This document shows, in pieces, positions 1-64,000 of a DNA stretch of 64,000 nt; the stretch's first letter is position 1, and every line of letters starts with the position of its first letter. Source of the stretch: Isoetes taiwanensis. Its lineage: Eukaryota; Streptophyta; Lycopodiopsida; Isoetales; Isoetaceae. The notes under the pieces are model-generated. The model saw nothing but the letters and a program-made list of their open reading frames with translations, made no database searches and was not told the DNA's origin. The position numbers were made by a program, and so were the translations under genes. The stretch is from the NCBI GenBank assembly GCA_021234155.1, contig JAJEKV010000030.1, positions 12,770,718-12,834,717 on the forward strand. Direction: 5' to 3'.

Positions 1-2508
<2,508 letters not shown>

Positions 2509-4339
2509 TTTATCTTCTTCAACCTTATCATATGAGCAATGTAATATATCTTATACATTTTGTGAAAGCAATTGCTCATCATCCATTTTCACAACTCACA
2601 ATAAGTGCCATGTAATATGTTAGTGAGTAGCACTGGGGCTTCATTTAGTGCTAACACTATTTGCCTCCCTCCAGAGATTTTTTTTTTCAAAAAGGAAAGG
2701 ATCATTCAATAATCTCACAATCACACAACCTGATATCATGCTTGCAGCAGGTTATATTAGTAGGTGCATGCACCTCCTACTAAACTACACTAACCCTTGC
2801 CTATCTTGAAGGCACTATGACAGAGGGGCTGATACATCAGAAAGATGAAGGACCATCATTGAAGCTTTACATACTTGGCAGGAAATGGTCTTGTCTTGAT
2901 AATAAAAACCTACTACAGGGTATGTGTCATTCTAAACCGACTACAGGGTATGCGTCATTCTTTGGCACATAGGCATCCAGCGCAGGTCACTGTTAGCCTC
3001 AGTATTATACGGCTGCACAGCAAAGAAATGATTTAGCTGCTGTGCTTGTACCAACTTTATGTGTTGACAACTAAGTGCGATTGAGTTAACAAAGATCACA
3101 AGTGGCACCCAACGAGCAAGCATTTGGATACTCAGGCCTACTTTGCTAGGGAGCAACTTGAAAACTCCCATCTCACACTTCAGTACTCACTGCAGAACAG
3201 CTCGCAAATGGAATGTCAAAGCCACTTGCTGACTCTACAGTTTAAAAGCGTCTCTTGAGCATTCATCGTTTAAAGCTTAAAGGGGTTTGATTTTCAATTT
3301 TTCTTACTTGTTCTAGGTTAGAGTTCAATTTTAGGAGGAGTGTTAATATGAAACCTCACACTAACCTCTGCACTGATCATTGGATCTTAGCGGTACACGT
3401 CTATCAGCTTTGTTTTGTTCATCTCTTTCTACTCACTTTGTTTTCTTCAGCATTCTATCAGTAGCAGACGCTGCTTTTCATGTCTATAATATGTCATTAG
3501 CAATTTCTATCTCTATCTTGTTCATCTTGTAAGTTCATAATCACGAGCAACCCAAAAATCTGTAACTTTAATCCCTGATGGTTCTTATGATTTGATGTTT
3601 TGGAGTCACTTGAGTAGGAAAGAAAGAAAGGATCAGCATATAGATTATAATAAAGGAAAATGGAAACAGAAAAGAAGGACAAAAACGGGGGTAATATAGT
3701 AAATTTGCAGTGCTGAACACAAACGAACTGTCACATTCCCACCTGCAGTAAAAGGACTCTCACCCCTGCACCAATTGGGAGAACTTGGCCCAATTACTCT
3801 CCCTAAGGAACCATGTTAACGCCCAAATCCATCATTTGTACATGCGTTCTTCCATCCTGACCATCCTGAAATGAGAAACAGAAGAGCTTGCTACCTATTT
3901 TTTAGGCCAACAAACAAAAGAGGAAGTAACTTACTGAGAACTGTTACTGACTCGTGCGGTTATCACAGGTTCGACAACTGGATAGTCTTTCCACATAACC
4001 CTTGCCTTTGTTGTACAGGGATAAAATTAGCCTCTCTATTTTCCAGTTGAAATTTCAAAGAAAGGGGGAAACTTGAATGTACCTCTTTCTTGTCTGACTA
4101 CAGATCCAATCCTTCCAATCCTCTGCATACCTCCATAAGTAGAAATTATGTGTTTCTACTTTAGCTCCTTGGCCCAGGCAATTTATTGGAAATGCTTTTC
4201 CGTGATATACGAATGAAATAATGCATATCTCCTGCCAAGACATGGATGCATAGCCAGATAATGCAAAAAGCAGTTATCAATGGGCCATCTCATGGAATTT
4301 CTATATTAACAATTTCATGCACTAGGCCTACATGGTACA
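2509..4339. other. Intergenic sequence between convergent genes
   Basis: The subtilase ends at 2508 and the minus-strand PPR gene ends near 4417, so this stretch holds the 3' ends of both. It is AT-rich with short homopolymer runs (T-run near 2680). ORFs here are short, lack family motifs and look random. I see no RNA gene or mobile element. Confidence 0.5.
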
Positions 4340-4416
4340 TCAAACATGCCAAAAGAAGATCAGTGAATGATGCTTAATGGGTGATACTTCATTTGGATTT
4401 GCCCCTTCCTCTTTCA
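4340..4416 (-). pseudogene. Decayed last PPR repeat of the neighbouring gene
   Basis: In the frame next to the annotated ORF the minus strand still reads like the rest of a PPR unit (NAIISAYAQH, LALELFEMMKEEG, PNEV), beginning inside the last codons of the ORF. Two stops interrupt it: the usual Trp codon after IVS reads TGA, and a second TGA follows QH. The PPR protein therefore once continued past its present stop and lost its last repeat and anything beyond it (an E/DYW tail is common in this class but is not visible here). Confidence 0.7.
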
Positions 4417-6714
4417 TCATTTCGAAGAGTTCCAGAGCCAAATGTCCTCCTCAATGCTGTGCATACGCAGAGATAATAGCATTTCATGACACAATATTTC
4501 GAGTTTGCCTTTATGAGCCTCATTCAAGCTTCCACACTTTGCATACATGTCAACCAAGGTGCTCCCAATAACAATATTGGAATGAAGTTCGCTTTCAATA
4601 ATGCTGTTATGGATAAACCTGCCATATTCTATTGCCCCTAAGCTGGCGCATGCTTTCAGTGCATTCAGATATGTAACCAGATTTGGTTTTATGCCTTGCT
4701 GTCGCATCTTTTGGAAATCCTCAAGTGCCTGAACACCTTTCCCATGTTGAGCATATCCTCCAATCATTGTCCCCCATGAGACAACATCCGGAAGTTGCAG
4801 CTTCCCAAAAACTTTGGTTGCCTCATCCAAGCTACAACATTGTGCATACATATGAACTAGGGCGTTCAGGATTACATCATTTGGATGGAGATCATTTTCA
4901 ATGGTCTGCTCATGGACTAGCCTACCTCGAATTACATCTCTGGTGTTAGAGCATGCCTTCAATATACTTGAAAAAATAACACTATCTGGCTTTATGCCTT
5001 CCTGCTGCATTTTGTCAAAGTAATCTATGGCTGACGAACCTTCTCCATGCTGGGCATATGCTACTATCATTGCACCCCATGATACTATGTTTCTGTTAGA
5101 AAGCTGGTCAAAGAGTTCAAATGCTTCAGAAAAATGTCCACATTTAGCATACATGTTAATAAGGCTATTTTTAATTACGATGCTCCAGCACAGACCGCTT
5201 TTCATGATTTGCTCATGAATTAACCTGCCATGCTCTATTGCTCCCATGCTGGAGCACGATTTCAAAATGTTCAAAAATGCAACTTCATCGGGCTGAATGC
5301 CTCTCTCTTGCATCTTCTGGAAACATCCTAAGGCAAGGTCACCTTCACCATGCTCATTATATCCTGCAATTAATGCACTCCAAGATATGGCACTTCGATT
5401 GGGCAATTCACGGAAGAAATTGCAAGCCTCCTTCAGACTCCCACATTTAACATACATATCAACCAAAGCATTCCCCACTACACCATCTAATTGTAATCCA
5501 CTTTCAATCAGCATCCCATGGACAACCCGAGCTTGCTCTATTGCTTTCATTCTTGCACAAGCTTTCAGCAAATCAAGGAACAGAACTACATCTGGATCTA
5601 TCCCTTCTTGTTGCATCATATGGAAGAATTCCAGAGCCAGCAAACCCTGCCCTCGCTGGGTGTACCCTGCAATCAAGGAACTCCAAGCTACAATATTTAG
5701 GTCCATGCCTTCTCGCTGCATTTGACTTAAACATTCTAAAGCTTCGCAATGTTTCTCATGTTGTATATACGCTGCAACCATACTGTTCCATGATACTGAA
5801 TCTCTATTTTGTATCCCATCAAAGACTTTACGTGCCGCCTCCAAGCTATCACATTTTGTATACATATCGACCAGAGCATTTCCAATAATGGTATCTGATT
5901 GCAGTTTTCTTTTGACAATCATATTATGAATCTCTTGACCATGCTTAATTGCCCTAGCTTTTGAACATGCTTTCAAGATACTTAAAAATGTCACTTTATC
6001 AGGTTCTAAACCTTCAAGTTGCATTTTCTGAAAATTTTCTAAAGCAAGAATTTCATATCCATTTTCAACATATGCCGTCGCCATTGTGTTCCATACCACA
6101 ATATCTCGATTTGACAGCTCATTAAAAACTTTGTACGATGCCTCCACATTTCCGAACTTTCCATACATGTCTATGAGAAGGCTTCCTAACAAAGCATCCA
6201 ATTGAACACCATCTCTAATAATCTGATCATGGATTATTCTACCCTGCCTAAGAGATTTTGCCATTATGCATGCTTTAAGGATAGCAGCATACACATATCT
6301 ATTAGTCTTTGTTCCTAATAATTGCATTCTATTGTACAAATCAATGGTAACATTCCCCTGTTCCACATTGGCATTTGCCAGAATGATGGCAGCCCATGTA
6401 TATTCTGTAGGCTCTGCAATTTTTTTAAATGCCTGGTTTGCTTCATGCAAGCTTGAATGGTTGGCAAACAATCTGACTAGATGATCGCCTAAAACTCCAA
6501 CTGAATCAAGGGAATTATGGATCATGAGAAATTGCACTTTCCTGCCATGTTCTAAATCCCTTTGCTTAACACACACCTGGAGAAGTTGATAGGCCTGATC
6601 TCTTGCTAAATGTAGCCCCTGATTCTGCATAATCTCCGCCGTTTCAAGTGTATCAGCAAGCAATCTAACCTCACGTAGTTGACATAAATCGTCATCAATC
6701 CTTAACCCATACAA
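4417..6714 (-). CDS. PLS-class pentatricopeptide repeat protein, C-terminally truncated
   Basis: Predicted organellar RNA-binding protein. An open frame of about 765 codons is made almost wholly of roughly 35-residue helical repeats in P-L-S order (about 20 units), with phrases such as GNALVDMYTKCDSL, RDSVSWNSMVAAY and CFQKMQERGIQPDEV recurring every three units. PPR arrays bind RNA one base per repeat and act in mitochondria or plastids in editing, splicing or stabilisation. The ORF opens at a TTG with no ATG between it and an upstream stop (TAG at 6742-6744). The first in-frame ATG is codon 29, just before the repeats, and CTAACAG at the 5' edge could be a splice acceptor, so a short upstream exon with a transit peptide is possible. 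The last about 25 residues (after GSLNEAHK) are out of frame relative to the repeat pattern. It may be a truncated but expressed protein or a young pseudogene. Confidence 0.85.
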   Translation of the reverse strand: MYGLRIDDDLCQLREVRLLADTLETAEIMQNQGLHLARDQAYQLLQVCVKQRDLEHGRKVQFLMIHNSLDSVGVLGDHLVRLFANHSSLHEANQAFKKIAEPTEYTWAAIILANANVEQGNVTIDLYNRMQLLGTKTNRYVYAAILKACIMAKSLRQGRIIHDQIIRDGVQLDALLGSLLIDMYGKFGNVEASYKVFNELSNRDIVVWNTMATAYVENGYEILALENFQKMQLEGLEPDKVTFLSILKACSKARAIKHGQEIHNMIVKRKLQSDTIIGNALVDMYTKCDSLEAARKVFDGIQNRDSVSWNSMVAAYIQHEKHCEALECLSQMQREGMDLNIVAWSSLIAGYTQRGQGLLALEFFHMMQQEGIDPDVVLFLDLLKACARMKAIEQARVVHGMLIESGLQLDGVVGNALVDMYVKCGSLKEACNFFRELPNRSAISWSALIAGYNEHGEGDLALGCFQKMQERGIQPDEVAFLNILKSCSSMGAIEHGRLIHEQIMKSGLCWSIVIKNSLINMYAKCGHFSEAFELFDQLSNRNIVSWGAMIVAYAQHGEGSSAIDYFDKMQQEGIKPDSVIFSSILKACSNTRDVIRGRLVHEQTIENDLHPNDVILNALVHMYAQCCSLDEATKVFGKLQLPDVVSWGTMIGGYAQHGKGVQALEDFQKMRQQGIKPNLVTYLNALKACASLGAIEYGRFIHNSIIESELHSNIVIGSTLVDMYAKCGSLNEAHKGKLEILCHEMLLSLRMHSIEEDIWLWNSSK

Positions 6715-7291
6715 TCTGTTAGTAAAGGAAGGACGAGAGAGCTAACAAATGCTGAAGTAACATACTTGGTTGCATTTTGTGCTATGGAATAAGTGCGCAG
6801 GACAATCTGGTAAAAAGGGAAGCGATCAGGAACTGATAGAGAGTGAAGAAATGGGTGCCTCCCGCAAAAGCGTTTTGTCACATTTGTGAGGAGCATTTGA
6901 ACCACCATAGTTGCCCTATAGCGATAAAACGTGTCTTGACGCATTGATGTGATTGAAATTCCACATAGTGAAGCTATTTCAGTTGTATGCTACTTGTGAA
7001 AAAGAAGATAGACGAGAGAGTGTTTTGTTCGAGACGAAATTGGCCTATGAGATGCACCAGAGATGCATACACAACCCTTTCAGACCACTTTTAGGTGAAG
7101 GATGCAACTTGAGATCATACATAACTTGGTTGAACATGCCAACTAATATAAATGAACTGCTACGAATTTGAAAATCTCTGATAGAGATTAAGAATGGCTT
7201 CTTAATTACGCTTCCCCTCTATGTTGTACGTCTCATAGGTTAGTTGGTCTCCAATGGACTTTAAATATGTCTTCTAATGCTTTTCCTTCGT

Positions 7292-7445
7292 GCATCCTTG
7301 GCTCTCTTCTTACATTTTAGAGGTGCTAGAACAATGTGCACAAATTGCACCCAAGGCAGCAGCTTTACGCATCCTTGGCTCTCTTCTTACATTTTAGAAG
7401 TCCTAGAACAACATGTGCAATTGCATTCAAGGAGAACACTAGTTT
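7292..7445. repeat. Tandem duplication, 77-bp unit, two copies
   Basis: GCATCCTTGGCTCTCTTCTT begins at 7292 and again at 7369, each followed by an almost identical stretch containing ACATTTTAGA and CTAGAACAA. The second copy has small differences. Confidence 0.8.
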
Positions 7446-8570
7446 TCTTCTTTTTTGAAGGACAATAAATTTTACTAGAGATGTTCAAGGATGAATTGAA
7501 TCACTCCAACTCAATGCCAGTCGTATATTATCTTGTTTGAGTTTTTCTAAGTATTTGTACATGATTTTGTACTATAAAGAGATTCTTCATCGTATTTTTA
7601 AGTATTTAGACATTTATATTTGTGCTTTTCTCGTATCTTGCTCGTAGGTTCATGACACTAGTATCCCCAAGTCTATTCTATTTATTCTTCAAGTATCTTC
7701 ATCATGTAGAATCTTTTGGCGAGCAAGGACCTATAGACGAATATGATACAAGGCATAGAGAAGCTCAATGTTGTGCTATCAAGCACAACCCCAAAGAAGA
7801 TTGACGAACAACTTGTTATTAAATATAGTTGGCTAGTTGGCTATCAGTTTTGAATCTAGTTCAAGGTCTTATTCCAATCCTAGATCCAAATGCAGATCCA
7901 TCTTTTGATCCAATTGTGGTTCCAATACCTATTCTGGTTCATGATCATGTAATTGCTATAGAAATGCTCATGTGGTGGCGCCTTCTACTATATGTCCAAC
8001 TCCATGATGGAATTTAGCTTGTGTTTGCATTTGAATTCAAGCCTTGATTCTACATTAGTCCAACTTATGTTTCAATCCCTCTAATCCCTAGTCTTTATAT
8101 CCATTTCTACAATTCAAAATGTTTCTCTAATAGTGCTTCCTCCAGTTTTAGATCATGTTCCAGTTTTCGCTCTAGTTCTTGATTCTACTCCTACTTCCAC
8201 CCATGCTCCTAGTCTACATACTGTAGTGCTAGACCCTCCAATGCTCTCGAGCATTAACTCTTAGTTCACATTTCTTTTTCAGACCTTGCTTCTACACTAG
8301 AACTTGTTGTATGTCTAGATCTCATTCGAGACCAAGATCTTGATATTGATTCGAGTCCAAGTTTGATTCCAATTATTCTGTTTCTAGTTATAGCCCTCTT
8401 GTACATCTAAAATATGCTCTTGCTTGCTCCATTTCCAGCTTTGTATTCGATTCTCACAATTCCTTTTATTATTCCTATCTACTTCTCTATTCCTAGAGCA
8501 TGATAACCTTGACAATATTTCTTATTCACAATAAAATGGTTCCACTCATTTCTTGGTTAGTCATATTTCA

Positions 8571-8610
8571 AGCCCTACAATTAGTGGGTCAGCCCTACAA
8601 TTAGTGGGTC
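8571..8610. repeat. Perfect 20-bp tandem repeat, two copies
   Basis: AGCCCTACAATTAGTGGGTC occurs at 8571-8590 and 8591-8610. A looser repeat of TTAGTCATATTTCAAGCCC surrounds it (from 8557 and from 8620). Confidence 0.85.
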
Positions 8611-9585
8611 TCACCTGAGTTAGTCATATTTCAAGCCCTTACAGTTGGCCATATTCCAAGCCCACCATTAGTGGGGTTTCATCTCAGTTAGTCCCTTGAG
8701 TTAGTGTAACTGGCAATATTCTTTGAGGTCTTAGTAAGTCATACATATTAATTGCAGATGAGTGCTCTCATGCATTTCCAGCCTTTGGATTGGGAACATT
8801 CCAGAGTCTATGCCTCCTCGGGCCATCTTAGCCCTACACCGAAGCGTGAGATAGGGTCAAACGCTTAGGTGGCTCTATTTTTAGGGGTTTGACAACCATT
8901 GCCAACAATTTCAATACACAATAGACTCTGAAATAGAAATAACTTGCTAAACTTAGCATGTTATCCCTTAAAGTTAGGTGCATGCTTTATATAGGAAATG
9001 AAAATATAAGGATTCTATGAATCGTGCAACTTCAGCCACAACAAAGGCTATACTGCTATTTGCAACAGGCCCCTACAATCCTTGATGCATGCTTCCATGT
9101 CCTGTTGCAACACTACAACGCCTACGTTGACTGTTACAGAATTGAATCGCATATTGCTTATGACTGTTCCATACCTGGGAAGATGAGGCCACAATGCAAG
9201 AGCACACCACCTGCAAGTAGAATCAAGACACAGGCTGGGGGATTCGAATCCCCTATGCAAAGCACAAGCAGTCTGCCCGCCCTTAAAGGACAGAGAATTA
9301 TTTCCGATGCACATGCTAATAATGCAAATAAACAAATACATCTCTGTATTTCATTTCTTATTGGCATGCTTATGCATTACCTTTAAACAACAAATTCTAT
9401 GGTGCAAGAATCAGTAAAGATTAGCATAAATGAGACATGCATATTCGTCTGCTCATCCATACCACATCATAATTTGCCTTGTTCCTACTCATAGCATCAT
9501 CACAAATTTCACTCATTTTCATATCCTGCAATTTATATTCTCATAAAAAAAGTGAGGAAAACGCACAACATTCAGACAGAGTTAT

Positions 9586-9651
9586 ATGCCTGGGGCCACC
9601 AGTCACAATGCCTGGGGCCACCAGTCACAATGCCTGGGGCCACCAGTCACA
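9586..9651. repeat. 22-bp tandem repeat, three copies
   Basis: ATGCCTGGGGCCACCAGTCA begins at 9586, 9608 and 9630 with a 22-bp period. It sits at the 5' edge of the LINE fragment that follows. Confidence 0.85.
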
Positions 9652-10400
9652 TCTGTTTAGGGTCTTGGTCGAGCCGGTTCTCCTATAGGGGGCAGAAGTG
9701 TGGGGTCCGGTGATATCCCTCACTACCTGGAATGATCTCGAGCAGGTGCAGAAATCCTTCTTGGCATGAGCCCTTGGGGTAAAGTCCACAGTTCCATACG
9801 AGATCCTACTCTAGGAGATAGGTTTTCTACCCCTTCAACGGGCTGCATTGGAACGCCATATTATTTACTTCCAGAAGGTGGTCGCTATGGGTGATACACG
9901 TTTGCCCAACCTTGCTTTAGCCATAGCAATAGGTCCCCAACGCCTCGAAGCCTGCTGGAAGGACAAGCAAGTTTAGTGGTTCTCACGTTGGGATATACAG
10001 GCAAACAGATGCGTACATGTATGGAGAAAGAATGATCACAATGCAATAAAGCTGTACCTAAATGCTAGTTTCCTTCGCAAGCTCTGGGATGCAGATGCTT
10101 TGACACACGTTAAGATGGCATACTATCAGCAGCAAGTCAATCCTACGCTCACGAGAGACCCACACCAGTACTTATACACCCATTTTCCCCATGAAGAAGC
10201 GCATACTCATAGCTTCCATTCGCACGGGTGCACATCGTCTCCGCATTGAGATAGGGTGTTGGACTCGAAAGGCACGGGAGGATAAGATTTGTCAGTGTTG
10301 CCACCAGGGCGCCATTGAAGATGAATGTCATGCCCTCTAGATCTGCCCAGCCTTTGCCCATATCCGAGCGCGGTATGTTCGGGGCTCGCAAGACATAAAC
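9640..10400 (+). pseudogene. Degenerate LINE reverse transcriptase, C-terminal fragment
   Basis: Joined over several stops and frame changes, the plus strand reads as the end of a non-LTR retrotransposon ORF2: LVEPVLLYGAEVWGPV, then LEQVQKSFLA and VPYEILL, and near the end HRLRIEIGCW followed by KICQCCHQGAIEDECHAL and ICPAF. The last part matches the Cys/His cluster that closes many LINE ORF2 proteins. Many nonsense codons show it is an old 5'-truncated copy. It is not closely similar to LINE H in this window. Confidence 0.75.
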
Positions 10401-10717
10401 TACTCAATTTTTTTAGGGGGGGGTGAGGGTGACAATTTTTAAGTCATGCCACATTGGCACTTGGCAGCATCCGATTGAATATATAACGCACAAATTACCA
10501 GCCAACAGTAGTTAAAGCAAGTAACCATCCATGCCATTGACTAAGACTAAATACTTGAGGCATATTTTGGCATATCCACAAAATATCTCAATTATCATTG
10601 CAATTGTGACATTCCAGTACTTTATATGCAGTTCATTATAATACGTCCCCGTAAATCATTATAGTTATCCTTCCTATATAAAGCAGTGCCGTATTTCTGT
10701 TCTCACCTATTTTCTTC

Positions 10718-11153
10718 CTTGAAAATTACCACAACATGACACGTGTGTGGACTCATTCATTGCGGGCATTTATGGTGGACAGTCATAAAACCTATATAAT
10801 AATTTTTTTTGTTCTCAAATATTTTCTCCCTTCAAAATTACTTGGACGAGACACGTATACATGCTTATTTATTAGGGAGGATTTCGTGACGTCGACATCT
10901 CATTTATTACAGAAGATTTTGAGATGCCGACCTTTAGGTATTAAATGAAGCCGATGGACTGGTTTATTGCAGAAGATTTACACGCCTTGAAAATTACCAC
11001 AACATGACACGTGTGTAGACTCATTCATTGCGGGCATTTATGGTGGACAATCATGACTTCTATATAATCATTTTTTTATTCTCACTCCCTTCAAAATTAC
11101 TTGGATGAGACATGTATACATGCTTATTTATTAGGGAGGATTTCGTGACGTCG
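10718..11153. repeat. 268-bp tandem repeat; second copy split by element A
   Basis: The segment starting CTTGAAAATTACCACAACAT at 10718 is repeated from 10986 (period 268 bp). The second copy breaks off at 11153, where element A begins, and resumes at 45700 (ACATCTCATTTATTAC, ending near 45790). The intact first copy shows the empty-site sequence GTGACGTCGACATCTC at about 10888-10903. Confidence 0.88.
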
Positions 11154-11941
11154 TGTGACGCACCTAGGGAGTGGATGGACAAGTCAACGTTTTGAGTCTT
11201 AACCATAGATTAGAAATAATAAATCATAGAAAAGAATAGCAATGGTTGGGGAAACAAGTTGAATACGGTATTTATACTATGGTACCGTAGATATTTAAAG
11301 GAAATAGAGGGAATATCCGAATTGAAATAGCAGAGATAAGAATAAGGAAGATAATTTGGACTTGAAATAGGAAGATTTCCTATTAATTGAAAAGGGGAGG
11401 ATATTTCTCCAACTTTAGGATTGCAATATTATAAAAGAAAAACGTCTTTTGTGGATCGAAATTTCTAAAAAGCTTCTGCTTGCGCCATCAAGCATTGCTA
11501 TAGAAGAGGAAAATCGGAACTGATGGGTTAACTGGAGCCAAAGATCCATGGAAATCTGTGATGGCTTGGCCGTCGTAGTTTATTTGCTTGTTTTAGTTGT
11601 AAAATGAAGCCGGCTCTGCTTTTGCTTCTCATCCAATCATCTTGCTATCTAAATCGTGTCTAGTATTGGTTACAATGTTTAGAACCCCAGAGTCGATTGC
11701 TGAGGCCAGCCAGAAGGAGATGTTTTGTTTTTCCTGTGCTTTTAAATCGCTGCCAAAGCCAGCAAACCCACAGAACCTAATATTCTGTGTAGGCTTCAAC
11801 CGGAGTTTATTCATGATTCATGACACCCCCAATGTTTCTAAGTAATATTTTGTTACTATTATCTTTATTTTAATATGAACGTTATCGATGGCTTCAAAGT
11901 TTTGTTTGATTTCAAGTGTTTAACGCTCTAGGAGCGTTTCA
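11154..11941 (+). repeat. Element A, first LTR
   Basis: Begins TGTGACGCACC and ends GAGCGTTTCA, 788 bp, preceded by TSD CGTCG and followed three bases later by the primer-binding site. It is nearly identical to the third LTR at 44906-45694. Confidence 0.92.
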
Positions 11942-11944
11942 TTT

Positions 11945-11957
11945 TGGTATCAGAGCC
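11945..11957 (+). promoter_or_regulatory. Primer-binding site of element A, first copy (tRNA-iMet)
   Basis: TGGTATCAGAGCC just after the LTR is complementary to the 3' end of plant initiator tRNA-Met. The same site follows the middle LTR at 43177. Confidence 0.9.
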
Positions 11958-12001
11958 TATGTTCCCGATCGCTAACCATTGTTGGTTATTGGGCCAGACA
12001 A

Positions 12002-12334
12002 TTGGAGATTATCGATATTCCAAGTGACAGCGAGGAAAAGGAGGTCATCAACATACCCAGTGATGAGGAAGAGGGTTCCGAAGTATCCAGTCCCGAGCCA
12101 GAGAAGAAACCCTTAGGAATAAGTTCTCCATATTCTAGCTACGTCAACCAAGTTTGGAGCCCTAGGACAATGAAAATTGTCAAAGCCTACCTAAGGCTTC
12201 GGAATGGGAGAACTAGGAAAACCCGAAGGCAAGCCCAAATAGCATTCTTTGAGCACCATAGATCTTTTGAACCTCCTGAAAGGATAGAAGTTTGCCTGCA
12301 TGGATCACGTGTGTACTCTCTTGAGAATGAATAA
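12002..12334 (+). CDS. Small acidic ORF of element A with two SIM-like motifs, copy 1
   Basis: About 110 codons, present in both internal regions of element A with few changes, which suggests it was once coding. It opens EIIDIPSDSEE and EVINIPSDEEE; a hydrophobic I/V core followed by Ser and acidic residues is the layout of SUMO-interacting motifs. The C-terminal half is basic (LRLRNGRTRKTRRQAQ). No ATG precedes these motifs: the frame is open back to a stop in the LTR (11921-11923) and the first in-frame ATG is well inside (MKIVKAYL). It may use a non-AUG start, be spliced, or be the N-terminal part of Gag. It stops about 120 bp before the gag ATG. No known family recognised. Confidence 0.5.
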   Translation: MEIIDIPSDSEEKEVINIPSDEEEGSEVSSPEPEKKPLGISSPYSSYVNQVWSPRTMKIVKAYLRLRNGRTRKTRRQAQIAFFEHHRSFEPPERIEVCLHGSRVYSLENE

Positions 12335-12453
12335 AAAAATATATGTTTTACTTGTGTTTCTTGGCTTAGCACTTAACTGAATGTTAAAGATTGGAACTTG
12401 GATTGTCTTTGTTAGAACTCTAACGAACTTGTTAAAGTGGATTATAGAATAAC

Positions 12454-13340
12454 ATGGAGGGAGGAGATGACAACACTGCAGTACAAATGCTAGGTCAAAT
12501 ACTGCAAGGAGTGCAGCAACAGTTGGGTTTACTCCAGAATCAGAAGCCTATTGCAAAGGATCGAGTAGCGGATGAGATTAGCAAGATACTTCGCAATGTC
12601 AAGCAAGAAAGGTTTACGCGAAAGGATGTTACGGGCGATGATGCAGATGCATGGCTCCGTGGCGTAAAATTCTATTTTAGCGTAAAGAAGACGCCTGAGA
12701 AGCAGAAAGCTATTATTGCGGATTTGTTACTCACCAGCTTTTATAAGAAGATCCATAAGCTTACCTTCGGAGATATTGACTGGGATGTGTTCCGAAAAGC
12801 ACTTGCCTATGGGATACAGATTGGTGAAGATGCATGATTTCTTGAATTTGATGTAAACAAAATCAGTTGAAGACTATACAGTTAAGTTTCAGCAATTGCA
12901 GCCTTATGGACCTCCGTTCAATCCAGAACAGTTAGCTGATAAGTATATAAAGGGTTTGAAGCCAGAGTTGTATGTTTTAATTGGAGGTGTTACATATTCT
13001 AGTTTGGGTGAAGCAATTAGGGCTGCTAAATATAAGGAAGAAGTACTGGAGACAGCACGAAAGAAGCGTACAAATGATGACTTAGGTTGGAATCAGTTTG
13101 ACAATCGTCGACAAAGAGTTGAGGATATTTTGACATTGAAAAGTATCAATACAGACAATGCCAATCTGAAGCAGAAAAGTTAAGGGAGAAGTTATTTCGA
13201 CAACGTAAGTGCTTTCATTGCCACCAAGTGGGTCATCAAAGGAGAGATTGTCCCCAGAAGTTACAAGAACATCGGATCGCTTATGGCATATCCAATCTGC
13301 GGGGTGGAAGTACTCCAGAGTATAGAATCCATCTGTAGGC
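12454..13340 (+). pseudogene. Element A Gag, copy 1 (broken)
   Basis: Starts MEGGDDNTAVQMLGQILQG. The gag core is visible as DDADAWLRGVKFYF and KQKAIIADLLLTSF, then (frame change) FNPEQLADKYIKGLKPELY and a zinc knuckle FHCHQVGHQRRDCPQ near 13220. Compared with copy 2 it lacks about 21 bp around 12741 (AKIWWDD), about 15 bp near 12800 and about 80 bp near 13317, and it has a stop near 12835. Gag packages the element RNA; with no pol this element would depend on a relative. Each copy has deletions the other lacks. Confidence 0.85.
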
Positions 13341-13584
13341 CCAAACTAGTGTGATTCGTGTTCCAGTTAAGTTTGAGAATCTTCCATTCAGTTCTTGATT
13401 AAGGATGTAGTATGATACAGACCAGAATCTACACTTGGAAGTTAACAATATTATGGAGGTTGTTTGCCATAGCAAAGTGGAGTATTTGTAAGCGCAAAAC
13501 TTACCAGAGGAAAGTATAACAGTGTGAACTTGACTATGGGTTCTTTCCATGAGGACATGGGTAAATTTTTAGTGCGGGAGAAAA

Positions 13585-14323
13585 TGTGACGCACCTAGGG
13601 GGTGGACGAACAAGTCAACGTTTTGAGTCTTAACCATAGGTTAGAAATAATAAATTATAGAAAAGAATAGCAATGGTTGGGAAAACAAGTTGAATACGGT
13701 ATTTATACTATGGTACTATAGATATTTAAAGGAAATAGAGGGAATATCCAAATTGAAATAGCAGAGATAAGAATAGAGAAGATAATTTAGACTTGAAATA
13801 GAAAGATTTCCTATTAATTGAAAAGGGGAGGATATTTCTCTAACTTTAGGATTGCAATATTATCAAAGAAAAACGTCTTTTGTGGATTGAAATTTCTAAA
13901 AAGCTTTTGCGTGCGCCATCAAGCATTGCTATAGAAGAGGAAAATCGGAATTGATGGGTTAACTGGAGCCAAAGATCCATGGAAATCTGTGATGGCTTGG
14001 CCGTCGTAGTTTATTTGCTTGTTTTAGTTGTAAAATGAAGCCGGCTCTGCTTTTGCTTCTCATCCAATCATCTTGCTATCTAAATCATGTCTAGTATTGG
14101 TTACAATGTTTAGAACTGCATAGTCGATTGCTCAGGCCAGCCAGAAGGAGATGTTTTGTTTTTCATGTGCTTTTAAATCGCTGCCAAAGCCAGCAAACCC
14201 GCAGAACCTAATCTTCTGTGTAGGCTTCAACCGGAGTTTATTCATGATTCAGGAAAGACCAAATGTTTCTAAGTAATATTTTGTTATTATTATCTTTATT
14301 TTAATATGAACGTTATCTATGGC
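13585..14323 (+). repeat. Element A, middle LTR, left part
   Basis: TGTGACGCACCTAGGG follows a purine tract (GCGGGAGAAAA). The LTR runs to CTATGGC and breaks where element B begins. The last 49 bp resume at 43125-43173. ATGGC is duplicated at both ends of B (14319-14323 and 43120-43124). Confidence 0.92.
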
Positions 14324-15867
14324 TGTGACGTTCCAGAATAATATACGGTATGAATACGTATATTATACTGACACGTCACTAGTACATGTCGACTCAGACG
14401 ACATGTACACAGCGACCATAAAAGGGAAGTACCCTAGGGTGCGACCCCGTGAACCATTATATTGCACATGTTAAGGCCGCATGTGAATATAATATCTTTT
14501 GCCATGTGGCAATAGCCCATTGACCAAAAGGGCCCAGCCCTAAAATCGTGGGGATAAAGAGACATAAACCCTAAAAGGAATAGGTCGGATTAGAGCAGCA
14601 TTGGACGCCCTTTCGCCTGAACAGTAGCAGAGGAACCGGAATTCCTAGGTTGCAGCTCGATCCAAGACCAGCAGTCTCGAGAACCAGCAGCATGGACGCC
14701 TTCAGAGGAGTGGGAGCCAGCCAAGAAGCGGGTTAGTGGTTGATCCGATAGTTAGATCCGAGTTTTCAGCTCTCATTCTATAGGATTCGTATTCATTCTT
14801 AGCTATAGGCTTAACCCCTACTGACCCTAAGAATAATAGACACTAACAAAGGAACCTAACCATGTATGATTAGGTAGATTAGAATATATGTATTCTATTA
14901 TTTTCAATCCTGTTGTGATGATGTTTTGACATTCTATGCGCCACTCTTGTGTATTGGGAAGGGGGGTAGAGACCCAGAGCCCAAATAGTTGTATGATCCT
15001 AGTTTTAGCCCATTAATTCCCACCACGCGGCCCGTGCATAAGAGCCCACCCGGCCGTGGGTGGCGAGCTAGACCGGCCGACAAGGAAGGGCTTGTCCGAT
15101 CACGATTGATCCCTCCGGTGCGTGGCGGCGGCGGGAACATTGTGGGCTAGGCCTAATACCCCGGGTAATCTGCGTGAGGGGTGGTATGGGCTCGACACCT
15201 CTTGGGTGATGCGCCATCTTCTAGGGGTTCAAGTCGATTATCTGAAGGTGGCTCTCTAGCTCGCCTGTGATTGGCATGAACCTTCGAGGAGAGTGATCTC
15301 CTCCCCGCCTCATCGGAGCTGGGGAGATGCAACCCAAGTAGTAGCCCCTTTGGCTATGAACCCGGCTACGGTCGCCAGCTCCAATACTTTTCAGCCTATC
15401 CGCAAAGTATGCAATGGGAGGGGCGGATGGAGTGGACTACCCAACGACCATGTTCCTATGCCAGCCAAATCCGGTTGCCATGAATTCCGCATGCGCATTG
15501 CTATCCGGAGGCCCAAGCCCGCCGGGCCTTTCCCCATGAGTTTGAGCCTGGGTAGGATTTCCCCATGTTATGTTGATGTACTGATGTGTTGTTGCAGCTA
15601 CTGTGATATGGTGGACCACCCTTCGAGGTGGGTATGTTATTATTGATTTATGTCATGTGCTCATGTGTGTTTACGCTTCCGCAGTTAGATCAATCCCGAG
15701 GGAGACGGGATGAATGACACGTCCATTCTTCCTCGTCGGGTTCTTGGCCACCATCAAGAGCCCGATGTTAGGTGGACGGCCTCACGTCAGCGAGCAGATG
15801 CTGGTTTGAGGGATGATCTCCAGTTTTTATACGATCGGGGCATCGTATATGAGCTGGGGCCGTCACA
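14324..15867 (+). repeat. Element B, 5' LTR
   Basis: About 1544 bp from TGTGACG to CGTCACA, with the inner 7 bp forming an inverted repeat at its ends. Near the 3' end TATACGAT and ATCGTATA form a perfect 8-bp stem (about 15828-15850). Compared with the 3' LTR it lacks about 30 bp near 14577 and has scattered substitutions. ORFs predicted inside it are chance. Confidence 0.9.
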
Positions 15868-15868
15868 A

Positions 15869-15880
15869 TGGTATCAGAGC
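15869..15880 (+). promoter_or_regulatory. Primer-binding site of element B (tRNA-iMet)
   Basis: TGGTATCAGAGC directly after the 5' LTR, complementary to the initiator tRNA-Met 3' end. Confidence 0.9.
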
Positions 15881-16094
15881 TTTGATCTTGGCGTAATCCT
15901 ATAGGAACTAACTAATCTAGACATTCAGTCTTGGAGATAAAAGCCCAAGCACGAACCTCGAGTAGTGGGAAATTTTTTCTTTCCTGGGGTAGAGTTAGTA
16001 ATTATCTAGAATTAGGATAATTAGAGAACATATTTAAGATGAAATAGATAGGAGAAAAGTCTCCTAGGAAAGCCTAATAAATTTTATTGGCCGA

Positions 16095-16166
16095 CACCTC
16101 CAAGGATGCGCCAGGAGCATGTTAGGTCCAGACCTAATTGGTCTCCCGCGCACACTTAGAGGGGTC
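16095..16166 (+). repeat. Leader hairpin 1 (palindromic repeat)
   Basis: The outer arms CACCTCCAAGGATGCGC and GCGCACACTTAGAGGGGTC pair, and an inner near-palindrome TTAGGTCCAGACCTAA has one mismatch at its centre. First of five related copies. Confidence 0.8.
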
Positions 16167-16309
16167 ACCCCATATAGACCCTAGAATTCGGCCTTAGGAA
16201 CCCTAAATTATAAAAGAAAAGATGAAATCCTATTTAAAAAGCTCGAATTAGCTAGAATTGTATGCTAAAACACAGAAAACTAGTAAGTAAAAATTATTTT
16301 TTGGAGCAA

Positions 16310-16380
16310 CACCTCTAAGGGTGCGCCAGGGCATAGTTAGGTCATGACCTAACACCCTCCTCGCGCACCTTAGAGGGGTC
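16310..16380 (+). repeat. Leader hairpin 2 (palindromic repeat)
   Basis: The arms CACCTCTAAGGGTGCGC and GCGCACCTTAGAGGGGTC pair. The inner 16-bp palindrome TTAGGTCATGACCTAA is perfect. Its centre differs from copy 3 (CATG against CCGG) but stays self-complementary. Confidence 0.85.
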
Positions 16381-16521
16381 CCCTAAAAGGACCTCGGAAA
16401 TTGCTCAAAACTTACTCAAAGTATAAAAGTAATGGTAGAATCTTACTTAGAACACTTAAATTAGTGGGAAACGCATGTTAATATGTGTAAATTGGACAAG
16501 TTTAGAACAAAAAAAGGGTAA

Positions 16522-16592
16522 CACCTCTAAGGGTGCGCCAGGGCATAGTTAGGTCCGGACCTAACACCCTTCTCGCGCACTCTTGGAGGGGT
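16522..16592 (+). repeat. Leader hairpin 3 (palindromic repeat)
   Basis: The arms CACCTCTAAGGGTGCGC and GCGCACTCTTGGAGGGGT enclose the perfect palindrome TTAGGTCCGGACCTAA. It lies about 105 bp before the TATA box of the histone-like ORF. Confidence 0.85.
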
Positions 16593-16697
16593 TTGAAGGA
16601 AAATGGTTGAAGAAGACTCCACTTTGATTCAAGGTGGGGAGAATTTCGTCAGCAAACCAACAAAATAACCAATTGGGCCAAACCCTAAAAATTAAAC

Positions 16698-16707
16698 CCT
16701 ATAAATT
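16698..16707 (+). promoter_or_regulatory. Putative TATA box of the histone H3-like ORF
   Basis: CCTATAAATT lies 104 bp before the ATG at 16811, and no other ATG occurs in between. It suggests an internal promoter separate from the LTR. The following leader shares GGCGATCTTC with the leader of the second ORF (18638). Confidence 0.5.
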
Positions 16708-16810
16708 AGTGGACTTAGGCCCCATTTTTAGGGTTTCCCACGTTGTTCTTCGAGCTCGTCCCGATAGGCGATCTTCTGGCACTCTGCTCCAAATCGATCG
16801 CTGTCAAACA

Positions 16811-17995
16811 ATGGCTAGAAGGAAACAGACCGCTCGTAAGGTAAGCAAAGATGATAAGCCCAGCGCCCAGGTCCTCGCCGCCGAGCAGAAACTCAAAGAT
16901 GCTGAGGAGAAATTGAAGGCCGACATGGAGAGGCGACCTAGGTACTACCGAAATTTGGAAAAGAGGCGGAAGAAAGAAGAAAAAACCAAGAAGAAAGAAG
17001 AGAAGGCAAAGAGAAAGGAGGAAAAGGCCAAGAGGAAGAAGCAGAAGGCAAGAAGGAAAGCAGAAAGAAAAGCCGCAGAAGCCGAAGAAGACCAATGGCG
17101 CGAGCAAAGGACAAAGAGCAGGGAAGAACCCGACAGGAAAGGCAAAAAGGTAATGACAGAAGAGCCCCCGCCTAAGAAGAGGAGGACCTCGGTCGGCGTC
17201 GTCATCGGCGAACGATCCGAAGGCGACCTACCTCCATCCTCGTCTGAAGATACCGGTGATTTGCAGGACTTCTTGGAGGATGTACTTCTAGGAACTGGAG
17301 AATCCTCGCAGAAGCAGCAGAACCCTCATCCTGAGACAGATGAATCCCAAGAGGAGGACCAAATCCCAGCCCAGAACCCGGCCGAAACGCGAGTTGAACT
17401 ACCCCCGCCGTTGCCTCCACCGTTTTCAGAATGGCAAGAGGCAAAGAAGCTGGATGCAGAGAAAGCAGCCGCAAAGAAGGCGAACAAAACGGCCAGGGAC
17501 TCGTACACCTTAGGGCCCGAGAGGAGATACAAGAAAGAGCTAGCAGATTACACTGTATACAAGAAAATGCACGCCGAGTACACTGCATACTACGAGGCAC
17601 ACAGGGTAAAGTATATCGAAGGAGGGCGGCCAACACGAGAGGCATTCCAGCTGAAACCTCCACCAGAGCTTCCGGACCCCCCGAAGAAACCTATGAAAAG
17701 ATCCCGAGACTCCCCGTTTGCGAGAGCCCTGCGAGAAATCCGCCACTTCCAACGGAGTTACGGGTTTCTGATTCCCAGAGCTGCATTCCAGAGATTCGTC
17801 CGGGAGATTTTATGGGACTTTGACCCCAACAAGCGAGTAACTAACGATATGTTACTCGCTTTACAAGAAGCAGCAGAGATAGAAGTCGTGCAACACTTCG
17901 AAGACTCACTGGCATGCACGCTCCATGCAAAAAGAGTCACGCTTCAACCAAAGGACATGAGACTGGCCAAATACATCAAGATGACAGATAAATAG
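16811..17995 (+). CDS. Histone H3-like protein carried by element B
   Basis: Intact 394-residue ORF; the ATG is the first after the TATA box and has a strong plant context (AACAATGGC). Residues 1-10, MARRKQTARK, match the H3 tail at 8 of its first 9 positions after Met removal (one change at H3 position 3), keeping the equivalents of K4, R8 and K9. Residues 25-110 are a Lys/Arg/Glu-rich coiled coil, 119-126 an NLS-like PPKKRR stretch, 130-200 acidic and Pro-rich. Residues 306-394 align to canonical H3 from ALREIR to the C-terminus with no gap, about 43 of 89 identical by eye: ALREIR, LI, FQR-VREI, ALQEA, FED, HAKRVT, PKD. The His and Asp used in the H3-H3' four-helix bundle (372, 382) are kept. 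Loop 1 has H3 length, without the insertion usual in CENH3. It likely enters the nucleus and may join nucleosomes; function is inference. Confidence 0.93.
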   Translation: MARRKQTARKVSKDDKPSAQVLAAEQKLKDAEEKLKADMERRPRYYRNLEKRRKKEEKTKKKEEKAKRKEEKAKRKKQKARRKAERKAAEAEEDQWREQRTKSREEPDRKGKKVMTEEPPPKKRRTSVGVVIGERSEGDLPPSSSEDTGDLQDFLEDVLLGTGESSQKQQNPHPETDESQEEDQIPAQNPAETRVELPPPLPPPFSEWQEAKKLDAEKAAAKKANKTARDSYTLGPERRYKKELADYTVYKKMHAEYTAYYEAHRVKYIEGGRPTREAFQLKPPPELPDPPKKPMKRSRDSPFARALREIRHFQRSYGFLIPRAAFQRFVREILWDFDPNKRVTNDMLLALQEAAEIEVVQHFEDSLACTLHAKRVTLQPKDMRLAKYIKMTDK

Positions 17996-18050
17996 AACAG
18001 AAGCTACTTTTTGTAACTAACAGGCTTATATGTAATGAATGACAATTTTG

Positions 18051-18056
18051 AATAAA
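18051..18056 (+). terminator. Poly(A) signal after the H3-like ORF
   Basis: AATAAA lies 56 bp after the stop codon, in AT-rich sequence after TTGTA and TGTAATGAATG. With the upstream TATA box it outlines a separate transcription unit. Confidence 0.5.
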
Positions 18057-18133
18057 AAGGATATATAGTTGTTTAAACGTGCATTGGATTAAGTATAGTA
18101 GTAGTTAAGGAGCAAATGTAAAATTTTGGCCAA

Positions 18134-18204
18134 CACCTCTAAGGGTGCGCCAGGGCACAGTTAGGTCTGGACCTAACACCCTCCTCACGCACTCTTAGAG
18201 GGGT
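18134..18204 (+). repeat. Leader hairpin 4 (palindromic repeat)
   Basis: The arms CACCTCTAAGGGTGCGC and ACGCACTCTTAGAGGGGTC pair. The inner TTAGGTCTGGACCTAA is palindromic except for its centre. It lies after the H3-like ORF and before the second cassette. Confidence 0.83.
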
Positions 18205-18346
18205 CCAGCCAACTGGGCCCTTGATCAGCCACTTACCTGCTCCAAATCAAGTGAATAAGCAAAGAAACTTGCAGTTAAGAAGAAAATAAGTAGGAATTCA
18301 CGTCTTTGAACTTGTTCTTGGCACCCATTAGGCATAGATAGACCAA

Positions 18347-18402
18347 CACCTCCAAGGGTGCGCCAGAGGCCACTTAGGTCCCAACCTAACACCCGGGGTC
18401 CG
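18347..18402 (+). repeat. Leader hairpin 5 (truncated palindromic repeat)
   Basis: CACCTCCAAGGGTGCGCC and an inner TTAGGTCCCAACCTAA are present, but the outer right arm is lost after CACCCGGGGTCC. Confidence 0.7.
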
Positions 18403-18578
18403 ACCTTTCAAGGTCCATAACTTGTGCTAGACATACCCAATTCGGTCAAAATTTGTTGCATTAGAACCCTAAAATTGTATACAATCCATTTCTAGCTCCA
18501 AATTAACCTAGAAACATCAAACTTCATCTCAAAATGCCAAAAGTTTTAGAAACCCTATAAATTTTAGGGTACAAGATC

Positions 18579-18590
18579 CCTATAAATACC
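18579..18590 (+). promoter_or_regulatory. Putative TATA box of the second leader ORF
   Basis: CCCTATAAATACC lies about 120 bp before the ATG at 18700, with a similar CCCTATAAATTTT 26 bp upstream. This is the same layout as for the H3-like ORF. Confidence 0.5.
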
Positions 18591-18699
18591 TTCATAACCT
18601 CTAAACCACACCTATAAAGTTGCTCCTGCGCCCAAGGCGATCTTCCAGCCTCCTTAAGCGCTTCCAGTTCCATTTGATATCGGCAGCACACTCCTCCTC

Positions 18700-20170
18700 A
18701 TGGCTACCTCATCCTTCATCAGCTGGTACAGCGCCTCTCCCCGATGTTAACCTAGTATTCCAAGTTTTCCAGAAAGAATTTGACTTGTCGGCAACCCTGA
18801 ACTCAAACCCGGTTTACCAACAAGTTCTGCAAGAATTCCAAGAGAAAGTAGCTCCTAGCTTGCAAGAAATACCCCCATGCATAGGGTACTTTGTACCAAA
18901 GACTACATTGCAAACAACCCTTAGTCATATGCCCAACATTGCGAAACTGCTGCAGAATAGAACCGAGCGCCTACCCAACTACATGACCCTGAGCAGTAAC
19001 AGAAAGAGATTTTTCTCTTACAACACAGCGTTAGCACTATATTTATTCTATAGGGCCCAAACCGTGGTAGGTGAACCATCAATCCAGCCACTAGAGGTCA
19101 CACCCTTGGACGCAGCAGCAGACGAACAACTACTGCTTGAGTACGAAGAGTCCATAGCGAAATCATCCGAAGAAAGTGAGGACACAGAAGAGGAAAGCGA
19201 AGAAGAAATGGAAGTGGACCCAGAAGAAGAACGCCGAGAAGCAGAACAGGATGTTAGCCGACTCGAAGCTGACAGGAGCACACCGAGGATAGCACAACCA
19301 ATCGGGCTGGGAATAACAAGTCTAGCGCCGATCATAGTCGAAGGGCAGGAATATTTGTTCCTAAACGATATTAAAAACCTTCCCGAATGCAGGGACAGAG
19401 GCTATCGCGTCGACGAACTCCTTCACCTTCTACGGTAGCAGCCGGACTTAGAGGATTTCATCGTCCAAGAAACAAATGACTTTCCAGTTCAAGTAAGGGA
19501 AGCAGCCACATACACAGGACACAACATGTCAGACATCGAAGCCTATAGCACTATCAGAGGCATGATGACGGAAGAACAACTCCCTACAGAGGAGGAGTTT
19601 GTGGCACTCCAAGAGCAGATGGGGATAAGGGGGAAGACAACAAGAGCACTTCAACCAGAATCTTCCTCACAAGGACCATTACCAGCGTTCCTAGGGAGAG
19701 CCACGAACCTAACAAGTGTACGAACGCTCTTCCATGGTTACGAAGAATTAGTTCAAGTACCGGTCGACCAGTATGCATCAAGGCACAGGTCTACCTCAGG
19801 AGCACGGGGAGGAGTACCCGGAGCAGCACTTAAATACTATCTTCCGCTCCTAACAGACGGTAGAATAATAGTATTTCATAAGCTTTTCAGCCCACGTGCA
19901 GAGGAAGCCATCCAGATGCTGATAGCACTATCAGGTTTTGGTATGCACGCACGGCTATCAGAAAAAGTCGACCATGTAATTTTGGTGAAGCGGAGAACGG
20001 CCTTGAGCATTTTCGACTTCGCGGTACCCCACCTTTGACAAGGTCGGTTGGCAGTAACAGCAGCTCATACCTCCGATAGACGGGTCGAAGAGCTAGCCTT
20101 AGCTATCCGAGGGGGATCATCGAGGGATATACTCCGGAACGGGTACAGCCCAAGTGAAGAAATTCCTTGA
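18700..20170 (+). pseudogene. Second leader ORF of element B: acidic protein of unknown family, broken
   Basis: A frame of about 480 codons with its own TATA box and poly(A) signal. The first ATG (MATSSFISWY) is separated from the main frame by a one-base shift in a C run near 18741. Two in-frame stops interrupt the rest (TAG 19436, TGA 20036) and the final stop is at 20168. The N-terminal half reads VNLVFQVFQKEFDLSA and RKRFFSYNTALALYLFYRAQ. A very acidic tract follows (SSEESEDTEEESEEEMEVD). The C-terminal part includes LKYYLPLLTDGRIIVFHKLF. I recognise no family. Acidic tracts are common in histone chaperones, and the neighbour is a histone-like ORF, but that link is speculation. It could also be a distant gag-type protein. 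Confidence 0.6.
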
Positions 20171-20250
20171 GGATCACCCATCCCATCAGTAAATCAATGT
20201 AACGGAAATCATGACTATTGTATTAAGTTAATATATATCGGCTATATATT

Positions 20251-20256
20251 AATAAA
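20251..20256 (+). terminator. Poly(A) signal after the second leader ORF
   Basis: AATAAA in a very AT-rich stretch about 80 bp after the last stop of the acidic ORF. Confidence 0.45.
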
Positions 20257-20334
20257 AATATAAGATCTTTTGAATTGCATTTTAAATGTCTTTTTGATAT
20301 CTTTGCCTTAACAATCATATCATTCAAACTCTTA

Positions 20335-21580
20335 ATGCAACCAACAAAAGAACTCATGATAAATGGTGCCAATGCAATATGTGCAGCTAGAACAGCCAGG
20401 AATGTGGAAATTGAATTCCAAGCCCAAGGCGAGCACACACCATCGGGACAATTCCAGCCTCGGAATCTCTTCGAAGAGTACTATGCACCGACACCGGAAG
20501 AGGAAATCTCGCAGATGAGGTCAGATCTGCAAGAAATAAAAGCCATGTTGGCCAGCAGAGGGAATAACAGGCAGGACCAGAACGTGCAACCCCCAGAGGC
20601 CCGTTCTCAACACAAGGGAAAAGAAAGAAAGAGGAGTCGACGCAGATCTTCCAGCTCCAGCTCTTCAGACAGCTCCGACTCAAGCTCTGAGTCTGAGAAA
20701 GAAACAGATAGGACCGCCCAAAGGGAAGAAAGAATAAGGGCAAGACAGCCAAGCCAATCCGACTACCAGAAAAAGGTCGACTCGGCCTTGAGTAATGTTT
20801 GGAAAGCCCGCAGTTTTCCGGCGAAAACAGATCAGGACTGGAAGCCGAAGCATGGCTAGACGAGATGAGCGAATATGGAAATGCTTACGGTATGAAGGAT
20901 AAGGATAAGGGCAGAGTAGCCACCGCTAACCTATAAGGGGCAGCCCGCATTTGGTGGAGGGGTATGCCAAAGCCCACGGGATGAGCAGGGACAAAAAGTT
21001 CGCAAAGGCTTTCAAACAACACTATGTGCCCAGAGAGCACAAGTGCCATCAGATGCAAGCCTTCCACAGGCTGCAACAGGGGAACAAGTCCGTACAGAAA
21101 TATACGGAGGAGTTCATGAGGTTGAGGCTTTATGTGCCGAAACTCAGTGAGAGAAGAGCGGTGGAAGGCTATGTGGAGGGCCTGAATGAGGACCTACGGA
21201 AACTAGTCAGGGCCCTGAATCTGCGCTCAGTATCGGAGGCCGAAGCAAAAGCCATAAGCTTACAAGGATCGGGAACCCAGAATAGTGAACCCTAGCAGTG
21301 GTATGATAAAGGAAAAGGGTATGGAGGCCAGAGCCCGAGAGCAACCAGTCCGTCACCTGCCAAGACGCCATACTCGGGAAACCAATGGAAGCAGCCAGAG
21401 AAAAAGCACGTCAGCTTTAAAGATAAAGGACAAGGGGGAGGCTCAAACTACTCAAAGACAGTCAAGCAGTTCCTCAACTCCATTCCGAAGGAAAAACGGC
21501 AAGAATGCATAGAAAAGCAGTTGTGTTTCCGGTGCTTCTAGCCGGGGCATAGAACACACAACTGCCCGTTCGTGATGAAT
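20335..21580 (+). pseudogene. Element B Gag (broken)
   Basis: The start MQPTKELMINGANAICAA is the best ATG after the poly(A) signal. It has an Arg/Ser-rich stretch (KRSRRRSSSSSSSDSS), then, after frame changes near 20850 and 20940, the capsid-like core WLDEMSEYGNAYG, FAKAFKQHYVPREHK, FHRLQQGNKSVQKYTEEF and YVEGLNEDLRKLVRAL. The zinc knuckle C-x2-C-x4-H-x4-C is at about 21527-21564 (CFRCF, then PGHRTHNC), with a TAG codon at 21539-21541 inside it. Gag forms the particle that packages RNA. This copy cannot make the full protein. Confidence 0.82.
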
Positions 21581-22190
21581 GCAGCACTTGCAGAGATGGG
21601 AGGTTGGGAGACCCCGCCAGAAGAAGAGGAGGACGAAGGACGCGACTTTATCCATGGTGAGTGTCATATCTTTGCCGCCATAGATACAGAAAGCGCAGAG
21701 AGCCAGTATCAAGTAATATCCACAATTGGTAAGATAGCCGCAAAATCTTTTATAGTCCTCATAGACTGTGGCAGTTCCCACAACTTTGCGTCACCAAGGA
21801 TGACCGAAATGCTAAAGTTGAAGACAGTGAAGTCTAAGCCCAGGCCAGTAGTGTTAGCTAGCAGAGCCATCAGGCACACTGTCGGCAAGAGGGTGAATTT
21901 CAATATAGACTTACCTGGCATCAATATTGAAATGGGGGCAGAGATCATGAACATCGGAAAATATGACCTCATCATAGGTATGGAATACCTCAACCCGGCA
22001 AAAGCCCAAATAGATTGTGGGGAGCGAAAGCTGAAGCTAACGGCGCCCAACAGGAAGATTATAGAGATCACAGGTAAGGAAGTAACACCTATAATGCAAT
22101 GCATGTCGAGTAAGAAGTTACTTAGATGCATGAAAAGGCAGCAAGTTGCATACATCTTCAAATTAGAACTTGCCGAAGAAGAAGCGCCAG
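21572..22190 (+). pseudogene. Element B aspartic protease
   Basis: Retropepsin region in frame with the end of Gag. FIVLIDCGSSHNFAS (active site near 21764) has Asp-Cys-Gly-Ser where Asp-Ser/Thr-Gly is usual, followed by IIGMEYLNPAKAQIDCGERK, the second typical block. It would cut the Gag-Pol polyprotein. The Cys at the active-site position is unusual and may lower activity. Confidence 0.82.
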
Positions 22191-23620
22191 AGGATAAAGA
22201 AGATAAATCAGTAAGCAAGCTACCCAAGCAGGTAGCCAAGCTAATAAAGGAGTTCCATGACTTGTTCCCCGATGAAATCAAGGAGCTTCCGCCATATAGA
22301 GGAGTGGAGTGCGAAATTGCACTCGAACCAGGCATCAAACCCACAAGTAAGGCACCACATAGAATGACGGCCCATGAACTATCAGAATTGAAGAAGCAAT
22401 TGCAAGAGTTATTAGACCTAGGGTTCATAAGGCCTAGTGTCTCTCCGTTCGGAGCCCCCATCTTATTCGTCAGAAGAAGGACGGAAGCTTGAGAATGTGT
22501 ATTGACTACCGTCAATTAAACAAACACACCATCAAGAACAAGTATGCCTTACCCAGAGCGGATGATCTGATGGATCAGCTACAAGGTGCCAGAGTCTTCT
22601 CCAAAATAGACTTAAGGTCTGGATATCATCAAATCAGAATCAAGGAGGAAGATATCCACAAAACGGCGTTCCGAACAAGATATGGCCACTATGAATTCAC
22701 AGTGATGCCATTTGGCCTATCTAATGCCCCAACAACGTTCATGAGACTCATGAACGATATCTTTACGGGAATTCCTTGACACATTTGTTATCGTGTTCTT
22801 CGATGACATTTTGGTGTATAGCAAGTCCCTAGAGGAGCATATTCAGCATTTGAGAAGGGTACTTGAGAAGCTGAGAAGATATCAGCTTTATGCGAAGTTG
22901 TCGAAATGTCACTTCGCCACCGAAAGAGTGGAATACTTGGGGCATATTATATCAGCAGACGGCATCTCCACAGATCCTGCAAAGATCCAAGCAGTGATTG
23001 AATGGCCAGCACCAAAGAACATACACGAGGTGAGAAGCTTTTTGGGCTTAGCAGGATATTATAGAAAGTTTGTCAAGAACTTTGCTAAGATAGCAGCACC
23101 TTTGAGGGACCTCACCAAGGCAGAAAAGATAAAAGACTGGGTGGCACATTGGCAAAAGAAGGCTCAAGCAGGATTTGAGAAGTTGAAGGAAGCCTTAACA
23201 ACCGCCCCCGTCTTAACATTGCCTGATCCAGAGAAGGACAAGCTAGTTGCAATTGATGCTAGCAAGATTGCGACGGGAGCAGTCTTAATGCAAGAAGAAA
23301 GAGTCGTAGCATACGATTCACGGAAGATGAACGACGCAGAGACTCGTTACCTGACACATGATCAGGAGCTATTGGCAGTGGTAAGAGCTTTGAAGATCTG
23401 GAGACACTATCTATTGGGAAGGAAGTTCCAATTAGATACTGATCATCAGAGTCTACAATACATCTTCACGCAACCATTATTGAATTTAAGGCAAAGAAGA
23501 TGGATGGAGTTCCTGGAAGAGTACGACTTCAACATCGTGTACAAGCCAGGGAAACTCAATGTGGTTGCAGATGCTCTCTCGAGACATCCCCTAACAACAA
23601 GAGTGCATTGCAATGCCATA
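22191..23620 (+). pseudogene. Element B reverse transcriptase and RNase H
   Basis: RT blocks are clear: [80 protein letters not shown] and the catalytic FFDDILVYS at about 22797. RNase H follows ([48 protein letters not shown]). Frameshifts near 22485 and 22779 split it into three frames, so this copy is not autonomous. It copies element RNA into DNA in cytoplasmic particles. Confidence 0.9.
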
Positions 23621-24965
23621 TCAACACTCACCAGTGAGTTTGGCAAGAAAATAGAAGAAACGTTGCCAACGGACAAGGACTTTCAGGAAGTATGGGCAAG
23701 CCTTTCTAAAGAGGCCAGAACGGACAAAGAGAGAGAAACCTTCAAACATTTTAAGAAGGAGGGAAATCTCTTGTACTATAAAAATAAGTTGTGCGTCCCT
23801 GAATCATCTGGAGTCAGAAGGTTGATCCTCCATGACACCCACAACAGCCCAATAGCCGGCCATGCAGGTTTTACGAAAACCTACTTCAAAATAAGAAGTA
23901 GTTACTATTGGCCAGGCATGAAGAAGCAGATAGCAAGATATATACGCGAGTGTCAGCTATGCCAGCAGACCAAAGCAGAGCAACTACGAATTCAAGGGGC
24001 ATTAGAGCCATTGCCAGTACCAAACTCCAAGTGGGAGATAATCAGCATGGACTTCATTACAGGGCTCCCTAGAACCATAAGGGGCAAAGACACCTTAATG
24101 GTAGTAGTCGACAAATTGTCGAAAATGGCATGCCTTGCAGGAGCACGACACGGCTTTAGACACGACTGTGTTATTTACAAAGGAGATTTTTAGACTCCAT
24201 GGGATGCCAAGAGAAATAATCTCTGATAGGGATTCGAAGTTCATGAGTGCATTTTGGCAGGATCTCTTCAGCACCATCGGAACGAAATTATCAATGAGCT
24301 CGGCTTATCACCCTCAGACAGATGGGCAGACGGAGCGCACCAATCGGATACTTGAAGATATGCTGCGGAATTATGTCTGGAACAAGCAATCAAAGTGGGA
24401 TGACTTCATCTACTTGGTTGAGTTTGCATACAATAGCACCAAGCAAGAGTCATCCCAAATGTCGTCGTTTATGATCAACTACGGCTATCAGCTTGACACC
24501 AGACACTTGGCACAACCCTGTGTCCAAGGTTCCCAGCAGATGTTAGCCGAGATGCAACAATTGGTTGAGGAGGTGCGAGGATACCTCTTAGCAGCAAGAA
24601 GCCGGCAAAAGAGCATAGCTGATCGGCACCGAACAGTAAGGGAGTTCAAAGTAGGGGACAATGTTTGGCTGAAGATAAAAGTCAAACAAGCAAAGCTCCG
24701 CATCGGCAATTGCAAGAAGCTTGCTCCAAGGTGGGCTGGTCCATTCAAAAATGTCAAAAGAGTGGGCAACCAAGCCTACAAATTAGACTTACCAGCACAC
24801 CTGAAGATCCATAGAGTCTTTCACGTACCGAGTTTACTGGAATTAACGGACGATCAGCTTGAGATTGTTCCTGAGGTTCTTCTCGACCAATCCTATAAGA
24901 AGACGAGAAGATCTCAATTTCTCCAGTACCTTGTGAAATGGACGCACTTACCAGTGGAGGAAGCT
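23621..24965 (+). pseudogene. Element B integrase with truncated chromodomain
   Basis: Zinc-binding HHCC ([22 protein letters not shown]), then the core with the catalytic residues in [22 protein letters not shown] and HPQTDGQTERTNR, a one-frame shift near 24150, the GPF module (RWAGPFKNVKRVGNQAYKL) and the start of a chromodomain (FLQYLVKWTHLPVEEA). The frame is cut at 24966 by the inverted LTR of element C. Chromodomains of this class bind methylated H3 tails and steer integration to heterochromatin. This gives the chromovirus assignment. Confidence 0.9.
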
Positions 24966-25937
24966 TGTGACGGCCCCAGCTCCTATACGATGCCCCGATC
25001 GTATACAAACTGGAGATCATCCCTCAAACCAGCATCTGCTCGCTGACATGAGGCCGTCCACCTAACATCGGGCTCTTGTTGGTGGCCAAGAACCCGACGG
25101 GGAAGAATGGACGTGTCATTCATCCCGTCTCCCTCGGGATCGATCTAGCTGCGGAAGCGTAAACACACATGAGCACATGACATCAATCAACAATAACATA
25201 CCCACCTCGAAGGGTGGTCCACCATATCACAGTAGCTGCAACAACACATCAGTACATCAACATAGCATGGAGAAATCCTACCCAGGCTCAGACTCTTGGG
25301 GAAAGACTGACGGCTTGGGTCTCCTGGATAATGCTGCGCATGTAATTCATGGCAAATGGATTTGGCTGGCATAGAAACGTGGTCGTTGGGTAGTCCACTC
25401 CATCCGCCCCTCCTGTGCATACTTTGCAGATAGGCTGAAAAGTATTGGAGCCTAACCGTAGCCTGCCGGGTTCATAGCCAAAGGGGCTACTACTGGGTTG
25501 CACCTCCCCAGCTCCCGATGAGGCAGGAGGAGATCACTCTCCTCCAGAAGGTTCATGCCAATCACAGGCGAGCTAGAGAGCCACCGTCAGATAATGACTT
25601 GAAACCCTAGAAGATGACGATCACCCAAGAGGTGTCGAGCCCATACCCTGCCCTCACGCAGTGCCAGGGTATTAGGCCTAGCCCACAATGTTCCCCTACC
25701 GCCGCCACGCACCGCAGGGATCAATCAGAATCGACAAGCCCTTCCTTGTCACCGGTCTAGCTCCGGGCTACCCCACCAAAGGGGTTTTATGCATAGGCCG
25801 CATTAATTGGGAATTAATGGGCTAACTATGATCATACAACTACTTGGGCTCTGGGTCTCTACCCCCCTTCCCAATACACAAGAGTGGCGCATAGAATGTC
25901 AAAACATCATCAACAGAACTGAACATAACAGAATACA
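24966..25937 (-). repeat. Element C LTR (relative of B, inverted), left part
   Basis: Starts TGTGACGGCCCCAGCTCC, the reverse complement of the end of the B LTR, and follows it closely to GAATACA. It then breaks where element D was inserted. The remaining LTR is at 38667-39248. No clear TSD for C is visible: its left side cuts the B chromodomain and its right side is rearranged. Confidence 0.85.
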
Positions 25938-26531
25938 TGTTTGGGGTCTGGGTTCGGGAACTCCTGGAAGACAGCCCTCTGTGAGGACCCGTGGATCTAA
26001 CAGGAGAGTCCGGGAGACTATGTCACGCGGGATTTGCAAGAAGAGAAGAAGAAGAAGAAAACAGAACAAATGAGAGGAAAATGATAAGCTTCTTTGATAT
26101 CAATGATGAACATACATGAGCTCTCGCAATAGAGAGAAAAAACTGAAAGGAGACAAGACTCAAAACTCATCTAAAAACTCATGTGCTAGCTCTACTCATA
26201 TATATAGTACAATGGCCTTTGGCCCAATATAGACACTCGATCGATTCCTGCGGGCCGACTCTCGGAAGGAGGCCTGATTTGCAGGAATGTTGGCGGTGCC
26301 TCTTGAAGTGCCTAGAATCACGCTGACGCCGACGCGGGCGGTGACGAGCAGCCGTCACTTGTCCGAAGCGGGCGCCTCTTGTTGACGGGACGCAGTTTTG
26401 ATCCGCGTGGTCTCATTGCTTGGTCTTCTCTGAGCCTTTGATGGCTGACCCGGGCTGGGGAGGATCCTTGAGCTTGACCTCGGTCTGTCAGATGCATGAA
26501 TAGTCCTGCACTCAGAGGCATGTAACTAACA
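25938..26531 (-). repeat. Element D, 3' LTR (left side)
   Basis: TGTTTGGGGTCTGGG to TAACA. The first 300 bp match the other LTR almost base for base; the last 300 bp differ by many small changes. It is followed by CTCCCCCACCAAAC, the reverse of a purine tract. Confidence 0.9.
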
Positions 26532-26589
26532 CTCCCCCACCAAACGACACACTCGAGTGAAGAAAAGGAGGAAGTGTTTCGAGGGCGGA

Positions 26590-29488
26590 AGCCATCTGCT
26601 CGAAAGTGATCCTCACGGAGTGAGGACGGGCACCATTATGGTAATCAAGCTAATGAGATCCCGACGACGGTTTGAAGAGCGGGAGGAGTGTTTTGGCCAA
26701 GGGCGTGATCTGCATCAATAAGAAAGCGAGAGCGCACCATGTCTTTCAAGGGCAAAGATGGGCGCCTCAAGAAATGTACCGACATTCCATGAGGAGACAG
26801 TCTCCGAGGCCAAAGGCACCGATTAACCGGCATTCGGATTGCAAAGTGAAAAATGGGACGCCGATTTAAGGAGCTTAGCAAAATGCATTTGAGAGCAGCA
26901 CAAAACCCGCTTGAAGATGGATCAAGGATCGTGAGGTGGTGGCATTCTCGCAAGAAGGTGTCAAGACCATGGAGCGCATCCGCCGGCCGCTGCCAACCAC
27001 GCCATTAGCAATGTAGATCCAATTCGTGGTGGTATCCAGAGTGGCACTTTCTTCCCAATGTGAGCGGGCGAACAAAACGTGGATCCCAACGGAGATCCGT
27101 CGAGATCTGAGGTGGAGTCCATCCCGCATGACCATCCATGACCTTGGTCCAAAAAGGGAGGCGCCAATCGAAGTCAGAACCCGGGCGTGGGAGGTACGCC
27201 CAGGGAAGCATAGGGAGAAGGAACCATGCCCGTGGGTTGGGTTGAGCGTCTCCCTGAATTGATCGACAAGATCCGGATCAAGAGCTTGACACCAACGATC
27301 CCAAAGAGAAGCAGAGAGTTGAGAGTTGACAGAGGGCTATCCCATCCCGTGGGGACCGCCTTGCTATCCAACGAGCTCAGAATTGATTGTATCCGCGAGG
27401 TGTCTTTGCATATAAATTTGTGCATAGGGAAGATCCCCTGATGTCCTAGATACTCCCTTATTCGTTGCGGCGCCGGCTTGCCGAGAGATAAATGATTGGC
27501 AAGCTCGTGCATGTACTCCCGATGAAGAGTTTGGGTCCGGAAAGCAGATCCGCAAGATATGGATTGTTATCCCCGGCACCCATTGCATGGTGGGGTCACC
27601 CCGAAAAGAGTCGGGCGTGGCCCATTTCAAGTGTTCCCCGTATCACCCCAGATAGAAATCATGAAATATGTAAGCCATAGGTGAACAACTCAAAGTGATA
27701 AAGTCCGGATCGGGCACGCTGTATGAGATCAAAGACCACAAGGGCACAAAGACAACCCTTTGTCTTCAATGGAGAGTTTCGCCAAACCAAGAAAATCTGC
27801 AGACCGCCAGGGGAATATCCACAGTCCATCGGCCGCATGCCACTGGGAAAGGAAGAGGTGGCGGCGAGCAACCACATAATCGTGATAGCGGTGAAGGAAC
27901 GGGAAGTCAAAAGGCATTCGTTAAGAATGGCGGTATGGCCGCCAAGTTTTGCTTGAGCCTCATCGCCAGATCAATAGCTTGCCGTAGCTGTTGTTCAAGA
28001 TCACGATCCGGGTTGTCCCGCTCTAGCAAAGAAGGCGCGGATCGGGTCACGGACCCGCTTCGGAGAAGTGTTGACCGGGAGGAGGATTTCCTGAGTATTG
28101 AGACGGGCACGGCAATCTCGGCCATCCAAGATCTTCTCGCTTCTTGCACTGTAAGCCGATCTTGAAGAGAGGTGAGCCGAGAGGTCTGGTAGAAAGCCGA
28201 GCCGCCAAGGAGGCAACTTGAGCGCCCCGCTCGTAAGGTTTTGAACTTGAGTGCTGAAATTTTCACAAAGTTCGAGTACAAGGCGTTGAGCTTAGCAATA
28301 TCTCAAGGCCCTTGGTACTCGTGAGAGCTGCTTTGGACTTGTTGTGCTCCAATAAATTCTGAATTTCTGATTGAGCCGAGCCTGTTGATCCGCAAGTTGG
28401 CTGACTTGATCTTGTGCACTTTTGAGATCCGTATGAGCCCTGTAAGAGAGCTTCGCAGGCTTGTCTTGAAGTTTGGCCTCCAAAGTTGCAACTTGGGCAA
28501 GTGGCGCTTTGAAGGTCCTGATGGACCGCATCGAGGCCTCTAGTGCCCGCTGAACCCCGGCCATAAGAGCTTTTGGGATTCTTGTAACTTGAGAGCAGCA
28601 GCTTGAGCATCCTGCTGATACTGATACAACAACTGACGAGGGTGTTGTGGTGGTGGAGCCGGCTGTTGCCTGGTTTGTGATGTTTGGGAAAGATGGTGTG
28701 AACCGGATGGTGTAATGAGGAGGAGACAAAGGACATGGGTGTGCGGACTTTGGACATGACCAGGGAAGAAGGGCGGAAGTGCCAGCTTTGGTTAGTCATT
28801 GGAAGGAGCTACCGAAAGTGGAATTTTGAGAATTTTGTGGTGTGGGAGGGAAGTAATGACGGATGAGGGCTTGAAAGTGGCCTCCCATAGAAACTTCAGA
28901 AATGGAAGTGGCACCCCGAAGGCGGTCCATTTCTTGGAGAAGACGATAGAACATCATTTGGGGCCAATCTATGTGGTGGTTGGAGTGTGTAGCAGTGATG
29001 ACCAGGTTATAGAAAGGTTTATTGATATGGGTGTTCTTGATGTAATACCAAGGAACTTGCGCCACGTAAATTTAACAAAGGTTTCGTGGAGGCTTGTCGA
29101 TATTGGTCGACGATGGACATTGGCATGATAAGGAGGTGCACCAAACTCTCGCGGACATCGAGATCCCGTATGGCGCATCATGATAAACAAGGTGTGCAAG
29201 GGAATATGAAATACCTCAGAAATCAAATGTTGAGTCAGCCGAAATGGTGGTGCCATCGACCACGCTGGTGTAGCCTTGGCGTCTGTTAACGATATTGGCG
29301 ATGAACCGCTTCACCTGGTCGATTTGAGCCGGAAGTTCCATTTGAGAGAATTCAGAAGCTTGTGTCGTTCAGCGACATCTTTAGTTGGGCCAACAAGGGC
29401 TTCACGGAAAGTGGGCGTCAAGAAGGATACAGATGCAAAAAGAGCCGGATCCTTGGGAGCAGTAGCTTGAAGTGTAGAAAATCTTGGG
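26590..29488 (-). pseudogene. Extra 3' ORF of element D, unknown protein (env position), decayed
   Basis: Downstream of integrase on the same strand, a degenerate coding stretch of several hundred codons begins MAAPRFSTLQATAPKD at 29488. Joined over stops it shows FREALVGPTKDVAERH, FVKFTWRKFLGITSRTP, then a Pro/Gln-rich and coiled-coil-like part (AQVATLEAKLQDK, SAQDQVSQLADQQARL), then LEQQLRQAIDLAMRLKQN. Athila-type elements carry an envelope-like ORF at this place, but I see no clear signal peptide or membrane segment and recognise no family. It may be a captured or element-specific gene. Confidence 0.5.
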
Positions 29489-29998
29489 GCAGCCATGGTA
29501 ACGATTTGCGTAAACGAAGAGTGATTCAAAGGCGGAGGACTAAAGTCGAAAGCACGGAGGACAAAGGCTAGAAGAACTAAAAAGGTTTTTTTAGGGCGCA
29601 TAACCGAGGCTTAAGAGGTATGAAGAGGGCTTAAACCGAGCCCGTTGATGGTGCCAGGTGTCAAAAGATGCCAAGAAGTGTATTGAGAGGCAAAAATTTG
29701 GCTAAGTCCCAAAAACGTAAGGGAGAAGCAATGAACGGTGAGGATGAGATGTGAAAGAAGGATCGGATGTGACAGGTGGGCAAAGGACACACATTAATGT
29801 TTGACGGGCGTGAAAAGAAGAAATTGCATTCAATGCTGGCAACTCGAAGTGGGATATCATTAAAAGGAATGTGTCAGAAGGTACCATGGCTAGATATGCG
29901 CGGGAGAAAAGATTCTCATTTTAGAAACAAATTTTGCATTGCAAACACGCTGGCGATTTGTGTGATTGGTCCACGCCGACAAGGAGTTCCTCGATTGG

Positions 29999-30007
29999 CT
30001 ATATAAG
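29999..30007 (+). promoter_or_regulatory. Putative TATA box for the antisense ORF of element D
   Basis: CTATATAAG lies 35 bp before the ATG at 30034 on the strand opposite to D's genes. Confidence 0.4.
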
Positions 30008-30033
30008 ACGAACGGAGTAACGGAAGGCATCCG

Positions 30034-30300
30034 ATGGGCGCCAAGATGGCTGCCGCTAGTTTGAACGAGGACCGCACTATGCCCACGAACTGTCAGGAAT
30101 GGATTACCTGCAAGATGAATTGTCTGAACCTCTGGCGCTGCCACAACCGTGGCATTCGAATGGACGGTTGGTGTGCCGGGATGGCTGAACATCCCGACCC
30201 GAAGACCAACGGGATGGAGGTGGTTCTGCACCTTCGCTGGGATCCTGAGCAGAACCTCTACCATCTCCTCCGCATCACCTCTGCTCCGAACCCGGAGTAG
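30034..30300 (+). CDS. Antisense ORF in element D, Cys-rich 88-residue protein, unknown
   Basis: An ATG ORF on the plus strand, opposite to D's gag-pol, preceded by a TATA box and GC-richer than its surroundings. It contains NCQEWITCKMNCLNLWRCHN and GWCAG, a Cys/Trp-rich cluster that could bind metal. Several Tat-branch elements are known to carry an antisense ORF between integrase and the 3' LTR, and the position fits. The product is not recognised; it may be a chance ORF. Confidence 0.4.
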   Translation: MGAKMAAASLNEDRTMPTNCQEWITCKMNCLNLWRCHNRGIRMDGWCAGMAEHPDPKTNGMEVVLHLRWDPEQNLYHLLRITSAPNPE

Positions 30301-30446
30301 AGGGTTTTTCCTCTTAGGACTTAGTAGATAGGGCTCGAGTCCGTTTTTTTGTATATAGGGTGCCCATATGAAATATTTGGGCTGCGCCCACATTTTGTAA
30401 AAAAATCTCCACTATAATATAATATGCCGCCTTTCTAGTCACTTTC

Positions 30447-32091
30447 TGTGACGTTCCAGGGGAATATACGCTATGCATACGTATATTCCTGGACCCGTCA
30501 CTATACAAGTCTATCTTCATAGCCTTGTATACCATAGATTGTGGCACTAGGGGGCGTGACTAAGTTATTCATATAACTTAGCCAACCTTAGGTTAAGACC
30601 ATTTTCCACGTGGCCTTAACCTATTGGGCACCCGCCACACGAGACTCACCCGATTGGTGCCACGTGGCATCTTAGGTGGACCTAACTTATATAGGCTGGA
30701 ACCCTAACCCTAGACCTCTTTCCAGCCCTAGCACCCAGAGACTCATCTACTGCTCAAAACCCCGCCAACATCGCTTTGCCGCGGGCATAGTCTGGTGCAG
30801 CAGCCCCCGCAGGGTAGACTCGTTCTTGGAGCAAGAGCAGCATCACGTGAGTCGAAGACCATGGAGGCACACGGATCTGGAGGGAGAGCATCAGGAGCAG
30901 GTATGTAGGGTAGTAGTTGTGATAGCTCATTTGGAATTAGCATTCCAGATGTGCTAGTATCTTGTATCTAGAGTAGAGCCATCCTAGAACCCGTATTCAA
31001 CATCTTGAACCCTAATCAATGAACCCTAACCATTAGTTAGATTGTATGATTAGGTTAAGATGTTCTTCTTATGATCATTCTTAGGATACGATGATTATGT
31101 GATGTTGGTTGATCATGTTTGCTCCTCTTGTATTGGGAAGGGGGGTAGAGACCTAGGGCCATATGTAGTATGCTCCTAGAGTAGATCCCTTAGTTCCTAT
31201 TAGATGCGGCCTGTGCATAGGAGCCCACCAGGCTATCGAGGCTATCTTTGTGACTCAGCACCACATAACGGGCTAGAGGGAATGTGGAGGGAGGATCCCC
31301 GAAAGTGGGGGGCGAGAGGGGGATCCCATAGTGGGCTAGGCTTATGGTCGGTCACTTCGTGTGGGCCGAGCATGGGTCCGACACCTCCTGGGGCAATGGT
31401 GCCGCCCTGCCTCTCGAGAGCTGCAAGTGTCGGCTTGGCTCTCGTTTTGGGGGGTTAAGTCGGGTACGAATCGTGTGTCGCCACGATTCTCTAGCCGCCC
31501 ACGGAACCTCTAGACCCTGGGGAGGGGAGATGCAACCCTTCCTGCCTCATCGGACCAGGGAGATGCAACCTGGAGTAGTCCCGATGGGTGATGCCATGGG
31601 ATTGCGTATCCGGAAGGCTAGAGTCATGCCAGAGCCTGATTTAGCCCATCTGCAAAGTATGCACAGGAGGGGCGGATGGAGTGGTCAACCCTAGCCATTG
31701 TCTTATGCCAGCCCTCGCCATTGTTATGACTCGGTCTGCTCTATCTTGAGACCTATCCAGTCAGTCTACCTCCTTATGAGTCGGAGCCATGGGTAGGAGC
31801 TCTCATGTTTTATGGTTTATGATTATCTTCTTTGCTCATATGGATATGTGATGGACTACCCTTCGAGGTAGTATGTTGTATTGTTATTGCTAGTTCTGAC
31901 GTTGTTTATGCTTCCGCTGTGATAGGAGCCCATAGGGGAAGGGCGCGCAAGACACCTTCGTGTCCCCTTTCCGCACTACGGGAGTTCCATAGTGCGGGAT
32001 AGACGGAGGGCCTGTGCGGTTGTTGAGCCGGACGGGGGATTTCTTGCCGAGTGTACGGCCGGGTGCCGTATGTTTAGCAGGGAGCGTCACA
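30447..32091 (+). mobile_element. Element E: solo LTR inserted in D's integrase gene
   Basis: TGTGACGTTCCAGG to GGAGCGTCACA, 1645 bp, with perfect TSD CTTTC (30442-30446 and 32092-32096) and no internal region, so it is a solo LTR left by LTR-LTR recombination. It is related to the B LTR in parts (GGGGGGTAGAGACCTA, CAGGAGGGGCGGATGGAGTG) but more diverged. CCGCACTA and TAGTGCGG form a perfect 8-bp stem near its 3' end (31972-31998). Confidence 0.93.
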
Positions 32092-33300
32092 CTTTCTGTG
32101 GTGTTTGCTTCTTGAACTGTATCTGTTTGTTGATGTTCGCTTTCTGTGTGATGAAATGTTTTGAGACGAAAACCATTAACCAATGTAGGTAATGGAGTGC
32201 CATCTAACTCTGCCAGTTGGAAAACGCTTGGTCTAACCACTTGAACAATTTGATAAGGGCCAAGCCAACGAAACTTGAGTTTACCCGAAAAATTTTTGTA
32301 CCTGGAATCATAAAGAAGAACCAAATCGCCTTCTTTAAATGTTTTTGTCTTCAGACGTTTGTCATGTAAAGATTTTTGCAACTGTTGTCCATGAAGAACA
32401 CGAATATAAGCATCCCTTCAAAGTTCATCCAACTGTTCTAATTGATAGACCCTTTCTTTGAGTGCAGCAGGTGGATTATGAGCAGTAGCCAGTTGAAAAC
32501 GGAGTGTTGGAAGGATGTATTCAAACGGCATGAGAGCTTCCTGACCATAAACCAATTTAAAAGGAGTGTGACCGGTAGCAATCTTGAAACAAGTATTGTA
32601 GGCCCAAAGAACGAGAGGGAAGTTTTGTCTCCGCCAAATGCAATGCGGGAAGCGCCACAAATTTTCTTGAGAATGGTGACCGAGTTTTGTTGGTGCTTTC
32701 TGCCAAACCATTACCTTGAGGATAGTAAGGTGTGCTCTTGTGATGATGTATCAGGAGATAATCCGTCAGCTCCTTGATAGTATGGTTGATGAAATGGACA
32801 CCACGGTCACTGACCAGCTCCGTGGGGCAGCCGAATCGCGTGATAATTTGTTGATAGAGGACCCTAGCTGTGCTTGCCGCAGTGTTGTGCGGAAGTGCAC
32901 AAGCTTCCGCCCATTTGGTAAGCGAGTCGGTGAGAACCGAGAATGTAACAGACGCAGGTGTGTGCAAGTAGAGGAGGATCTATAGGTCCCACAAAGTCCA
33001 TTCCCCATTTGCTGAGCGAAGTGGCGTGGCGACCGGCGTCAAGGGGAAGCGTCCGGCGGGCGTGGGGGCGTCCCCCCACCGGGCAAGCATCACACGCGGC
33101 GGGCGGCGTGAGCATCTTTGAAGAGCGTGGGCCAATAATACCCGGCTAGAAGGATTTTTGCGCGTCGTGGTGTCACCATGAAAATGACCACCACCTAGCC
33201 CTTGATGAGCTTCTCGAACAATATCTGGAACTTCATGAGGTAGAACATAGCGTCGAAGGATGGTGTCCTTACCCTTTTTGTAGAGATGTCCTGCAACCAT
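32092..33300 (-). pseudogene. Element D integrase
   Basis: The minus strand shows the zinc-binding region (VREAHQGLGGGHFHGD, then ACDAC), the core ([38 protein letters not shown]) and the C-terminal module (GDLVLLYDSRYKNF, FRWLGPYQIVQV). Several frames are used, so it is broken. The last codons continue across solo LTR E: without E the frame reads TESD and stops at TAG 30435-30437. Confidence 0.85.
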
Positions 33301-33487
33301 GGTGTAGTCACGGACCTCTCCTGAGAAATTGATGGCGACGGGATTGTCGCTTGGCAGGAGAGAGCGTCTCGTCTTCGGGTGGAAGAGCACCGTGAGGAGG
33401 TAACGCTGAAAATCATGGAACCAATGTGGTGTTGCCGTTACTAAAAAGAGCCGAGCATCGGGAAAGGCACGAGACTCGGTTGAGGGA

Positions 33488-33953
33488 TCATCCGCGGTGG
33501 ATGCGTGAAAGATAATCCGGGACGACATGAGATTTGCCGGCCTTATGAACGATTTCAAAAGGAGCAAATTCTTGGAGAAGAAGGACCCAACGAGCAATGC
33601 GGCCCGTGGGCGTGGACTTGTTGATCAAATAGAGGAGTGCTTGGTGGTCCACAAAGAACTTGATTTGATCTGCCCAAAAGGTAATGACGGAAGCGTTGGA
33701 CTGAGAAAATGAGACCCAAAGCTTCACGCCCGCGGCGAGAATAGTTGCGCCAGCAGTAATTGAGTTTTCTACCGGCGTAGCGAAGTTGGTTTGTCGCATG
33801 CGCATCATATTCTTGAGAAAGAACAGCTCCAATAGCAAATGCCGAGACATCTACATGAGCGTGAAAGGGCTTGTCCCATTGAGGAGGAACAAGAACCGGT
33901 GCCTCGTAAAGCAAAAGCTTCAGTGTTGAAAGCAACATCCGCCGGGAATTCAA
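33488..33953 (-). pseudogene. Element D RNase H
   Basis: APVLVPPQWDKPFHAHVDVS, FFVDHQALLYLINKSTPTGR and GKSHVVPDYLSRI on the minus strand over two frames, the standard RNase H order between RT and integrase. Confidence 0.83.
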
Positions 33954-33979
33954 GCCCGTGTGGATTCGTCACCGTGAGT

Positions 33980-34690
33980 TTATGAATGGGATCCGCAATG
34001 GCTGCTAGTCCGGTATGAAGGTGGAGTAATAATTGACCTTACCTGGGAAAGAACGCGTGTCTCCTTGATATTGGCTGGTGCTTGAGCCTTGAGCACACAA
34101 CTGATTTTGGCAGGATCTGTGGTGATACCTGCTTTGCTGACAACATGGCCTAACAGAACACCAGAGGTGACGCAAAAGGTGCATTTCTCAGGATTGAGAC
34201 TAATGCCGGACTCATCACATTTCTGGAAGACGAGTTCCAATTTATCCAAATGGTCAGCCATGGAATCAGAGGGCGCGAGAAGTCATCTTGAAAAATTTGC
34301 AAGAAGGGATTTTCCTTCATGAAATCATGAAAAACTGAGAGCATGATGCGTTGAAACGTTGATGGAGAGTTTGATAATCCAAAAGGAACCACCTTGTAGG
34401 CAAAAGTGCCCCACGGGGTGGTGAAAGTAGTCTTGAGTTGATCAGATTCTTTGATTGAGATCTGATTGTAGCCAGAAAAACCATCCATGAAGGAGTACAT
34501 CTCATGTCCAGCCACCTCTTCCAGAACCTGGTCTGTGAAGGGAAGTGGAAAATGATCACGCCCGTGGGCTCGGTTGAGTTTCCGATAGTCCACCGACGCC
34601 GGATCTTACCATTGTGTTTGAGGGCAATGACGATGGGGCTCACCCATTCGAATGTTTGACCTCATAGATCAAACCCGCAGCAAGGAGTTT
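33980..34690 (-). pseudogene. Element D reverse transcriptase
   Basis: VIALKHNGKIR, DYRKLNRAHGRDHFPLPF, YSFMDGFSGYNQISI, AYKVVPFGLSNSPSTFQR and the catalytic FLQIFQDDFS, then ISLNPEKCTFCV and GHVVSKAGITTDPAKI. The x-DD site and DGFSGYNQ are typical of the non-chromovirus Gypsy branch. Several frameshifts. Confidence 0.87.
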
Positions 34691-34696
34691 GTCAAT

Positions 34697-35396
34697 TTAC
34701 GCCTTGACGCGATCCACGGTAATTAGGGTTGAGCCGGTCTCGTCGTTGCTAATCTGGTCGTGCATCCGATTTGGTAGGAATGGTGAGTTCCCCAAGCTTT
34801 TGTTGATTCCCGAAGATCTCGTAACTCCAGTGAAAATGTGTTTGAATTTTTGAGCGGCTCGGACGGCCTGATTACGATAAGGAGCCGGAAGATTTGCAGC
34901 AATGCGGACAGGTTGATTGTTGCCGACGTCCACAATCTCGACTTCTGGAGTCTGAATATGGGGTATTACTTCAGTATCCTGGACAATGTGTGCAGGAGGT
35001 TGGAGCATAACCGGATGCGTGGCACTTTGCGTGGTGAAAAAGAGGGGTTGCTCAGTTTCATCCAGCAGAGGTTGCTTCATGGCGTGTACATCAACGGGGA
35101 GTTGCGGGAGGTTGAAAGATCGAAAAGTGATCAACACGTTGGATTCGATTGCAAGGAGCGGTAAGGGTCAAGCAAAGCAGCCATACGGCTGGTCCCGATC
35201 AAGAGTCATTTCTCCCCAAGGATCGGCATATTGAGGGTAGGATGATGGAGGCGACTTTCGCAGTGGAGCTGAACTTGATAAATATTCTCGAGCTTCTTGA
35301 GAATGCGTTCCGAGAGAGAGGGTTCCGCATTGTCAACAGAAATGATCCTGCCTGTTTGCAAGTCCATGGTGGCATTGAGATGACCATCAGTGATGA
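34697..35396 (-). pseudogene. Element D linker between protease and RT
   Basis: A minus-strand reading continues with RNQAVRAAQKFKHIFTG and MVISMPPWTCKQ-type shadow frames. No conserved domain. It presumably joined protease to RT in the polyprotein. Confidence 0.5.
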
Positions 35397-35954
35397 CTAA
35401 CTGGTCCGTGGCCCAGTAATGGATACTCTTTGCCTGGCGGAGAAAAGGTCTGCCGACCAGCATTTCATAGTCACGGATCTTCGACTTTCCAAACTCCAAA
35501 TTCCATGGGGAAGCCGGAGATCACCGATGTTGATGTGAAGAAGAGGTGTGGCGCCTTGAGGTCGCGTTATATGGCCATTAGCCAACTTGATGTCATATGG
35601 GGCACCGAAAAGAGTTGTGTGATGCCCATTTGTTTGGCGGAGTTTATCCGTGATGAGATTGACTGCGCTACCTCCATCTATTTGAACATGGTTGACTTGT
35701 CGATTACCCACCGTGGCATGGACCGTGGGTGTAGAGGTAATACGCCCCAACCAAAACAGTTGGGGAGTGGTAACCGGTCCTTGAGAGCGGATGAGTTTCA
35801 AAATGGTGGCCAAGCTTAAAGGAATTTTGATCTTGGCTAGCTCCTCTTGGAGTTCTAGAGGCACATGAGAAAAAGGATCTGCTTTGGTTCCACCGGTCTT
35901 TGGAGTGCGTGGTAGTGAAGCGGCAACTTTTGAGTAAGTCAACCTCGGCAGCAA
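35397..35954 (-). pseudogene. Element D aspartic protease region
   Basis: A minus-strand frame of 185 codons. VNHVQIDGGSAVNLITD is the retropepsin active site in the Asp-Gly-Gly-Ser form found in many Tat/Athila elements, then FGAPYDIKLANGHITRPQG. It precedes RT as expected. Confidence 0.75.
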
Positions 35955-36247
35955 TATTGGGATACTGGTGAGAGCGTGGAGGTTGAGATGTGGAAGGTGT
36001 GTCTTGTCTTTGTTGAGCTCGTGGTGGTGGCATGAACATTTGCCAATGTCGCGGCCTTCGCCAAATTTTGCATGAGGTTCAAAATGCTTTGGCTAACTTT
36101 TGGCATGACATGTGGCATGAGCTTCTCCAAGTCGGGTGCAAAGTGAACCTTTTTTTCGTCCTCATGAGGAATGGTGTCAACCGCAAAGGCAGGTTGCGTG
36201 CCATTCGAATAATGGTCAAGGGACGGATGCCTTGGTGCGGCATGAAA

Positions 36248-36860
36248 CTAAACCAACCCAATTTGACGGCTGGACTGGAGGATTAAGTGCCTGAAATATT
36301 TCCTCTTGTGCTTGTTGATCCAGCTGAGGTTGATTTGCTGGAGCTGGTTGATAGCGTGATTGCTGAGGCGCTCTTGGTGGCTTCTTAAGAACTGGTCTCG
36401 GGCCTTGTTTGCCATTAGCAATCCGAGTTGGTAAGCCGTGAGGCGGACCGATGTGGTCCGATTTGTGCCGTGAAGTCGCATTCGAACTTGTGGAAGTTGA
36501 GGACACGCCGTGGTGGTATGACCCCATTCTTGACAGTGATAACACTGAGCTTTAGAAGGATCAAAAGGAGGACGTGGGTTGGATCCCCGTTGTTGCTCCT
36601 GTTGCTGATAGAGTTGAGTAGGTTGCACCCGAAGTGGTGGCTGCTGATAGTGCGATTGTTGCTGAGGTGTGGTTTGCACTTGATAAACCATTTTGTTGCG
36701 GAACGGTGTGGGATGAGTGCGAGTGCACTCTTCCGTGGCATGATTGCACATGTTGCATCGCTTGCAATGAGGCGGGCCATTGGTGGAGTTGCACTCATTT
36801 GCCAAATGGCCTTGGTATTTGCAAATATGGCACCAGATTTGACTGCGCTATGGATTAGCG
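36248..36860 (-). pseudogene. Element D Gag C-terminal part with three zinc knuckles
   Basis: Three C-x2-C-x4-H-x4-C knuckles in a row: CHICKYQGHLANEC, CKRCNMCNHATEEC and CYHCQEWGHTTTAC, separated by Gln/Pro-rich linkers. Three knuckles are more than the one or two usual in plant Gypsy Gag. The frame differs from the N-terminal Gag frame. Confidence 0.85.
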
Positions 36861-38030
36861 TGTTGAGGCTGAACAGCCGTTTGTCGAACCATGACAGGTG
36901 GAATGAACGGGAGCTCTTGAAGAGCCACGCCTCGGGAGGAAACATTGACTGAGTGATTGACAAGGTCGATAGCCTGCTCCAAAGTCTTGGGACGCAGTAT
37001 TCGGGTCATGAGTCAATAGCCGGAGGAAGTCCTTGGAGAAACCGGACCAAAATCGGCCTGCGGTGGGGTACTCCTTGAGCTTACTTAGCAGAATGTGAAG
37101 TCGATCCGCAAAATCCCGGGCAGACTCCGTGGGCTCTTGTTGAAGTTCATTGAGTTGCTTGAGATGAAGTTGATCATCATCCGTGGTCCCATAATGAGAC
37201 AGAAAAGCAGTTCTCATTTCGGACCAGTCTTGTTTCCAATGGCTTTTGTTGGACATGAGCCATTGATGAGGAGAGCCACGCAGGGTGGTGGAAAAGATGT
37301 GGAATTTCAGTTGAGGTTGCGCATGACCATTTAGGACAGCTAGAGCCTCAAATTCTTCCATGTGGGCCTGAGCACTTTGGTCTAACGGTTTGCCTTTCGT
37401 GTTGCCAAAGGTGGGATAAGTCAGTTTCAGAGTCTGAAAGGTAGATGTGAAAGTGCTGGGCTGGACAGGAACAGTATAGTGAGGATATTGAGGTTGAGTT
37501 GGATGTGGCATGGTGCCTGAAGGACCCTGATGAAGGGGTGACTGCGGTTGAGAAACGGAAGTAGCTGGAGCATTGGTTTTGAGATCTGTAAGGTTGTAAA
37601 CAGGAAGAAGGCGAGTGGGGAAACGTAGGGAAAGGATATTCTGGGTAGGCTTAAAGGAGACGGTGGATATCCTTGCCCACCCGGGAGATGATGGTTGTGA
37701 AGGAAGAGGCGTATGGCCTGAAGAATTATGGATGTAGGCATGTTCAGGGGTATGAAAGTACGGTTGAGAAGGTTGAGCCTGATAAGGCTCCTGATAGTGA
37801 TGAGGGGACTGAGGTTGTGAGCAATGTTTGCACGCTTGGGGCGGGGAACTGGGACGAGACAGGACACGAGGGGTTGGTGGCGCTGACTGAGCCCTAGACC
37901 GAAGATGGCCTCCCTCTATGTCATAAGCAGATCCATACATGTCGCGAACAGTTTCCCGACGCTGATGGCGCTCCAAGCGAGAGGCCGTCTGAGAAAGGAG
38001 TTCTTCTGGCGTGAAATTTCGGACAGACAT
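36855..38030 (-). pseudogene. Element D Gag N-terminal part
   Basis: ATG at 38030, only 47 bp after the 5' LTR (MSVRNFTPEELLSQ). A Pro/Gln/Ser-rich N-terminal half (about residues 50-200) is followed by the capsid-like core: AHMEEFEALAVLNGHAQ, FHIFSTTLRGSPHQWLMSN, WSEMRTAFLSHYG and ARDFADRLHILLSKL. The frame shifts near 36990, before the zinc knuckles. Confidence 0.82.
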
Positions 38031-38054
38031 GGCGACAGAAGAAAGTAGGATGGA

Positions 38055-38076
38055 ATCAGACCCGGCAGCGGCGACA
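38055..38076 (-). promoter_or_regulatory. Primer-binding site of element D (like tRNA-Asp)
   Basis: On the minus strand TGTCGCCGCTGCCGGG starts one base after the LTR. It agrees with the complement of plant tRNA-Asp 3' ends at about 14 of 17 positions from memory. Athila/Tat elements often use this primer. Confidence 0.55.
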
Positions 38077-38077
38077 G

Positions 38078-38666
38078 TGTTTGGGGTCTGGGTTCGGGAA
38101 CTCCTGGAAGACAGCCCTCTGTGAGGACCCGTGGATCTAACAGGAGAGTCCGGGGGACTATGTCACGCGGGATTTGCAAGAAGAGAAGAAGAAGAAGAAA
38201 ACAGAACAAATGAGAGGAAAATGATAAGCTTCCTTGATATCAATGATGAACATACATGAGCTCTCGCAATAGAGAGAAAAACTGAAAGGAGACAAGACTC
38301 AAAACTCATCTAAAAACTCATGTGCTAGCTCTACTCATATATATAGTACAATGGCCTTTGGCCCAATATAGACACTCTGACTGATCTCGGTGCCGACTCC
38401 TGGAAGGAGGCCCGATTTTGAGGAATGTTGGCGGTGCCTCTTGAAGTGCCTAGAATCACTTATTTGACGCCGACGCGGGGGTGGGGCCGTCACTTGTCCG
38501 AGCGGCCTCTTGTTGATTCTGGACGAGGCTTTGATTGCGTGTGGGTCCGTTTGGTCTTCTGGCGAGCCTTTGATGGCTTTAATTCGGGTCGATCGAGGAT
38601 CCTTGAGCTTGACTCGGTCTGTCAGATGCATGAATAGTCCTGTACCGAGGAGGCATGGGACTAACA
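38078..38666 (-). repeat. Element D, 5' LTR (right side)
   Basis: TGTTTGGGGTCTGGG to CTAACA, 589 bp. See the 3' LTR for the uneven divergence between the two. Confidence 0.9.
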
Positions 38667-39248
38667 CTACATCTATTCTAATCTATCTAATCATACATGG
38701 TTAGGTTCCTTTGTTAGTGTCTATCATTCTTAGGTGTAGGGGTCGCTTATAGCCAAGAATGGATGCTAAACCCCTTGAAAGAGGCGATAACTCGGATCTA
38801 CCTATTGAATCAACCACCCACCCGCATCTTGGCGGCTCCCCCCCTCCTCAAAGCGTCCATGCTGCTGATCTCGGGTCCACGATCTTGGATCGGCGCAACT
38901 TTGGGAGATCCGACTTCTCCGCCTCCGCTCGGCGAAATGCATCCTCTGCTGCTCCAATCCGAGACTCAGGGGCTGAGAACTGAAAGGGTTTTCCTTTTAG
39001 GGTTTATGCCCCTTTATCTCCACGCATTTAGGGCTGGTCCCTTTTTGGTCAATGGGTCATTGTCACGTGGCAAAAAGGGATTATATTCACATGTTGCTTT
39101 AACATGTGCAATATAATGGTTCACAAGGTCGTACCCTAGGGTACTACCCTTTACGGTCGCCGTGTACATGTCGTCTGAGTCGACATGTACTAGTGACGTG
39201 TCAATATAATATACGTAGTCATACCGTATATTATGCTGGAACGTCACA
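38667..39248 (-). repeat. Element C LTR (inverted), right part
   Basis: Continues the inverted LTR from 25937 after element D and ends GGAACGTCACA, the reverse complement of the B LTR start. Confidence 0.85.
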
Positions 39249-39612
39249 TTCTCCCCACCTTGAATTGATGCTGTCCGCAGCATCAGGAGTCTCCCCACCT
39301 TGGGATCTTCCTGTCCTGCAACCAACTTGATGCATACAATTTATTACTATTACAATTATTAGAATTACTCTAAGGTAATATTTTTAAAGCATTACTAGGA
39401 CATTATCCCAATAACTTATCAATTCATAACTCTATTAAAGCAAGGTACTTATTAGCCTTACTTAATACGACATTTAAGTTTATCAAGATTTAATAATTTC
39501 ATATACAATTATCCTTCGAGGTACTCTTCATTCCTTGCAACACATTCCAACAAAACTTGTGTTGCAAGTCGCTCTATTGGCCCGCAGGTCGACACTACAT
39601 TAATACCATTTT
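39249..39612 (-). mobile_element. Element C internal 3' end
   Basis: TTCTCCCCACC followed by TGATGCTGTCCGCAGCATCA and a second CTCCCCACC is the reverse of the B purine tract region. It continues to a part homologous to B at about 41235-41260 (ACCTGC and GGCCAATAGA in reverse). The rest of C is missing. Confidence 0.7.
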
Positions 39613-40842
39613 AATTACATGGTTAGGTTCCTTTGTTACTGTCTATTATTCTTAGGTTGTAGGGGTCGCCTATAGCTAAGAATGAATACGAATCCTATAG
39701 AATGAGAGCTGAAAACTCGGATCTAACTATCGGATCAACCACTAACCCGCTTCTTGGCTGGCTCCCACTCCTCTGAAGGCGTCCATGCTGCTGGTTCTCG
39801 AGACTGCTGGTCTTGGATCGAGCTGCAACCTAGGAATTCCGGTTCCTCTGCTACTGTTCAGGCGAAAGGGCGTCCAATGCTGCTCTAATCCGACCTATAG
39901 GGGCTGGAAACCGAAAAGGTTTCCCTTTTAGGGTTTATGTCCCTTTATCCCCACGATTTTAGGGCTGGGCCCTTTTGGTCAATGGGCTATTGCCACATGG
40001 CAAAAGATATTATATTCACATGTGGCCTTAACATGTGCAATATAATGGTTCACGGGGTCGCACCCTAGGGTACTTCCCCTTTATGGTCGCTGTGTACATG
40101 TCGACTGAGTCGACATGTACTAGTGACGTGTCAGTATAATATACGTATTCATACCGTATATTATTCTGGAACGTCACATTCTCCCCACCCTGGATTGATG
40201 CTGTCCGCAGCATCACGAGTCTCCCCACCTTTGACAAGAACCTGTATAAAGAACCTTGGATTGTACATGTAATTAACACAATTATTATAAGATAATGCTT
40301 AAAAGTTATAATTGAAATGTTTATAATCACCACGTGGTAAATTTCCCACTACTCGAGGTTCGTGCTTGGGCTTTTATCTCCAAGACTGAATGTCTAGATT
40401 AGTTAGTTCCTATAGGATTACTGTCAGTGCTCGATCCTGGTCTGCCAAGATCAAAGCTCTGATACCATTGTGACGGCCCCATCTCATATACGATGCCCCG
40501 ATCGTATAAAAACTGGAGATCATCCCTCAAACCAGCATCTGCTCTCTGATGTGAGGCCGTCCACCTAACATCGGGCTCTTGATGGTGGCCAAGAACCCGA
40601 CGGGGAAGAATGGACGTGTCATTCATCCCGTCTCCCTCGGGATCGATCTAACTGCGGAAGCGTAAACACACATGAGCACATGACATAAATCAATAATAAC
40701 ATACCCACCTCGAAGGGTGGTCCACCATATCACAGTAGCTGCAACAACACATCAGTACATCAACATAACATGGGGAAATCCTACCCAGGCTCAGACTCAT
40801 GGGGAAAGACTGACGGCTTGGGCCTCCAGATAGCAATGCAGA
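39613..40842 (-). mobile_element. Element C2: inverted, internally deleted B-family element
   Basis: Partial inverted LTR (39613-40169, ending GGAACGTCACA), then about 160 bp of 3' internal sequence, about 135 bp of 5' leader with the primer site in reverse (GCTCTGATACCA at about 40452), then a second inverted LTR from 40467 (TGTGACGGCCCC) broken at about 40842. Two LTRs with about 300 bp between them and no genes is a miniature non-autonomous form. Its 3' internal part differs from B's by one base in about 160. Confidence 0.75.
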
Positions 40843-41554
40843 GGTCAGCTCATCACCGAAGTGATCGACTCCGAACCGATGGGTGAGTGAGGTAACATAG
40901 GAGTCTACTTCCGATGCCACGGAAGTAGTCAGCTTGAGAGAAAAGAGGTCATTCAGATGCATGATAGGGAAGCACCTCTAGTCAATTCTTATCACGGGAA
41001 GGATCCTTCATGCCTAACTACGGGGAGGACACCAACCTTCACGCAAAAAGCAACTAAAGGTGTAGGCATGAGTGTCATCCTAGGCACGATAGGGCGCTGT
41101 CTCCACGGCCATGATGGGAGAAGCATAATCTTCCTACGCCGGGAGATATGCCTTGCATTCATGCAATTGTGTTAATGGGTGGTTCCCTAACAACCAACCC
41201 TTATGATAAGTAATCATGTACTAATGTAGTGTTGAACCTGCAGGCCAATAGAATGACGAACCGGCGGGAGGTTGCACTACAAGAACTGGTGGCATATATA
41301 GCTACAATCAGACGAGAACCTTAAGAACAATTTTGTCATGATTAATCTTGATATTATAATTGATAATTGAAGTAAGGCATAAATTAAATGCCTTACCACG
41401 TGGTGATTATAAACATTTCAATTATAACTTTTAAGCATTATCTTATAATAATTGTGTTAATTACATGTACAATCCAAGGTTCTTTATACAGGTTCTTGTC
41501 AAAGGTGGGGAGACTCATGATGCTGCGGACAGCATCAATCCAGGGTGGGGAGAA
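40843..41554 (+). mobile_element. Element B 3' internal region and polypurine tract
   Basis: No convincing ORF. From 41390 it is the mirror of 40170-40330 (inverted repeat). It ends with a duplicated purine tract, AGGTGGGGAGA (41500) and GGGTGGGGAGAA (41543-41554), around a perfect hairpin GATGCTGCGGACAGCATC. The part 40843-41389 is probably B sequence after the chromodomain but shares no recognisable protein. Confidence 0.6.
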
Positions 41555-43119
41555 TGTGACGTTCCAGAATAATATACGGTATGAATAATGATATTATAAT
41601 CGACATCGTCACTAGTACATGTCGACTCAGACGACATGTACACAGCGACCATAAAGGGGAAGTACCCCAGGTGCGACCCCGTGAACCATTATATTGCACA
41701 TGTTAAGGCCACATGTGAATATAATATCTTTTGCCATGTGGCAATAGCCCATTGACCAAAAGGACCCAGCCCTAAAATCGTGGGGATAAAGGGACATAAA
41801 CCCTAAAAGGGAAACCTTTTCGATTTCCAGCCCCTATAGGTCGGATTAGAGCAGCATTGGACGCCCTTTCGCCTGAACAGTAGCAGAGGAACCGGAATTT
41901 CTAGGTTGCAGCTCGATCCAAGACCAGCAGTCTCGAGAACCAGCAGCATGGACGCCTTCAGAGGAGTGGGAGCCAGCCAAGAAGCGGGTTAGTGGTTGAT
42001 CCGATAGTTAGATCCGAGTTTTCAGCTCTCATTCTATAGGATTCGTATTCATTCTTAGCTATAGGCGACCCCTACAGCCTAAGAATAATAGACACTAACA
42101 AAGGAACCTAACCATGTATGATTAGGTAGATTAGAATATATGTATTCTATTATTTTCAGTCCTGTTGTGATGATGTTTTGACATTCTATGCGCCACTCTT
42201 GTGTATTGGAAAGGGGGGTAGAGACCCAGAGCCCAAATAGTTGTATGATCCTAGTTTTAGCCCATTAATTCCCAATTAATGCGGCCTGTGCATAAGAGCC
42301 CACCTGGCTGTGGGTGGCGGAGCTAGACCGGCTGACAAGGAAGGGCTTGTCCGATCACAGTTGATCCCTCTGGTGCGTAGCGACGGCCGGGGAACATTGT
42401 GGGCTAGGCCTAATACCCTGGCACTGCGTGAGGGCAGGGTATGGGCTCGACACCTCTTGGGTGATGCGTCATCTTCTAGGGGTTCAAGTCGTATACGAGC
42501 AGTGGCTCTCTAGCTCGCCTGTGATTGGCATGAACCTTCTGGAGGAGAGTGATCTCCTCCTGCCTCATCGGGAGCTGGGGAGATGCAACCCAGTAGTAGC
42601 CCCTTTGGCTATGAACCCGGCAGGCTACGGTCAGGCTCCAATACTTTTCAGCCTATCTGCAAAGTATGCACAGGAGGGGCGGATGGAGTGGACTACCCAA
42701 CGACCATGTTCCTATGCCAGCCAAATCCAGTTGCCATGAATTCTGTCTGCATTGCTATCTGGAGGCCCAAGCCGTCAGTCTTTCCCCATGAGTTTGAGCC
42801 TGGGTAGGATTTCCCCATGTTATGTGGATGTACTGATGTGTTGTTGCAGCTTCTGTGATATGGTGGACCACCCTTTGAGGTGGGTATGTTATTATTGATT
42901 TATGTCATGTGCTCATGTGTGTTTACGCTTCCGCAGTTAGATCGATCCCGAGGGAGACGGGATGAATGACACGTCCATTCTTCCCCGTCGGGTTCTTGGC
43001 CACCATCAAGAGCCCGATGTTAGGTGGACGGCCTCACATCAGAGAGCAGATGCTGGTTTGAGGGATGATCTCCAGTTTTTATACGATCGGGGCATCGTAT
43101 ATGAGCTGGGGCCGTCACA
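41555..43119 (+). repeat. Element B, 3' LTR
   Basis: TGTGACGTTCCAG to GGCCGTCACA, 1565 bp, followed by TSD ATGGC and then the rest of element A's middle LTR. Confidence 0.92.
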
Positions 43120-43124
43120 ATGGC

Positions 43125-43173
43125 TTCAAAGTTTTGTTTGATTTCAAGTGTTTAACGCTCTAGGAGCGTTTCA
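43125..43173 (+). repeat. Element A, middle LTR, right end
   Basis: TTCAAAGTTTTG to GCGTTTCA, the last 49 bp of the LTR split by B. The primer site TGGTATCAGAG follows at 43177. Confidence 0.9.
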
Positions 43174-43233
43174 TTTTGGTATCAGAGTCTAGGTTCCTGG
43201 TCGCTAACCACTGTTGGTTATTGGGCCAGACAA

Positions 43234-43566
43234 TTGGAGATCATCGATATTCCAAGTGACAGCGAGGAAAAGGAGGTCATCAACATACCCAATGATGAGG
43301 AAGAGGGTTCCGAAGTATCCAGCCCCGAGCCAGAGAGGAAACCCTTAGGAATAAGTTCTCCATATTCTAGCTACGTCAACCAAGTTTGGAGCCCTAGGAC
43401 AATGAAAATTGTCAAAGCCTACCTAAAGCTTCGGAATGGGAGAACTAAAAAGACCCGAAAGCAAGCCCAAATAGCATTCTTTAAGCACCATAGATCTTTT
43501 GAACCTCCTGAAAGGATAGAAGTTTGCCTGCATAGATCACGTGTGTACTCTCTTGAGAATGAATAA
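43234..43566 (+). CDS. Small acidic ORF of element A with SIM-like motifs, copy 2
   Basis: Second copy of the 110-codon ORF at 12002, with about ten changes and no stop: EIIDIPSDSEE and EVINIPNDEEE keep the SIM-like layout. It likewise lacks an upstream ATG. Confidence 0.5.
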   Translation: MEIIDIPSDSEEKEVINIPNDEEEGSEVSSPEPERKPLGISSPYSSYVNQVWSPRTMKIVKAYLKLRNGRTKKTRKQAQIAFFKHHRSFEPPERIEVCLHRSRVYSLENE

Positions 43567-43686
43567 AAAAAATATATGTTTTACTTGTGTTTCTTGGCTT
43601 AGCACTTAACCGAATGTTAAAGATTGGAACTTGGATTGTCCTTGTTAGAACTCTAACGAACTTGTTAAAGTGGATTATAGAATAAC

Positions 43687-44670
43687 ATGGAGGGAGGAGA
43701 TGACAACGCTGCAGTACAAATGCTAGGTCAAATACTGCAAGGAGTGCAGCAAAAGTTGGGTTTGCTCCAGAATCAGAAGCCTATTGCAAAGGATCCAGTA
43801 GCGGACGAGATTAGCAAGATACTTCGCAATGTCAAGCAAGAAAGGTTTACGGGAAAGGATGTTTACGGGCGATGATGCAGATGCATGGCTCCATGGCATA
43901 GAATTCTACTTTAGCGTAAAGAAGACGCCTGAGAAGCAGAAAGTTGTTATTGCGGATTTGTTACTCACCAGCTTTGCTAAGATTTGGTGGGACGATTATA
44001 AGAAGATCCATAAGCTTACCTTCAGAGATATTGACTGGGATGTGTTCCGAAAAGCTTTCCAGCTACATTACTTGCCTGTGGGATACAGATTGGTGAAGAT
44101 GCATGATTTCTTGAATTTGCTGCAAACAAAATAAGTTGAAGACTATACAGCTAAGTTCCAGCAATTGCAGCCTTATGGACCTCCGTTCGAGCCAGAACAG
44201 TTAGTTGAGAGTTGTCCGTTTTAATTGGAGGCGTTACATATTCTAGTTTGGGTGAAGCAATTAGGGCTGCTAAATATAAGGAAGAAGTACTGGAGACAGC
44301 ACGAAAGAAGCGTACAAGTGATGACTTAGGTTGGAATCAGTTTGACAATTGCCGACAAAGAGTTGAGGATATTTTGACATTGAAAAGTTTCAATAACGGA
44401 CAATGCCAATCTGAAGCTAAAAAGTTAAGGACATTTCGAGAACGTAAGTGCTTTCATTGCCACCAAGTGGGTCATCAAAGGAGAGATTGTCCCCAGAAGT
44501 TACAAGAACATCGGATTGCTTATGGCATATCCAATCTGCGGGGTGGAAGTACTCCAGAGGATAACCGAGGTAAACAGCCCATGCATGCTCAAGCAATTAC
44601 CATTGAAAACGCAGTCCAAGCACATGTATGTGCAGCTACTGATGGGAATCCATCTGTAGGCCCAAACTAG
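43687..44670 (+). pseudogene. Element A Gag, copy 2 (frameshifted)
   Basis: Starts MEGGDDNAAVQMLGQILQG. An extra T near 43864 shifts the frame. The rest reads DDADAWLHGIEFYFSVK, LTSFAKIWWDDYKKIHKL and, after a stop near 44132 and a deletion near 44205, SSLGEAIRAAKYKEEVLE and the knuckle CFHCHQVGHQRRDC. Longer than copy 1. Confidence 0.85.
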
Positions 44671-44905
44671 TGTGATTCGTGTTCCAGTTAAGTTTGAGAA
44701 TCTTCCATTCAGTTCTTGATTAAGGATGTAGTATGATACAGACCAAAATCTACACTTGGAAGTTAACAATATTATGGAGGTTGCTTGCCATAGCAAAGTG
44801 GAGTATTTGTAAGCGCAAAACTTACCAGGGGAAAGTACAAGAGTATGAACTTGACTATGGGTTCTTTCCATGAGGACATGGGTAAATTTTTAGTGCGGGA
44901 GAAAA

Positions 44906-45694
44906 TGTGACGCACCTAGGGGGTGGATGGACAAGTCAACGTTTTGAGTCTTAACCATAGGTTAGAAATAATAAATTATAGAAAAGAATAGCAATGGTTG
45001 GGGAAACAAGTTGAATACGGTATTTATACAAGCCTGGTACCATAGATATTTAAAGGAAATAGAGGGAATATCCGAATTGAAAAGCAGAGATAAGAATAGA
45101 GAAGATAATTTGGACTTGAAATAGGAAGATTTCTTATTAATTGAAAAGGGGAGGATATTTCTCTAACTTTAGGATTGCAATATTATAAAAGAAAAACATC
45201 TTTTGTGGATCGAAATTTCTAAAAAGCTTCTGCCTGCGCCATCAAGCATTGCTATAGAAGAGGAAAATCAGAACTGGTGGGTTAACTGGAGCCAAAGATC
45301 CATGGAAATCTGTGATGGCTTGGCCGTCGTAGTTTATTTGCTTGTTTTAGTTGTAAAATGAAGCCGGCTCTGCTTTTGCTTCTCGTCCAATCATCTTGCT
45401 ATCTAAATCGTGTCTAGTATTGGTTACAATGTTTAGAACTCCAAAGTCGATTGCTGAGGCCAGCCAGAAGGAGATGTTTTGTTTTTCCTGTGCTTTTAAA
45501 TCACTGCCAAAGCCAGCAAATCCGCAGAACCTAATCTTCTATGTAGGCTTCAACCGGAGTTTATTCATGATTCAGGACACCCCCAATGTTTCTAAGTAAT
45601 ATTTTGTTACTATTATCTTTATTTTAATATGAACGTTATCTATGGCTTCAAAGTTTTGTTTGATTTCAAGTGTTTAACGTCTAGGAGCGTTTCA
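44906..45694 (+). repeat. Element A, third LTR
   Basis: TGTGACGCACC to GCGTTTCA, 789 bp, followed by TSD CGTCG and the resumed 268-bp repeat. Confidence 0.92.
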
Positions 45695-45790
45695 CGTCGA
45701 CATCTCATTTATTACAAAAGATTTTGTGATGTCGACCTTTAGGCATTAAATAAAGCTGATGGACTGATTTATTACAAAAGATTTATACGC

Positions 45791-46600
45791 CATGCCACTG
45801 CCAGGATTTTAAAGCCCTGTTTCCTTCACAGTTTCTCTTCTTAGGAGCGATTTCGCAAGATCTCAGATGTTCGACTTAATTCAAGCAAAAGATATTGTCT
45901 TTCGGAATTGACAGCGGTATTTTGAAGTGGATTCGATTTGGATTTAGCAAAGATTTAGTTGGATCTAGCGTGGACCAAAGCGGAACTGCCATGCTATAAA
46001 TTATTTCATGCAAATCTAAGCTTAAAATTGAAGCATTTCAAGATTGATTCTTCAGGCAGATCTGGTTGCAATTGCCGGCTTGGCGACGCACTGGAGTTCG
46101 CTTTGCCGGCTGACAATGCACTGGCAATTCACTGCATCAAACACCTTCCGGTTAGAAGAGCCAGAGCAAGCAAAAATAGCAACCTGTGATACAATTCGAC
46201 ACCCTTTAGCTGCTTCGTACACCAGCATAGGCATGAGCAATGCAATTACTTTAACTTTCACATGTCTAGGACTGGCATTGTTGCAACTTAACAATATTCG
46301 GTGGAGAGACGCAAAAAATTTCTTGTACTAATTATTTATGTTAGTAGTTAATAAGGCAAGGTTAGCTATGTTAATTTAAGTATTAAGTAAAAGCTAGCTA
46401 TGCTAAACTAATTAATAATTAAAGGTTAACTATGTTAATTTAATTATTGATTAAACGTAGATTAGCAGTTGCCACTGGTCCAAATCGATTAGGCAGAGGG
46501 AAACTGCTAATTGGAGTCCATCCAATTCAATTTGCCCCAAATCAATTTGGGAAAACTTGGAGGAGGAGAAGCAGCCATACTCGCCAAGAAGATGGAGACT
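45791..46600. other. Non-coding sequence right of element A
   Basis: No convincing gene. From 46355 to 46450 a degenerate repeat of about 33 bp (GGTTAGCTATGTTAATTTAA, three copies) occurs. The stretch leads into the LTR fragment F. Confidence 0.4.
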
Positions 46601-47314
46601 CTTGGAGACAATGGTTCTAGTCAGGAAACCGGTTAGTAGATTAGATAGCTTGAAGTTCTAGATAGGAACTAACACTTGTTTGAATAGATGGAGGTTAAAT
46701 CTTATGTTGATTCTTAGTTTGAGGTTATGAATGGATGTATGGTAGTCCTATGTTGCACCTCTTGTGCTCGTTGGAGAAGAGGAGTAGAGACCTAAAATTT
46801 AGTAGGATTATAGATGTTGCTAGCTAGAATCCCCATAAATCCCAATAATTGCGGCCTCTGTATAGAGTCCACCTGGTTGTAGATGCTATATTATGATTGA
46901 TACTAGACAACGCAAGCAATGGTAATGCGGAGGTGGAGCCTTGCTGAGCTTGGCTACTGGGGCCCCTATAGTATGCTAGCCTTATGGTCGGTCACTGAGT
47001 GTGGGCTGGGTATAGATCTAACACCCCAGGTCGTAAGCATTGTCCTGGGCTCAATAGGATGTGGATGATTCAGACCTATGTTTTTGGGGGGTTAAGTTGG
47101 GTACGAACGTGTGTCATCACGATCCTCAAGCCACCCACAGAACCATTGTGCTCGGGGAAGGGACTTGTCCCATTCCTGCCTCATCGGAAGGGAAAGATAC
47201 AACCTGGAGTAGTTCCATAGGGTGAATCCATAGGATTACATGCTTGGAAGGCTACAATCATGCCACAACATGTTTCTGCTTATATGCAAAGTCTGCACAG
47301 GAGGGGCAGAGAGA
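46600..47314 (+). repeat. Element F: old LTR fragment related to E, left part
   Basis: Matches solo LTR E in the same order: GAGTAGAGACCTA, GCGGCCT, CTTATGGTCGGTCACT, GGGGGGTTAAGT, CAACCTGGAGTAGT, CTGCACAGGAGGGGC. More diverged than other copies. Broken at 47314 by element G; resumes at 59697. Its left edge is not clear. Confidence 0.75.
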
Positions 47315-47990
47315 TGTTAGGAAAAAAATGCTTCTCAATATGCCTAGCAAGACAACTTGAAAGACTACTTGCTTCACAAATCTTTATTCAAACTTGGGAG
47401 CCAAAAGGTGGTCTCTAATCCCAAGTCTATTGAAAACAAGTACAACCAATAGTTCAAGTAAAAACCATCTAGTAATAATCATATAATCGCCTCATGATCA
47501 TAGTAGTCTTTGTCTAGATGATTTAAACAATAACTTAAACTAGTGAACCATTGAAATCACTGTAGCATTGTTACTGTAGCTACAGTATTGACCAGAATAC
47601 TGTAGCTGGGTTGACCACAAACTATTCCTCAGCTAATCCGGCCTCGAACTCTTCTGTGCTTCCGTCTGTATATTGCTAGCTCCTCCTACCTCATATATAT
47701 CTTCATTCCGACGGTGTAGGAGCCAGATCAACTTGCTAAACTAGGAGAAAACCGTGTTCTTCATTATCCCACAGGCATACATGAGAAAGTCGACACCTCT
47801 GGAATTATCCCACATGCATATTAGAAGAAAAGGGCTTTTCCCAACCATTGAAGCTTAGGTTTAGAAAAATAATGAATAAACACTTCAAATGTTCGAATGT
47901 TTGTATCAACCTTAGGCACCATGGATTTTCAACCTTGGATGAGGCAATCATGCACTTGATTATCAACCTGAAGCTGACCAAATACCAACA
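47315..47990 (-). repeat. Element G, 3' LTR (left side)
   Basis: 676 bp. It has ACTTGCT after GAAAGACT, absent from the other LTR. Ends ACCAACA, next to CTCCTCCTC (purine tract in reverse). Confidence 0.93.
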
Positions 47991-48006
47991 CTCCTCCTCA
48001 GCTTCT

Positions 48007-49654
48007 TTAGTTGATAACATTAAGAGAGTTTCTGAACTGCTTGAACTTATTCTCAGCCAAAGCTTTAGTTAAAATGTCAGCTGTTTGATCTCCAGTCTTT
48101 ATATACCTCATTTGAATAACATTTTTTTCTGCTAAATCTCTGATAAAGTGGATGTTGAGCTCGATGTGTTTTGTTCTTTCATGTGCGACTGGGTTTTTCA
48201 CTATTGCAATACAACTTTGACTGTCTGTGAAGATTTCAGTGGCTTCAACCTGTTCACAAATTTAGTTCATTTAATAACCTTTTTAACCAAGCAATCTCCT
48301 TGGCTACTAGAGAGGCAGCTGCATATTCTGCTTCAGCAGAACTCATGGCTATGGCTGACTGTTTTTTGCATCTCCAAGTAACAACTCCTCCAGCCAGAAA
48401 AATTGCATAACCTGAAGTGGACTTTCTACATTCCAAGTCACCTCCCCAATCTGCATCACTATATGCAAATAATTTCAAATTGTCAGAGGTATAACAAATT
48501 CCATGATTCTGTGTACCTTTCAAGTATTTGAGCACTCTTTTTCCAGCTTCCCAGAGTTCCTTAGTAGGATTATGCCATTTTCTACTTAATATATTCACTG
48601 CATATGCTATATCAGGCCTGGTACTATTTGCCAAGTATAGTAAACAGCCAACTAATGCCCTATAGGGAATGAATTCCATGTCTGCTATTTCTTTGTCAGT
48701 TTGCTCTTGGTTGTCAGTCAACCTGTGGCCTGGTAGCATTGGAATTTTTGCTGCATTTGCATTTTCCAGATTAAATCTCCCCAGCATGTTTTCCACATGT
48801 TTACTTTGGCTCAACTTTAATGTCTTTTCTTGTTTGTTTCTGATCACATCTATTCCTAGGAACTTCTTCAACTCCCCAAGATCAGTCATTTGAAAGCGTG
48901 ATTTCAGAATATTTTTGCATTCATCCAATAATTTCATAGAGTTTGCTACCATAATGCAATCATCCACATAAAGTGCAATGATGCAAAAATTATCTTCTTT
49001 TTCAAATCTGTATAGATTTCCATCATTTTTCAATTTTTCAAACCCTTGTTCCTTCAAGAAATGATCCATGCATAAATACCATTCTCTTGGGGATTGTTTT
49101 AGACCATAGACTGCCCTGTTTAATTTCCAGACCATGTTTTTGTCTTTTTCAAATCCAGGTGGCTGTTTCATGTATGCTTCTTCTTCAAGAATAGCATTTA
49201 AGAAAGCAGTTTTCACATCCATATGATGTAGTTCCAAACCTAGAGCATTTGCCATTGCCAAAAGGATTCTAATGCTAGTAAGTTTGACAATTGGAGAGTA
49301 TGTCTCCTCATAATCTCTTCCCTTTTTTTGAGTAAATCCTTGTGCTACTAACCTAGCTTTGTATTTCCTTGTACCATCAGGGTTTTGTTTTATTCTGAAG
49401 ATCCACTTGCTTCCAATAATATTTTTCCCCTTTTCTGATTTGACAAGATCATAGGTTTTTGTACCTTCAAAAGATGTCAACTCATCCTCCATGGCTTTTA
49501 ACCATTCAATTTTATTCACACTATTTTGCACTTCTTCAAAAGTTTCTGGTATTAGCTCATTTTCTAGAATAGTCATAATTTGTTCATAAGGTATTTCCTC
49601 TTCCTTTTTTTTTCTTTTCAATTCGTCTGCTTCTACCTCCTTCAGTTCTTCCAT
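48007..49654 (-). pseudogene. Element G reverse transcriptase and RNase H
   Basis: Copia RT: WIFRIKQNPDGTRKYKARLV, HHMDVKTAFLNAILEEE, VYGLKQSPREWY and the catalytic ALYVDDCIMV, then RNase H with YSDADWGGD, KSTSGYAIFLAGG and MSSAEAEYAAAS. One missing base near 48254 brings an early stop; the last about 65 codons (FRNSLNV end, GDQTADILTKAL) follow in another frame. Otherwise intact. A second frame change near 49650 separates it from integrase. Confidence 0.92.
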
Positions 49655-51468
49655 ATTGCATTTCTCCTAACCCTGCCTCCTCAATTAATCTTTGAGCTTG
49701 AGTTTTTCTTTTTCTTCCCATATTTTCTTGAACATTTTCTGCCTCAGGTATATTCTCAGTTGGTACCACAGTAGTTTCCTTTTCCCCATTTTCTGCACTT
49801 ATATGCTCCATGTCTGAACAAGTGTCAGAGACATCATTCTTTTCATTATCTTCATCATCATCCAGATCTACCTTATTCTCATTTACATCAGAGTTTTGCT
49901 CCTGGATTTTGACTCCTTTTTTGTATCTATCTTTATAGACAACTTTTTCATTAAATAAGACGTCTCTGCTAATAATAATGATTTGTTTTTCTGGCATAAA
50001 AATTCTGTAGCCTTTGGACTCAGTGTCATATCCCACCAAGAAACCTATCTCTGCTTTATCATCCAACTTCTTTCTCAATTCTATTGGCTTGTGTACATAA
50101 CATAAACAACCATATGTTTTGAGCCAGTCAAAATTTAAACTTTCATTTGGATTCCAAACTAGATTAGGTATCTTACCTTTTATACTTGCAAATGGTAACA
50201 TGTTTTGAATTCGGATTGCAGTTCTCAAAGCCTCCTCCCATAAGTTTCTTGGTAAACCACTTTGTTTAAGCATTGCCCTTACTGCATCCAAAATTGTCCT
50301 ATTTTTCCTTTCAGCAGTCCCATTTTGTTGAGGGCTAAATCTGCAAGTTAGTTGTCTTTTGATGCCATGATTAATGCAAAAACTTCTGAACTTTTGTGAC
50401 AAGTATTCTCCTCCTCGGTCAGATCTAACACATTTGACTTTTAGACCAATTTCTCTTTCAACTTCAGTCACAAATTGTTTGAATGCTTGTAAAGCTTGAG
50501 ATTGTCTTGTCAAACAATAGATTGTGCATTTTCTGCTATAGTCATCAATGAATGTAATGAAATATCTATGATTTGTCCTACTTCTTACATTCAAGGGGCC
50601 ACATAGGTCTGTATGAATAAGTTCTAAAACTTGTTTTGTCTTTGATTCCCTTCTTTTGAAAGGTAGTCTATTCAATTTCCCAACTGCACATCCTTCACAT
50701 AATGGATCTTCCTTTCCTGTGTCACTGCAGTTTATAACTCCAAGCTTCTGTAAAGTTCTCAGATTGTGATAATGTGTATGTGCTAGTCTGTTATGCCATA
50801 ATTCTAAATCTGCTTCTTGAATTATGTTTACATTGTTTGCCATAAGACCATGCATTTGAAATAAATTCCCCATCCTCTTTGCTCGAAATTTCAGAATTCC
50901 ATTCATAAGAACATTACATTCTTTGGAGTCAAAAGTAATTTTGTACCCCAAGTCAACAAGCTGACTCACAGAAATCAGATTCTTAATAATAACTGGTACA
51001 CACAACACATCTTCTATATTTACAATGTTCCCCTCCAGATCTTCAAGTTGTAATAATCCTTTACCCTGAATCTCAGTTAGAGCTCCATTTCCAACTTGAA
51101 TTTGCTTAGAGTTTGTGGTAGACAAATTTCTAAGCATCTCAGTTGACTTTACAACTGATCTTTCAGCTCCAGAATCAAATACAAACAAATCAGAGTTGTC
51201 AGGATTATGTTTTTCATGAACAACAGCAAAAGCATTGGTTACCTCTTCATCTGAATCACCAATCTCAGCTTTGTTCTTTTCTTCAACCTCTCGGGCTACA
51301 AATGTTTTTTCTGTGTTCCTTCCTCGACCTCTATTTGAGCTGCTTCCCCTTCCCCTTCCAGAGTTCTTAGGAGTAGGGCATTTTGCAGCCATATGCCCTC
51401 TCCCTCCACAATTAAAACAGTTATCTTTTTCTTTTCTTAATTTTGGGCATTCATTTTTATAATGACCC
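49584..51468 (-). CDS. Element G second zinc knuckle, protease and integrase
   Basis: After the LINE the frame resumes in Gag: the rest of knuckle 1 (GHYKNEC), then CFNCGGRGHMAAKC, protease (LFVFDSGAERSVVKS), the pre-integrase zinc domain (LWHNRLAHTHYHNL, CEGCAVGK) and the integrase core with DDE in HTDLCGPL, VRSDRGGEYLSQKF and QNGTAERKNRT. About 600 codons without a stop. Integrase inserts the cDNA. The original polyprotein is split by LINE H upstream. Confidence 0.92.
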
Positions 51469-51709
51469 TGCTCATGGCAATAATATTTTTTTTGATTGAA
51501 GGCTATATTTGTATTAATAAGTTATACATAGAGGTACATATGTATATATGAGTACAAAAAATCAACTTTTTTATCCTGGGAAGTGATTAACCCATTTGAT
51601 CTAGCTTTTAGATTCTGGAAAAGATCTAAGGCTAAAATACTGCATTCAGTGTCATATGAGACTTAAAACTGAAAAGATCTAGAATATAGTTTTGTCAAAA
51701 AGTCTGATT

Positions 51710-51970
51710 TCAGTTTCCTGGATTGGCAGATCCTGATGCTTCTCCAACTTTCCCTTTGTCTTTTCGACCCATTCCTTTGGTAGCAGAGATGAATGAACAG
51801 AACGGGCAGCTGCATAGTTGACATTTAGATGGATTGAAATGACCTGATTGGTCTATTGCTTCACAAATAAGTGCTCTTCTGGCGTCCAGGCTTTGAAAGC
51901 ACGAACAGTCACAATGACAGTGGTCGCCATGGTAAGCTGTTGGGATGGCTCCAAATTGGTCTAGCCACAT
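51710..51970 (-). CDS. Cys-rich 3' ORF of LINE H, unknown
   Basis: 86 codons with CHCDCSCF, KCQLCSCPFC and a basic end (KGMGRKDKGKVGEA). Just upstream on the same strand is a strong splice-acceptor-like stretch, a long T/C tract ending TTGATTTATAG at about 52031, so this could be an exon joined to the end of ORF2. No family recognised. Confidence 0.4.
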   Translation of the reverse strand: MWLDQFGAIPTAYHGDHCHCDCSCFQSLDARRALICEAIDQSGHFNPSKCQLCSCPFCSFISATKGMGRKDKGKVGEASGSANPGN

Positions 51971-52058
51971 GGCATTTACCCCGAGATTAATCCGACTCCA
52001 ATTTAGCTTCTTCTGTGCAATAAGAATGTTACCTATAAATCAAAGAAACAAAAAACAG

Positions 52059-52802
52059 TTAGTGAATTGAGAAAATCTCTCTTATCCAAGAGATATCATA
52101 TTTCGTTTGCTTGATCACTGCAATTGGCCAGATAATCTCTTGGTCAAAGATGATTGAGTTCCTTGCTTTCCAGATCCTCCAGAGTAGAATGTAGATTCTC
52201 CAGTCCTGAGGATCATTAGGAAAGAGAATCTCAACCAGAGGGGTAGAGGACAGGTTGGAAATTTGGAATTCCTCAGCAGCCAGCTCAAGTACCCACTCAG
52301 CGCATAAACAGTTCTTGAACAAGTGACTTTCATCTTCAGCTTCCTGTAAACATCTCTCACATAAGTTAGAGGCAGCCATGTTCAATCTAAATCTTTTAGC
52401 ATTGGTAGCTAAAGCCTTATGCCAAAGTTGCCACATAAAGGCCTTAATTTTGGGGTTAATAGGAGAGTTCCACATGAATTTTAGATTTGCCATACATCTC
52501 TCCTCAGTGATATCCCATTTGGTGTGAATAGAGATGGTGTAGCTCCTTGTCAAAAATCTGTATGCATTTTTAACCCTGTAACCTGAGTTACCATGAACAT
52601 GCCATTGGGTTTCTTGGTTGTGCCATTCTCCTTCATCAAGGCAACTTCTTATAGCCTGGTAGAGTCTCTCATGATCTTCACCCATATCTGCAAGAACTGA
52701 ATTCTGAAATTCTATAAAGCCCACATCATTAAACAGATGAGAAATGTGAGTGATGCCTCTTTCTGACCATTTTTTGCACTGAATAGGGAAATGCATAGCC
52801 AA
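52059..52802 (-). pseudogene. LINE H ORF2, C-terminal zinc-binding region
   Basis: CLAMHFPIQCKKWSERGIT, then the RT zinc-binding domain: FMWNSPINPKIKAFMWQLWHKA, CERCLQEAEDESHLFKNC, ILLWRIWKARN. This domain normally follows RT in plant L1 elements. It is separated from RT by the short insertion at 52816-52973. Confidence 0.88.
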
Positions 52803-52815
52803 GCAAATGTCAGGG

Positions 52816-52973
52816 TTATTTAAAATAAGGAAGGAAGGAAGGAAGGAAGAAACTTTTAATGTCCACGGAACCCAATCGGGTTATGGGACCACAAGTACAA
52901 GACGGGACCGAAGTCCCTAACCAGAACAAGGGCCGAAGCCCACAGAACAAAACATAATCACCATGGCCCAGAT
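52816..52973 (-). mobile_element. Short SINE-like insertion with (TTCC)n tail in LINE H
   Basis: Between LPGG and NPDICLA of ORF2 there are about 150 bp that break the frame: GGGCTTCGGCCC, GACTTCGGTCCCG, CCCGATTGGGTTCC, then TTTC and five or more TTCC units on the minus strand. A short element with a simple-repeat tail suggests a SINE or the 3' end of another LINE. TSDs are not clear (TTTTA-like only). No pol III boxes seen. Confidence 0.55.
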
Positions 52974-54943
52974 TAAAAACCACCTGGAAGAGAGGGGTTC
53001 CAAAAGATTGTTTGGTCTTTAGAAAGGCCCTCCTTCCAAGAATACATCCTGCTGACTGCCTTCCAGGCTCTAATCCATTTTTTAATGATTCCAGGAGTAT
53101 TATTGGGCACCTTAAACTCAAAGAATAAACTGTCAGGGAGGTGCATGTTCACATTTGTCCACCCAAAGGGTTTACACTTAGCAAGGTAATGATTAATTAG
53201 CTCAGACACAGGGTGGTTAATCTCATTGTGGCCAGCTCTATAAATGTATTTTGCTGTCAGGGCCAGCCCTTGTTTCTCAATATCCAGAACTCCAAGACCA
53301 CCATGCTTCCTTTTCTTCATACACTCTTTCATGGAAACTGGAACCCAGGTTCTATTGCTGCCCCCACTAGCAATAAATCTACCCAAAATGCCTTGGAGCT
53401 TAGATGTGACCCTTTTAGGAGCTAAAAGGATAGAAGACTGGTAGACATGAGAAGAAGAAATGACCGAGTTGGCTAAGATAGCTCTTCCATTTTTGGACAG
53501 AAATTTACTGTTTAAAAGATCAGCCTTTCTATGGAACTTCTCAATAATGTCCCCCCAAAGATCACTAGCATTAGTCCTTAAAGCAAAAGGAATACCCAAG
53601 ATTTTGGACTTAGTAATTGGAGAGAGATACTCACAGCCAAGGGTTTGAGCAGTCTGCTGCCCCTTTACCTGATTTCTTGCTATGAGCTTGGACTTGAGAG
53701 GGTTGATCTTACATCCCGAGCAGTTGCCGAAATCTTGGAGAACAGTTTGAGTGTTTGTGATGGAGTTCTCTTTCATAGTGACAAAAAGAAAGGTGTCATC
53801 TGCAAAGTGAGCATTAAGGAAAAAGCATGCATCTTGATTACCAGGGAGTTTAAGTCCCACAATTCTCTTCTCCTGGTCAGCTTTTTTGAAGGCACAATTC
53901 AAGGCTTCCATAATTATAAGAAAAAGAAAAGGGGCAAGAGGACAACCTTGCTTGACACCTCTCTTTATCTCAAAGAAAGGGCTGCATTCCCCATTGATCA
54001 GAACCGAGGATCTTGAATTGTAAAGGATGGCTTGAAAAATACTTATCACTTCTTGGGAGAACCCCATCTTTTGACAACATTTGAAGAGGAAGTTCCAGCT
54101 GACCGTGTCAAAAGCCTTGGTGATATCCAGCTTGAGCAAGGCAATGTCCTGTTTAGTTTCTTTAGCCCAATGCATGCCTATGATAGCAGTGGCTACATTA
54201 TCTAAAATGGACCTATCCTTTAGGTAAGCACTTTGAGTGTTGGAAATGGTAAGATCCAGAATAGGTTTCAGTCTAGAGGCTATGGTAGCAGAGATGATTT
54301 TGTAAATAACATTGGTGAGGGATATAGGTCTGAAATCAGAGAAAGTTTCAGGCTCATCAATTTTGGGAATCAAGGAAATAAAGCTGGTATTGATTCTGCA
54401 GTCCAGATTCCTGAGAAGTAAGAACTCATTGCACACATTAGTAATATCATTTCCAATAATATTCCAAGTTTTTTTAAAAAATTCCACTGGGAGGCCATCA
54501 GGACCCGGAGTCTTACCATTTTCCATACCTGATACGTTTGCCCACAATTCTTCAATGGTAAAAGGAGCATTCATGCTTTCATTCTGCTCATCTTGGATAG
54601 ATCTTTGAATCTGAATGAAGTTGTCAATATCCTCTTCCATTGCAGTAGGAGAGGATCCCATTATTCTCATAAAGTGATCTGTAGCAGCCTGTTTCAGATC
54701 TTTGTCCTCAGAGATGGGATTGCCATTGACCTTTACACTATAGATCTGATTTCTCTTAGTTCTTCCTTTGGCCTTGATGAAAAAATACTTGGAGTTACTC
54801 CTCTCATCATCCTTAAGTTCCCTGATTTTTGCTTTTAGCTGCCAACCTTTAGCAATTTTGAGTTCTTCTCTTTCAACTTGAATTTTAATATTCTCTTGCT
54901 GATCCAAGGGGGTTTGCTGGAGTTGAGTTCTCAAATCCATCAA
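52973..54943 (-). pseudogene. LINE H ORF2, reverse transcriptase
   Basis: A 656-codon open stretch: KTPGPDGLPVEFFKKTW, FRPISLTNVIYKIISATIAS, QSAYLKDRSILDN, LKLDITKAFDTVSW, GVKQGCPLAPFLF and the catalytic HFADDTFLFV. It continues in the endonuclease frame after one TGA near 54989. It primes on nicked target DNA and copies LINE RNA. It ends at the short insertion. Confidence 0.93.
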
Positions 54944-54988
54944 GTGCTGCTTTTCTTGATTATAAATTTGCTTGCCCCAGACTTTGAG

Positions 54989-55922
54989 TCAGTTTTTTAT
55001 ATTTTTGGCAACTTTCACCCACCATTCCATCCATCCAAACTGATTTCTAGGTTTAGGGGTCTTCCTATAAACCTGTTCAAACTCATGAATAAAAGTGGAC
55101 TGGTCAAGAAGAGAGACATTTAACTTGAAGTAGGATTTTCTCTTGGCATTTGAAGTGTCCCCTCTTATTTCCAGCAACTGGGGAAAGTGATCAGAGATTG
55201 TATAGCCATTTAAATTTGAAACCCTGTCACATTGGTTCCAAAGATTCTCACTGACATAGAAACGGTCATGAAGGCAATGGATAGGGTCATCAATTCTCTG
55301 ATTAAACCAGCTGAAAGTATTTGGTTGGGTTCTAACCAGTTTAAGATCATGCATGGAGATAAGGTGCCCCCAAGAATTCTGCTCTTGATTGAGGAGAGGT
55401 CTAAAATTAGTACTCCTCATAAAATCATGAGTGACCATGTTAAAGTCACCAGCAAGAATGCAGGATGTTAGCTAAGCTATTTCTAATTATATTCCACATA
55501 GGACTTCTCTCACCAGGTTGATTATGAGCATAAATGTTGACAAAAGCAAACCTTTTGGTTCCGAGATCTCCATGGAGAATTTGCCATCTCCCACAGTTGC
55601 CATGCATCATCTGAATGTTGGAGATATTTAAACTGTTTTTCCAAGCTATAGAAATACCTGCAGAACTATTATTTGCCCTAATAGCCCAGAGTCTAAAACT
55701 AGGTGGAAGGGTGTTAGCAATAAGTCTCTCAAAATCATCATCATGAAGCTTATGTTCCTGGAAAAAAATCATATCAGCATTAATGGAGGAAATACAAACC
55801 TTGAGCCTATCTCGTTTGACATTCGAATTAATACCTTGGAGATTCCAAGATACACATCTAAGGTTAATATCCATAAAAATCAGTTTTTTTTTGGATCCTT
55901 GAACTTCTCCTTGAGACTTCAA
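54989..55922 (-). pseudogene. LINE H ORF2, AP-like endonuclease
   Basis: VSWNLQGINS (catalytic Asn), IFFQEHKLHD (QEHK where QETK is common), FVNIYAHN and, after a frameshift near 55445, HCLHDRFYV and YTISDHFPQLL (catalytic Asp-His). It cuts the target site. Confidence 0.88.
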
Positions 55923-57774
55923 AGGTTTGTTTTTTATTTCTCTTTTTTCTATTAGATGTGATCAGTTCCCAGGAGCCTTTTTCATCTTCTTTGTCTAAAT
56001 CCCTTTCAATCACCTGCTCTAGGAAATGCTGTTCAGAATGGTCACTGTCATAAACATAGTGAATTTCTTCCAAAGCTTCTCCTGTTATAGCTAAAGCACA
56101 GCAGATCATAAGAGGGATGATGTTTATAGGATTATCATTCTTTTGTTTGCTAGTTTCCCCATTTTTGCAGAGATCTTCCTCTCCCTCTTTCTTGCTGCTG
56201 TTGGGCTTTTTCTGAACCCAAACCTTTTTAGGCTGGGGAGGGTACATTGGGGCCTTTCCTTTATCAGGGGGGGGTTTTTCTTCCTTATATTCCTTCATGA
56301 CAGGAATTTTGGAGTACTTGATAACAACATCTAGAAAGATGTCTTCATCAATCCTGGTGCCAATGAATTTCTCCCAGTCAGATTCAATTTCTTTCAGAAT
56401 GCAGATAGAGGGGAAGTCGGTTTGAGGAATTGAGATATCAATAACTTCCCCCAGACAACCTCCTATTGCTGTAAGATGATTATGAGTCCAGAAATTAGGG
56501 GGCAGATTTGGGCAGGAGACCCAAGTAGTAGTGGCAACACCAGAAAAATTGCCCGGGATATAGAGAGGATTCCAATCCATGATGTACACCGGGCAGTTAG
56601 CTATGGAAGAAATTTTTCTAGTGAGCATGATCTTTCTGTGATTACTATCTCTGCATAAGATTTGGTAGGTTTTAGAGTCCATTCTAAGGATAGAAAGAAT
56701 AGGGATATTAATGGCTCTGTTAAACCAATGCTTAACCTCACTTATGTTAGGACATTTAGCCGGAAAATGAACCATAATCCCATTAGCAGAGTATTTTACT
56801 TTAGCCTCATTATCCTTAATAGCAAAAAGATCAACCTGAGACCCCTTAGTATAAGTGTCATTTTCCTGTTTTTTATTACTTTTTCCCCCCCAATCAGAAT
56901 TTAAAAGAACATTTTTGAATGAAGGGGACGTACCATTTAGTTTGTCATACTTGCCCATAGTTGGGATCTTTGACTGAAGCTTGGAATCTGAGATCTTGGT
57001 TGACTGTTTGTCCAAGTTAAGGCTGACTACCTTTTTGCAGTTGGGACAAGGGCATTCTTCTGCATCTCGGGGGTTGAAGTAGCCATTGCTGTCACTGATC
57101 ATGCACTTTTTGGTTGGTTCAAGTTTGTGCATGACTGTATCATAATCTACTTTCACATTCTTTAGTTCCTCTGCGGCTATCAAGGACAGATCCTCTTTGA
57201 ATTTTTCCTTGAATTCAATTATCTTGTGGTCATCTGCACTCTCCCATACTCGAACCAGTCGGAAGGTAGCTTTGGATTTCTATTCCATGAGTTCTAGGTC
57301 CTCTGCCAGGTCCTTGGTCGTCTGGAGTAGGTCGGTCATCGATTTCTTGAAGATTTGGTTCTTGAGGCTACAACAATCTTCCTTGGAGTGCCCAGATTTG
57401 ACTCGGATCATCTGGTAGAGCAGTAAGTCAAGGTCTTGGAGCCTATTTATCATATTCCAGACCAGATCCCTGTCATTGGCTTTCCCCTCGGCGTATTGTC
57501 TCTCCAGTCTGGTGATTTCTTGTTGACAGGCAAGAATCTGACCCTCTTTCTTGATACCCATACATTCAATGGCTGCATTTTGCTGATCTCGGATGATGTC
57601 AAATGTCGCTGTGAGTTCCCTCATCTTTTTCCATGCCAGATCGTTTTTCTCTTCCAGTTTCAAGATCAGCTTCCAATCTCTACTCTCCTGTATAAGAGAT
57701 TCATTATCCTCCGGTTCATAGTCGGATCTATTACCAGAGGTTTTCCCTTTGCATGCTAGCTGCTTAGATCTCAT
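55864..57774 (-). pseudogene. LINE H ORF1 (gag-like), with one in-frame TAG
   Basis: Starts MRSKQLACKGKTSGNRS (ATG at 57774). An N-terminal coiled-coil-like part is followed by a TAG at 57280-57282, after which the same frame stays open to 55864. Later parts: ECPCPNCKKVVSLN (two CxxC), an RNA-binding-type domain (MVHFPAKCPNISEVKHWFNR, WNPLYIPGNFSGVATTTWV) like plant LINE ORF1 (DUF4283), and a charged C-terminus overlapping the endonuclease start. The TAG may be a mutation or read through. Confidence 0.75.
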
Positions 57775-58162
57775 TTTGGAGGAGCAGGATGTTTATTTCT
57801 GGACCCAAAGACAATTCTTGGCGAGAAGTGATTCCGAAAATTTGACAACAGAGCTTAAGGATGCTGGGCTCTGCTTCAAGAACTAAGATTCTATCTGCGA
57901 AGTTGTGAGTCCTAAGAACTGTTTCAAGACACCCGGAGGAGTTGATGTTCTGGATCAAATTTCTTCCCTCAGCCGAGAACGAAAGGATGCACAGGATATC
58001 TCTGTCACAGTTTTCGCGAAAATTAAAAAAACCTAAAGTAAGCCTATCACTAGCTGCTGTAGAAATCCAAATTTTGATGATTAGCCTGGCTTGGGGTACA
58101 AAGTTTGCTGCAGGGATTAGATTCTGGAGAATAGCAGAGGTAAGATCCTCTGCCTCATCCAT
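57764..58162 (-). CDS. Short 5' ORF of LINE H, unknown
   Basis: About 130 codons from MDEAEDLTSAILQNL at 58162; the stop overlaps the ORF1 ATG by about 11 bp. Contains FFNFRENCDRDILCILSFSA. No family recognised. The overlap suggests coupled or re-initiated translation. Confidence 0.4.
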   Translation of the reverse strand: MDEAEDLTSAILQNLIPAANFVPQARLIIKIWISTAASDRLTLGFFNFRENCDRDILCILSFSAEGRNLIQNINSSGCLETVLRTHNFADRILVLEAEPSILKLCCQIFGITSRQELSLGPEINILLLQNEI

Positions 58163-58245
58163 CGAATCCGTCCCGTTTCCCGAGGCGCCAGCAGGTTCGC
58201 CCAAGGTAGCGCCAGGTCACCATTCTCATGCTCATGGCAATAATA

Positions 58246-59000
58246 GCATACACCCTTTTCTTTTTTCTTGATCATTAAGACTTCAGGATTTTCTTGATTT
58301 CGTCTCATAATCCTTTTCTGTTCCCACTCTGTTCTCAGTAGGTTTTCAGCCTCTTCTTTAGTTTTACATGTATTTCTAACAAACAAGGCCAAGTTTTCAT
58401 TATCACTTATGGCTCTAGAAATTTGAAGTACTTGGCTCCTTTCAGATATGATAGTACCTGCTCCAGCTAGGTCTGCTATCATATTATCAAACTTGTTAAA
58501 GAATTCAACTACATCTTCCTCTTCTGTGATTTTCAAGTTCCTTAACTCATTTTCTAATAAATCCATTTGTGAAGCTGTTTTTTCTTCATAGTGGCTCAAT
58601 AAGAATTTCCACATGTCCTTAGGACTAAGAGATCTCAATTTCAATCTAATAGTAGGACTAACTTTGCAAGAAATAATACCTTGAGCTTCTTTAATTTTTG
58701 CTTGTATTGATTTTCCTGCACTAGCTGCTCCAGCCAGGGTACTTGCCCCTGCTCCCGCTGTTCCACTTGCTGTGCCTGCACCTTCAGAGGATTTGCCTGC
58801 TCCTCCTGCCACTGATTCTGCTGAACCAGATCTCACCAAAGCTCCAGTGCTTACAGCCACTTGACTGGTAGGATCTACCAGTTCCCAAAGATCTTCTACT
58901 TCCAAAATATGGTCATGGCGTCCTTCCATACTTGGAAGCCAGGTCCACCTTTGTAAACCTCCACCTGATTCAGAAGACTAGCTCCAAATCTGTTAGACAT
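58246..59000 (-). pseudogene. Element G Gag, N-terminal part
   Basis: ATG at 59000, a few bases after the primer site (MSNRFGASLLNQVEV). A one-base shift near 58915 moves to the frame LEVEDLWELVDPTS. A Gly/Ala/Ser-rich insert (about 30 residues) precedes the Copia gag core: RLKLRSLSPKDMWKFLLSHY, DLLENELRNLKITEEEDVV, FFNKFDNMIADLAGAG. The frame reaches knuckle 1 (CYYCHE), where LINE H enters. Confidence 0.88.
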
Positions 59001-59008
59001 GTCTGCTG

Positions 59009-59020
59009 GCTCTGATACCA
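59009..59020 (-). promoter_or_regulatory. Primer-binding site of element G (tRNA-iMet)
   Basis: GGCTCTGATACCA on the plus strand, i.e. TGGTATCAGAGCC on the element strand, two bases from the LTR. Confidence 0.9.
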
Positions 59021-59022
59021 AT

Positions 59023-59691
59023 TGTTAGGAAAAAAATGCTTCTCAATATGCCTAGCAAGACAACTTGAAAGACTTCACAAATCTTTATTCAAACTTGGGA
59101 GCCAAAAGGTGGTCTCTAATCCCAAGTCTATTGAAAACAAGTACAACCAATAGTTCAAGTAAAAACCATCTAGTAATAATCATATAATCGCTTCATGATC
59201 ATAGTAGTCTTTGTCTAGATGATTTAAACAATAACTTAAACTAGTGAACCATTGAAATCACTGTAGCATTGTTACTGTAGCTACAGTATTGACCAGAATA
59301 CTGTAGCTGGGTTGACCACGAACTATTCCTCAGCTAATCCGGCCTCGAACTCTTCTGTGCTTCCGTCTGTATATTGCTAGCTCCTCCTATCTCATATATA
59401 TCTTCATTCCGACGGTGTAGGAGCCAGATCAACTTGCTAAACTAGGAGAAAACCGTGTTCTTCATTATCCCACAGGCATACATGAGAAAGTCGACACCTC
59501 TGGAATTATCCCACATGCATATTAGAAGAAAAGGGCTTTTCCCAACCATTGAAGCTTAGGTTTAGAAAAATAATGAATAAACACTTCAAATGTTCGAATG
59601 TTTGTATCAACCTTAGGCACCATGGATTTTCAACCTTGGATGAGGTAATCATGCACTTGATTATCAACCTGAAGCTGACCAAATACCAACA
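59023..59691 (-). repeat. Element G, 5' LTR (right side)
   Basis: 669 bp, TGTTAGGAAAA to CCAACA, followed by TSD AGAGA. Confidence 0.93.
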
Positions 59692-59696
59692 AGAGA

Positions 59697-59890
59697 GTGG
59701 ACTACCTAGTTAATGTTCTATGTCAGCCAGAGGCCTTGACCATCAGTCAACCCCCTTGAGGCTGAGTCTGGGGTAGAACCCTTGTTTTGATGCAATATAT
59801 ATGTTTATGACAACGTTCAGTAGTGTTGATGGATGTGCCACACTTCCTGGTGGCATATTACCAAACATATATATGTTTATCTACCTGTCG
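59697..59890 (+). repeat. Element F LTR fragment, right part
   Basis: GTGGACTACC, GCCAGAGGC, GAGTCTGGGGTAGAACC and later parts continue the E-like LTR broken at 47314. It fades out near TACCTGTCGC. Confidence 0.65.
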
Positions 59891-59924
59891 CGCTCAATTT
59901 GGATCGTCGGTGCCATATCCTATG

Positions 59925-60680
59925 GCTCCGGTTGCTACCGTCGATCCAAGATCCTATGATTCACGTTGTTTTAAATATATTCTACGTGATCCTATGATCT
60001 AGATTGATCTTGATCCCTGGTCCTAGATTCTATAATTCGCATGTTTGGATCTTGATCCTATGGTTCATGTGATCCTACAATCCAGATTGATCCTTCGTTC
60101 CAGAATCACGTTGGTTTAGATATATTGTACGTGCATGTGGTTTGGGGTTTGGTTTCTAGTCAACAGATGAGAGGGTGCCTTGTCAGTGTGAGATCCTACG
60201 GCTCAGGTTGCTTTGAGATATATCTTATTGTTCAGATGGTTTGGGAGATTTTATTTAAACTAGATGTAAACGATCCTGCGATCCAGATTGATTTGACATT
60301 GATCGTCGATCCGAGATCCTACGGCTCAGATTGCTTGAGGATACATCCTACAATTCGTATGGCTTGGGAGTTTATATGTAATCGATCCTATATTTCAGGT
60401 TGTTCTCGATCCTGATTGTTGATCCGAGATCCCATGGCTGATGTTGATTTGGGACGCATCCTACAATTCATATGGCTTGGGAGTTTATATATAAACCAAT
60501 CCTACGGTCCAAATTGTTCTTGATCATGATCATCAATCCCAGATCCTACGGTCCAAATTGTTCTTGATTCTGATTATCAATTTCAGATCCTACAGTTCGC
60601 ATGTTTGGATCTTGATCCGTGGTCCTAGATCCTACTGTTCAGGTGATCCTACGATCCAGATTGATCCTGATCCTTGGTCC
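59925..60680. repeat. Degenerate minisatellite with GATCCTACGG core, part 1
   Basis: Dozens of variants of AGATCCTAYGGYTCA followed by NNTTG, with TTTAGATATATT and TATGGCTTGGGAGTTTATAT linkers at irregular spacing of about 60-90 bp. No ORF fits. Confidence 0.75.
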
Positions 60681-61042
60681 TAGTATTGTATTAATACTCG
60701 TATTTTACATATAAAATACGTTTTTCTTCGATACAAACGTACTTTATGTATGTATGTAAAAAATCTTGGTCAAAATTCAACTATTTCTTTTGTTTTTATT
60801 TTTTGAATAATTTGTTTATCAACCATTTGGTGACTACATTTATGTCCATAGATTTGTTTAAAACAACATATAAGCATCTAGAACCAACATGTAGCCAATT
60901 TCAAAGATCATTTCAAAGGGGAAAAAATTATCATTAAAAAAAAAAAAGTTTTTGTTAAAAACGTTTGTATCGATACAAACTTGTACAAAACGGCTTTTAT
61001 ACATTTTTTATAGGTATGTATGTAATGTATGGGGCAACACTG
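60681..61042. mobile_element. Non-autonomous hAT-type MITE, 362 bp
   Basis: An 8-bp TSD CTTGGTCC on both sides (60673-60680 and 61043-61050). The ends TAGTATTG and CAACACTG form an imperfect inverted repeat (CAGTGTTG type), extended by related subterminal sequence around GATACAAACG. AT-rich, with no coding capacity. TSD length and ends fit the hAT superfamily. Confidence 0.75.
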
Positions 61043-61050
61043 CTTGGTCC

Positions 61051-61310
61051 CAGATCCTATGGCTCACGTTGTTTTAGATATATTCTATGGTACCAGATCC
61101 TACAACTCACGTTGCTTTAGATATATTGTGTGGTACCAGATCCTACAGCTCACATTGCTTTAGATATATTGTATGTGCATATGGCTTGGGGCTTGGTTTC
61201 TAGTCAACGAGTGACACTACGGCTCACGTTACTTTAGATATATTGTACAATCCCAGATCCTACGACTCATGTTGCTTTAGATATATCGTACTTGCATATG
61301 GCTTGGGGCT
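61051..61310. repeat. Degenerate minisatellite with GATCCTACGG core, part 2
   Basis: Continues part 1 after the MITE: AGATCCTACRRCTCAYGTTG followed by CTTTAGATATAT units and GGCTTGGGGCTTGGTTTCTA. Confidence 0.72.
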
Positions 61311-61414
61311 TGGTTTCTAGTCAACGGGTGAGAGGCTGCCACGTGGCACGATCTAGGCCTTGGCATTTTTTGGTTTCTAGTCAACGGGTGAGAGGCTGCC
61401 ACGTGTCACGATCT
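61311..61414. repeat. 60-bp tandem repeat, two copies
   Basis: TGGTTTCTAGTCAACGGGTG begins at 61311 and 61371; each copy runs to CACGATCT. A worn copy of the same start lies at 60149. Confidence 0.85.
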
Positions 61415-61454
61415 CAGCAATTAGTATTTTTATCCAATCTTAGGGAGAGTATTT

Positions 61455-61545
61455 GAAAAGTTTGTATGTTATGTGGGAGATTTGAACCTTGGTCATCCCC
61501 CCAATCACCACAAGTCCTCCATTCTAACCACTAATCCAGGCATTG
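61455..61545 (-). repeat. tRNA-like SINE head, minus strand
   Basis: On the minus strand TAGTGGTTAGAATGG (box A type, 61519-61533) is followed 30 bp later by GGTTCAAATCTC (box B type, 61477-61488). Order and spacing match a pol III promoter of a tRNA-derived SINE. It does not fold as a full tRNA. Confidence 0.5.
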
Positions 61546-61589
61546 ATTCATTATTCATTACGAAAACTAATGTTTTAAACATACTTAAG

Positions 61590-62050
61590 AGCAAGGATCT
61601 AATTATAGAGTATAGTGGAATGTACTAAAATGTTCTAGACGTTCATTGGTAAGTGCCTATCTGGAAATAGAAAGTCTTTTCAAACTTTGCAAATAATCAA
61701 AATAGAACGGTCTAGATACTCATGGGTTACTAGGGTGTTCTAGAAAGTTTTAAATAGTTCTAGAAAGTTTTATAATGTCCTAGAATGTTCTAAATAGTCC
61801 TAGAATATTCTAATACTCGTGGGTAAGCATCTCAACATAAAAATAGACGTCCTTTTCTTAAATTTTGTGAAGTAGTTCTAGAAAGTTCTATAATGTTCTA
61901 GACATTCCCAGAATAGTTTAGATACTCGCAGGTAAGCACCTCAATCTAAATATAGATAGTTATTTTGAAACTTTTTTAGAAAACATAATGTTTTAGAATG
62001 CTCCAGAATGTTGTAGATGTTTATGGATCACTTCATTCCAAAAATAGATT
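61590..62050. repeat. Degenerate tandem repeat rich in TTCTAGAA
   Basis: About three units of 120-150 bp, each with GGTAAGCACCTCA-like sequence followed by many ATGTTCTAGA variants. TTCTAGAAAGTT occurs exactly at 61738, 61758 and 61876. Confidence 0.65.
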
Positions 62051-62059
62051 ATTTTTTTT

Positions 62060-63220
62060 AGCGCAATAGCCCAACCCTGGGTGTCACGTTATCTTGAAGC
62101 CTAGCCTATCCACATGTAAGAAAAAATGACCTGGCCTCTTCTTGCACTATTGGATTTAGATCTATCCTGACCAACGAATTGAGAAAAATACTTGCTTCAT
62201 GACTTTTGGGGAAGGGACGTGGTTTTTCTCGCGCTTCTATAATTGCTGGATTTGAGACGATCTCCATAATTTTCTCGCGCTTCTGGGGCCTGCTACCGCA
62301 TCTCAACAATTTTTTAATCTAGTGGAAACCCTGCTGGCAAATCTTTGTTTTTGGCGAGCATATTATCTAGTCTTTCTTTCTTTCCATCCTCAAATCCTGG
62401 CAAGCTTTGCATTTCTGGCTTTTGTTTTTCCTTTCGCATCTCACTGGCAAATGCTTATGGAGTGGTCTGGGCTGTTTTGATTCTTTGCCATGATTCGACT
62501 TCCTTTTCTTGAAGTACTCTATTGGGGCTGCATTTTTCTTTTCGCCTTCCAAGCTTGTAGATTTGTTCTCTTTTGTGGGCAACTAGAAGGCCCAATTGCA
62601 TTTAGAGCTAAAAGATCCATCGTTATAGGTTAACGATGGCGATGCCATGACCTTTTGTCATCTAAATGCATATCCAGATTACCCATTTCCATCAATGCCG
62701 AAGTTACTCAGACAGTCCTTCTCTAATCCAGCATTTGCAAGAAATCCATGGAGGTTTCTTTGCATTGCGTTGAGTGCAAATATGTGCAAGTGAAGTCGTA
62801 AAGTAGATATAGGTTAGTCCGCTCTCTGTGGTGGGAGCATCATTCCCCTCAACCTCGCCTCATCTAGTTTGCTGCAGACATTCTTACTTTGGTTAAGACG
62901 TTTGATCCAAAGCATTTCTGTACTGTGATTGTTCTTGAAGCAGCTTGGATAAAATAAGGCAAATTTTAAAGATACATCATGCTATATCTCGTAAGTTTGG
63001 CACAAGAATGTTTTGACATTCTCACTGAGTTTCTGGCACATTCTAGAATGGGAAAACGACAAAAACCTCCCGTAGATATGCTTCTCATTCATCTCAGCAG
63101 ATTTTCTACAATGGTGGATAGTGGGTAGCCGCACACATGTGAACTACCCATGAAAAAATAAAGGGAATGTCCAATTATATAACTTGGACCCCATGAAATA
63201 CAATGCTAATAGATGTTTGG
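62060..63220. other. No gene recognised
   Basis: ORFs on the minus strand near 62106-62309 and 62367-62582 are Lys-rich, without ATG context or family motifs. TTCTAGAATGGG and AACGACAAAAACCTCCCG near 63042-63073 recur near 63755-63795. Confidence 0.4.
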
Positions 63221-63230
63221 CTTGTGTACC

Positions 63231-63311
63231 TGCCGAAAGCTTATCACCGGGATTAAAAAGCCCCGCCCTTACGGGTTTTCGAGGAAAAACCCTAGTGATA
63301 AGCCTTCGGCA
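63231..63311. repeat. Inverted repeat, 17-bp arms, with inner hairpin
   Basis: TGCCGAAAGCTTATCAC (63231-63247) pairs with GTGATAAGCCTTCGGCA (63295-63311), one mismatch. Inside, GGGTTTTC and GAAAAACCC form a second stem. Confidence 0.8.
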
Positions 63312-63435
63312 AGGGGCTTGGACAAATGTAAGGCTGAGAATTCGCTCCCAAAACCCACGAATGGAGAAGTCGAAGCTGCTGCCGCTTGCCAACCTGTACC
63401 TGCACATCACCAACACTAGAAAAATGTGACAAACC

Positions 63436-63536
63436 AAACCTCCCAAAGTGGAGGGGCTGATCACGCGAGCCACGCGACAATAAAACAAAACCTCTTCAAA
63501 TAGAGGGGCTGGTCACGCGTGCCAGCCAGGCGACAA
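63436..63536. repeat. Two tandem copies of a double-hairpin unit
   Basis: Copy 1 (63436-63480) has CCTCC/GGAGG and GGCT/AGCC stems; copy 2 (63488-63536) has CCTCT/AGAGG and GGCTGG/CCAGCC stems. The unit also holds TCACGCG and GCGACAA. Confidence 0.7.
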
Positions 63537-63568
63537 ATACATTAAACAATTAAGGGGGGGAAAGGGTG

Positions 63569-64000
63569 GGTTTCAAAGAAAAGAGAATAAGGTACTGCTG
63601 AGAGAGAAGAGGAAGCGCCGATGAGATGTTGATGAAGAACCTCGCCTAATATAGCGATCTCCCAACCAGAGAAGGCATGCACCGCATGCATGCATGCAAG
63701 ACATGCATGCTCGCCCCATTCTAGAATTTCGATCCGAGGGCTCGGATCGATGGGATTCTAGAATGGGGCTCGCATGAAAACGACAAAAACCTCCCGAATA
63801 AAAGAGAACTTCCTTATCAAAACGGGATCGAGGACGAAGGTCAAAGGATTATGGCTAAAGAAGAGGCAAGGCCGAGAAAGGACATGCCACAACATGAAAG
63901 AAATGCCAAATTGGTCAATCCAAGCAGGGAGAAGCCCCTCCCCTGCATGGTTTCAAAGAAAAGAGAATAAGGTACTGCTGAGAGAGAAGAGGAAGCACCG
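63569..64000. repeat. Direct repeat with 380-bp period, cut by the window edge
   Basis: GGTTTCAAAGAAAAGAGAAT to GGAAGCGCCG at 63569-63620 recurs at 63949-64000 with one difference (GCACCG). The second copy runs off the window, so a longer tandem array is likely to the right. Confidence 0.85.
63706..63776. repeat. Long near-perfect palindrome, about 71 bp
   Basis: CATGCTCGCCCCATTCTAGA to GATCCGAG (63706-63738) pairs with CTCGGATCGATGGGATTCTA to CGCATG (63741-63776), with a 2-base centre and small bulges. GCATGCATGCATGC lies just upstream. Confidence 0.85.

Follow-up and report, generated by a model that had tools for sequence, protein, structure and literature searches.

A histone H3-derived protein encoded within a Ty3/Gypsy LTR retrotransposon family of Isoetes taiwanensis

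Results and Discussion

An LTR Retrotransposon With Two Additional Open Reading Frames

The window analyzed here comprises 64,000 nucleotides of the genome of Isoetes taiwanensis (assembly GCA_021234155.1, contig JAJEKV010000030.1, positions 12,770,718 to 12,834,717 of the forward strand), and all coordinates below refer to it. The window includes a host-type subtilase gene in two open stretches (403-2505, + strand), a host-type gene for a 774-codon PPR protein (4420-6741, - strand), and a copia-type element (47315-59691) that has end repeats with 98.4% identity and that also holds a non-LTR-like reverse transcriptase (RT) and a DUF4283 region. A 2431-bp tandem repeat (11154-14323 and 43120-45694) was the target of the insertion studied here, an element belonging to what is denoted family B. 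Its features are as follows.

14319..14323: target-site duplication ATGGC, left, identical to 43120-43124
14324..15867 (+): 5' LTR, TGTGACG...CGTCACA, 1544 bp, paired with the 3' LTR
15869..15880 (+): primer-binding site TGGTATCAGAGC, next to the LTR end
16092..16168 (+): leader hairpin 1 (folding, copies)
16307..16383 (+): leader hairpin 2 (folding, copies)
16519..16595 (+): leader hairpin 3 (folding, copies)
16811..17995 (+): ORF1, H3-derived protein of 394 aa with an H3-like tail, charged linker, and H3 core (frame, Pfam, PDB, copies, dN/dS)
16814..16843 (+): H3 tail motif, ARRKQTARKV in the window copy (comparison of copies)
16862..17680 (+): linker, a charged coil with a KKRR cluster and acidic and proline-rich parts (comparison of copies, pN/pS)
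17726..17992 (+): H3 histone-fold core, alpha-N to alpha-3 (Pfam, PDB, alignment, AlphaFold2, Foldseek)
18131..18208 (+): leader hairpin 4 (folding, copies)
18344..18420 (+): leader hairpin 5, weaker, -24 kcal/mol (folding, copies)
18605..20035 (+): ORF2, with an acidic stretch and one in-frame TAG at 19436-19438; also in the sister lineage
20227..21541 (+): gag region, broken, with Retrotrans_gag at 20930-21292 (Pfam) and a CCHC-like stretch identified by eye
21542..24998 (+): pol, comprising protease, RT, RNase H, integrase, and a partial chromodomain (Pfam); frames broken
24960..40842 (-): LTR pieces of family B on the minus strand, from later nested insertions (repeat comparison)
41393..41554 (+): 3' internal end, with the purine tract GGGTGGGGAGAA before the 3' LTR (sequence)
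41555..43119 (+): 3' LTR, 1565 bp, paired with the 5' LTR
43120..43124: target-site duplication ATGGC, right, matching the left 5 bp

The carrier of ORF1 is an LTR retrotransposon, with paired LTRs ending in TG..CA, a target-site duplication, a primer-binding site that we take to pair with initiator Met tRNA, and a purine tract. The two LTRs are separated by a K2P distance of 0.050 over 1,527 aligned sites. Features are arranged in the order hairpins 1-3, ORF1, hairpins 4-5, ORF2, gag, protease (PR), RT, RNase H, integrase, and partial chromodomain, and the order PR-RT-RNase H-integrase identifies family B as Ty3/Gypsy. An earlier reading made from the letters of the window (hereafter, the sequence-only reading) had named the element a chromovirus; that name depends on a chromodomain match (PF00385, E = 0.0013) that is partial, cut by a nested insertion, and reaches 19.0 bits against a curated cut-off of 25.1. 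Between the chromodomain and the 3' end of the element lie insertions of related elements on the minus strand. Within this nested region (24960-40842, - strand), one LTR piece is split by a further element with repeats at its ends (25938-38668), which has a minus-strand gag match. The sequence-only reading had further claimed that the element captured the histone ORF, and the position of ORF1 between LTRs with a target-site duplication, after the primer-binding site and before gag, supports this, as does the same anatomy in other copies.

The leader hairpins are ~77 nt long and four of the five fold at -36 to -41 kcal/mol. Their starts are spaced by 215, 212, 1,612, and 213 bases, which is ~213 nt except across ORF1, and it therefore looks as if the histone segment was set into a hairpin array with a period near 213. 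Only one base pair in the hairpins exhibits a two-sided change, and a search of Rfam at gathering scores over 14324-25000 gave no match. ORF2 (~477 codons, with one TAG in the window copy) had no significant match in Pfam, and sister-lineage frames that match it often run 500-550 codons. TATA-like and AAACCCTA-type motifs are present upstream of ORF1, which may have a promoter of its own. When the sequences preceding ORF1, ORF2, gag, and the LTR were compared, no shared promoter sequence scored above the best of 100 shuffles. Third codon positions in ORF1 are poor in T (0.12); in this ORF1 resembles ORF2 and pol (0.16-0.18) but differs from the PPR gene in the window (0.34), and this was counted in favor of ORF1 belonging to the element.

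In the window copy, gag and pol are broken by stops and frame changes, and our own reading of the stretch from ORF2 to pol (18605-24998) revealed about seven disruptions. It had been pointed out from the sequence that ORF1 is intact despite the broken gag and pol, and this observation is correct. However, an ORF of 1,185 bases would escape all damage at that rate of disruption with a probability of 0.27. The intact state of a single copy is thus weak evidence, and the evidence for maintenance comes from other copies. A simulation of post-insertion decay based on LTR differences, which gave a probability of 0.0006, was set aside, since with its indel rate more breaks are predicted than gag-pol shows.

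ORF1 Combines an H3-Like Tail, a Long Linker, and an H3 Core

ORF1 is a single open frame of 394 codons. The Pfam Histone profile matched residues 291-389 with high significance (E = 3.2e-22) and H3 chains in the PDB matched with E = 4e-21, in agreement with the description in the sequence-only reading of an intact ORF that ends in an H3 fold. The motif ALREIR starts where that reading had placed it, at residue 306 (base 17726), and the gapless identity of about 48% to canonical H3 that it had counted is close to the values obtained here, which are 45 of 89 positions for canonical H3 of Nymphaea (with no gap) and 44 of 88 for the host's own H3. ORF1 was rejected as a canonical H3 or H3.3, given that close identity to host H3 is absent (44/88). 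By profile and sequence, ORF1 belongs to the histone H3 superfamily.

An AlphaFold2 model generated from 22 aligned sequences comprises four helices in H3 order (mean pLDDT 76, pTM 0.50), and its best Foldseek matches were chains from nucleosome entries (44-50% identity, TM about 0.58) that are H3 by their chain letters. The ORF1 core retains every one of the 11 alignment columns that do not vary among 23 other H3/CENH3 rows, and the changes that the core has undergone are at variable sites, in a pattern that none of 20,000 permutations reached. Among the contact positions considered, the core is identical to H3 at 9 of 13 DNA contacts and at 7 of 8 positions of the H3-H3' bundle. Changed positions include R63P, K79D, F84V, L100V, and L103H, which make it uncertain that ORF1 can pair with H4 and DNA. 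When the core was made to drift neutrally to 51% identity in simulation, stops averaged 2.2 per run and were lacking in 10% of runs, such that the absence of stops alone is weak evidence.

The likeness to H3 had earlier been limited to the core. While the assignment of the core stands, an H3 tail had been missed: the N-terminus of the window copy is MARRKQTARK. We counted this region in 27 copies, the aligned subset of 31 (window copy and L009-L038) that remained after omission of L009, L011, L035, and L038, where the frame is cut short or the start is absent. ARTKQTARK is present in 21 of the 27 and the other six depart from it; the R that the window copy carries in place of T (ARRKQTARK) was found in none of the 26 other counted copies. 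Between tail and core lies a linker of ~280 residues that has no counterpart in nucleosomal H3 and that contains RRPRYYRNLEKRR in 26 of the 27 copies. Linker residues 120-304, when compared to 5.8 billion proteins, gave no match at E ≤ 10 among 1,036 candidates. A search with the whole ORF1 protein scored 7,997 candidates (those sharing the most words), with the best 120 of 379 matches listed, and a search with the core gave 25 matches. All protein matches listed were via the H3-type core, with identities of at most 57% except for one 56-residue fragment (72% identity over 32%).

Copies of ORF1 Share the Anatomy of Family B

Screening of the host genome (1.658 Gb, 1,110 contigs) revealed at least 105 places that match ORF1, including that of the window (105 scored of 40,122 first-look candidates), and these were spread over 59 contigs. 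By our own reading, 30 of the 105 listed places are nearly full length and have no internal stop. To these data we added context for 20 other copies, 18 of which had been listed as stop-free, meaning that they were mostly picked for an open ORF1. All 20 have hairpins before and after ORF1, an LTR end is found upstream in 18 (the exceptions being L010 and L026), and ORF2 or gag pieces are found downstream in 18 (none in L019 and L021). A primer-binding site with two or fewer mismatches adjoins the LTR end in 15 of the 20. Among ten further copies that were fetched, the core is disturbed in L029, and L035 and L038 are without a proper start.

ORF2 was scored at 150 of 8,484 candidate places, and these comprised 70 that are family-B-like (≥ 66% identity) and 80 from a sister group (≤ 61% identity). 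The sequence-only reading had looked to further family B copies with the same ORF, and such copies exist: an ORF1 match was identified 1-10 kb upstream of 46 of the 70 family-B-like places, with 37 of these at 2.3-2.9 kb. The other 24 had no ORF1 among the places listed, which may be due to loss, absence, or an ORF1 outside the places scored. Among the places listed, ORF1 was upstream of none of the 80 sister-group places; the sister group may be without ORF1, or ORF1 may be too diverged there for the scored list. Among 150 listed protease matches, ORF1 was identified 2.5-12 kb upstream of 21 of 40 with ≥ 87% identity (the window's uncounted) and of 1 of 109 with ≤ 82% identity. Given the presence of ORF1 near family-B-type ORF2 and protease, and its near-absence at the diverged ones scored, the histone ORF marks family B.

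ORF1 Has Been Under Purifying Selection

Pairwise dN/dS was determined for the 19 copies, including that of the window, that can be read through at least 370 codons without a stop (from 21; L009 and L011 were dropped), yielding 171 pairs. These copies were mostly picked for an open ORF1, a choice that excludes stops but not amino-acid changes. Median dN/dS was 0.124 for whole ORF1, 0.149 for the linker, and 0.055 for the core, at a mean dS of 0.70, 0.76, and 0.55, respectively, and the comparison across copies that had been suggested from the sequence thus indicates purifying selection. Pooled pN/pS (with 95% intervals from a codon bootstrap) was 0.078 (0.046-0.121) for the core, 0.069 (0.025-0.141) for residues 25-60, 0.176 (0.06-0.39) for the tail, and 0.376 (0.291-0.483) for residues 131-235.

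When all 21 copies were considered, median dN/dS was 0.128 for ORF1, 0.129 for RT1, 0.112 for gagC, 0.185 for ORF2b, 0.332 for ORF2a, 0.338 for PR, and 0.383 for RT-IN. Broken frames inside the aligned stretches have probably raised the last of these figures. Constraint on whole ORF1 is similar to that on RT1 and gagC, and the ORF1 core is under more. On a fixed tree, change at core codon positions 1 and 2 relative to position 3 was 0.069 on internal branches and 0.306 on terminal branches. The corresponding values for the linker were 0.244 and 0.302, and the contrast is therefore strong in the core only. The core was under purifying selection while the element was mobile and decayed after insertion, which is the pattern expected of a protein that is needed for mobility and free to decay once inserted.

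In terms of dS, ORF1 is correlated with RT1 (r = 0.69), ORF2a (0.47), and ORF2b (0.31), and weakly so with PR (0.23, p = 0.054) and RT-IN (0.14, p = 0.15). Long co-inheritance of ORF1 with the rest of the element is supported in part, and recombination may have occurred. Family B is a captured-domain retrotransposon in which the extra ORF is selectively kept across copies.

Host H3 Genes and a Second H3-Bearing Family

A search of the host genome with P0135, a protein used here as a plant CENH3 row although its source names it only Histone H2A/H2B/H3, returned H3-type frames at its best 150 scored places, with no host CENH3 among them. All 12 host loci fetched (L039-L050) are H3. These 12 genes carry AQEF at a position where plant H3 usually has AQDF. 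The same search also gave many frames of 420-500 codons with an H3 core. A second family, denoted F2, encodes a protein of 409-420 aa that comprises an unrelated N-terminal part and an H3 core (four read, L051-L054); this core is near-canonical, with 79 of 90 positions identical to host H3. F2 was identified at no fewer than 102 dispersed places (scored, of 10,733 candidates) and, given its copy number and dispersal, we infer that it is a mobile element. Pairwise dN/dS among the four F2 sequences was 0.10-0.17, and that of the core was 0.02-0.03 where dS is near 1 (three pairs) and 0.07-0.21 among the three closer pairs. ORF2 has no significant similarity to the F2 N-terminal part and, among the places listed (102 F2 by 149 protease), there was one F2 and protease neighbor within 30 kb, on the opposite strand.

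How an Element-Encoded H3 Might Act

ORF1 has an H3 fold and an H3 tail, is found inside an LTR element in many dispersed copies, and has experienced purifying selection. It is almost certainly an H3 variant that is owned and selectively maintained by one Ty3/Gypsy LTR family in I. taiwanensis. Deposition in chromatin is a tentative proposal for its mode of action, which we rate at somewhat under an even chance; toward the explanation as a whole, that of a maintained element H3 variant acting in chromatin, we lean slightly. The ORF1 protein would enter the nucleus by virtue of its KKRR cluster, would pair with host H4 via largely kept dimer and four-helix surfaces, and would then be incorporated into nucleosomes or tetramers, either on element DNA or on target chromatin. 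Chromodomains in general read the H3K9 segment. Since the ORF1 tail, which has the K4 and K9 positions, holds this segment and the integrase has a chromodomain-like end, element-made H3 could mark element or target chromatin for the element's own integrase, such chromatin being recognized by the integrase chromodomain and integration being steered as a result. Alternatively, chromatin that contains ORF1 may change or dilute the marks that silence the element. A more far-reaching version, in which self-made nucleosomes of ORF1 and host H4 are read by the element's integrase and F2 represents independent uptake of H3 within a recurrent plant strategy, is speculative and rather doubtful.

ORF1 could also work off the nucleosome, either with a tail that baits host enzymes or readers of H3K4/K9 or as a basic protein that binds element RNA or cDNA in the manner of a chaperone. 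Room for such roles is left by the changed H4-facing residues (L100V, L103H) and by the long, basic linker, and residues 25-60, with RRPRYYRNLEKRR in nearly all copies, are constrained like the core (pN/pS 0.069). However, the constraint on the core (11 invariant columns, dN/dS 0.055) exceeds what a bait peptide or generic chaperone would need, and we regard an off-nucleosome function as unlikely, if worth keeping in mind.

The Source of the Histone

It is also conceivable, though unlikely, that ORF1 is a captured CENH3 that acts as a CENH3 mimic, for example by reaching or altering centromeric chromatin. ORF1 was compared to three plant CENH3 rows, of which two are provisional sequences and the third is P0135. 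Like these, ORF1 has an H3-type fold and residues such as LIP, RxT, and LLALQEAAE. One-sided matches of the core numbered 14 for plant CENH3 and 4 for H3, in a comparison of three CENH3 rows with one H3 row that itself favors CENH3, and a first tree grouped ORF1 with plant CENH3 and metagenomic rows (88/80). However, support for a position beside CENH3 dropped to 58/14 in a tree with more family B copies, and family B was placed apart, on a branch of 1.29, once host H3 and F2 were added. In AU tests, a grouping of family B with CENH3 was not rejected (p = 0.46 in two data sets), nor was a grouping with animal CENP-A (p = 0.21) or with H3 (p = 0.23 and 0.29). With host H3 and F2 rows included, the H3 grouping was rejected (p = 0.003), and a grouping with F2 was likewise rejected (p = 0.004).

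The structure of the protein bears on the same question. Loop 1 of ORF1 is gapless relative to H3 and lacks the greater length typical of CENH3: each of the three plant CENH3 rows exceeds it by at least one residue. ORF1 further differs from plant CENH3 in its H3-type tail and long linker. The tail argues for an H3 source and the core residues argue for a CENH3 source. The presence of ORF1 copies on 59 contigs, in turn, stands against a CENH3 mimic.

A host H3 gene that was transduced and has since drifted as a neutral passenger is highly improbable. LTR elements do capture host genes (PMC7264820, PMC13317346), but the copies examined contradict neutral drift, both in their median dN/dS (core, 0.055; linker, 0.15; mean dS, 0.55-0.76) and in the contrast between internal and terminal branches. 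Separate insertion of an unrelated host gene into this one element can be practically dismissed: although a possible promoter of its own and the 24 of 70 family-B-type ORF2 places without a listed ORF1 upstream would fit it, the anatomy of the 20 other copies, all of which have hairpins before and after ORF1 and 18 of which have an LTR end upstream, contradicts it.

Comparison to Known Systems and Significance

Plant chromoviruses (see also PMC9289625) resemble family B in having gag, the order PR-RT-RNase H-integrase, and a chromodomain-like end; family B differs in that gag is preceded by two additional sense ORFs, of which the first encodes a histone. The AlkB elements of Phalaenopsis, as described in the same paper (PMC9289625), are likewise multicopy plant Ty3/Gypsy elements with a host-derived extra ORF. 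They carry an RNA demethylase, whereas family B carries a histone, and their AlkB-type 2-ODD domain was proposed to act against host control. A screen of 121 angiosperm genomes described there identified 15 extra domains in elements, and no histone is among the nine of these that section 12 allows to be counted by name. Charophyte and dinoflagellate retrotransposons with DNA methyltransferases (PMC5890265) represent repeated capture of a chromatin gene with key residues kept, similar to family B, although the captured gene is a DNMT rather than a histone; in that text, the word histone has a single occurrence, in the title of a reference. Core histones are also found in the genomes of giant viruses and a bracovirus (PMC9145170), which are DNA viruses, unlike the retrotransposon family B, and the strings "retrotranspos" and "retrovir" are absent from the main text of that review. 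The word histone is absent from the available main text of papers on additional ORFs (PMC7264820), gene capture (PMC13317346, a 2026 review), and giant transposons (PMC6431247). The titles and abstract openings listed in searches of the open-access PMC literature yielded no report of a retrotransposon-encoded histone.

Histones are among the most conserved of host proteins, and a retrotransposon that conserves one would, if this is true, represent a new route for mobile DNA into chromatin. ORF1 suggests that the element uses a self-made part of chromatin to help it persist or spread. Several questions are thereby made testable, namely whether elements set their own chromatin state, how a chromodomain integrase chooses its sites, and how a histone behaves with about 280 residues between its tail and core. 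F2, as a second dispersed family bearing H3, suggests that the association of H3 with mobile DNA in I. taiwanensis was no freak event, if F2 proves to be an element.
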